Source of the DNA: Malus domestica
Lineage: Eukaryota > Streptophyta > Magnoliopsida > Rosales > Rosaceae
Direction of reading: 5' to 3'
DNA length: 64,000 nt
Assembly (NCBI RefSeq): GCF_042453785.1
Contig: NC_091670.1
Location: 40,931,501 to 40,995,500 of the forward strand
Part shown: piece after piece, positions 1 through 64,000 of the stretch
Numbering within the stretch: position 1 is the stretch's first letter
Layout: every line of letters begins with the position of its first letter
The notes under the pieces: model-generated
The model's input: only the letters and a program-made list of their open reading frames with translations
Told to the model about the DNA's origin: nothing
Databases searched by the model: none
Translations under genes and position numbers: made by a program

Positions 1-2199
1 ATTAGCACAGGGACAAACTCTCGTCTCCTCTGGTGGCATTTTCGAATTGGGGTTCTTTAGTCCTAACAGTTCTGCTAACAAGTACGTTGGGATATGGCAC
101 AAGAGTGTATTTCCGCGGAAAGTTGTATGGGTGGCCAACAGAGACAGCCCTCTTGCAGTTACAGACGCATTAGCTACTTTGACAATCACGAGCAATGGAA
201 ATCTGCAGCTTGTAGATGGGAAGCGGAATTCAGTTTGGTCAACGAATATTTCGGTGTTATCTGACGGTTCAGCAGCTGCACTTCTTTTAGACAACGGAAA
301 CTTTGTTGTCAAATTCAATACAGGAGATGAGTACCTATGGGAGAGCTTTGATTATCCTGGCGACACAATTCTGCCGAGTATGCTGCTGGGATTCGATAGT
401 AAATCTGGTAAGCGGAGTTTCTTGACTTCTTGGAAAAGTGAGAATGATCCATCAACCGGAGAATTCGTGCTTGGATTGACACCACAGAACCCGGCACAGA
501 TTTTCATTTGGATTAATGGATCAACTCCATTTTGGAGAAGCGGTCCGTGGGAAAAATCAATGTTCATCGGCATACCAGGCAGGGATGATCAATATCTAAG
601 TGGATTTCATCTGGATGCTAATGTGCAGCAGGGAACAAAGTATTTCTGGTACAATTTGTTCGACAAGACTGTGGAATATATGTACATCTCTTCGAAAGGA
701 ATACATAAGTGTATGGATTCAAAAAATGGAGAAAACTGGAATCTTCACTGGGAGACCCCAAAAATTCCATGTGACATCTATGGAACGTGCGGACCTTTTG
801 GGGTTTGCGAAGCTTCAGAATCTTCAACTACTCCGATCTGCAAGTGTTTGAAAGGGTTTGCACCCAAGTCAGTTGATGAATGGAGCAGGGGAAACAGGAC
901 AAGAGGTTGTGTGAGGCAAACCCAATTGTTTTGTGGGAGTAACACAAGTCAGTCAGTTTCTTTGAGCAGAAAAGAAGATGGGTTTTGGAAAATGTCAAAT
1001 GTAAAACTACCAGATTATCATGAATATTCGCCTTTATATGAAGAAGACTGCAGGATACTTTGCCGAGATAATTGTTCGTGCTTGGCTTATGCTTACGTTA
1101 ACACTATAGGTTGTTTGGTCTGGTCCAAAGACCTTATTGATATTTCGGAGTTTTCCTCTGGTGGAGCAGATCTTTTTATCCGCTTAGCAAACGCGGAACT
1201 CGGTAGGTGACTATATTGCTTGCACAACTTTGCTTACAAATATCTGTTGTTTTCTGTCTTAGTACTTTATGTAATACAAATTCAATTTTTCAGGTGAAGA
1301 AGGAAAGCGAATAAAGTTAGTTGCCAGCCTCGTATCAATTTGTTTTATTATCATGGCTGCCATTGTGTTCGGTTTGTACAAGTTGCGAGTTAACCCAAAG
1401 GGTAAGAGCATGAGGTAGAGGGATGCAGTCAGTCAATACATTAACAATGCATAACTTTATATCTCTGCAACCTTTGACATAATAAATTACTTAGGTGAGT
1501 AAATTGATCCAACTTCTTTGTTGTTTCTCTAACTCCAATTTTGGTTGTTTTATACCTGCAAAATCAGGAATCATCAAAGTGACGAGAAATGAGATTAGAT
1601 TGACTGATACAAATGAGACATCAAGAGAGAGTCTTCGAGAATATATCAGAACACATGATCCATCAGAGCTATTAGTCTACGAATATGATTTCAATAGCAT
1701 ATTAATTGCTACGAGCAATTTCAGCATCACAAACAAGCTTGGAGAAGGAGGATTTGGAGCAGTTTATTGGGTAATTATTCGTTTGCGCTTTCTTCAGTTC
1801 AAAGGAAAATATGTAATTATATAGACATAAATGTAATGTGCAATATGTGGACCTCGTGCGCGTAGGGTAAGCTAGAAGAAGGGAAGGAAATAGCAGTAAA
1901 AAGACTATCCAGCTGCTCGGGGCAAGGCATAGAAGAGTTCAAGAATGAGATGTTGTTGATCTCCAAACTCCAACACAAGAACCTTGTAAGGCTGATGGGC
2001 TGCGGCATCAAAGACGATGAGAAGTTAATAATTTACGAGTTCATGCAAAACAAAAGCTTGGACACTCTTTTATTCGGTCAGTTACCCTCGACCTTGATGT
2101 TTGCCTTCATTTTTAGCGATTAATATTTATGTTTCATTGTACTATATGCATCGGATATATGAATGCAAAAATGCGTTACATTTTTAATGTGTGAATTGA

Positions 2200-2442
<243 letters not shown>

Positions 2443-2903
2443 TAAGCTTCATTTCTTCCTATATATTCTTAGAATTCTAGCGGATAATTGTTAGTTGAGT
2501 ACTAATGAATTTCTTGTGCAGTGGCTATATGTCTCCAGAGTATGCCATGCGCGGGATATTTTCTGAAAAATCTGACGTGTATAGCTTCGGGGTCTTGGTA
2601 TTGGAGATTATTGGCGGCTGGAAGAATACCAGCTTCTATGACCACGAAACAGAGCAATGCTTCCTACCTTATGTAAGTTCAAACTCTCAATCTTAATGTG
2701 AAACTGTGAAGCTTCAACAATCTATACGAAGCTTAATACAGCATAATCTAACAATTTTAGCCGACATATATGACTGTTGCCAGGTATGGCACATCTGGAG
2801 TGAAGGCAAGGGATTGTACTTATTAGACGAAGTATTGGCGGATTCATATTCTGCATCAGAAGCAATGAGATGCTTGCATGTTGGGCTTCTTTGTGTACAA
2901 GAC

Positions 2904-3196
2904 TATTGAAGTTTTATATATTTATTTCATGACTAAAATTGTTACAAGTTGCAGCATATATGGAAGAAGAAACGTGAAGAAGAGAGCAGGGAAGATGGCA
3001 GCTAAGCCAACATCATGATGACATGCAATCCCTCTAAAACTTAATCTAATATCCTGCTTTTGCTTTACAGCATGAAGAGCCGAAAGCAAAGAATAAAAAA
3101 CAGTAAGTGAGGGGGAACCGAAAGTAACAACACCACTAGACAAAAACTTTCTAATATTTTAACCCTACTTTCAATGATGACTGATGACATCCAATA
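2904..3196 (-). repeat. 3' LTR of the SRLK-1 copia element
   Basis: This 293-bp direct repeat reads as identical to 7597-7889. It starts TATTG and ends CAATA on the plus strand and follows the target duplication AAGAC at 2899-2903. Confidence 0.95.
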
Positions 3197-3207
3197 CTCC
3201 CCCTCAA
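3197..3207 (-). other. Polypurine tract of the copia element
   Basis: On the minus strand this reads TTGAGGGGGAG, directly upstream of the 3' LTR. It is where plus-strand DNA synthesis is primed in LTR elements. The gag-pol stop codon (TGA) lies inside it. Confidence 0.85.
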
Positions 3208-6200
3208 GCTGGATCCAGTAGGTTGATGGATCCAAGCTTGGAGAGGAGTCTTTGAAACTGATGGGAAGCCAGAGGTTTAGTGAATATATCAGCCAGCTGA
3301 TCGAAGCTTTTTACGTAATGCGTCTGAATCACCTGCGACTGTACTTGTTCACGGATATAGTGACAGTCGACTTCAATATGCTTCGTCCTCTCGTGAAAGA
3401 CGGGGTTTGATGCTATGTGCATGGCAGCCTGGTTGTCACAAAATAATGTCATTGGTTGAGCTGTGAACACTCCTAAGTCACATAAAAGTCCTTTTAGCCA
3501 TATCAGCTCACACGCGGTTGAGGCCATTGCACGATATTCAGCTTCAGCACTTGATCTTGCGATGACAGTTTGTTTCTTGCTCTTCCACGTGACCAAGTTT
3601 CCACCAATAAAGGTACAGTAACCCGTGGTGGACTTGCGATCGATTGCGTTTCCTGCCCAATCAGCATCACAGTACCCCATGATTTGAGTGTTGTCATTCT
3701 TTGCCATGAGGATGCCACGACCAACAGACCCTTTTAAGTAACGTAAGATCCTTTTGACAAGGTTCAGATGCTCGATGGTGGGAGAGTGCATGAACTGACT
3801 GGCGATACTTACTGAATGTGAGATGTTTGGTCTGGTGATCGTTAGGTAGATCAGCTTGCCGACAAGCCTCTGATATAAGCTGATATCCGAGAGTGACGTG
3901 CCTCCCAAGTCAAGCTTGAGCTTGCTATCAAGAGGGGTAAGTGCAGGCTTAGCATCACTCATATTAGCATCTTTAAGTAGGTCCATGACGTATTTTCGTT
4001 GATTAAGAAATAGTCCCTTGTAAGAAGATGCCATTTCGATTCCAAGGAAATACTTCAACACCCCAAGATCTTTGACTGCAAATTTTTGTTGAAGTGACTG
4101 TTTGAGTGTGGTGATTTCAGCAGCATTATCACCTGTAATTATTAAGTCATCCACATATATTAACACAACTAATTTGCTCGCAGCTCTTGTGCGAACAAAT
4201 AATGATGAATCTGCATTACTCCTTTTGAAACCAATGCTATGAAGAACGGTACTTAGTTTTGCATACCAAGCACGTGGCGATTGCTTCAATCCATAAATTG
4301 ACTTATGTAACTTACACACCAAATTAGGCTCTTGGCTTTGAGGGTGTCCAGGTGGCAATCTCATATAGACTTCTTCTTCAAGATCACCATGTAGAAAGGC
4401 GTTCTTCACGTCCATTTGGTACATAGACCAACCTTTATTGACCGCAACAGACAATAGAACCCTTACTGAGTTCATTTTTGCAACAGGAGCAAATGTTTCC
4501 TTGTAATCCACCTCAAATGTTTGAGTGAATCCTCGAGCCACCAGCCTGGCTTTATGCCTCTCAATCGACCCATCAGAATTAAACTTGATCTTATAGATCC
4601 ACTTGCAGCCCACTGCCTTTTTTCCTTGTGGAAGTTTGGTGATGCTCCAGGTTTTGTGTTGGTCTAGTGCTTTGAGTTCATCTCTCATTGCTTCTTTCCA
4701 CACAACTTGGTTTTTAGCCTCATAAAAGTTTTGAGGCTCACTGTGACTTGAAATATTGTTAAGAAAGGCAGCATGAGATGGAGTTACCTTTTGATACGAC
4801 ACGCAATTTGAAATTGGATGCCTCGGTTTATATGTGACAAAATCTTGAAACCTTGTGGGAGGTTGTCTATCACGCCGAGGATTGTGTCGAGGTTCTGGGA
4901 GGTTTATCTCATCCTCGTTCAAATTTTCATCCACACCTTGAGGATTTTCTTGGTTGCCGTTGTCATCATCATGCACAGAACTATCAGGATGAGTACCTTC
5001 ATTATTGACTTCAATGAGAGGTGTAGAAGATTCATCAATGTGGTCATGGTTAGCACCTCTGTCATTTAAAACATCTTGAGTACAGATTCTTGGTAAAGGA
5101 ATTAGGTCTAAGATGCACTCCCCCTGACTTGTGGCTTCATGTGATTTGCTGAAAAAAGGGTTAGCTTCATGAAATCGAACATCTTTAGATACAATTATTT
5201 TTCTTAGTTGAGGATCATAGCACTTATATCCTTTTTGTGTTGATGAATAACCAAGAAAAATACATTTGAGAGCTCTAGGGTCCAATTTATCTCGATGGTG
5301 TGACTGTATATGAACAAAACAGACACAACCAAAGACTCTAAGATGTGAAAGGTCGATTTTTCTTCCTTTCATGACTTCAAGTGGAGATTTAAACCCCAAG
5401 ACTCGGCTAGGAAGTCTATTGATGATGTACACAGCCGCCATGACTCCATGTGACCAAAATCTTTTTGGTACGTTCATTTGTAACATTAATGCTCTCGTTT
5501 TTTCCAGTATGTCACGATTTTTTCTTTCAGCTACACCATTTTGTTGAGGTGTGCCGACACAACTTGTTTGATGCATGATACCGTGCTTGCTCAAATATAA
5601 TGACATGATATGGGACATATATTCGGTGCCATTGTCAGATCTTAAGGTTTGAATTTGAGAGGAAAAATGATTCTTAACAAGATTGTGAAAATCCTTAAAA
5701 ACTTCAATCACTTCACTCTTAGACTTTAAAAGGTATAACCAGGTGGCTCTAGAGAAATCATCAACAAACGTTACATAATACTTATAACCATCAAAAGATT
5801 CAAACGTTGGTCCCCATACATCTGAGTGAACTAGTTCGAAAACTTTACTAGTCCTAGATAAGGATGAGGTAAAAGGTAATCTGGTGGCTTTAGACAAATG
5901 ACATGTTTCACACAAAATTAAATCATTTCCTAAGTTTGGAAACAAGGATGACAAAACAGGTTGGGCAGGATGAGCTAAACGTTGATGCCACAATTGACTA
6001 TCTTGGGATGGACTGGACTTGGCTTGAAATCCTCTGGGACTGCTTTTTGATATGTAATAGAGGCCATCAAGGTAAAACCCTTCACCAATCGTCTTCTTGG
6101 TGAGGCAATCCTGAAAAATGACATTGTGAGGGGAGAAAATGGCTAAACAATTTAAGGTATTAGTGATTTTTCCCACAGATAGAAGTTGAAATGGAAAAGA

Positions 6201-7529
6201 AGGAACAAATAAGGCTACTGACTCAATTTTGTCCGACATTAAGTTGATATTTCCCTTCCCTAAAACCTTAGAACTCTCACCATTGGCAGTTGAGACTTGA
6301 GAAGGTTTTGAAAAATTTTCAAACTTGTGAAACTTAGAAACATGGTTGGTCATATGATCTGTGGCACCCGAATCAACAATCCACAAATCATGCATCATAT
6401 TTACATTAAGAGCAGTTTTGAAAGCAGTCATGATACCTTGCATGTCATCTCGGGTCATGTGTTGTGTGTCTGTCAGAAATCCAGCGAACTTGCCTAGCAA
6501 AGCTATTGAATTTCCATCTTCAAAGCCAACCTCTTTCTTGCTTTGAAGATACACTGCAAACTCATTTATGAGTGCAGCTGGATTTGCAGTGAAATTCTTG
6601 AGTGCATCAGAACCATGAGATGTTGAGGCAGTTGCATTGTTGGCTCTGTGTGGTGCACGGTTCAGTCTTTGTGAGCCCTTGTTATCCTTCATGAACTCTG
6701 GCTTTAATTCTGGATGTAAAGTCCAGCATGTCTCCTTAACGTGACCAGTATAGTTGCAGTGTTGACACTTTAAGTATGGATTCTTCACTTTGTATTTTCT
6801 TTCGTTGGCTAGATAAGCCCTTGCTTCAGTTACACCGGTCTTTGTGCCAATGTTCATGACTTTCCTTCGTACTTCTTCACGTTGGATTGTTGCACATACG
6901 CTGGTGAAGGAAGGTAGATCGGGGTTCATGAGTATGTGGCTTCGTAGGTCTTCGTATCCTGAATCGAGGCTTGACAAGAGTTGGAATATCTTGTCTTCTT
7001 CTGCCCTTTTTAGTAGCAAAGACGCCTCAGTTGTATGAGGCCGATACATTTCCAGCTCATTCCACATGCTCTTCATGCTGCCCAGAAGTTGAACAAAGGG
7101 CTTTCCTTCTTGTTGTAGGTTGGAAATGTCCTTCTTCAATTGAAACACACGTGCAGCATTGTTCTGGCTGCCATACATCTCCTTGACTGTCTCCCATAGC
7201 TTGAATGATGATTCAGAATAACTGAATATTTCAGCTAGTTTACGTTCCATGGAATTTAGGAGCCATGACATAACTAGCTGATCCTTGCAAAGCCAGATTT
7301 CATAAGTTGGTGAGGAAACATCTGGGACTTCGATGCTTCCATTTATGAACCCTAGCTTGGATCTTCCACCTAGGGCAAGACTCACTGCTCTCGACCAAGG
7401 TAAGTAATTAAACTCATTTAACAAGACCGAGCTTAATCTTTGATTTGGATTTACATCCACCTCAGACACGGTTGAGGAGGAAGGCTGGGGATTTTCATCT
7501 CCAAACGAATAAGAATGTTCTTCCGCCAT
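3204..7529 (-). CDS. Copia gag-pol polyprotein, 1441 aa, uninterrupted
   Basis: This single frame holds the usual copia order. A gag domain covers roughly residues 30-240. A zinc knuckle of the C-x2-C-x4-H-x4-C type is near 255-268. The aspartic protease motif DSGA is near 384, and the GAG-pre-integrase LWHQRLAH near 516. Integrase catalytic residues are near 568, 630 (DNGTEY) and 666. The reverse transcriptase carries YVDD near 1126. RNase H carries CDADWAG near 1288 and SSAEAEYRAM. The length is normal for a complete copia polyprotein and no stop or shift interrupts it. The ATG at 7529 lies 55 bp from the primer-binding site. It is expressed, if at all, from the 5' LTR at 7597-7889. The N-terminal protein would form the particle and the rest would copy and integrate the element. 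Confidence 0.96.
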   Translation of the reverse strand: MAEEHSYSFGDENPQPSSSTVSEVDVNPNQRLSSVLLNEFNYLPWSRAVSLALGGRSKLGFINGSIEVPDVSSPTYEIWLCKDQLVMSWLLNSMERKLAEIFSYSESSFKLWETVKEMYGSQNNAARVFQLKKDISNLQQEGKPFVQLLGSMKSMWNELEMYRPHTTEASLLLKRAEEDKIFQLLSSLDSGYEDLRSHILMNPDLPSFTSVCATIQREEVRRKVMNIGTKTGVTEARAYLANERKYKVKNPYLKCQHCNYTGHVKETCWTLHPELKPEFMKDNKGSQRLNRAPHRANNATASTSHGSDALKNFTANPAALINEFAVYLQSKKEVGFEDGNSIALLGKFAGFLTDTQHMTRDDMQGIMTAFKTALNVNMMHDLWIVDSGATDHMTNHVSKFHKFENFSKPSQVSTANGESSKVLGKGNINLMSDKIESVALFVPSFPFQLLSVGKITNTLNCLAIFSPHNVIFQDCLTKKTIGEGFYLDGLYYISKSSPRGFQAKSSPSQDSQLWHQRLAHPAQPVLSSLFPNLGNDLILCETCHLSKATRLPFTSSLSRTSKVFELVHSDVWGPTFESFDGYKYYVTFVDDFSRATWLYLLKSKSEVIEVFKDFHNLVKNHFSSQIQTLRSDNGTEYMSHIMSLYLSKHGIMHQTSCVGTPQQNGVAERKNRDILEKTRALMLQMNVPKRFWSHGVMAAVYIINRLPSRVLGFKSPLEVMKGRKIDLSHLRVFGCVCFVHIQSHHRDKLDPRALKCIFLGYSSTQKGYKCYDPQLRKIIVSKDVRFHEANPFFSKSHEATSQGECILDLIPLPRICTQDVLNDRGANHDHIDESSTPLIEVNNEGTHPDSSVHDDDNGNQENPQGVDENLNEDEINLPEPRHNPRRDRQPPTRFQDFVTYKPRHPISNCVSYQKVTPSHAAFLNNISSHSEPQNFYEAKNQVVWKEAMRDELKALDQHKTWSITKLPQGKKAVGCKWIYKIKFNSDGSIERHKARLVARGFTQTFEVDYKETFAPVAKMNSVRVLLSVAVNKGWSMYQMDVKNAFLHGDLEEEVYMRLPPGHPQSQEPNLVCKLHKSIYGLKQSPRAWYAKLSTVLHSIGFKRSNADSSLFVRTRAASKLVVLIYVDDLIITGDNAAEITTLKQSLQQKFAVKDLGVLKYFLGIEMASSYKGLFLNQRKYVMDLLKDANMSDAKPALTPLDSKLKLDLGGTSLSDISLYQRLVGKLIYLTITRPNISHSVSIASQFMHSPTIEHLNLVKRILRYLKGSVGRGILMAKNDNTQIMGYCDADWAGNAIDRKSTTGYCTFIGGNLVTWKSKKQTVIARSSAEAEYRAMASTACELIWLKGLLCDLGVFTAQPMTLFCDNQAAMHIASNPVFHERTKHIEVDCHYIREQVQSQVIQTHYVKSFDQLADIFTKPLASHQFQRLLSKLGSINLLDPA

Positions 7530-7584
7530 GTCGGAGATGGAATACGATCAGCTAGAAGAAATGCAGAAGCAGGTTATTTTTCCT

Positions 7585-7596
7585 GCTCTGATACCA
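7585..7596 (-). other. Primer-binding site (initiator tRNA-Met type)
   Basis: The minus strand reads TGGTATCAGAGC, complementary to the 3' end of plant initiator tRNA-Met, directly after the 5' LTR terminus ...CAATA. Its abutment fixes the LTR edge at 7597 and supports the TA terminus. Confidence 0.9.
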
Positions 7597-7889
7597 TATT
7601 GAAGTTTTATATATTTATTTCATGACTAAAATTGTTACAAGTTGCAGCATATATGGAAGAAGAAACGTGAAGAAGAGAGCAGGGAAGATGGCAGCTAAGC
7701 CAACATCATGATGACATGCAATCCCTCTAAAACTTAATCTAATATCCTGCTTTTGCTTTACAGCATGAAGAGCCGAAAGCAAAGAATAAAAAACAGTAAG
7801 TGAGGGGGAACCGAAAGTAACAACACCACTAGACAAAAACTTTCTAATATTTTAACCCTACTTTCAATGATGACTGATGACATCCAATA
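7597..7889 (-). repeat. 5' LTR of the SRLK-1 copia element
   Basis: This 293-bp LTR reads as identical to the copy at 2904-3196 and is followed by the target duplication AAGAC (7890-7894). It would carry the element promoter on the minus strand. Confidence 0.95.
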
Positions 7890-8065
7890 AAGACAATGCT
7901 GCAGATAGGCCAACCATGCCAGAAGTGGTTTTCATGCTAAGTAGCGAGACAGATAGTCCACAACCTAAGCAGCCTATATTCTCGTTTGTTTCTGATCCTA
8001 GACCACGGTATGACAGTGGTTGCTCCGCCAATGAAGCCACCATAACACTGCTCCAAGGACGATAG

Positions 8066-9339
8066 GCGGGAGCAGATTTTTACATCACAATACAATGTTA
8101 CCACTACACTCCGCCTTACAAAATGTGTACTGCGCACATGTTACCACCATACTCCGATTGTGAAAACCACAAATGCTTGTGTGTAAATATATTTTATGTC
8201 AGCGACCACATGATTCAAATCAATCGCACACTAATTACAGACTCATTTGAAAAGGCATTTAAAATGGATGAAAACGCTTTTGGTGAAAATATTTTTAAAA
8301 CCAATCATTGGTAAATATACAAGAAATTTCTTTGAATCTTGGAAAAGCACTTAAAGTGCTTCCGGTAATAAACACATATATAGTGTTTCTTGAAGGAAAC
8401 ACTTTAAGTATTTTTGGAACCCAAAAATATTTTCTCTAAAAACGTTTTCAATCATTTTAAAAGCACTTGCAAACGAGCTATGTAATTAGTGGGATTTGTT
8501 AGTTTTGGTTAAGGTTGATTAGTCTATCATTATAGTTTGCTCATTAGCTGATCAGGTCATTAGTCAAAGTTGTATTCAAAGGTCTTGTTTGGGTGCTGGT
8601 AAAATCTTTGAGGTCAACTCCCAGTTCCCACGCCAATTGTTAGTATTATACAGAAACCTTTTTTCTTTTGCTTTCTCTGCTGTAGTTATATTCTCAAATA
8701 ATCATGCAAAAGCAATATTTTTATAGTATTAATATTATAACATCTGCAAGTAGCTAGCTAGTTCCAAGATTCTTTCAAAGTTTTATGCACATACATGATA
8801 TATATATATATATATAGTGATCTGGAAAGCATAGGTGAGAAAACTTCATTTTATTCTTTTCAATGTGAAACAGTTATTATGCTCATCCTCATGCGGTTCG
8901 AATCTTCTTTTAAAAGAATTAGAATAGTTTAAAATATTATTACTTTAGTCTAAAGAAAGCATTGCCATTGGCACTGTTCTTTACTGTTCATTGTGCCTGA
9001 TTTCAGTTTATTTACAAGATTGCCACTCAGATGCTTTTAACCAGCTTTCTCTTAATTTACACAATTGCCACTCAGGCTTGAGGACCTATCTTCAGCCGTT
9101 CGCTGCATTTCAGCTTTTGACTCGGCGAGAGAGGGGGGAAATCACGGCTGACAAATTAGAGAGAGAAGATCGCTCCTATTTTTGACTCGGAGACAGCTGG
9201 GTGTGCCTGTGGCGAGCGGAGAGAGGGGGACAGAGCGACTACAGAGGAGGGAGACACAAGGCCTGACAGATTGGAGAGAGATGGGAGCTACGGGTTTGGA
9301 CTGAGTGTGAGAGATATTTAGGTAGGTGCTCTGCCAGGA
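8066..9339. other. Intergenic, AT-rich, no gene seen
   Basis: This is the 3' flank of SRLK-1. A short palindrome (AGCACTTAAAGTGCT, near 8345) and repeated agcactt/aaagtgtt blocks at 8340-8470 look like a MITE remnant. A TA microsatellite lies at about 8798-8816. Near 9010-9080 the phrase 'attgccactcag' recurs, followed by purine-rich GAGAG tracts to 9340. No protein-coding signal was recognised. Confidence 0.5.
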
Positions 9340-9640
9340 TCTATGAGATTTTCTCCCATTTTAGAGAGAGAGCTGGACATGAGAGATACAGAGCGGAAAG
9401 CATGGGTGTGTGTATTCTTTGGGTCTTCCGAAAACGCTAGAAACCTAAAACATTCTCAGCTGCTCTGCAACGGGTTGGCGACTTCGATCATGCGTCCTAC
9501 AGTCTGCATCGATCTCTTCCATCTCTGCTTCGTGATCCCTTCGATCCCTGCTTCCTCATCTTTTCGATCTCTGCTTCACGATCTTCTCGCCCCCTCATCC
9601 TGCACCTAATTTCTCTAGCCTTCAAGAGGTAATTAAATCT
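9340..9640 (+). other. Pyrimidine-rich leader-like segment
   Basis: A CT-rich stretch carries tandem 'ttcgatc(t)ctgcttc' blocks at about 9500-9590, then 'caag|aggtaatt', which resembles the end of a 5' UTR exon with a splice donor. It precedes the two gene fragments below and may be part of the same captured transcript piece. Product unknown. Confidence 0.3.
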
Positions 9641-9933
9641 CACTTCTTTCTCTGATTCGTGCCTTATTCTCACTGTTTTTCTCGAATTGTTTGTTTTTCT
9701 TCGATATTGTTGTGTTTCGATCCCAAATTTTTTCATATTTTAAGAAATCTTATTTCTGGTATCTGATTTGTGGAGGGTTTTTAATCCTTTTAAACGTGGG
9801 TTGTGGGTGTTTTGTCGAGGGAGCAAAATTGATCTGGTTAGGCTTTTTCCCCTTGAAAATTAATAGATGTTCAAATTCGGAACCGTGAATTATTAATTTA
9901 TTTGTTGTTGCACTTCATGAAAGCGAGGCAATC

Positions 9934-10026
9934 ATGGTTAGATTTCATGCGGTTCATGAAAGACTCGGTCAGGCTTTAGAAGGTTTGCTTTATGAGCTTT
10001 GCCCATCAGATGAAGTTGAGGAACAG
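9934..10026 (+). pseudogene. Fragment of a plant U-box (PUB12/13/14-type) N-terminal domain exon
   Basis: The frame reads MVRFHAVHERLGQALEG followed by SDEVEEQV and ends at a GT donor (CAG|gtatat). This matches the pattern of the U-box N-terminal domain of PUB10/13/14-type E3 ubiquitin ligases (FHAV, then a Leu/Glu helix, then SDEV+EQVE). No U-box or armadillo repeats follow: the next 500 bp hold a short frame to 10257 that I do not recognise. It is a lone exon scrap next to an unrelated GDH fragment, so capture by a transposon is likely. Confidence 0.5.
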
Positions 10027-10559
10027 GTATATACATATATGTCCCTTTTTTCCGTTTTCAAGCTAATGCTTCTCATGTGTTATTTCATTTTTTTCACACA
10101 AACAAATCTTTTATCAATTCAAACTATTCTCGCTTTGCTGCACACGTTTGATATAAGTCCGTCTGGGTTTGACGAGATTCAGAGTACTTCTTATCAAATT
10201 GGTCGCACGGACCACTACAAGGAAGACATCTTCCAAACCCTCTACATAGCATCGAGGTAAATCCCACTTCTGCTCTGCTTCACAAATTATTTGTATTTTT
10301 CCGTAATATATTTTGATTTCTAGAACTGTAATTTCAGATTATTGCCCCTTCGACTCCTCTCCCACTGCCTCAAGCCAAAACCAAACCCAGCTCCAACCTC
10401 CAGTCCTCTACAAATCAAACCTCACAAAGTAAAGCACTCTGATTTCGTTTTTTATTTCTGGTCCAGTAACCTTAGGTAAAGCAAAGAACTGTATAAATCC
10501 TCATGCATGTGGTTCTTTTGCAGAATCCGATATTGGAGGTGATAAGTAGCTGGTTTTAG

Positions 10560-12689
<2,130 letters not shown>

Positions 12690-13306
12690 CATTACATTTC
12701 ATACATTTGAAATCTGTTTACTATCTCATTAATTGGTGTACGTTAGCTCATTTAACTCAAATTTAATGAGATTTGGTACTCCAATTTCTCTGATTTCCTA
12801 ACAGATTTACTTTCTTTGGAAATTTCAGGAACCCTGATTATGGGAGGAAGAATACGCTTCATTGCCATCTTTAGGTATACAATTCTGCACACTGATTACA
12901 TGTTCAAAGCCTAATTAATTGTACACCAATTTTTTATTACTTTTGTAAAGCTTTTGTACTTGGATTTAAATATGTGATTAGTTTGTGAAGAATAAACGAG
13001 AAAACTAATCATGGGGACATACTTCTTTTTCGATTTTCTCCTCTGCATTGTTTCTTGAATGAAATTGGATTCATGGATGTAGGGATACAGCAACGACTGA
13101 GGTGTGAATAAAAGGTCTAGGCGTAACGATTTCAGGGTTTAGAATTGATTCGAAAATACGAGAAAATGCTGCATTCTCTGTTCTTTTTTGCTGTTTGCTG
13201 TAGTGATTCCAACTTAGTATATACCGAATTTTATAGAACCATGAATGGTGGTTGTTAAATGTTGAGCCATTTGACAATCCTTAGTTCTGCATTCCTTGAT
13301 TTTTTT
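12690..13306. repeat. Copy 1 of a diverged segmental duplication (see 17071-17876)
   Basis: The segment from 'ttcaaccattacatttca' to 'ttctgcattcctt' recurs 4.4 kb downstream with scattered substitutions. Both copies hold an exon-like piece of 46 nt bounded by 'tttcag' and 'gtatac' (about 12829-12875). It translates as LIMGGRIRFIAIF, source unknown. Confidence 0.8.
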
Positions 13307-13840
13307 TTGTTGTTTCAAGTTTGAACAACCTTTCATGTTCTTTTCTGATGGTTTATAATTGTATATTTGCAAAGATGCATGGCTATTAGACCTTCAATTA
13401 GAGATCATCATGATTGCATTGTCATAAGACTGAAGCTGTACAATTACTATTTGCTAAATATTATTTCTGTCATTTAATTGAGGTTCGTGTAGAAGAGGAC
13501 TTAGGCATGTTGTTAGTGTAGATTTACATTTCTTATTACTTTCGTGCCGTATTTGATTGTAAGTCATGAACAAGCCAATGTTTTTCAAACTTTACAGATG
13601 CCTATGTTCACATATGAATTCTTTTCAAAAAAAAAAAAATGTTCACATATGAATAATTTGGCTTATGGACATTAATGTTGTAAGCAGATATGGAAATTGT
13701 TCAATCTTTTGAATATCTATTTAAGGTCTCATTGGTTTAACATTATCAAAACTTCTGCATATGTCTGAAGTTTAACGAATGCTTATGTATACATATAAGC
13801 TCTGAAACCGATGGAATTGTTTTCTTATTTAGTAACCACC
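13307..13840. other. Noncoding AT-rich spacer
   Basis: No gene, RNA or repeat border was recognised apart from a poly-A run at about 13628-13640. Confidence 0.5.
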
Positions 13841-13931
13841 GTGTGTGTGTATATATATATATGTACATATGTATGTATATGTATATGTATACGTATGTGT
13901 GTGCGTATGTGTATGTGTATGTGTATGTGTA
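13841..13931. repeat. GT/AT compound microsatellite
   Basis: The tract is (GT)n, then (AT)n, then interrupted (GTAT)n and (GTGTAT)n. Open frames on both strands here are low-complexity artefacts. Confidence 0.95.
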
Positions 13932-15124
13932 TTCCAATAAACTTGCTTATATCTTTGGAAATATGTATGTACCAACTGTCAAAGCATGTATATACCGGTG
14001 TCCAAGTTGAGCACAACAATGACACCCCATTCTATTCAATCTCAGTTATTGATACAGCGTTTGATGATCTAATTCACCTATTTTCTCTATTGCGATTTTG
14101 TCTTATATCTCTTGGTTAACATTAAAATTTGGATGGGGGAAAAAGGTTTGTGGTTAGATGGGTATTTGTTAACCCATAGTGCTCAACCACATAAGTTAGA
14201 CCTTTTAGTTGCTTTATTTTGCTCTAATCCTGTCAATTTTTTGGCTGACATTTCACGTAATTAAAGGTTTATATTTCCCACTAGGAAGTATCTGGGAAAA
14301 GAAAAGGGGAAGGAAACAAGAGCCGAAGTAAGGGCTGTTTTCTTTTCTTTTAAATTGTTTAACGTTTACGCTTTTTATTTGTCGAGTTCGTAATTTAGTT
14401 CATTTATACCGTGCTTTTGGCATGGTTTATTCTTTTAAGTGCAGGTTACCCTATAGCCATTACAATTTAGGTCTTTAGTTGTTTGATAGAAAATCGCTTT
14501 GATTCATCGTTTCTTATCGGATAGTTTGATCGTTATGCTCTTATTTCAGATCTTAACTCATTTTGGTTGCGAGTTTGTTCTGTAATTTTTTTTTCGTCTG
14601 CTATTAATAGCTTACCACATGTGGTAGCAGAGTGATTGCGTTAGTAGCTTATGTATACAAGTGAATTCAGATGACACAATGAGTTAGATATTCGAAAAAA
14701 TGTCTGTTCATTTTTTGAATCTTTAAAAACTGTTGAATCAATTTGAGTATGTAATTTTATGTTAATTGTTAGGTAAATTGCTGTTTTTTTTTCGCTGATA
14801 AAAAGTATAGAGTTTGGCTGTGTAAATGTGTGTAGTTTTATACATTTCGCTCGGTTGACAATTTGATAATGGCTGAAGTGCATTCTTTAATCAAATGTGT
14901 TTTCTTTCCTCGATCGTAAATGTCTTTTTGGTATTTTGCAGATCAAAACAAAGTGAAAGCTTTTGACTGAATTTTGCAACCGCTACTTTGCTGCTTTGGT
15001 AAAGTCTCAACTTCTTGATAATATCAATTAATTTTGGCTGTAATGTTAGGGTATTGAGTTGAATGCATATGCTACATGGCATAGGTCTAACATGATTAGA
15101 ACTTTAATATCATGATGTGTGATG
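13932..15124. other. Noncoding AT-rich spacer
   Basis: No coding similarity, RNA gene or clear element border was seen. Composition resembles long introns: T-rich, with several possible branch and acceptor strings. Confidence 0.45.
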
Positions 15125-15706
15125 CTAATTAAGCACAATATGAGTATATGTACCAAGAAAGACATGAGCATCTAACGGATCTACTTTCTTTGCAATTTCA
15201 ATTTGGGAATTGAATTTATTTACAAAATTACGATCCTTTTTAAAATTTAGAAAAGAGCATGTTAAAAGACCAATTTTCTTTACAAAAACTTGAATACAAA
15301 GTAGACCATCAGTGAAAACGAACCAACAACGATTATGGTAATTTAGTAAATTAAACATAAACCATCTTTGAGAGTCATACTCCCATTGTCGGTTTTCCTT
15401 GCGAGCATATTTCCTACCTAAAGTTTCCCAAACTGTGTTCTCAAACTGCTGCATCGGCATATCTTTCCAACTTCTAATAGTGTTTGGTCCCCATACTTTC
15501 CACAATTCATTTTGGATCTTAATAATAGCTGCTATATTGCTTGCAATTGTCAATGATTTAAGTTTTTTGTTTTCTTTTCTTTTTGGAAAGCATGAGTGTG
15601 AAGTTTTATTAGAGGTTGACAAACAAATATATATTGAATATTTCAAATAGACTTTAAATTTATCCCATAGAATTTCTCCTTTTCTTTTTATGATTGTTGT
15701 TGCCAT
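15125..15706 (-). other. Unrecognised 193-aa open frame, possibly a captured coding scrap
   Basis: An open frame in AT-rich DNA. The middle part (around NELWKVWGPNTIRSWKDM to NRQWEYDSQRW) has a protein-like composition with Trp and charged residues, while both ends look like random AT-rich translation. A related stretch occurs on the same strand at about 16739-16825 (ASNRADSIKIENAFWKL versus ASNIAAIIKIQNELWKV), so this is part of a repeat or of a duplicated exon. I do not recognise a family. It is probably not a functional gene. Confidence 0.25.
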
Positions 15707-15827
15707 GCTGAGAAAAAAAATTATATTAATGGCTGTTCATTTACCTCTGTAGTATTTCATACTTATTCTGATCTCCACTGGTTCTTTAAATGGTGTGGTT
15801 TTTCAATCAGTTAACAGTTTTTAAAAC

Positions 15828-15971
15828 GGGAGTTTTAACAAAACACTCATGGTACTGTTCATTTTTAACGAAAAAACACTTTTTTACCTTTAGCTGACAC
15901 TATTCACTATACCTTTAAAAATGATTTTTCATTAAAAGAGAAGTTTTTTTGGACTTTTCATTAGTTTTCCT
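15828..15971 (-). mobile_element. MITE copy, same family as 17318-17472
   Basis: In reverse orientation this matches the element at 17318-17472. It ends 'cttttcattagttttcct', the reverse complement of that copy's start, and shares the 'gtactgttca...aacgaaaaa' core. About 145 bp, no coding capacity. Confidence 0.7.
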
Positions 15972-17070
15972 TTTTTAAAATTCAAACAACATTATGGTTC
16001 TAAGTGTATTCATTTGGCTAGCGTCGGCTAAATCCTCTCGAAATTTGGTTTAGTTAGTACATATTTGTATAATATTTTGATAGAAAATGTGTTATATTCT
16101 CTCTGTATTTGGTTTGCAAAGGGAGGGCAACATTTTTCGGGCTTTGGATATTAAAGACTAAAGATGGTTTTACTTTGTTAATTAGTTTAATTAGCATGTG
16201 GTTTGGTGGGGTCTGGTACGTATGATTGAACTAAAGTGTGACAGAAGAAACTGTGAATAGTAATTGATAAATATTTCGCATTTTTTTCTATGGGCCATTT
16301 GTGTTCTATTTGGGTTGTATTTTGAGTCATGTAATTTAAATTGCATACAAAGGGCTAAAGAAGTAAATCCAGTATACAAGCTCTCACGGTAAAGTTTAAG
16401 TTGAAGCTACACTATGGAATTTTAAACATTTAGTTGAAATCTAAAGACTGAAAAATAAAAAAACTTAGAAGCTAAACTGAGTAGAGTTAAGTTTTTAGTC
16501 TCAAATATCCTTAGGCGGACACAAAATTTTGACCCCAACATCCAAGATTTTGATCCCAACAGCGTGGATAAACATGCTGTCAGACGACTGATTCCAAAAC
16601 ACATTTTAACAGCTTTATCCGGCTGATAATTCAGAACATTATCAAGTATAAATGACTGGTCGTCAGTTAAACCCTTATGAGATTTACCCTTTGTGTGTTA
16701 CACTTTTGCAAATTTAATCCGTTCCACCATCACAGTTTTTTTTACTTTTACAGTTTCCAGAATGCATTTTCGATCTTAATACTATCTGCTCTGTTGCTTG
16801 CAGTGATCAATTTTTAAAACTTGAAACAACATTATAGTTCTAAGGAAAATTTGGGAAGACCAAGGATGTAACCATCTTCGGTTTCACATTGTTCGCCATT
16901 AGATTTCCTAATATAAGTATTTTTTACATGATCTTACTGGTGAATTGTTAAACGGCACAAAGAGAGAAAACAGCGTGCAATTTTATAAACTAAACTTCAC
17001 ATGCATTCTCTTTAGTATGGGGTATCCGAGAAAATAGGTTTAAGGATTAGGTTTGGTTGGATTTCAACCA
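15972..17070. other. Noncoding spacer
   Basis: No gene was recognised. 16740-16845 is a diverged copy of sequence found on both sides of the MITE near 15500-16010 ('aacaacattatrgttctaag'). Confidence 0.45.
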
Positions 17071-17876
17071 TTACATTTCATAGATTTGAAATCTATTTAC
17101 TCTCTCATTTAATTCGTGTACGTTAACTCATTTAACTCAAATTTAATGAGATTTGGTCCTCCAATTTCTCGGATTTCCTAACAGATTTACATTCTTTGGA
17201 AATTTCAGGAATCCTGATTCTGGGAGGAACAATACGCTTCATTGCCTTCTTTAGGTATACAATTCTGCACATTGATTATATGTTCAAAGCCTAATTAGTT
17301 ATACACCATTTTTTTATAGGAAAACTAATGAAAAGGGCTTGAAAACTTTGAGTTTTAATGATAAGGACAAAATAAAGGGTAAAGTGAATAGTACCAGGAT
17401 TGACTTTTTAGTGTAAAAATGTGGTTTTTCGTTAAAGTGAACAGTACCGGGTGCTTTTCGTTAAAGTTCCTTTTTTTTTATTACCTTTGCAAAGCTTTTG
17501 TACTTAGATTTTAGATATGTGATTAGTCTTAGACTTTAGATATGTGATTAGTTTGTGAAGAATAGACGAGAAAACTAATCATGGGGACATACTTCTTTTT
17601 CGATTTTCTCCTCTGCATTGTTTCTTGAATGAAATTGGATTCATAGATGTAGGGATACAACAACGACTGAGGTGTGAATAAAAGGTCTAGGCGTAATGAT
17701 TTCAGGGTTTATAATTGATTCGAAAATATGAGAAAATGCTGCATTCTCTGTTTTTCTTTTGCTATTTGCTGTAGTGATTCCAACTTAGTATATACCCATT
17801 TTTATAGAACCATGAATGGTGGTTGTTAAATGTTGAGCCATTTGACAATCCTTAGTTCTGCATTCCTTCATTTTTG
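17071..17876. repeat. Copy 2 of the segmental duplication, with a nested MITE
   Basis: Homologous to 12690-13306 but enlarged by the MITE at 17318-17472 and a short internal repeat ('agatatgtgattagt' twice at about 17512-17550). A partial third copy of its tail follows at about 17876-17950. Confidence 0.8.
17318..17472 (+). mobile_element. MITE with imperfect terminal inverted repeats
   Basis: Starts AGGAAAACTAATGAAAAG and ends CTTTTCGTTAAAGTTCC, which are imperfect inverted repeats. It interrupts copy 2 of the duplication: the flanking sequence is continuous in copy 1 near 12930. It lies in a T-rich target that appears on both sides. Confidence 0.75.
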
Positions 17877-19423
17877 TTGCTGTTTGCTGTTGTCATTCCA
17901 ACTTAGTTTATACTTATTTTCATAGAACCATAAATGCTGGTTGTTAAATGCAGTCCAAATGTTCTATTCTAACTCAAAACCATCCTCTTCAAAAAATGAA
18001 CAATCTCACTGATTTTCATTAAACGTACTCCACAGTAAACCATTATTTACTCTATTTAGCCTATTCCTTCTAAAACCAACGTTCTCACACTCTAACCCAT
18101 GTACTAATTAAGAACCGCCTGCGATACCTCATCCTTACTTTAGGCCTTTAAATTAATATGGTGACAGAAGATGCATTCCCGTTGTTAGCAGCTTTTATTT
18201 CGTTAAATATAAATTTGTCGTACATTAAGTCCATTGAACTGTCCCAGTTAAAGCCCATTGCATTGTTTCAAATTGTGTTACTATTCTTGTATCCATTTGT
18301 TTGCGCTTCGAATTCTAACTCTCAATCTCACTGATTTGTTGTAGTTTAGATCAAGATCTTATTGCAACGTTGTGATCTGCTCTTCTTGCTGCCTTTATCT
18401 AGGAATCCGCACCTATTGCATTTGAATCAAGGCTTTGGTATGTCACCTAAACTAATATACATTGTTTCCCTGTGCTTTCCGTTTGGAGTTAATGCAAATT
18501 TATCATGTTTCAGTCGATTGTTTGGTTTTATCAGCTTATGTCATTCTTTTGCTACCTGCTTTGTTTCTCATTCTTGATTATCTCTGTAATCTTTTGATAC
18601 TTAACAAGTTCATTGGTTTCTTTGTTTTTGTTGGTTTTAACTTGGTCTCAACCATTCTATTATTGTTCATAGGTGCATTGGTGTCATCTGTGATTTTGCT
18701 TTAACTAGCTGTTCCTAATTCTTAGTCGAATGTTGTTAGTCATTTTATATTATTTTTTTGTCAATTGCTTTCTTTCTTTGTTGCATTTTCAATTTCCAAA
18801 CCATTCTTCAGACGTTAGTTACTTTGCTTGGTTGGTGTGGTTGGTGTTTTCGTTAGGTTTTCCTAAGAGTCAACAATCTCATCCTTCCCAAAGTACATTA
18901 ATAAGTGCTGTTAATAACTATGCTCTCCGAACAAACCTAAGTTATTTCCAAAAAACTCACAGCTTCTATATTTGAGTTTTAAAATTTTTTGACACAGTTA
19001 TTTTAAGATCTACAAGCTAAACACATTTTTCTTTCTAAATACATAAATATTAACGTTGTATTTAATTTGTTATTCAGGGTTAATAAAATGGTGAAAGAGA
19101 TTGATCGAAGCGAACAACAAATTCTAGAAGGCGATTTGGTAAATTTTTTTTAAGGGAACTGATTTAAGGCTCGAAACGATGAAAAGAATGAAGGAACGAT
19201 AGTGAAATATTTCGATACTGCCCCAGGACCCAGTACAAAGAAATCAGTGAAAATAGAAAAAACAAGGTTCAGTTTGCGTGTTTATGGTAAGGGCCCAAAC
19301 CGAAACAAATTGGTGGTGCACACTCTCTACTCACTTTATATATCCTTTTGTCCTTCATTATTATGTTGAATTTATTTAGATAAATGTTTCTTATTCATCC
19401 AATTACGATTAGTACACTGATTT
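17877..19423. other. T-rich noncoding region, probable Helitron interior
   Basis: Short hydrophobic frames at 18362-18975 are translations of T-rich DNA and have no recognisable domain. A small exon-like piece at about 19088-19137 (MVKEIDRSEQQILEGD) follows an 'ag' and precedes 'gtaaat'; source unknown. Confidence 0.4.
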
Positions 19424-19453
19424 CCCGCAGCATAGCGCGGGCTTATTTTCTAG
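19424..19453 (+). mobile_element. Helitron 3' terminus (hairpin plus CTAG|T)
   Basis: A GC hairpin (CCCGC at 19424-19428, 8-nt loop, GCGGG at 19437-19441) is followed by CTTATTTT and CTAG at 19450-19453, then host T. This is the canonical right end of a rolling-circle Helitron. The left end (TC after a host A) was not located, so the size is unknown. No Rep/helicase frame is present, so the element is non-autonomous. Confidence 0.75.
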
Positions 19454-19634
19454 TCTTATCTAAATTTTCTTTTTCGCCAACTGAAATTAAAAAGGATAAT
19501 ATTATTAATAATAATCGCTAAATAAAATTGAGACCATTTTTGTGGATTTTTCTTGATTGACAACCACATGTGTCCTTGTCCCTGGATGATCACTTTAATA
19601 TTTTAGAAGGTGGCAAAATATAAGGATATGTTAT

Positions 19635-20178
19635 TGTGGAGCAAAAAATAATCACAAAGTGACACGTGGATTTTGAGTGAAGATGACAAATTTACCCTCA
19701 AGGCATACCGGGTTTCCTACATGAGAGCAGTGGAGAATCATCCACAACCAAATCAGGAGTACTCAAAATAGGTAACAAGTTCAAATTAGTCTCATCCATC
19801 CTCATTCCAAAACCTCCAAAAACTTCCCAAAACATTTCTTTTATTATGATAATTAGCCAATTAATATATTTATACCTAATTAATATATTAATTGCTAATT
19901 GAATTACCAAATAACACCCCAAAACACACCCCATTCCCTATATATATGACCCTATTTCTTCTAAAAAGCTAAGTCTAAAACTCTTGCAAAAACTCCCAAA
20001 AACTCTTCAAATATTTTTCTCTCTAAATTCTAACTTTGGCATCGGAGGTTCTTGAGCCAAAGCTCCCCCCCCCCAATTCATCGTGGGCGCGTGAGGCTCT
20101 TGGCCTTGACCTAAGGTGTTAATTGTTTTGTAGGTGCAATTTTGTCTAAGAAGAAGAAGGCAGAAATTTACATCCACA
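19635..20178 (+). repeat. Left LTR of the 19.6-23.6 kb element
   Basis: Starts TGTGGAGC, ends CATCCACA, about 544 bp. TATATATAA-like sequence at about 19938-19948 could be its TATA box. Confidence 0.85.
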
Positions 20179-21029
20179 AAATGGTGATTTCATTGAGAGT
20201 TGAAATCCATACTCGTAGAAGACTCTCGCATAAAAAGGTTTTTCTTTATTTTCTAGTCAGTTTGAATATTTTTCATACGTTCTTATTATTAGAATTTTTT
20301 ATTTGCAAATGTTCTTTGATAAAACGTATAAGAAAAATATAATGGCTACAAATTTAGAAAATTTCATAAGTGAAAATTCCAATACTCAAGAAATGGGATC
20401 GCGAAGATCCATGAGGCAAAATGCGGTCGTAAGCAGAGTGACACCACCACTACAAGATTCCACCATGGCCCAAGCCATGCCATCCAAGCTTGCACGGGCC
20501 CAAGCCCAAGCCTCGCATTCGCATGCACCACGCATTGAGCAGCCTGCTCTCGCAACCCAGCCTGGTCCCTGCCGATCAACCCACTCCCGTGGCCTAACCT
20601 ACTCCCGTGGCCTAGCCTGCTCTCACCGGGCAGCCCACTCCAGTGGCCCAGCTTACTCCCGCAGCCCAGCCTGCCCCCGTGGCCTCCCAAACAGCCTAAG
20701 TCAGCTCATGACTATCTCAACCTTCTGGACCTACCATCAAGTCGAGGGCATTTTCACCACATTTCTCCGTGGATTTGACATTTCCCAACTTAAATCTCGC
20801 GCCCAGAGCCTACCACACTTCCATTACTTAAAGAGGCACATTCCTTCAAAGCTCTTCCAATCTAAATGGCGAACAACACTTGTCTCGACAAGTCATAGAG
20901 TTGACGAGCGTCCTTGCACAACAGATAACCTTGGTGAACCAGCTTTTGCGGCGCACCAAGATGCAATGTGCCCCAAACGAGGTGTCCCAAAGTAGGACAA
21001 GGGCAGATAAAAAACCTTTCCAGTAGTAT

Positions 21030-21200
21030 CCCGGCAAGCAACCACTCGACCATCCACGAACTGAGCGTTTGGGCAGCGTACACTTCCGATTGGGCCCTCG
21101 AGATAACGTATACTCTCGTCTTAGCGCACGGAGGAGCGTGCACTATCGACTAGGCCCACGAACGAGCATACACTCACGGTTGAGGACGCACTCCGATAAT
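21030..21200. repeat. Degenerate tandem repeat, about 35-bp unit
   Basis: Blocks of 'gcgtacactyycgaytrggccc' recur with variation ('cgtacacttccgattgggcc', 'cgtgcactatcgactaggcc', 'catacactcacggtt'). Noncoding interior of the LTR element. Confidence 0.6.
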
Positions 21201-21747
21201 TAACATGAGTAGCCTTCCAAGTGAAGTATTCATTCGCGGCTAGACCCGTAAGAAGTATCATTCACATCACATCGGAGCAGGCAGCACAACAGACGGAAAG
21301 AAGCAGTCACTTAATCCAGCTCAAGTTCAACCAGCAGCCTGTGAGTTACATGCTTGCCTGCTAGGAACATACCACACCCACCGCAGTTGCGGCATAGACG
21401 AGCCGAAAATATGGAAGAACAGCTTAGACCAGCACAACACGATCGGGGGCAGTCGAGAGCTCTGCCACCCCAACAAAAGAAAATTCAGGAAGAAGTAGAA
21501 AGGTTCCTGACCAAGCAATTGCACAATTTCTCGGGCCAACCAAGCCTCAAAAGGGCATAAGATGAAACACCTAATGATGGCGCAATAATTCAGAGAGCAG
21601 CTCACTGTGCTTACACCCTTACGTGGGTTCCACAATTAGTTCGAAGTCTCAAGCAATTCGCCAAACAAGACCTTGCAGCATGATGATTATTTCAGTTGTC
21701 CAGCAGTCCAGCTTTCCTCAGCTGCACTCACGACAACTACTTTCATG

Positions 21748-22296
21748 CTCTCCAATGCGAGAGAATAAACTAATTGCTCTCCAGTGCGAAAGGGTAAACC
21801 AATTCCCCGACACCCGTATGGGTCTACTCTCTAGTGTGAAAGGATAAACTAATTGCTTTGTAATGCGAGAGGGTAAACCAATTCCCCGACACCCGTATGG
21901 GTCTGCTCTCCAGTACGAGAGGATAAACTAATGGTTCTCCAGTGCAAAAGGGTAAACCAATTCCCCGACACCCATATGGGTATGTTCTCCAGTGCGAGAG
22001 GATAAACTAATTGCTCTCCAATGCGAGAGAGTAAACTAATTCCCCGACACCCATATGGGTCTACTCTTCAATGCGAGAGGATAAACTAATTGCTCTCTAG
22101 TGCGAGAGGGTAAACTAATTGCTCTCCAGTGTGAGAGGGTAAACCATTTCCCCGACACCCATATGGGTCGACTCTCCAATGCGAGAAGATAAACTAATTA
22201 CTCTCCAGTGTGAGAGGATAAACTAATTGCTCTCTAGTGCGAGAGGGTAAACTAATTCCTCGACACCCATATGGGTAAGCTCTCCAGTGCGAGAAG
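21748..22296. repeat. Tandem array of short hairpin units
   Basis: About sixteen copies of CTCTCCAGTGCGAGAG-like units (stem CTCTC/GAGAG, 6-nt loop) are separated by 'gataaactaattg', with six interspersed ACCC(A/G)TATGGGT palindromes preceded by 'ttccccgac'. The array lies inside the coding-poor LTR element. Confidence 0.85.
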
Positions 22297-23077
22297 GTCA
22301 CTTAGCTTAAAAGATCGAATGCTTGAAAATCAACTAGGTAGCAAATGGTCAAGGGGCAGCAGCCACTTTTGCACTTAACAGTTCACTCATCCGACACTTC
22401 ATTTTCAGCAGCTCCGATCTTGGCAGCTTTATCCTTGACTGCTCCATCTATGGCAGCTGAGAAATTAAGCTCAAGCAGTTTCCTCATTTTTGGTAAGCAG
22501 CCCAGACATGGCAGCCCAAACCGTTGCCCATGCCACACCACTTCCTCGGCCCATGCCGAGCTAATCCTTGGCTTCAATCAAGCCGAGCAGAACAAGCAAT
22601 GGCCCCTGCCACACCACCTCATTGGCCCATGACAAGTCAACTTTTTACCCCTGCCAGTTGACGTGCCGCACCACCCTGACAGCTGCCCCGTGGCAGCACC
22701 TCCCAAGAAGAAGACAATGAGAATTAAGTTTTCCTTACATCGGTGCGGCGCGAAGAAGACGAAGAAAGCAACGAAAGACGGTCATTTGCACGGGCAAGTG
22801 TAGAAGATTGCTAAGGGAGGGGGAACAAATATCCTCTAAGCTTTCTCTATCTTGTAGGGTAGAATAAATCGCTCTCCAAAGTTGATTTAACAACCCACTT
22901 AAGGTGGGCTTAAATAGGCTTTGAGAGAAATTTATTTCCCTTTCCTAGAAGAATCTGATTTCATATTAAAGAGGGAATCTACATCAAAATAGGAAGCAGT
23001 CCTAAGCTTCCTATAGCAAGAAGATCTCTACACCTGCTGCACTTTCCTATGAACAGCCCAGCAGGTGTGGAGGCATT

Positions 23078-23604
23078 TATGGAGCCAAAAATAATCACAA
23101 AGCGACACGTGGATTTTTAGGTGAAGATGACAAATTTACCCTCGAGGCATACCGGGTCTCCTACACACGAGCAGTGGAGAATTATCCATCAACCAAATCA
23201 GGAGTACCCAAAATAGGTAACAAGTTCAAATTGGTCTCATCCATCCTCATTCCATAACCTCCAAAAACTTCCCAAAACATTTCTTTTATTATGATAATTA
23301 GCCAATTAATATATTTATACCTAATTAATATATTAATTGCTAATTGAATCACCAAATAACACCCCAAAACACACCCCATTCCCTATATATATGACCTTAT
23401 TTCTTCTAAAAAGCTAAGTCTAAAACTCTTGCAAAAACTCCCAAAAAATCTCCAAATTCTAACTTTGGCATCGAAGGTTCTTGGGTCAAAGCTCCCCCCC
23501 AATTCATCATGGGCGCGTGAGGCACTTGGCCTTGACCAAAGGTGTTAATTGTTTTGTAGGTACAATTTTGTCCAAGAAGAAGAAGGCGAAAATTTGCATC
23601 CACA
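23078..23604 (+). repeat. Right LTR of the 19.6-23.6 kb element
   Basis: About 527 bp. The start reads TATGGAGCC where the left LTR has TGTGGAGC. It lies after a purine-rich 'aggtgtggagg' that may be the polypurine tract. Confidence 0.85.
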
Positions 23605-23811
23605 GTTATCGTCCCACTGTGTATCTGTCTCACCCTTGTTCCTCACTTTGATAATTTGATATGGTGGAAGCTCGTCATGCCTGCTAGCTTGTGCACTGCA
23701 TCCATTACTCTTATTGCTTTAATTGACCAACTCCACAAGTATGGTGGTTTTCATGTTTTTAATAAAATTCCATGCAGCCGCTACTTAGTACTACGGTCTT
23801 GCCACATAATA
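23605..23811. other. Intergenic spacer
   Basis: No gene or repeat border was seen. Confidence 0.4.
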
Positions 23812-23968
23812 CAATGATTTAGTGGTATTTCTATTCACTTGTAAGTAAGAGGTCTTAGGTTCGATTCTCACCAAAGAAGAATTTGAACCACATTACTGCT
23901 AGCACATTGTGAGGCTAAACCCACCCCTACCACTTAGTATAGATAATATCGTTTGTTAAAAAAAAAAA
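23812..23968 (+). mobile_element. tRNA-derived SINE, copy 1
   Basis: Carries a pol III B-box-like GGTTCGATTCT (23858-23868), an upstream 'tagtggtattt' A-box-like block, a conserved body ('gaaccacattactgctagcacattgtgaggcta') and a 3' 'tttgttaaaaaaaaaa' tail. Related copies are at 38503-38651, 39017-39178 (reverse) and 53473-53620. Confidence 0.8.
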
Positions 23969-25458
23969 TCCATCAAGCCACTATATTTTATTATTCGTAG
24001 ACATTAGTTATATATTAATATATAAGCGCTATGTTATTGATAATTGTGTATGATATAAATATACATACCCTTTAAGAAGAGAGATTTCCATTTTTTTCAA
24101 AAAATGGGAATTAGTTGTGGGATCCACTCTACATCGAACTTCAACGATCCAAACAATTTATTCTCTGTAAGTCTTGATTCATAGATTATCCTTAACAAAA
24201 TTCAATTCAATCCAAAACTATTTACCTATTATATTATCACAAAGAAATTTCCTTGCTTCTTATAGAACAAAGTGTTCATCAATTTATTTGAACTCAATTA
24301 AATGCCTTAAATATCAATTTTGTTAATATTTTGCAAAGATGATCTAAGAGGTGCAACTTGAAAGATAGACCATTAGAATCTTTGAAGTTTGATGTGGTGT
24401 GAATCCCACTACTAATCCTCATTTTAAAAGTAAAATAGAGATCCCTTTCTTTATATTGATGATTAATCTAGACATATAAATCTTCATATATATGGGTTAA
24501 TCTCAATTCACTACCCCAAAGTTTCTTGGTTTTCAACATTTGGTACATGAAGTTTTTTTCATCCTAGAATGGTACATAAAGTTATAATTTTGGGACACTT
24601 TCATACATCCATTAAGGTTGTTGTTAAGTTTACCATTAATTGATGACGTGGCATCCACATGGACAATGACTGGGTGCCACGTGGATATTAAAAAATAAAA
24701 AAATGTAATTAATAAAATAATAAAAACTAAAAAAATTAAATAAAAAAAATTTGGGCATCTTCTCCCTCACCTCTTCCGACCCCCTTCCCTTCTCTCCTCT
24801 GCACCAACCCTTCCCCCTCCCTCTTTGACTCGACCCACTCCATTTTTCTATCTCTCTCTCTCTCCTTCCCACATCTCTCTCCATCAATGGCCTCCTCCAA
24901 GTCCACATCTCACCTAAACCCTATCAGGCTCCGGATCTTCTCCTTGGCCCACGTCTCCGCCCATTTCTTTGGCCGGCGGCACCACCTGGAGCATCTCCTG
25001 CTCTACTGCTTATAGCCGCACACAATTCATGCTCCTCCCCCTCGCCATTGCTACTCTCATTCGTTTTCGTTTTGGTGGTGAGGTGGCGCTCTCTCATCCA
25101 CCGCCACCACCTCCATCATCATCTATGTCTCTATTTCTTGGTCTAGTTTGAGCTAAAACAGTCACTACAATAAAAAAAAGAGTGAGAAGAGGGCAAATAA
25201 AGTTGATTAAGTAAGCTTTATGATAATTAATTAGCCAAAACCAGCACCTAAATACTCATCATCAAGGTTTCGGATGACAATTAGATAGCGGCTCAGGTAA
25301 ATGTCTAATTTTTTATCCGCTGTTAGTTCTGATAAATTTAATGAGATTTCTTTTATCATTCATTATGGTCATTTTAAAGTTAGCAATTGAGTTTAGGCCA
25401 TTGAAGTTTCATCATTAATTTGATTTTTTTTTCTTGAACAAAACATACGGGTAATATT
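23969..25458. other. Intergenic: unclassified repeat and gene-like scrap
   Basis: About 24490-24690 ('ggtacatgaagtttttttca...tgccacgtgg') has the look of a dispersed noncoding transposon terminus. 24750-24880 is CT-rich. From ATG 24887 a GC-richer frame (MASSKSTSHLNPIRLRIF...) runs about 43 codons to a stop. It differs in composition from its surroundings and may be a captured exon; family not recognised. 25240-25290 matches sequence upstream of SRLK-3. Confidence 0.4.
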
Positions 25459-28325
<2,867 letters not shown>

Positions 28326-28842
28326 GCGGAAGCCAAATGTTATATCACAGTGCAATGTTACCACCATCCTCCACTGCCTTCCAAACATGAATTGCATTTT
28401 ACGCCATACATACAAATGGATCCAAAGCTGTACATATCTGGATGGACAAAAAAAGTTATGTCAGGGCCAATGTTTTAGTGTAAACTATGTTTTTATGTGA
28501 GCACCTTAACAAGTTTTTGGTGGCAATTTTTATTGTTTTTTTTTAACTCCCAAAATTGACTGAAAGTAGGGAATTATACCTCATAGTTTTTAATTAATTG
28601 GTTTTGTAAAGTTTTTACGGCCATAAAATATATTTTATAGCATTAAGAGTTTTAACTTCAAGTTCTACATGAAGATATTCTAGGCCACAGAATAATTTCT
28701 GGGATCTGGATAGTCTTCTCAATGTCAAACATGAACTTTACGAAACTTCCTGTGCAGCGAGAATGACACGAGAAAATATCTTTTAACGTTTTTGAGAAAA
28801 TATTCTATAATAATTTTTGTAGAAATTCGCAAAACCAATGTC
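28326..28842. other. 3' flank of SRLK-2, no gene seen
   Basis: AT-rich, with no recognisable coding or RNA features. Confidence 0.5.
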
Positions 28843-29709
28843 GGCTCATGAGAAATTTTTCAGTGTGACTGGAACACAAGATGGTACACCACGTATCATT
28901 ATACAAAGGGGCTTTTAGATCCAAGTCCAAAAACATAGAGTGTTTTTAGGAGTGACTCCAGTTATCTAATTATATGTTTTTATTTCTTTTCTACTCCTTT
29001 TATATTTTCTAAAAATATTAAAAATCAATTAAAATCTTTTAATATTATGCATTTTTCAACTCCAAAATATCTAATTAATATCTTATAAACAAAAAAAAAA
29101 ATAATATAATAACATAAATCTATCTGCAAAACATTCTACCCTAACTCAAGTAGCAAATATATGAATGTATATTATACCTATAAGTGAGATATGAAACCTA
29201 ACTAAAAGGTAGAAAAAAAACATAATATACCTACAAGCAAGACACATTAATCTGTGACAGGTTGACTATGAAAAAGAATCTGTCATATAGGTAAATAAAT
29301 ACAATTAACCTGTGATATAGGTTGATTATAAAAATTAAAAAAAAATCTATAAATGGGTTAAAGTAGGAGGAAGAACAAGAAATAACAAAAAAAAATAAAT
29401 ATAAAAAGAAATAATCAAAGAGATAATTGGGAAGAAATTTGATTTTTACAATAAGTTTTTTCTTTTAAGAGATAATTATTGATAATAAAATAATTAAATT
29501 TAAAGAATTGGACTTATTTTAATAAATTGGATCATTCCTACTATTGGTTCAAAAAATTGGAGTTATATCAAGTTTCCCCTTATACAAATTGTGGGATGTG
29601 TGTGTTAAAAATTTAATACCTTAAAAAAATAAAATTTCTCACCACTTATATAAAAACACGTGGTGTACCACTCGTATTCACGTTACCATAAAAAATTTCT
29701 CGTTGGCTC
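28843..29709. mobile_element. AT-rich element with long imperfect terminal inverted repeats
   Basis: The left end (28843-28902: 'ggctcatgagaaattttt' ... 'ggtacaccacgta') is the imperfect reverse complement of the right end (29661-29709: 'acgtggtgtaccac' ... 'aaatttctcgttggctc'). Inside it, a second pair ('atacaaaggggctttt' near 28907, reverse complement of 'aagtttccccttatac' near 29570) suggests a nested MITE. The interior is noncoding. Confidence 0.55.
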
Positions 29710-30351
29710 ACGGCATTTTATTACAATGGGTGAAGAAATATCATTGCATTCCTCACTACTAATTTTAGAAGAGCAGTTTTTCACAATGCTGGAATACGAT
29801 CTAGTACACCTTCACAATACAAATTGTTAGATACTTAAAAAATATATCTCAACCATTTATATTATGACAAATTGATGTACGACCATGTTTCTGGCATGCT
29901 GGCAAATTTCTCCTTTTATATCAGCAATACTTTCATTTCATAGTATTGTTGATTTAATATTTTATCATAGCATCTCCAAGTTGCCCAAATACTTTTCAAA
30001 GTTATGATTCGAATAAAAGGGCTGGATGCCAGAAAATGTGGTCAAAGAAAGGGACCCAAAAGTACCAACCCCAATAGAATATACGCAAGTCGGCGGGCAT
30101 AATAATGGACTATCAAACTACTGAAATTAGGAAGTTGACAAAGTTGACCATCTCTACCAGTCTACCAGAGAAAATAAACTTGATCCAAAAAAAGGCTTAA
30201 CAATGATTGATTACATTTAAACACCACATAATTATCGTCATTAAGGTTTCGGACGACAAGTAGATAACACCGTATTTGCTCAGAATTCAGTACTAAAGTG
30301 TCATCATTCTTTGTTTTAATGAACATTGAGCACTAAGTTATTTGGATACAA
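29710..30351. promoter_or_regulatory. Upstream region of SRLK-3
   Basis: Noncoding. About 30217-30270 ('attaaggtttcggacgacaa' then 'gtagataac') matches 25250-25290 upstream of SRLK-2 ('caaggtttcggatgacaatt'). This makes it the best candidate for a conserved promoter element of this subgroup. No certain TATA box was assigned. Confidence 0.4.
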
Positions 30352-33524
<3,173 letters not shown>

Positions 33525-34515
33525 TCTTCACTGTACATGAAGGATTTTGTCATTCTGAAGTGTTCCTACACCTATTGGAGTTTTTGGGATACATGAAGAT
33601 TTTCCCAAGAAGTAGAGATTAGATTGGACCGAATATACTTTATTTACATTGTTACTGTTATTGTGAAAGATCATTATTCTTCCTATCAGAGATTGAAACA
33701 AATCCATATAACATTCAAAGCAGCCATGCCTTTTCTGCAACATTTCCTTACTTTTCATGGTAGTTTCTCACACGAATTAAAAGCTACCGAATCAAGGATC
33801 GAACGGTCCGTATGAAAACGAAGACATGATTATTCATCCATTCAATATTCCGTGAAGTGTTCATCTAGCTTTGAAGCTACAATGTACATGTATACTCTTT
33901 AAGGCATAGCTAGCAAACGTGAATACTGAGTTATAGTCACAGGTTTCATGCAAAAAGCAATCCCAGTAATTTCACAAGATAAGTCAGCGCTTCCCATAGA
34001 GTGGATGCAAGCATCATCGTCCTTTCTTAAACCGTCTTCATACATCGTAGAGTTGCAGTGTGACTTTTCCTTGTGCTTGTATAAGTTTTTCATAGTTTCT
34101 CGGTGCGCCAAGAAGTGGTGGGATAATTTCTTTTTATTTACTTTTAATTATTTTAACATTTTCCTCATGAGGAAAATATGAAAAACACATTTTGATACAG
34201 AAAATTATGATTTTTGAATTTCTAACTCAATAAGAATACAAGAGAGATGTTGGGTTGGTCATTTCCATAGGGAGCTTCTAGTCAAAGCCGTTAGGCCAAA
34301 CCAACCGAAGCGTTGACCAAATTTCGTCAGAGACCTAGCTACCGGATTTGTTCATCATTCGGCAGGAAGGAACTGAAATTTCTCGATATTTTTGGCACCG
34401 TGCTACCGAGTCCGAATGGCGCTCGTGAACTTATCTAGAATACACTATACGATTACATTTCACAGTATACTGTACAGATCATCTAGGAATTATAGTCAAG
34501 CAAGAGGCTGAATCA
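33525..34515. other. Spacer between convergent SRLK-3 and SRLK-4
   Basis: Holds the 3' UTRs of both genes. No coding sequence, RNA or transposon border was recognised. Confidence 0.5.
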
Positions 34516-37500
34516 TTATCGAGCTTCAACTCTAGTTATTGTGAAATCGTCACCAGAATATAATCCGTTCGGAATTGATGGACCAGCAACACTGCATGAA
34601 CTCTTTCTGAAGACAAATGCAGGCTGCTGAGGAGATGGTAGAGATGCTTCGCCACTCAACATGAATACAACTGCTGACATAGTCGGTCGATCCTTTGAAT
34701 CTTCTTGAACGCACAAGAGCCCGACTTGAATGCATCGCATGACTTCATCTGACTGATACGAGTCCAATGAAGAATCCACGATTTCTAAGGCTCTGTCTTC
34801 TCTCCACAGCTGCCAAACCTGCAGTTGAAAGTAACATTTTGAGAAAGGGATGAATGTAAGTAGTAATTAGTAGTAAGGATGGATTGTTATCGGATTTTGT
34901 GTGACTTACATGTCCTATCAAGTTCACGGAATGATCCTCCTGGTACGAACCATTGTTTTTACTTCCGCTTACAATCTCCAATAAGATGATCCCAAAACTA
35001 AATACATCTGATTTCGTTGAATACCTTCCAAACACTGCATATTCTGGTGACATATATCCACTACATATGAACAGATAACACCATATTACAGACAACTCTG
35101 TTGAATATAAATATGACAGTATGGTGTGATTTATTTCATGCATGCGTGAATGTGGTATGATTCTTACTATGTTCCGACAACTCTGTTGGTCTTATCCTGC
35201 AGTTGGTCCCCATGGAATATCCTTGCCATGCCGAAATCTGAGATTTTTGGGTTCAACTCAGCATCTAGAAGAACATTACTGGTTTTTAGATCCCTGTGGA
35301 TAATCCTAAGTCTTGAGTCCTGATGGAGATACAAAATCCCACGAGCAACCCCGTTGACGATTTCAAAACGTTTTTTCCAATCCAGCAAGGACCTTCTTGT
35401 ATGATCTACAAAATGATATGGTTTCTATGTAAATGTCATATTTTTCTTTGTAATAAGCTTAACACACACACACATACACACATATATTGTACATAGTTTT
35501 AGAAACATTATGAACAAATGAATCTTTCCTCCAGACATACCAAAAAGAAAGTAGTCCAAGCTCTTGTTCGGCAAGTGTTCCAGGATCAACATCCTTTCTT
35601 CTCCCCTAATACAACAGCCTAAAAGTTTCACGAGGTTCCTGTGTTGAAGTTTTGCTATCAACGCAACTTCGTTTTTGAATTCTTCAACCCCTTGTCCTGA
35701 AGTTCTGGACAATCTTTTTACAGCAATAATCCGATCATCATTTGGTAACTGACCCTGAAGTTTTTATTGGGTATTATCATTAAGCTTTGACGTAATTGCC
35801 ACTTTTAACGATATATTTACTTGTGATAAGCTAAAGAAGAATAGTAAAGAAACAGAGTACTCTCTAATGCTGAGAAGAAATCATTCTATTATAAGATATC
35901 TATGGCTTCTAAATTTCGACCAACCTTATAAACCGTACCAAAACCACCTTGGCCAAGTTTATTGACGCAAGAGAAGTTGTCTGTAGCTGCTATTATCGTG
36001 CTCAGATTGAAAAATTGCAATTCAGGGTGTCTTCTGGTTTCTTCAAGTTCATCTGCAATTAATAAAAGAAAATCATTGTCGATGTCATTTTCTCCTCACT
36101 ACTGCAGTGAGGAGAGAGCTTTGCAAAAGAAAATAATTTTCCTTGAAAAAATGACATCGGAAGTAGAGAGCTTTGATGTGGTTTACAAACTGCAGAAGTG
36201 TTATGACCAACGCCGTACTTCAATGAGTAGAATGCTTTCTGTTTAGTTGACACGGTTAAAGAATTTAGATGACACGGTTAAAGAACTGACTACTTCTTAC
36301 CTTTTGTCTTCCTCTTTTTCTTAAGCCACCAACAGGACAACGCAAGGATTAGTATCAATGCCAGAAGAACAGACAACATCAGAACAGCCAGCATACCCCT
36401 CCTTTTAAGAAAACCTTTAGAGTTTCTTGAATTTTCAGCTACACATAAGAGTGGGACAAAGGATTAGAAAACATCAAAACCAGTAGTACAGTAAGTATCA
36501 TATATTCTGAAAATCTGAAACTCAACTTTTCCATGGCAAGAAATGGTACCTAATTCGATTTTGTCCACACGAACATGCAGATCTCGCCCTACCTGTGTGT
36601 GCACTAAAATGTCCAGCAACTCACCATACCATGTCAAGCAATCAATGCGCCCTTCAGCTTCTATGATCATATATGCAGAGCAAGAACAATTTCTTAAGCA
36701 CACCTGCTCGCACTCTTTGTGACTCGTACTGTTTTCAAACCGTGCTACTTTCATTGTGTCTGGATCTTTAACTCGTGCCACTTTGACGAACCCCTCTCCG
36801 TTCCCACACTTTGACACCGCAACTCGTTTACTCACACAGCCACCTGACCCATCTCTCCTATTCCAATCATTGACAGACTTTGGTTCATACCCTGGCAGGC
36901 ACTCACACTCGAATAAATTGATATTGTCAGGGCTACATTTGCTGTTGGCGCCACACTGTCCATACTGGTCACACCGATATTTTGGCGCAGACCAGAGTTC
37001 CTTCCATTTGCTATCTGCATTGTTCCACCTCAGGTGTTGCAGTAACCCAGAATCATTCAAGACCACCCTTATTGGAGTGCTATCGCTTTGAATTAAGTAA
37101 TACATTTCGTCCTGATTAATGACAAAACTAGGGTCTTCCAGTGTATCACTTCGCCAATATGGAGTCAAACCTTTATAAGTAACAAAATATTGGGGTTTGA
37201 AACGTTGATTGGAACGGAGCCTAACAGTGTAGTCCCCAGTTCCAGGGTCATCTTGTGACTTCCAAGATGTTAAGACCCACTGTATCCCTGTTTTCCAATT
37301 GATGCCGAGTTTCATACCCTGAAGGAGAGTATCTGTAGGATGATCAAAACTCTGCCACATAAAACTTTCACTTTTGTTATCTTGGAAAAGAACTAGATTT
37401 CCAGAATCTAACAGCTGAGCCCTGCAACTAGTGTTTGCGGTTTGGACCGTCACATTTGTAGACCATATAGGAATACCCTGCATATTGTAAGCATAAAGAA

Positions 37501-37783
37501 GCAGTCTTCCGTACCTGTCTATAGTAAGGATTCCAGAGGTGTCATTGATGGGGTTGTTTCTGTTTGCAACCCAAACCACTGCTTTTTGATCTTTTCGAGC
37601 AAACCAAATTCCGACATATCTGTACCTGGAGTTCCCGGGGCTGAAGAACCCTAGTTCGAAGATATTATCTTTAGACACCAGCAAATCACCGTCCTTGACA
37701 TGTTGGTCCGTTGCTATGGTGTCAACGGACGTGCCAAATGGGAAGAGGAGGAAGAACACAAGAAGCAAAGCTTTCATTAACAT
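34516..37783 (-). CDS. SRLK-4: RKS1/At1g11410-like G-type lectin receptor kinase, intact, 801 aa
   Basis: Minus-strand exons: 37783-36550, 36438-36301, 36052-35925, 35754-35541, 35405-35168, 35060-34910, 34818-34516 (2406 nt, 802 codons with stop). The signal peptide is [20 protein letters not shown]-lectin contains [18 protein letters not shown] and [16 protein letters not shown]. The S-locus glycoprotein region has [13 protein letters not shown] and the PAN has NCSCSAYM. The membrane helix (exon 2, about residues 430-450) is followed by KKKRKTK. Kinase: GQGGFG near 492, AVKRL near 513, HRDLKTSN near 608, DFG near 628, SPEYAV. It ends VEAR. The VKDGD...GFFSPGNS...PINDTSG pattern places it with RKS1-type SRLKs, some of which act in immunity. 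No substrate can be inferred. The paralogue SRLK-5 has identical exon phases. Confidence 0.95.
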
Positions 37784-38502
37784 TTTTCTTGGGCATTTCC
37801 ATCCATCAACCAGTGGCCCTTCACTTATTTTTCTGAGTTGTGGCCATAAATTGACACTTTTGGTTTGACAAGTTGGCGGCTTCTTTGAATTTTGGCAATT
37901 TTGGCAATTTTGGTCAGTTGGTATGACCTACTCAACAACGACGTCTCTAAAGTTTGAATTGACTTATAGTTGCCTATTTTTGCTTCCACCATGGCTACTG
38001 ATGATATTCAAAACTTGTCAACTGCCGAAGATATTATGGAACTTTGACAACTGTTCAAGCAAGGACCTGCACCATTTTAGATTAATAAACCTTGGATATA
38101 GGTGATAATTGTTAAGATGCAAGACTTGTAACTCAAGTGGTTAAGAGCATTTATTTACACGAAAATTTCTGTTTCATTACCTTTCATTCTGCATACCCCT
38201 ACTTAAATTTTTTCTTGAACTCTCGTTTGCTATATTCAATTCAAACTCCAAAATAAACCGAACATGGTTCATAAAATAAAAAAAAAATAAATAAATTAGA
38301 GATTGAGACTTTTCTTAAGGAATTTTCATTTTCCTTTCCGAAAAAATCTGAATATAAGGTCTTCGAGTTATTGGGCCGAAACTTGAGCAGCTGACAGCCA
38401 TGTTAACTATGGGCCGACTTTTCGAATGTGTAAGTTTATAAGTATTTGGGCTGCAGGCCTCCATTAAAAAAAAACCGCAATAAAAGGTAAAAATGTACAA
38501 CG
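37784..38502. promoter_or_regulatory. Upstream region of SRLK-4 with the array boundary block
   Basis: 37848-38080 is a block recurring at 63205-63438 (high similarity, e.g. 'tttgacaactgttcaagcaa') and, diverged, at about 49600-49830. It is the likely promoter region of each minus-strand gene. The remainder is AT-rich without genes. Confidence 0.6.
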
Positions 38503-38651
38503 TATAATGATACTAATCACTTGGAAGTAAGAGGTTTTAAGTTTGATTTTTGTTAAAAACGAATTTGAACCATATTATTGATAGTCCATGATAAGGCTTA
38601 GCCCACTCCCTCACTCACTTGGTGTAACTAATATCATTTGTTAAAAAAAAT
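38503..38651 (+). mobile_element. SINE, copy 2
   Basis: Diverged copy of the 23.8-kb SINE: 'cacttggaagtaagaggttt', 'gaatttgaaccatattattg', 'taatatcatttgttaaaaaaa'. Confidence 0.7.
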
Positions 38652-38966
38652 TGTTGTACAGTAATTTGCATTTCTCACATGAACTATACTATTGTCAGTA
38701 TTGTGGTCATTTCGTTTTGGTTTTAATTTTAGCCATCAGTTCAGTTGTATCCATCGAGTTTTCCTTTTATTTTTGCTTATGTAACATGTGCCGGTGTAAG
38801 TCACACCACACCAAGGAGTTAGTCCTGTAATTTATAGATGTGAGATGCGTGACAGCTCCCAACCATACATCTTTTGATTCTGTATAATTTGCCAAAATGG
38901 CAGCAAGAATTAATGCGGGTTAAAGATATCACAAGGGCTCATAATCATACAACAAATCAAGTGCAC

Positions 38967-39321
38967 ACGAGCTTTGAATTTAGTTATTGTCAAGTCATTT
39001 AGAACATGATTTTTTTTTTTTTAACAAACAATATTATCTACACTAAAAAGAGGGGTGGACTTAGCCTCACAATGAGTTAGCAATAATGTGGTTCAAATTT
39101 ATCTTTGACGAGATTTGAACCTAACACCTCTCACTTACAAGTGAAGAGGAATACCACTAGACAGTAGTGCTAAGCGGCAGAACATGATTTTTTTAAAACT
39201 GATGGATCTGCATCGCTACATGAATTTTTTCACAAGACAAATGTAGGCTGCTAAGGAGATGGTGGAGATGCTTCGCGGCTCAACATGAAACAATGGCTGA
39301 CATGGTTGGTCGATCCTTGGA
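38967..39321 (-). pseudogene. Relic A: last-exon fragment of an RKS1-like SRLK
   Basis: Outside the SINE it matches the SRLK-4/-5 exon 7 from the stop codon inward (plus-strand reading 'tttagttattgtcaagtc', then 'ggctgctaaggagatggt' and 'gacatggttggtcgatcc'). It is interrupted by a SINE at 39017-39178 and by the LTR-type element starting at 39322. About 15-20 bp of it resume at 49554. All other exons are missing. Confidence 0.8.
39017..39178 (-). mobile_element. SINE, copy 3, with 16-bp target duplication
   Basis: Reverse-oriented SINE (poly-T at left, body with 'gatttgaacctaacacctct' as B-box side). The duplication AGAACATGATTTTTTT is at 39001-39016 and 39179-39194. It is inserted in relic A. 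Confidence 0.85.
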
Positions 39322-42300
39322 TGTGACAACCCGTCCCAAATTTTACGGAACAGAAGGGTATTTTTGGTAATTTCATTTGGGTTGTGGTATATTTGTTTAA
39401 AATATTGTTTTTGGTGTTAAATGGTGTGCCCAAGGGGGCCTACCCTCACTTTTGGTCCTCGGTTCCCTCTCTCTTCTCTCCCTCACTTTCTTTCTTTCTC
39501 TCATATTCCCTCTATCTCTCCTCACCCTCCCTGAGGGCAACACACACACACACACAACGAACAACGATGGCACAACCACCATCGTCCTCATGAGCCTAGA
39601 ACACCCAAACTCACCTCGAACTTCCTTCCAGATCGTCGGGATCAAAACACAAGTTGGGTCGCGACCTTTCAGGCCATTTTTTCAGCCAAACCACAACGAG
39701 CTAGCCATTGAAAAGGTACCATTCTCTTCGTCTTATCGAGAAGTATGATTTTTATTTTTGAATCACTTGATTTTGTTGAGTATTGAAGAAGTTATGAACG
39801 TTTGAAGTTTACCCAGTTTTCCGGCCAAACCATGACGAGTTAGCCATCGTACAAAGTACCATTCTCTTCATCTCGTTGAGTACTACAACTTTGGTTTTTG
39901 AATCACTTGATTGTGTATTGAAGAAGTTATGGAGCTTTGAATGTTACCCTAAAATCTGACCAAAAACCCAGTTTTCGGTGGGTTTTAGGTGATTGGGTCA
40001 ACCCGACCCGCAACCCATGTAACTAGCCCAAACCCATCTTTGTAACCGGCTCAAACCCAAAGCCCAATACACTAACCTACTAACCCAAGCCCCATTTCTA
40101 TAAACCTAAGGCCCAGTCCATTATCCAAGCCCAAATCTATTAACCCCAAACCTTTTGGCCCAAAACTCTAACCGGATCCAACCCAAGCCCAAACCTGGTT
40201 GATCCAGACCCATTGACCTGACCCGGCTAACTTTGACTCGGTCTGACTGTTGACCCGATCAACGCTGATCGTTAACTTTAATCGGTCAACATTGACTTTT
40301 TGTTGACTTTATCGGGTTTGCCCAAGACCCCTTCTAGGCTAATTTCGACATCCTGAATCCGTTTCTGACATCTGTTTTTCCAAATTCAATCATTTGAGTG
40401 TAGTTTTATTAATTGGACCCTTTATGTGAAATCTCGTCCCCGGATTTCACTATTCATTATGTATCTTAAAATTTAAGTTCGTATTTCACGTTTACATTAT
40501 TTTGATTACTTAATTTTAATTCTGTAAATTTTGGGAATTAAATCGAATAGTTATCGGGTTTGAATTTTCGAAATCAATCTTTATCTTTCGTTGATTTTTT
40601 TGAAGTTTTAACTAGTGGTTTTAAATAGATCTCGAACCCACAAATGCCTAGGCGAAAGCCGTTTGCGAGTCCGAATTATAACGGTAAAGTTACAGACGTT
40701 TGAAGTTGTGAACTATAGATTGTGGGAATTATTTAATTCTCACATGTGGGTTAAAGGAAGTTAGTTTAAAAAGGGGAATGGACCAATTAGAGGGGGAGAA
40801 CTCTAGAAGCGGGAGGATGGCAGCAGGGGAGAGGAAGAAAAGAAGAGATGTGGGAAAGAAGAGGAAATTGGGGGGAAATGAGGACAAATCAGAAAATTAC
40901 AAGGGGGAGAGACGGGTCAAAAGAAAGAAAAAGAAAAGGGGAGATGGCGTTGGCCAAGAGGGCGATTACAAGGAATCCCACTGCCCCGAAACTATGAACC
41001 GGGATAAGGAGGAAAGAAGAACGGGAAAGAAGGGGGGAACAAAGAGAGAAACTGTACCCCGTCTTTTGAGAGAGGTCGAAGGAAGTATAGAAGGAAGTGT
41101 AGAAGACGATGTCTGAAGAAGCAAAGAGAATCATAACAAAGGTATGATTCCTTTTGTCGACCCGCAACATTGGTAAAAACTCCTAGCTCTCTTTGTTCTT
41201 TCCATAATTGCTTTGTATCAATCTTCTTATTACTTTCAATTTTATACATTGGGTGTGTTGATCAAATTATCATGTTTAAGGGTTTGGGAAAAATGGTCAA
41301 TTCTTGTTTATTGTTGACATAATTGAAATTAAAGTTATAAATATGATTGAATTGTATAAAAGTATTTTGAAGTTACGTTTTGGATTAGAAGAATTTGGTT
41401 CTAAGTTGCAGGAACTTATGTGTCTGCAGAGAAAAGCTATGTTTCAGTAGCTTACTTTGGCTCTTGATTTCTATGTCCTAATGGATTCCTTTTGATCCAT
41501 TATTATGTGTTTTGAAACTAGACATGTCAATGATCAAAGCCCATCTGATTTCACATAATTCTGTTGAGTTTTGATATGTCAAAACCATGTACAAATTTGA
41601 GTCACAAAGCTGCCAGACAGCAGCAAATACTGGATTTCCAGTTTCGTGGTTCTATTATGTATCTTGCATAACTTTCAAATCGGAACCCCATTTCTTACAA
41701 ATCTTAGATGTTTTTAATGTACTCAAAACAAGCTTCGAATCTCATGTAAGTTTACATCATTTGGTGTAGTTATGGGTGTTCAAATCGAGCTTAATCTTGA
41801 TTGACTAAGACTGTTTTTTTGCAACTTTTGTGGAGATGAGGCTGTTGCTTTTGCAATATCATTTCTTCTTACAACTTAATTCTAATTTACTTATCTATTT
41901 TGAGTTTGTGCTAAAACCACTTGATAAGGTTACGTATTGGGTTCCAAAAGAACCACTTTCTTATATAATTATGTGCCAACGTATTTATGTATTCTTTACC
42001 TATTCAGGTTGCGTATACACATATTTGTATATTCATGCATAAGCATGCAAGTTCTTGAACTACACCAAAATAACCTTTACGTTCGCAATTCTTTTTCATA
42101 TGTTGCTATGGCTGTTGGGTAGTTCCAACTTTACCGATCAAAGCATTTCTTTAAAGTCAGAAACAATGAATATTATATAGGTGTGTATTATATGATTCCA
42201 TCCCTTGGCTTATAAGATAAATCTGAGTAAAGCTGTGATATGATTGTAAGCTCAATTACTTTATTGTGTTGGTGCATTTTTATACCTATTGAAACACATC

Positions 42301-42612
42301 ATTACTAATGGTCCAGAATTATTCCTTCATGTGTATTTACAAAGATTTATTTTGGATGAACCAAATAGGGCATTGAATTTGGATACTGTTACATTAGTAA
42401 TCCAAAGTACTGTCATTAGGATTAAAATTCAAGTCATGCATATAGTAGTATCTTGCATTTGTGAAACAGAATTTGGCCACGATGGTGGATCCTTGTGTTA
42501 GTAACTAAGAGCAATGCTTAGGAATCCATGTAAGTGAAATACGACATACCTTTATGGAGATGATGAGGTTTAGATATACCTGGTACATTTAGTAGGTACC
42601 ATATGCTTGCTT

Positions 42613-42913
42613 GGATTCCGTTGAGTGATGGTCTAGAATTCCTTTTACTCCGGATTTCGTTGAGAGATGGTCTGGAATCCCTTCTACTCTACGATTTCGT
42701 TGAGTGATGTTCCGGAATCGTATCTAACTTGGGTTTCACTTAGTGGTGGTTGTGCATTGTGCTCAGCGATTCCGTTGAGTGATGGTCCGGAATCGTATCC
42801 ACTCGGATTCCGTTGAGAGATGATCCGAAATCCCTCATACTCCGTGATTCCGTTGAGTGATGGTCTGTAATCATATCTTGATTTGGAGTCCGTTGAGTAG
42901 TCCGGAATCCCTA
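42613..42913. repeat. Array of about eight 40-bp hairpin units
   Basis: The unit is GATTCCG-TTGAGTGATGGTC-CGGAATC plus a spacer of about 12 bp. The two 7-bp arms pair while the middle is conserved. Units drift ('ggatttcgttgagagatggt', 'gattccgttgagagatgatc'), some with the matching change in the other arm. Confidence 0.85.
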
Positions 42914-44506
42914 CTCTTGCTCATTTCCATAAGTTAGATTTGTTCCCTGGATTCGAGTGAATGAGATTTACCCACAATAGATCTTATGAATATAAATTAG
43001 AATTATCAAGTTATTACTTGAAATTCAGGCAGGGAATTATGTAGAAGTTCTTTATTAATTTTTGTGCATTGAGGTGTGATCTGATTGACTGATTAGCATA
43101 ATTAAATGTTAATATCGTGCCTCCTTGATATCATGGAATGGGTTACTTGAGATGATTATGGAAGGATGTTGAAGTTATTAACATGATTAGATTAGTGATT
43201 AATGCGACTAGAGGATACTATTGTGCTATGTTGATTCTTTGATATATTACATGATATGAATAGCGATTTTATGTTGAAGCATAATGATTTATATGATGGA
43301 TGAAATAGAAACCTTGAATGTCATGTGGGTTTGTTTTGTAGCCAAGAATCTAGTAATTCATGCTTGTTAAGTTCTAATAATTGATTGAGGAATACTATAC
43401 TTTTCGATTTGAATGTACTGTGATAAACGTCCCAATGTAATGAAAAGTTGAACTATGAATGGGTTGATCCTTATTGAGGGTACGTAGGCAGTTTAACGAA
43501 GAGATTAGATGGAGCCATAAAGTATATGCAAAATTATTATGCATCTGGATCTTGAATTATATTTTGTACATATCAAAAAGGCGATGTATGTTGAGTTACG
43601 GGCATTTAGGGACGTCACGTGTCTATCTTGGACGTATGTCGGGATCAGGGCTTGACACTTTATGTGCTTAGGTGCGTTTATTAGCGGCGATTCCGTTCTT
43701 CCTACTTCATATGGCTCTTCGTTGGTGAAGTATCTGTGAGTGGACCCCTTCTAAAATGCATGTTTTAATAGTAGAATTGCATACATGAAAAGCATGATTT
43801 AATGACTGTGTTTTATGATATATTATGCTTACTGAGAATAGTTTGAATTATCATATTTTATCGAACTGATGTTCTTTGTAGTATATATGATGGATGACTA
43901 TATACTATTTAGAACATGCTTTTACACACTTCTTTATAGTATAGATAATGGATGACTTTATACTATGAAGATGTTTTGAGATTTATATATATACCTACGT
44001 TTGGAAAGATTATGTTCAATGTTTTGTGTGTATCTAGTGGTCACTATACCTCCACGGGCAAGGATTATGGTTGTTGGCTGCGGCTCGGAAGAAATAATCT
44101 TTAGCTTCGGGCTGAGAGACATGGAGCAAGCATAGGGCCTGGAGAAATAATCTCTGGCTTCGGGCGTAGAGACAAGGAAGCTGGCATGAGACCGAGAGTT
44201 ATTGATATTTGATACCATTATTTAGCACACTATATACGAGATATGTGACTTGGAAAGATTTTATGGCATGCTAGGGTTTTCGGAAAACCTATCACATATT
44301 ATGTTATTAGTTTTCATAAAACTTTGGGGGTTAGTACGTTGAATAGCTGTTTCAGTAGTATATATATATATATATATCAACTTGGTCCACTCATGTTTTG
44401 TTTTGCGCCCCCTTTAGGACTTAGAATTGAGGTGTACAATCCCGGCGTCGAAGCACTTCCACATCGCCATTTTCGAGTCCTCTCGGTGTACAACCCATTT
44501 CTTTAC

Positions 44507-44716
44507 TGTAGAGAAGTCAATGATATCATTCCTGATATCTTGGCTTAGTTTAGGTAACATTTTTGTAATTGATTTGTATAAAGTTTAGTTTCCTGTTGTA
44601 TACCTAGAAAGTAGGGTAATTTACTTCTAAGTCAAGTATTCTTCTTTGTATAAATCTCCTTGTTTCAAAAGAAGAAAAATACTTCCGCAAATCATATTTT
44701 TGCTCTATTCTTTACA
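44507..44716 (+). repeat. 5' LTR of the nested copia
   Basis: 210 bp. TATAAAT at 44649-44655 is a plausible TATA box. It is followed at once by the primer-binding site. Confidence 0.93.
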
Positions 44717-44800
44717 TGGTATCAAGAGCTGGGTCGAAACCCTAGTTTTTGCCGCTACCCTTTCTTTCTATTTTTCAATAGCCATCTTCCGTCAACCATC

Positions 44801-47800
44801 ATGGCCACTGACGAAATTCCCAAAGGTTTTGCGGCTGACGTCAAAACTGATGTTTCAAATCCTTTGTTTATTCATCATTCAGATCACTCATCTATGATGC
44901 TGGTTTCGAAGCCCCTTAATGGGGACAACTACTCTACCTGGTCTCGTGCAATGAGAATCTCCCTTAGTGCCAAAAACAAGCTAGGTTTTATTGATGGTAC
45001 TGTTACACAGCCTTCCGAGAAAACCAAACCTGCTGATCATGCTACATGGCAGAGATGCAATGACATGATCGTTGTATGGATTATCAACTCCATTGATTCA
45101 GAAATTTCAGACAATATTCTTTACATGACTGATGCTCATGCAATCTGGGAGGAGTTGCGTGAGCGTTATTCTCAAAGCAATGTTCCTCGGATTTTCCAAT
45201 TACAACGGGACATTGCTTCTCTTACTTAAGACCAACTTTCAGTTGCTGCGTACTACACTAAGCTGAAGAAATTATGGGATGAACTGGCGTCATACAATGA
45301 CTCCACTTCCTGCACATGTGGAGCGCAAAATGAAAGAAATAAATTAATACAGTTCCTTATGGGTCTCAACGAGTCCTATAGTGCCATTCGAGGGCAAGTC
45401 TTGTTGATGAACCCTTTACCAACTGTTCGTCAGGCCCATGCTTCAATTTCCTAGGAAAAGAAGCAAAGATCTCTTACTGCTTCACGTGGAGTCACCAAGA
45501 CAGCAGCTATGGCTGTTCGATAAGGTGGTTCACGGTGATCTGGATCTTCAAGTCGTAAGCCCTTGCATTGTACTCATTGTGATCATGACTATCACACCAT
45601 TGATACTTGTTACCAACTTCACGGGTATCCACTGGGGCATCGTCTTCACAAAGTCAAGCCTCAAAAAAGAAGCAAGTCTTCTAAAAAGGAAGGCAATTCT
45701 TCTTCGTCTGCAAATCAAGTTTCAACAGGTGCAACTTTGGAAGAGATGAGGTCGGTGATGTCCAGGTTATCTGACACTCAATTCCAGCAAATCCTTGACA
45801 TCATGAATAATAAAGGAGTTGATGTCTCCGTTCCTCCAAAAGCTAATGCCACTGCCATAAAGACAGGTTTGTCGAAATCTTTTTTGCATTTACGTCGATG
45901 GATAATTGACAATGGTGCAACAGATCATATAACCTCCTCACCTGATTTGCTTACTGATGGTGTCAAAAACACCAATTTGTCACCAGTTTTATTACCAAGT
46001 GGAGAGCAAGCTCGCATAGTCTCCACTGGGACAATTCTTTTGAGTTCCACTTTTTTGTTACGAGATGTGTTGTGTGTGCCCTCTTTTCAAGTATATTTGA
46101 TGTCTGTGAGTCGAATTACAAGTGGATTGCATTGTTCTGTAACCTTTTTTCCCTTCATGGTGTCTTATGCAGGACTTGACGACGAAGAAGGTGATTGGTT
46201 TAGGTAAGCAACGTGGAGGACTTTACTACTTGGTAACGTTGATTCCCACCGTCTCTGGTAGCTCTCGCCAAGTTTGCAACCTTGTTCTCTCACCTACAGA
46301 GTTGTGGCATCGGCGTTTGGGTCATTTATCTCCTTCTAGGCTCGATTTCATGTCAAAACACCTGTTGCATTTTCCTTTTCAATCCAATAATGCTTGTAAT
46401 GTTTGTCCTTTAGCCAAGCAAAGTCGTTTACCTTTTAGTATCAGTTCCATTACAACCACAAAACCTTTTGATTTGATCCATTGTGATATTTGGGGTCCTT
46501 ACGCAGTTGCATCAACTTCTGGAGCCAAGTATTTCTTAACTATTGTGGATGATTATTCTCGTTTCACATGGATATTTTTTATGCAACACAAATCAGAAAC
46601 ACAGCACATCCTCAAGGGTTTTTTCTCTTTTGTTCAAACTCAGTTTAATACATCCATTCGCCAAATACGAGTGGACAATGGTAGATAATTTTTTTCTCTT
46701 CATGGTTTCTTCCAAGATCATGGGGTCCTTTATCAACGCTCTTGTGTCTATACACCCCAACAAAATGGGGTCGTCGAGCGCAAGCATCGTCACATACTTG
46801 AAATTGCTCGTGCTTTGCGTTTCCAAGCTAACCTTCCTATTACTTTTTGGGGGGAATGTGTCCTTACGGCTGTCCATATTATTAATCGTCTTCCTACCCT
46901 CATTCTTTCCAAAAATACTCCTTTTGAACAATTGTACTTAAAACCACCTTCATTTTCCCACCTTAAAGTCTTCGGTTGTCTTGCTTATGCCACCAACACC
47001 CATATCTCTCACAAGTTTGCTCCCCGAGCCCACAAATTTGTCTTCCTTGGCTACACGTTGGTTAAAAAGCGTACAAACTTTACAACTTTACCACTCATAC
47101 TTTTTTTACTAGCAGGGATGTTGTTTTTCATGAACATATTTTTCCTTACCATTCTTCTCCATCCTCTACTTCACCTAACCCTACGCCACTACCTATCGTC
47201 TTTCCTCACCCTACACCCTCTTTACCTGAGCCTCAAGCTACTACACCTTCTACCTCACCCGTGTCTACTGATACTCCTACCACTTTTTTTTCGCCCGAGA
47301 TTTCAACTGATTCTGACCTACACCCTGATGCATCTTCTCTCGAGCCTGCTGCCTCCCTGCCTCCTGCACCACCTGCACCGATGCTTCGCCGATCTAGCCG
47401 CCACTCCTCACCGCCTCCAAGGTTGCGAGATTATGACTGCCCCACTCTTAAGCTTACCCAACCTGATCCTCCATCGTCTTCATTGTCTGGTCATGCTAAT
47501 AGTACGCGTTATCCACTTGCTAATTATCTCACTTATCATCGTTTCTCACTTGCACAACAATCTTTTCTTGCAACTATCACTCAACAGGTTAAGCCCCAGA
47601 CTTATGCCGAGGCTGCTGCTTCCTCTCATTGGCAGGTTGCCATGACTTCTGAACTACAGGCTCTCGAAGCTAATCACACATGGACTCTCACTTCTCTTCC
47701 GACTGGTAAATCTCCCATTGGTTGTCAATGAGTCTATAAAATCAAGCTTCATTCTGATGGATCCATTGAGCATTATAAAGCTCGTTTGGTTGCCAAGGGT

Positions 47801-49122
47801 TACACACAACTTGAAGGGATTGACTTTCATGATACTTTCTCTCCCACTGCTAAGATGACAACTGTTCGCTGCCTCTTAGCTCTTGCTGCTTCCTGTTCCT
47901 GGTCTCTTCATCAACTTGATGTCAACAATACGTTTCTTCATGGTGATCTTCATGAAGAAATCTATATGCTTCCTCCTCCCGGTCTTCGGCGATAGGGGAG
48001 AATTTGGTATGTCGCCTTAACAAATCCTTATATGGACTGAAGCAAGCATCCCGGTAATGGTTTGCCAAGTTTTCTGAGTCTATTCACTGTGCTGGTTATG
48101 TTCAATCAAAGGCTGATTACTCTTTGTTCACAAGGCAGCAAGGCAAGTCTTTTATAGCTCTTTTAATTTATGTTGATGATATTCTGATCACTGGAAATTA
48201 TCCTAATGCCATTAGGGATCTCAAAAATTTTCTCAATAGTCGTTTCAAAATCAAGGACCTTGGTGACTTGAAATACTTTCTAGGCATCGAAGTGTCACGA
48301 TCAAAGAATGGGATTTTCATTTCTCAACGTAAGTATGCTTTAGAGATTCTGAAGGATGGTGGTCTTTTGGGAACTCGTCCAATCGAGTTTCCTATGGAGC
48401 TGAATCTTAAACTTTCTGACAATGGTGAGTTACTTAAAGATCCGGCACAGTATAGGAGGTTGGTGGGTCGATTGATCTATTTAACAATTACTAGGCCGGA
48501 TATCACATATTCGGTGCATGTGCTAAGTAGGTTTATGCATGAACCTCGCCGTCCACACATGGAAGTAGCTCTCCGAGTTTTGAAATACATAAAGATTACT
48601 CCTGGACAAGGTTTATTTTTCTCTTCTAAAAATGACTTGACCTTGAATGCATACTGTGATTCAGATTGGGCAGGATGTTCTATGACACAAAGATCAACCA
48701 CAGGGTATTGCGTGTTTTTGGGTTCTTCATTGGTTTCTTGGAGATCAAAGAGACAAAAAACCGTATCTTTATCATCAGCTGAGGCCGAGTATAGAGCCAT
48801 GACTGGAACTTGTTGTGAACTATCATGGCTTCGATATCTTCTAAAGGACTTGGGATTGTTGCATCCAAAACCGGCCTTATTACATTGTGACAACAAAGCA
48901 GCTCTTCATATTGCTGCCAATCCAGTTTTCCATGAGCGGACTAGACATATAGAGATGGATTGCCATTTTGTTCGAGATAAAATACAAGATGGTTCTATTG
49001 TTACGCGATTTGTTCCTTCTTCACAACAACTTGCAGATGTGTTCACGAAGGCATTGGGAAAGGAATCTTTCTTGTCCATTATACACAAGTTGGGAGTTCT
49101 TGACATCCACTCTCCAACTTGA
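44801..49122 (+). pseudogene. Copia gag-pol, broken by multiple stops and shifts
   Basis: Gag from ATG 44801, with the N-terminal gag motif LVSKPLNGDNYSTWSRAM. Protease-like DNGATDH near 45910, GAG-pre-integrase LWHRRLGHLS near 46305, integrase HCDIWGP near 46485 and VDNGR near 46675. RT follows, with YVDD near 48170, then RNase H (YCDSDWAG, SSAEAEYRAM). Stops: TAA 45227, TAG 45452, TAA 45521, TAA 46686, TGA 47729, TAG 47993, TAA 48055, plus frame changes near 46180, 46700 and 47070. Only the 332-aa C-terminal part (48124-49122) is open. It cannot make a full polyprotein. Confidence 0.95.
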
Positions 49123-49129
49123 GGGGGAG

Positions 49130-49339
49130 TGTAGAGAAGTCAATGATATCATTCCTGATATCTTGGCTTAGTTTAGGAAACATTTTTGTAATTGATTTGT
49201 ATAAAGTTTAGTTTCCTGTTGTATACCTAGAAAGTAGGGTAATTTACTTCCAAGTCAAGTATTCTTCTTTGTATAAATCTCCTTGTTTCAATAGAAGAAA
49301 AATACTTCCGCAAATCATATTTTTGCTCTATTCTTTACA
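49130..49339 (+). repeat. 3' LTR of the nested copia
   Basis: 210 bp; three differences from the 5' copy (within 'ttaggaaacat', 'acttccaagtc' and 'ttcaatagaag'). Confidence 0.93.
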
Positions 49340-49553
49340 TTTACTCATTCAATTTTATATATTTTTTTAGTATTTTAGTTAGTTGTATGCTCTGAACACG
49401 TTCCTCATTTGCATATTAATTATATTTAAATTTACAAGTCTTATTTATTTCTTGTTCTCATGCATTCTAGTATAGCTTCGTCACCTTCGAGTGTCGGCCA
49501 GCACGTGCCTACCCTGATGTCTGGGGAATATTAGGATCAGGCGTGTCATTGGA

Positions 49554-50011
49554 TCTTGTTGATTTGGTATTTATTTGGATGTGGTATTTTTGTTCAACTG
49601 GTATTTGACTGACTCAGTGACAGTAATTCAGTTGCCTATTTTTACTTTCACCTTGATTACCGATTGCGAAGTGATTTTCACCACCCTCGTTTTATAGAAC
49701 AGAGAATAAAAGTAAAGGGAGGTATCAGAAGGAGAAACTGGGAGTGTGAAAATCACTACCCTTACTGATTAAGTTTCATTCAAACTTCTCAACTGCCAAA
49801 TGGACCTTGTTAATCGTCAGGTAACTGTGCATTGATCTTAACTAAACATGGAATTAAGTAATCTTAACTATATGTCTATGTTGTGAAATTATTGGATTGA
49901 AGTTAAAAGGCTAGAAAATGAGTTCTTGGTTAATACAAGTAATAAGGAAGGGAAACGAAATGATCAAACAATTTTGGTAATTACAGAATCAAGAGCCTGC
50001 ATCATTAACAA
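49554..50011. other. Tail of relic A and a diverged array boundary block
   Basis: A few bases of relic A resume after the TSD. About 49600-49830 is a weak match to the block at 37848-38080 (shared 'agttgcctattttta' and 'ttctcaactgcc'). It lies just 3' of SRLK-5. Confidence 0.5.
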
Positions 50012-53034
<3,023 letters not shown>

Positions 53035-53148
53035 TTGGTGTTTTACTTATTTTTCTGTCGGATCATTGACAATGTTAGATGTTTTCGTTGAAGTTTTTGC
53101 GTGGCAAGTTCTAAGGGCGCCATTCTGGGCTCAACTCAATAATATCGA

Positions 53149-53299
53149 TTTTTTTTTTTTTTTTTTGGTGAACTGGGAATTTTCATAACAAGAGCAAAAG
53201 CCAAGAGGAACACCGAAACTCCACGAGGGGAAAGCAAATTACAACTCAACCAAAAAAGGTTGTGAATAGTTTACCAAAAAAAAAGAAAAGGCGGTGAAC
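53149..53299 (-). mobile_element. Retroposon 115 bp upstream of SRLK-5
   Basis: The poly-T start (53149-53167, a poly-A tail on the minus strand) and the 8-bp flanking duplication AATATCGA (53141-53148, 53300-53307) mark a retroposed insert of about 151 bp. No B box was evident, so SINE or truncated LINE is open. It lies in the probable promoter of SRLK-5. Confidence 0.65.
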
Positions 53300-53307
53300 A
53301 ATATCGA

Positions 53308-53472
53308 ATCATTGACTTGGCCGAAAGTACAATTTTTCAAACTTAGCGGAATCCCCACTTACAGAAATAATTCAGTTTTTCAATACGTGGTTCGTATTTG
53401 ATTTTGACCGGTCTAGGAAAACTTTTTTTACAAGTCCAGAAGTGATATTATATATTGTCAGATAATACTACG
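53308..53472. other. Distal upstream region of SRLK-5
   Basis: AT-rich, no gene seen. Confidence 0.4.
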
Positions 53473-53620
53473 AGTTAGTGATATTCCTATTTTCTTATAA
53501 GTGAAAGGTTTTAAGTTTAATTATCGTCAAATATGAATTTAAACCACATTATTGCTAGTTCATTGTGAGGCTAAGTTCGTCCCCTCCTCTTTAGTATAGA
53601 TAATATCATTGTTTAATAAG
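53473..53620 (+). mobile_element. SINE, copy 4
   Basis: Diverged copy: 'cttataagtgaaaggtttta', 'aaccacattattgctagttc', 'tttagtatagataatatcat'. Confidence 0.7.
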
Positions 53621-53940
53621 TGATATTATTACTCTAAATTACATTAACGGGAAGATAAACGATTTGAACATGGGACGCCATATTCACAGAGACAATCCAC
53701 ACCACTTGCTAATTTACTTAGCAATTGAGATTGAATTTTCATTAACAGAGTCAATTTCTCTGTTAATTAATGGGGTTAAAATTCAAAGCCAAGACTTCCA
53801 AAATGGACATTTGCTTTTAGTCAAACTTGTATTTCATTAGGTAATAATTTTATTTAAGAGGGTTAATTACACTTATTCCTTGAGGTTTATTGTGTTTTTC
53901 ATTTATTTAGAAAAACCTCTCACATTTGATAAATTACACT

Positions 53941-54367
53941 GGAGGTGTATTCAATTGGGATTTTGATAGATTTTAATTCCTTTAATGAATCTAGGGGCAT
54001 TCAATCAAGATTTTAAGTGATTCTCTGAAATTCAAGGTGTATTCAATTAGAATTTTAAGATAGTTTATTAAAATCTTTAGAAATCCAAGTGTATTCAATT
54101 AGGATTTTAAAGAAGTTTATAACATTCCAGGTGTATTCAATTAGAAATTGATTTTAAAGAATCTGAGAAAATTGAGAAATTAGAGGGAATTAGAGAGATT
54201 TCGTAGTGTATTTTAAACATTTACAGATCTCACCTCTTCCTATGAGATTTTGCGGAAATTGAATCAAAATTTTATATGAAATCTCTATAAATCAATTAAA
54301 GTCCACAAAAATTCATGGATTTATAAATCCATTAAAGTCTTTCAAATTCTCAATTAAATACATCTCC
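53941..54367. mobile_element. MITE with terminal inverted repeats and subterminal repeats
   Basis: Starts GGAGGTGTATTCAATTGGG and ends with the imperfect reverse complement (...CAATTAAATACATCTCC). Inside, 'ggtgtattcaattagrattt' recurs about four times on one side. 427 bp, noncoding. A target duplication could not be fixed. Confidence 0.75.
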
Positions 54368-54410
54368 TAATCTTCTTGGGATTGAATAATGCTAAAGGGC
54401 ATGGGCGACT

Positions 54411-54537
54411 CGACTTCCAGTCGTTAATGCAACGGTAAACTCACCCACGACTTCTAGCCGTTGGTGCAACGTTAAGTTAACCACCACTTCCAGTCGTTGA
54501 TTCATCGTGAGCTTACCCGCGACTTCCAGTCGTATAT
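54411..54537. repeat. Tandem repeat, 36-37 bp unit, about 3.5 copies
   Basis: Units start at 54411, 54448, 54484 and 54520 with 'cgacttccagtcgt'. Noncoding. Confidence 0.8.
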
Positions 54538-55720
54538 GTCGACAAGACAAAACAATCCCCTCAAACTGATATAGCTACAAAGTTCCACTTCTTTAATTCT
54601 GACCACAGCCCAGTTGCATCCAGTGGGTTGATAAAGACAATTCTTATTAACGTTTCTGTGCATATGCGAAAGAATGGCAGAGCTAAATTGGCTTGAATGG
54701 GGCCAAGTACGTACGAATTTAGCGAACCAAAAAATCTCACACCAAGTATGATTAGTAGTGGACATTATGATAAAAGCGATCCATGATAAGATGGAATAAA
54801 AGGTAATCAATTTGAAAAGTCATAGGATTTGTTTATATGGCAAGCGAAGCATCACAGATCAACATCTTCTCTCCTGTACATGAATCCCCAGCAGCCAAAA
54901 CCTAGTTAAAAAGCCTTACCTGCTTCCTATGGTATGCTGAAGTTGGATTACCACAAACCACAAACCTCTCATTCTTAAACTCTAATTTATGTGAACGTAG
55001 TGGAGGGATTACATTTCAAATCCAAGGCTGTTAAGGATCAAGCTTCCACCATAGTACATGTCACATAATTTACAGAATTAGCAAATTTTTTTTTGAAAAT
55101 AACTATTGGTTTATTTTGTTCAAACCAATGGTTTTGTTTGGTTATCAATTTTGATTATGAGGATCATTTTTTTCAAGACAAAATTGGAAAGTAGCATTAG
55201 TATAGTAAGTGATCTTTTTATTATCATTATTGAACAACTGAATAACCGTGTTTCTATCTCTTGAGAGCTTTGTTGTTCCATATCACAAGCAACATGTTCT
55301 TATATCTGTCTCTAAGAATCATTAAATTAATATTCCACCAAAATGAATTACTTGATATTGTTCTAAATGACTATTTTGGAAATCATAATTCTAATTTATA
55401 TGTTGTGAGTACTTTTATTCCAAAGGGAATTTTTGGAACCACTCAATCAACTGTAAAATAGAATATTGTAAATCATAAAATATTTTTAACATATTTTCTT
55501 CTAGCCAAAGCTGTTGAAAGAATATGTATTTAGTGTATTTCATGGTTTGGCTATGTCATGCAGGCGTCTTTCATGCATGATTTGTTTTCTACTAAAGGTG
55601 TAACATAATCATGCAATTGTAACTAGTTCGATCCTCAACAACTTCTCAATTGACGATTTGGCTACTTTCATGGTTTGAATACCAGATAATGCATATTAGC
55701 CGCAAGATTATGGCTAATAT
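54538..55720. other. AT-rich spacer, no gene seen
   Basis: Short frames only; no domain or repeat border was recognised. Confidence 0.45.
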
Positions 55721-55988
55721 ACATATCGTAAGCATAAAGAAGCAGTCTTCCATGCCTGTCTATAGTAAGGATTTCAGAGGTATCCTTGATGGGGTTATCT
55801 CTGTTTGCAACCCAAACCACTGCTTTTTTTTTATCTTTTTGAGCATTACCAAATTCCGACATATCTGGACCTGGAGTTCCCGGGGCTGAAGAACCCTAGT
55901 TCGAAGATATTTCCGTTGCTATGGTGTCAACGGATGTGCAAAATGGGAAGAGGAGGAAGAACACAAGAAGCAAAGCTTTCATTCAACA
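55721..55988 (-). pseudogene. Relic B: 5' end of an RKS1-like SRLK exon 1
   Basis: Matches the start of SRLK-4 exon 1 (signal peptide and VVWVANRDNPIKDTSE region) with an internal deletion of about 43 bp and other indels. It is truncated on the left at about 55721, so the rest of the gene is absent. Confidence 0.85.
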
Positions 55989-56033
55989 TTTTTTGGGCCT
56001 TTTCACTTATTTACAAAGGTTATTACTAGTACG

Positions 56034-56521
56034 TGTTAGCCTTATAAGGTTATACAATTAAAACACAAACGAAGAGTGACTGACCTGATTCCAATGGTAG
56101 TTACCGAAGATGCAGTAGCCATGCAAGCAAGACGTGATCGATAAAACTCCAATCTTTATGTTTGCCGTGACAAACAGAAACACCAACTCTTCTGTAAACT
56201 CCTAGCTTTATGACAATGCTCTATGGAAAGCCTTAGTTGTCGTCTCTAGGGTTAGCAGGGACCGGTGTTTATATACTAGCCAAAAAGTCTTAGATTCCGT
56301 CCATAAGGGAAAACTAAAACTCTTCTTTCTTGGCTCTCAAGTAAAATATCATAATCATATATTATTAAGAATTCCATCAATCCTATTTCCAATATAAGAC
56401 ACCTTATATAGAATTAATATCTTTAAGAGATTAAATCACAATTAACATTATTCTCCAATATTACATTCCTATTACATGTAGTAGACCACTTAAGGTTGAT
56501 TTATATTGGATAAATCCAACA
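56034..56521 (-). repeat. 3' LTR of the 56-62 kb element
   Basis: 488 bp, TGTTAGCC...CCAACA on plus; reads as identical to 61597-62084. Confidence 0.95.
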
Positions 56522-57056
56522 TTCTCCCACTTGGTCTACAAAATGTAATATTCACGTTTATACTTGAGATTGGAGACTAATATCACTTTAGTGGCCATGT
56601 AACAGTGATTACATCTCGTCCTTAATACAGCTTCTGTCAAATGCATTTCTTAACATGGAACTAACAAGGTTGTAGGATTGACACAATCCAGAACCTTCAT
56701 AATCACACATGCTAAGATCCTCATTCACATGAAACACAAATTATGATCAAGAGATGAAACTTTAAATAAACTTTAAATTAACTAAAATGTCTTACTTTAT
56801 ATCATCTCAGGTCCACCTTATTGTAACTCACAAGTTACACTTTATGCTTTTTCGAAGCCTTAAATCTACCAATGCAGATATCCTTCATCTAATGAAACCA
56901 CCATAACCTGAAGGTGTGAATACATCTCCAAAACAATCATGCATCACTTTCATTAGATCAACAATAATACAAACAATGTTTGTAGCCAACAGACACAACT
57001 GAAAATACCAAATAGGCACATGTCCAAGTAAAATATCCCAAAACTTCATAAAACAA

Positions 57057-57168
57057 ATTAATTCAACACTTGTGAGCAAGATGAATTAATATGTTTTTGA
57101 CACTAATCTATGCACCATACCAGTTACTTTCATAGTGATTTCCAACACCTGCGGGCAAGATGGAAATC
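57057..57168. repeat. Conserved-loop hairpins 1 and 2
   Basis: Hairpin 1: stem ATTAATTCA/TGAATTAAT (57057-57065, 57082-57090), loop ACACTTGTGAGCAAGA. Hairpin 2: stem GATTTCCA/TGGAAATC (57137-57144, 57161-57168), loop ACACCTGCGGGCAAGA. The loops are alike and the stems differ, yet both pair perfectly. Confidence 0.85.
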
Positions 57169-57237
57169 CTCACAACTGAGGTAGTGCACAAACCATGTCA
57201 TGCCATTTAATATGCAATTTGATAACAACTTGATATC

Positions 57238-57263
57238 TGATATATATATATATATATATATAT
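57238..57263. repeat. TA microsatellite
   Basis: A (TA)n run inside the LTR element interior, where a partner of hairpin 5 might be expected. Confidence 0.9.
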
Positions 57264-58732
57264 TTCATCAAATAATTGACTAGCATACGAAAAATGTGAC
57301 TTATTGAATCCAACTGGAGATTAATATGAATACATGGATTCTATACATACTTTATAGGTCATCTGCAAATGTAAGGCATTACTAACCCGAAACTCAAACT
57401 TCCACTGATCTGCAACATCATTACTTAATTTGCAAATCAATGCTTAAATCATACTTTTGAAAATATGCCTTTGGGAATAGCCTTACTTAGTCAATGACTG
57501 CATATTACCTCAATGAAAGGTACAACTAAGCATGAAAGCATTCACTGTTGTTTACACAAAAACCGTGCATCCAACAACCATTGTATATGTATTAATAAGT
57601 CCACATTTATGCTAAGTCCTTATGAGCCCCAAAACAAATGATCAATCGAGAAATCCAAATGATTGGCAGTAACAGAAAAAGGCACGCATATACCAAGTAT
57701 ACATTCGTGCAACTTAAACATATTATAGACATTCGAGTAGCGCAAATTCATGGAAGATAGAATAACGCTTTAATAGATTCATGCAAGTCCACTTAATGCT
57801 CACAATTTTAGAATAACTCCCACTAAGTTTTCAGAGTTTATACTTGCAAATAAGTTAATGAGTGTGAAGCCCAATTTTCGTTCACTAATTCTCCCACTAG
57901 GGCAAACACTCGTTAATATATTCTTTCAAAGATGTTCCTAAAGAAAATTGCTTTATATTTTAGACATAATAAAATAGACATTACAACCAACACAAAGTTG
58001 TCAAACAGAATTTCAGTAACGAGTTACACTTACTTTAGAATTTATCATAATTAATTTACAAGCTTGATTGCTACCAAATTTATACTGATCAAAATAGACA
58101 TACTGATCTTCATAAAATAGAAATACAGAGCCATTTTGGGTCAAAATAGTAGTCTAAAGTCACATCTCAAAAAACATCACAATCTGCCAGTAAAAACTGT
58201 CTATACGAGCATGGGTTACTAGTAAATTCACCATAATTAACATACATGGCAGAAAATTACGAAAATTTGCAGACACATATTAGACATCTATATGTTAAAC
58301 ATATCCAAAATTCAGGTCATTTGGTGACCATTAGACACGTCATTCACCCGATTTAAATCAAGACACGTAATCTGCCAGAAACAATTATGTGCTTCTATCA
58401 TGAATTTATGCATCCATAACAAATTCAATTTCATATCATTTCAATTTCGATGTCCAAAGGAAACTTTAATAGTCAAATTTCATCCTCTAAACCGACATCA
58501 TAGTTCAAATTGAAAAGATTTTCAAGCATAAAGACTTAAACAATGCGTACCTTAGCAATCCTTGATTAACCTTCATGGGTCCAATACTTTGCATCAACAA
58601 GTCTCATGAAGAGACACAAAATTCGTCATGATGCAACCGATTTCCATGCCTTCAAACCACAACCTTTTATGGGGCTCATTGTGGAAATATTTGTCACTAA
58701 TGGCATGGAACTTTATCCCAATAAACTTCATG

Positions 58733-58957
58733 AAACTAAATTAATTTACACATGTAGGCAAGAAAATTAACTAGTTTCTAGTACTAGATTTTATATCACA
58801 AAAGTTCCTTCAGGAAAAACTTCAACACCTGTAGGCAAGATGAAGGTTTTCACAACTTCTGTGAAATAAAACTCATACTATGCCATCTTAATTAAACTAA
58901 AAGAAGTAATCCACACCTGTAGGCAAGAAGATTATCCCTTTTATTCTAATTAAGATG
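58733..58957. repeat. Conserved-loop hairpins 3, 4 and 5
   Basis: Hairpin 3: TTAATTT/AAATTAA (58741-58747, 58764-58770), extended by AAACTA/TAGTTT, loop ACACATGTAGGCAAGA. Hairpin 4: 11-bp stem (58814-58824, 58841-58851) with one mismatch, loop ACACCTGTAGGCAAGA. Hairpin 5: same loop at 58913-58928, inner stem TAATC/GATTA and outer CATCTTAATTA/TAATTAAGATG (58884-58894, 58947-58957). Confidence 0.85.
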
Positions 58958-60300
58958 CAAAGTTGACCGAAGTAACTCAAAAATACAGTCTCATCATCAA
59001 CTGAGCCGTTGCGGCTTCCTTTAGTTGAAAAGACATTTATCAACTCCGTCCTGAAACAATGCAAAAGTCACATGGATTAATTAACTGTAAGTGACAAAAT
59101 TATGATAACCTGATTCAAGCGTCGAGTCCTGCCAACAAATGGCACTAATTCCTTCATGACTCCCTTTGACAATAAATTAATCTCAAGAAACTTGACAACA
59201 TACTTGAAAGAGATTAATCACATATAGAACAAGTTTTATTCCACCACAAGAATGTCAATACTTATCATTACAGAGTCAATTGCTTGAAATAGAAATACTT
59301 TATGTAATGCAAAAGAACAATACATTCCTTTAATTTAAAAACTAAATTGCTCAAATGTTTTCTTAAGTCAAACAGGTTCCTTTTCTTTTGTACATTTCTT
59401 TCCGTAGTACAAGGCTCCTAAAACATTAGCATCAAAATTGTGCATTAGCCTTGTAAATACCAAATTAAATAAAGGAATTACCAAAATTCTTTTCTTTCAA
59501 AAGAAACATCTCCAATACATGTCATACATTATCCTTGTATAAGTTTCTTTTCTTCTCCCCTTATGGCACATAAAAATTGACTAATCAAAATACTGTTTAA
59601 AATTCTTCAAGCATAGGAATAACCACAAACAATAATACATGTTTGAAAATTCATGCTTATTAGTTAAGCCACATACTTTGAATGAAATACATACCTCATG
59701 CCTTCATATGTTCAGTACTTCTTTATAAACATATATAATCACATGACCACCATAATTCTCATATAAGAATAAATAGAATACAAATGAGAAGTGTCACATA
59801 ATTACTACAAACCTCATTCATCTGTATATTGTACTTGTTCTTGCCACCGAATGCTTTCTGTCACTCTCAGTCAATCCACAAGTTATGCATCAATTTCATA
59901 GTTAACTAGTCACGTATAATTGAATGACTATACTGAGATAGGAAAGCAAAATTGTAGACAAAACTAATTTGATTAGTCAAGCAAATTTCTTATGGAGTTA
60001 ATATCATTATAAACCGTACTTGAATTAAATCTCCAATCATACTTAAGTACTAGCATACTGCATTACTAATCAACACATTTGTGTCTTTACATAAGATCAT
60101 CTCAAGCTTAAAGCAATATAGGACAACCCAATCCCTTTAATAAAACACGGCTTATGTCAATTTTGCTCCATGCTTGCATACTTAAAATTGAATCCATATT
60201 AGATATTTCCGACAGCAACCAATGACATGGCTATTTAATTCAGTCTATATATATTTCCTACACATAATCATGTAATGCAAAAGGAAAACAGAACCTGCAA

Positions 60301-60470
60301 TAATCCGTGAGGCATTCGAAGGGTCGTTAGTGTCCCCTTGTCGCCTGTCCACCCAGGACGCACCTCACACAGGTGTTCTCGCATGTGGCAGTAAAACCCC
60401 CTTAAACTTGCGGCTGGAGCTTTTGATTCCAGCAAGCTCGCTCTTATGTGGCACTAACAAAAATTAGCCG
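60301..60470. other. GC-richer structured island in the coding-free element
   Basis: In an AT-rich setting, this block carries hairpins CACCT-CACAC-AGGTG (60361-60375) and GCTGGA-9 nt-TCCAGC (60413-60433), plus repeated 'atgtggca'. Function unknown. Confidence 0.5.
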
Positions 60471-61596
60471 CGAACAAACAAGATAGATTTGACTTTTACA
60501 TACTTCTTGGCATGTTTGCATATCCCATTTGCCGACACTTATGCAATTATTTCTTGTTAAATTGGAGTATCACCTCAAGCCATTTTGTAGAGAACAAATC
60601 AGTGAATGTGTAATAGAAATTTATGGCAACCAAAATATATCATAACGGTACCTTAATTTACTGGAGTAATAATTCAAATAAATTGCAAAACCTTAAATTT
60701 ATCATTGCTCTTCCTGATCGAAAAGAAGTATATTAACATATACCAGATTAAAAATTGATAATGTCAATTCTTAGTCAAACACATAAATCATGTGCCTATT
60801 TTTATACCGTTGCCAAACATAAAATAATTGGATCCATATTCATGACATACTTAACTGAAACATGGTATTCAATGTATGTACATGCTCTACAATACTTAGC
60901 ACATCACTCATGCAAGTACATATTATCTTATTACCAATTTAAGCTTTCAGGGATCAACCCAAATATATATCAGCCAAAATATCATAAACCATCATGGAAA
61001 TCAAAGTCAATGATACAAACCGTTTTGCTATGGTGGATGACTTCGTTCTTGCTAATTGGAGGGGCCTCTTCAGTAAGGTCAGAACAAATATAGCATGCTT
61101 ACAAAAATTGAGATCATCAGTGGCACATGGTAAATCATTCCAACCAAAACATTAGCATGAAAATTGAAATAGAACGAAACTGTTATTCTTCTCAGTGCCT
61201 GGTTCGTGGTTTTATACTTGTGACTTCATGTGTTTCTAACGCAAGCTATTTTCAATGGCTTAATATGGCTGGTCAAAGGGAATCACTTTAAACTATATTT
61301 GAAATAGAAAAATCTCCCATGGTTTCCATTGTAAAATAGTTATGATACCATGATTTATATATAAGAATTGATACCACGATTTGCATTCGTGCCATAAAAT
61401 TAGTAAAATTCTTGACTAAAACCGAATGGTTATATAACATATAAACAATCATCAATTGTACCGATTGAAACATGGTGGTGTTGCCAAGTATATGCAATCA
61501 TAACTTGGATTAAAAACGCAACTCATAAAAATATTATATAGTCCAACCTAAAACCTAATAGGTTTTAATCATATAACCAATGGCTCTGATACCAAT

Positions 61597-62084
61597 TGTT
61601 AGCCTTATAAGGTTATACAATTAAAACACAAACGAAGAGTGACTGACCTGATTCCAATGGTAGTTACCGAAGATGCAGTAGCCATGCAAGCAAGACGTGA
61701 TCGATAAAACTCCAATCTTTATGTTTGCCGTGACAAACAGAAACACCAACTCTTCTGTAAACTCCTAGCTTTATGACAATGCTCTATGGAAAGCCTTAGT
61801 TGTCGTCTCTAGGGTTAGCAGGGACCGGTGTTTATATACTAGCCAAAAAGTCTTAGATTCCGTCCATAAGGGAAAACTAAAACTCTTCTTTCTTGGCTCT
61901 CAAGTAAAATATCATAATCATATATTATTAAGAATTCCATCAATCCTATTTCCAATATAAGACACCTTATATAGAATTAATATCTTTAAGAGATTAAATC
62001 ACAATTAACATTATTCTCCAATATTACATTCCTATTACATGTAGTAGACCACTTAAGGTTGATTTATATTGGATAAATCCAACA
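61597..62084 (-). repeat. 5' LTR of the 56-62 kb element
   Basis: 488 bp. A minus-strand TATATAAA at 61838-61831 is a likely TATA box. Confidence 0.93.
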
Positions 62085-62089
62085 GTACG

Positions 62090-62339
62090 AACACTTGTAA
62101 ATATTCAACTCACATAATGAACATTTCTTACTGGTAAGAACACGTGTAAATTTTCAGTTCTAGCTACTAATGAACGTGTTCTTACTTGCCGGTAAAAACA
62201 CGTTCATATATGATTACCATCATGTTTTGTACTAATTTCTAAAAAAATAACATTAGGCCTCAAGGTCTACTCTTTCCTATATCCTTTTTGTTTTTTTTTT
62301 TATAATTATTCCTAAATAGTAGGCAAATTGTTAGAAAAA
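62090..62339. repeat. Spacer with a 15-bp hairpin
   Basis: Arms 62171-62185 and 62192-62206 (TGAACGTGTTCTTAC and its reverse complement with one mismatch), loop TTGCCG. Related 'ggtaagaacacgtgtaaatt' nearby suggests a small foldback element. Confidence 0.6.
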
Positions 62340-62700
62340 GGCATGTCATAACAAGCCTCGTGAGTTGTCGGCAGAATACAGGGCATGACATGTCTTGACA
62401 AGCCATGACTTGTCCTGACATGCTAACCCTCCTATCGTGGCACGCCATAACAAGTGTCGCAAATTGTTGCCAGAATGCATGGTGTGGCATGACATGCATT
62501 CTATCGACAATTCGCGACGCTTGTCATGTCAAGGTCAACAACAATGTTTTGGCATGCCACGATGCGAGGGTTAGCGTGTCATGCAATGCATTTTTCAAAC
62601 ATTTTGACACGTTAACCCTCGCATCGTGGCACGGTATGCAATAACATGTTACATGTCGTGACAAGTCATGACTTGTCTTGACATGCTAACCATAGCTTAC
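62340..62700. repeat. Foldback region with long inverted repeats
   Basis: Inverted repeat A: 62450-62481 against 62493-62524 (27 of 32 positions match, 11-nt loop). Inverted repeat B: 62555-62581 against 62605-62631 (26 of 27 match, 23-nt loop). 'Acatgccatgacttgtcctg'-like blocks recur, and a fragment of the same family is at about 63158-63205. The frame at 62405-62644 is a by-product. Confidence 0.85.
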
Positions 62701-63204
62701 AGTGAGAATTCGGATAATGGCACTCAAGAATGAACTCGTAATGTGTAAATATGTTGAGTTATTTGATCTGATGACATACAGGCTCAGTACTCAGGTACAT
62801 TTTTTTTCACGGCTAATAATTTACTTATTTCCGCCATGTTTATAAAGCCTTGTTAACTTTTTGGTAACTAAAGGGAGCGTAAATTAATCAATTGGCGGAG
62901 CTCCAACCCCTATTTAATATGTACGTTTACATTTGCTCAAAATATAAAGCGGAAAAAAACCACTTGTCCTTCAATGATCTCAGGTGAAGCCTCTTATCTG
63001 GGTGGAAGCACAAGTTGAAAATCATTCTAGAAGTCGTATTGAATTCACGGTAAAAGCAAGGAGCCAGTATAAGGAGCGCAGGTAAAAGAATCGCTGCTCT
63101 TAACATTTACTTATTTATGTTGAATCCCTTAGATAGAATACTAAGGCTCCGAGTCCCATTGTGGCACGCCAGAACAAGCATCACAATTTGTTGACAAAAT
63201 ACAA
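62701..63204. other. Spacer, no gene seen
   Basis: Noncoding apart from the repeat fragment near 63158-63205. Confidence 0.45.
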
Positions 63205-63438
63205 CGAATGTGGGGATAAATTGACACTTTTGGTTTGACTAATTGGCGGCTTCTTTGAATTTTGGCAATTTTGGTCAATTGGTCTGAGCTACTCAACAAC
63301 GACGTATCTAAAGGTTGAATTGACTTATAGTTGCCTATTTTTACTTCCAAAATGACTACTGATGATATTCAAAACTTGTCAGCTGCCAAAGATATTATGG
63401 AACTTTGACAACTGTTCAAGCAAGAATCTGCACCATTA
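63205..63438 (-). repeat. Array boundary block (former promoter of relic B)
   Basis: High similarity to 37848-38080 upstream of SRLK-4. Here it lies between the 3' end of relic C and, beyond two insertions, the 5' end of relic B. Confidence 0.8.
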
Positions 63439-64000
63439 TCGCTCTTCGAATTCAGTTATTGTCAAGTCGTTACTAGAATCAGACTTGAACGAGTCACATG
63501 AATTCACTGGACTGATACAACTCCAGAGACGGATCCATGATTCTAAGGCTCTGTCTTCTCTCCACGGCTGCCAAACCAGCAGTTGAAAGTACATTTATAA
63601 AAAGGGATAAACGTAAGTAGCAAGTAGCAAAGGTATATTGTTCGCAAAGTTTGTATAAATTTCATGTGTTATCAAGTTCATGGAATGGCCCTCCTGATAA
63701 AAGCCATCATGTTTCTTGCCACTCACAATCTCCAACAACATGATCCCCCCTAACTAAAGACATCCGATGCCGTTGAACGGCCTCCTAAACACTGCATAAT
63801 TTGGTGACATGTATCCATTGCATATGAACAAAATAGAACCAAATTACTGGCTAAAGAATAGTAAAAAGAATGCGAAAGGTGACGATATGGTGATTTATTC
63901 ATGAATGTGTGAATCCAAGTATGATTCTGTTTTTTGGAGAAGAAAAGGTCAACAATCAACATAATTCAGATGTTGAGGGTGTCCCTGGATGTGCAAAATA
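63439..64000 (-). pseudogene. Relic C: 3' exons of an RKS1-like SRLK, runs off the window
   Basis: Exon 7 remnant 63439-63580 (most of the exon deleted; stop-side 'tcagttattgtcaagtcgtt' and 'ccttagaa'-side 'aaggctctgtcttctctcca' survive), exon 6 remnant 63665-63820, then intron 5-like sequence to about 63930. Exon 5 is missing. The last about 23 bases ('ggtgtccctggatgtgcaaa') resemble the signal-peptide region of exon 1, suggesting an internal deletion. Confidence 0.75.

What the first reader, a model, noticed from the sequence alone, without database searches (positions are those of the whole stretch)
57057..58957. Five hairpins with a conserved 16-nt loop and sequence-divergent, still-paired stems
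Inside a coding-free LTR element, the loop (consensus ACACCTGTAGGCAAGA; minus-strand sense TCTTGCCTACAGGTGT) is kept in five places, while each stem has a different sequence that is nonetheless self-complementary over 7-11 bp. Loop conservation with compensated stem change is what selection on RNA (or cruciform DNA) structure leaves. Hairpins 1-2 and 3-4 are spaced 79 and 77 nt apart, and flanking sequence ('cccaaaacttcata...caaattaatt' versus 'cccaataaacttcatg...aaattaattt') shows they descend from an old duplication of a two-hairpin module about 1.68 kb long. The element has LTRs that read as identical, so the structure sits in a recently mobile element. Possible roles are packaging, dimerisation, or recognition by a helper Gag. 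I know no description of this motif.
Basis: partly seen in the sequence, partly recalled or inferred. Interest (0 to 1): 0.82.

Follow-up and report, generated by a model that had tools for sequence, protein, structure and literature searches.

The report
Triple-hairpin RNA tag of plant retrotransposons
A protein-less jumping element carries two copies of a hairpin signal that related protein-coding elements keep once, just before their coat-protein gene, probably the tag by which the coat protein picks out the right RNA, so the parasite seems to ride in its relatives' particles.

Summary
The five hairpins are real, RNA-like and apparently selected. The sense strand is minus; there the '16-nt loop' itself folds in 4 of 5 (bulge, CUUG/CAGG-type helix, tetraloop). 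Outer stems covary among the five (9 of 10 pairs changed on both sides) and across related families (23 of 49 pairs). A covariance model built only from these five hairpins found three hairpins in 14 of the 15 fetched 5' leaders of Copia relatives with at least 68% gag identity, just upstream of gag. Most of the ten more distant leaders hold three related motifs, some weakly. The ancestral unit is therefore a triple stem-loop (SL1-3). The window's element has two: module B (H5-H4-H3) and module A (H2-H1, SL1 lost). They fall with two different Copia lineages, so probably are no internal duplication. In 4 of 4 coding families examined, SL1-3 lie in a predicted leader intron joining an LTR-borne ATG in frame to gag. 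Best reading: a psi-like signal marking unspliced genomic RNA for Gag, used by a non-coding parasite. Structure and position are shown; packaging and splicing are inferred. One genome; no RNA data.

The parts
56034..62084 (-). whole non-coding LTR element (LARD-like), sense = minus
   Evidence: LTR pair identical over 488 nt, GTACG on both sides; no Pfam family at its cut-off in 6 of the 8 ORFs of at least 60 aa, the other 2 not scanned; no tblastn hit up to E 1 of one Copia polyprotein from another lineage
61597..62084 (-). 5' LTR in sense
56034..56521 (-). 3' LTR in sense
61577..61594 (-). primer binding site TGGTATCAGAGCCATTGG (tRNA-Met type, recalled)
   Evidence: TGGTATCAGAGCCATTG also in the A2 relative
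61659..61685 (-). relic of an LTR-borne first gag exon (ATGGCTACTGCATCTTCG) followed by donor-like GTAACT; same in the other LTR at 56096-56122
   Evidence: similar place in A1, A2, A4 and B relatives
58884..58957 (-). module B, SL1 (H5)
58781..58879 (-). module B, SL2 (H4), long stem
   Evidence: outer limits read by eye from the fold
58732..58779 (-). module B, SL3 (H3)
57238..57262 (-). (TA)n tract at the place where module A should have SL1
57099..57199 (-). module A, SL2 (H2), long stem
   Evidence: outer limits read by eye from the fold
57050..57097 (-). module A, SL3 (H1)
56994..57014 (-). acceptor-like TTTTCAG after module A SL3, at the place of the gag acceptor in coding relatives
56522..56536 (-). 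polypurine tract GACCAAGTGGGAGAA next to the 3' LTR
   Evidence: sequence

Best explanation
SL1-SL3 is a conserved triple stem-loop RNA element in the 5' leader of a Copia lineage. It works as a psi-like mark of the genomic RNA: Gag recognises the repeated loops for packaging and/or dimerisation. In coding elements it lies, with the primer binding site, inside a leader intron. Spliced RNA starts gag from an ATG in the LTR and loses both; unspliced RNA keeps both and becomes the packaged template. The non-coding element in the window carries two such elements from two Copia lineages and is mobilised in trans. Shown here: structure, covariation, leader position, recurrence in families, separate placement of the two modules, slower change than the spacer, in-frame splice geometry. 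Inferred: Gag binding, packaging, actual splicing, mobilisation in trans.
For: The model of the window's five hairpins scores them at 46.7-49.6 bits, next best 13. In 20 leaders it gives 42 hits at E up to 10 (37 at E up to 0.01, weakest 0.4): three in each of 14 leaders, none in the other six, all on the gag strand. Covariation: 9 of 10 outer pairs among the five hairpins, 0 of 500 shuffles; in 16 SL2-SL3 modules 96.8% of cells paired against 33-43% when slid, 23 of 49 pairs changed on both sides, four of five measures 0 of 500, the fifth 69 of 500. L113-L117 and L119 have three hairpins with C-YAAA-G type loops at 83-90 nt spacing. In 50 aligned rows of the element the modules have 22-23 substitutions and 0.3-0.6 gaps per kb against 37 and 13 in the spacer. 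Gag fragment of L093: PF14223, E 5.6e-12. Exon 1 and gag are both phase 1 in 4 of 4 families, the other two frames holding stops. The donor is lost (ATAACT) in 11 of 30 LTR loci of the non-coding element; 7 of the 11 lie by a fetched copy, all with module B, and two copies (L023, L041) lost it in both LTRs yet keep both modules, as expected if that RNA need only stay unspliced and be packaged. Precedent: Gag-less BARE2 RNA is packaged in BARE1 particles (PMC3735527, passages).
Against: No RNA, protein-binding or splicing data here. One genome only. Downstream in-frame ATGs exist in several families, so splicing is not strictly needed to make Gag. In the window element the modules sit about 2.6 and 4.4 kb from the PBS, not next to it. 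In L120, L125 and L126 the stems are mostly no stronger than composition predicts (z +0.8 to -2.2). L111 (68% gag identity) has no hairpins. The L093 module folds no better in sense than antisense by z-score. A nuclear-export or splicing role fits the same position.
Confidence: 0.6

Rival explanations
1. SL1-3 is an RNA export or intron-retention element (like retroviral CTE/RTE elements) that lets the unspliced RNA leave the nucleus through a host factor.
For: It lies inside a predicted intron, where unspliced RNA needs help; tandem hairpins with a repeated loop suit a protein dimer. A 2025 review describes RTE/MTE export elements of mouse LTR elements and calls it unclear whether plant elements have CAR-like export motifs (PMC12786077, passages).
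Against: Loops drift between lineages living in one host genome, which a single host factor would not favour, though a common AAAG-like core remains. Position before gag suits psi at least as well.
Confidence: 0.2
2. The hairpins mainly control splicing (hiding splice sites) or translation start of gag.
For: They lie directly upstream of the acceptor-like site and gag start.
Against: The non-coding element has no gag to start; copies that lost the donor in both LTRs keep both modules (L023, L041), and the modules change more slowly than the spacer.
Confidence: 0.12
3. Hairpins as small-RNA precursors or silencing decoys.
For: Long stems (H2, H4, H5) could be diced.
Against: The loops, not the stems, are conserved; stems change by compensation, opposite to miRNA precursors.
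Confidence: 0.04
4. Decayed tandem repeat or chance palindromes without function.
For: The loop motif also occurs without a comparable stem: L089-L092 and L095 score only 16-20 bits.
Against: Covariation, conserved spacing, trios in 14 leaders and slower divergence.
Confidence: 0.02

Closest known systems
Retroviral psi / dimerisation stem-loops in the 5' leader (HIV-1, MLV; recalled)
   Same: Several adjacent stem-loops between PBS and gag, downstream of a splice donor, so that only unspliced RNA carries them; RNA strand polarity.
   Different: Three near-copies of one hairpin with a shared folded loop; found in a plant Copia lineage; the predicted intron joins an LTR-borne ATG to gag; function untested.
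BARE1/BARE2 of barley (PMC3735527, passages read)
   Same: Copia element with a Gag-less parasite whose RNA enters the partner's particles; conserved dimerisation and packaging signals mentioned; separate RNA pools for translation and packaging.
   Different: BARE separates pools by two promoters; BARE2 keeps much of its coding frame. Here the parasite is non-coding and carries two modules of two lineages, and pools would be separated by a leader intron.
LARD (large retrotransposon derivative) elements
   Same: Non-coding interior of about 5 kb between LTRs, PBS, PPT, TSD.
   Different: LTRs are only 488 nt (barley LARDs have much longer ones, recalled); signal modules and their donor lineages are identified here.
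EVADE (Arabidopsis) and BARE1 splicing in gag-pol (PMC12786077 passages)
   Same: Copia RNA spliced to make distinct mRNAs.
   Different: Those introns lie in gag-pol and give a short gag RNA; here the predicted intron is the leader itself and holds PBS and hairpins.

Membership tests
LTR retrotransposon, non-autonomous (LARD-like) | paired LTRs with TSD, PBS and PPT | tested here: met
LTR retrotransposon, non-autonomous (LARD-like) | no gag/pol coding | tested here: met
   one Copia polyprotein query; Pfam run on 6 of the 8 ORFs of at least 60 aa, one match below its cut-off (E 0.06)
LTR retrotransposon, non-autonomous (LARD-like) | mobilised in trans by an autonomous partner | not testable with these tools
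   coding relatives share LTR sequence (L093 80%; A2 LTR end plus PBS 84% over 74 nt), but mobilisation was not observed
psi-type packaging signal | structured RNA in the leader between PBS and gag | tested here: met
   for coding relatives; in the window element not next to the PBS
psi-type packaging signal | downstream of a splice donor, absent from spliced mRNA | tested here: inconclusive
   donor/acceptor-like sites in matching phase in 4 of 4 families; no transcript data
psi-type packaging signal | binds Gag/NC and directs encapsidation | not testable with these tools
   no binding or particle data
CTE/RTE export element | recruits a host export factor to unspliced RNA | not testable with these tools
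   no binding data; no Rfam family reached its gathering score in the window
miRNA precursor | conserved stem arm, variable loop | tested here: not met
   opposite pattern

The most novel reading that the evidence does not exclude
A plant Copia clade controls the fate of its RNA by splicing out its own packaging element: the leader intron holds both PBS and a three-hairpin psi, so mRNA and genome are mutually exclusive products of one transcript. A non-coding parasite then collected this psi from two rival lineages, a 'dual-licence' element able to ride in the particles of both.
Probability: 0.4. Interest if true: 0.88.

Novelty: new variant of a known kind. Interest (0 to 1): 0.78.

Why it matters
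How plant LTR-element RNAs are chosen for packaging, and how non-coding elements spread, is largely open. A defined, searchable three-hairpin element with natural loop variants, coding relatives in the same genome and a parasite with two modules makes both questions testable: Gag binding in vitro, junction reads in existing RNA-seq, and particle RNA. A 2025 review says plant LTR elements generally lack introns, Ogre and EVADE being exceptions, and the stems 'psi' and 'dimeri' do not occur in its main text (PMC12786077, passages). I saw no description of this element in the listings of ten full-text searches nor in the passages read from two plant RNA papers.

Tried and rejected
Internal duplication of a two-hairpin module: tested by tree and rejected; the group was named after looking at BLAST and paired sites are not independent, so p-AU 0.021 is optimistic. 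Cruciform DNA: disfavoured, though the L093 module is no better in sense by z-score. miRNA precursor: opposite conservation pattern. Covariation within copies of the element alone: copies are too alike for a real test. A strict ungapped search for three equal cores with 5-of-6 pairs found only the four L108-type leaders (L108, L109, L110, L112; for L112 1 of 100 shuffles did as well) and missed trios known from the model because of bulges; abandoned as unsuited. The impression that distant lineages have unrelated loops was dropped after L125/L126 gave intermediate forms such as CTTGCCCAAAGGTGT. The TGTT/AACA paper (PMC5659011, outline and abstract) concerns LTRs with other ends, not this element. 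PMC12218528 (passages) holds no word beginning with 'transpos'. L097 (one pattern hit) was not located by my script and not examined further.

Selection and misses: the 49 element loci come from the first 100 of 257 listed places, all with at least one exact 16-mer and none from contigs 13-17, which favours conserved loops of module B. One search used 51 queries (49 plus L094 and L096), of which 50 aligned; L094 is the same copy as L044, so one copy may count twice. Flanks outside the modules (not only the spacer) gave 36 and 61 substitutions and 2.9 and 6.8 gaps per kb. Of 21 gag hits with at least 68% identity (L093 included) I fetched 15 leaders besides L093; the five skipped had stops or were partial. 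One search leaves out 8 of 50 hairpins (other loop or hit lengths). In one search the loops were picked by eye and L113, L115 and L116 are near-copies, so its 24 hairpins are not independent.

Full report
Observation. The loop consensus occurs five times in the window (0 of 100 shuffles reach five) inside a 6.05-kb element with identical 488-nt LTRs and GTACG on both sides. PBS and PPT place the sense on the minus strand. On that strand the hairpins fold as an outer stem, a bulged U, a CUUG/CAGG-type helix closed by a CCUA-like tetraloop, and a UGU bulge (4 of 5; H3 keeps an open loop). Sense folds are more stable than antisense in 5 of 5 at four flank lengths. By shuffle z-score the two window modules fold better in sense (-4.4 and -3.9) than in antisense (-2.8 and -1.6), but the related L093 module does not (-2.5 against -3.0). 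44 of 50 flanking positions pair, against 4.2 of 10 in the rest of the element. Rfam has no family at gathering score in the window.

Copies. The genome holding the window is present (651 Mb in 19 contigs; apple-like by size, recalled). The loop has 257 hits with up to 1 mismatch, reversed control 6. The module B trio stands in 46 of 49 and the module A pair in 40 of 49 (whose counts of 47 and 41 include the window). Copies are too alike for a covariation test, but in 50 aligned rows the modules change more slowly than the spacer: 22.6 and 21.8 against 37.4 substitutions per kb, and 0.6 and 0.3 against 13 gaps per kb; flanks 36 and 61 substitutions, 2.9 and 6.8 gaps. Loci were picked by an exact loop, which biases loops of module B but not module A.

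Covariation among the five. 9 of 10 outer pairs have changes on both sides; 0 of 500 shuffles reach the observed score.

Relatives. A pattern search for loops with other neighbours gave 8 places, control 0. Two are copies of the element (L096, and L094, which is the copy already fetched as L044). Five carry the motif without a comparable stem (L089-L092, L095; 16-20 bits). The eighth, L093, is a diverged Copia element: LTR 80% identical, three hairpins (39, 32 and 14 bits), then a gag frame with stops that matches PF14223 at E 5.6e-12. A second pattern gave one place, not examined. The gag fragment of L093 finds 150 scored relatives of 1094 candidates. Leaders of 20 were fetched. The model built from the window's five hairpins gives 42 hits at E up to 10, 37 at E up to 0.01: three in each of 14 leaders, all on the gag strand. 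The 14 are L098-L110 and L112 (69-94% gag identity). L111 (68%) has none; by eye its upstream sequence is no leader of this type. L113-L117 (57-62%) have no hits.

Structure across families. Ungapped, loop-anchored counting of 42 of the 50 hairpins then known (30 distinct): 82% of flanking cells pair, against 28-57% slid and 58% (maximum 69%) with arms swapped. An alignment of 16 SL2-SL3 modules folds into 49 pairs, 23 with changes on both sides; 96.8% of cells pair, 33-43% when slid; four of five measures exceed all 500 shuffles, pair types do not (69 of 500). G-U pairs 101, A-C oppositions 10, on a structure derived from the sense strand.

Distant leaders (ten: L113-L120, L125, L126). L113-L117 and L119 hold three hairpins with C-YAAA-G-like loops at 83-90 nt spacing, and L118 three with CCAAACAAAGG-like loops at 81-84. 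Of 24 hairpins folded (L120 included) 19 have z below -1, mean -2.6; loops were picked by eye and three of these leaders are near-copies. L120 is weak. L125 and L126 (50% and 47% gag identity) have three [CT][ACT]AAAG motifs (1 of 300 shuffles each, motif chosen after seeing the data), with stems no stronger than composition predicts in 5 of 6. Of the ten, seven pass this motif test; L114, L118 and L120 fail it. Loops such as CTTGCCCAAAGGTGT connect the types. The two other Copia elements of the window have short leaders (by eye) and no model hits.

Two origins. Module A matches L093-L107 leaders at 73-80% over most of its length and L108-type only in a 41-nt piece; module B matches L108-type best (68.5%, next 64.6%). 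In the tree of SL2-SL3 (29 rows) one branch with support 100/99 parts module B plus L108-L112 from module A plus L093-L107; module A's own nearest group is not resolved (68/57). A and B as one clade is rejected, p-AU 0.021 (caveats in Tried and rejected).

Leader intron. Upstream letters were read for A2 (L121), A4 (L122, L123) and B (L124), and L093 has its own. In these 4 of 4 families an LTR-borne ATG with 13-22 coding nt ends in phase 1 before a donor-like GT, then come LTR end, PBS, SL1-3, and an acceptor-like CAG at the gag start in the same phase; the other two frames hold stops. Downstream in-frame ATGs also exist in several, so splicing is inferred. In the non-coding element the donor is GTAACT in 19 and ATAACT in 11 of 30 LTR loci, pairs of one element among them; the acceptor-like TTCAG is kept in 37 of 39 found among 49 loci. 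Seven of the 11 ATAACT loci lie by a fetched copy, and all these copies have module B; L023 and L041 lost the donor in both LTRs and keep both modules; L010 has no module A in the stretch fetched.

Reading. A repeated, structured, covarying leader element between PBS and gag, predicted to be present only in unspliced RNA, and kept by an element that codes for nothing, is best explained as a psi-like tag for Gag. Export and splicing roles remain as rivals. BARE2 gives a precedent for packaging of Gag-less RNA in a partner's particles (PMC3735527, passages). The listings of ten literature searches showed no description of this element; most subscription journals are not held.

Scores. Structure and selection: near certain. 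Packaging function: about 0.6. Intron: about 0.7. Two-lineage origin: about 0.75.

Noticed in passing
window 60290-60480: GC-rich structured block inside the otherwise AT-rich non-coding element; its sense strand holds ACACCTGT, complementary to the 3' half of the hairpin loops (ACAGGTGT), seen by eye; no Pfam match in the two ORFs scanned there. Possible long-range partner or captured gene piece.
   Followed up: partly
window 56647-56726: The most stable 80-nt local fold of the element interior lies near the 3' LTR in sense (-26.6 kcal/mol).
   Followed up: no
window 3204-7547 (-) and 44654-49122 (+): Two other Copia elements, one with an open 1447-aa frame, with gag ATG within roughly 100 nt of the PBS (by eye) and no hairpins of this type.
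   Followed up: partly
window about 25900-38000 and 50000-53100: Cluster of genes and fragments that read like G-type lectin / S-locus-like receptor kinases (by eye, recalled).
   Followed up: no
L089, L090, L091, L095: A different repeat family carries TTTCTTGCTTACAGGTGTATTAATGG or near variants without a comparable stem; origin unknown.
   Followed up: partly
G000 C10:2205451-2215435: One copy of the element is apparently inserted inside another in the opposite orientation (LTR hits).
   Followed up: no
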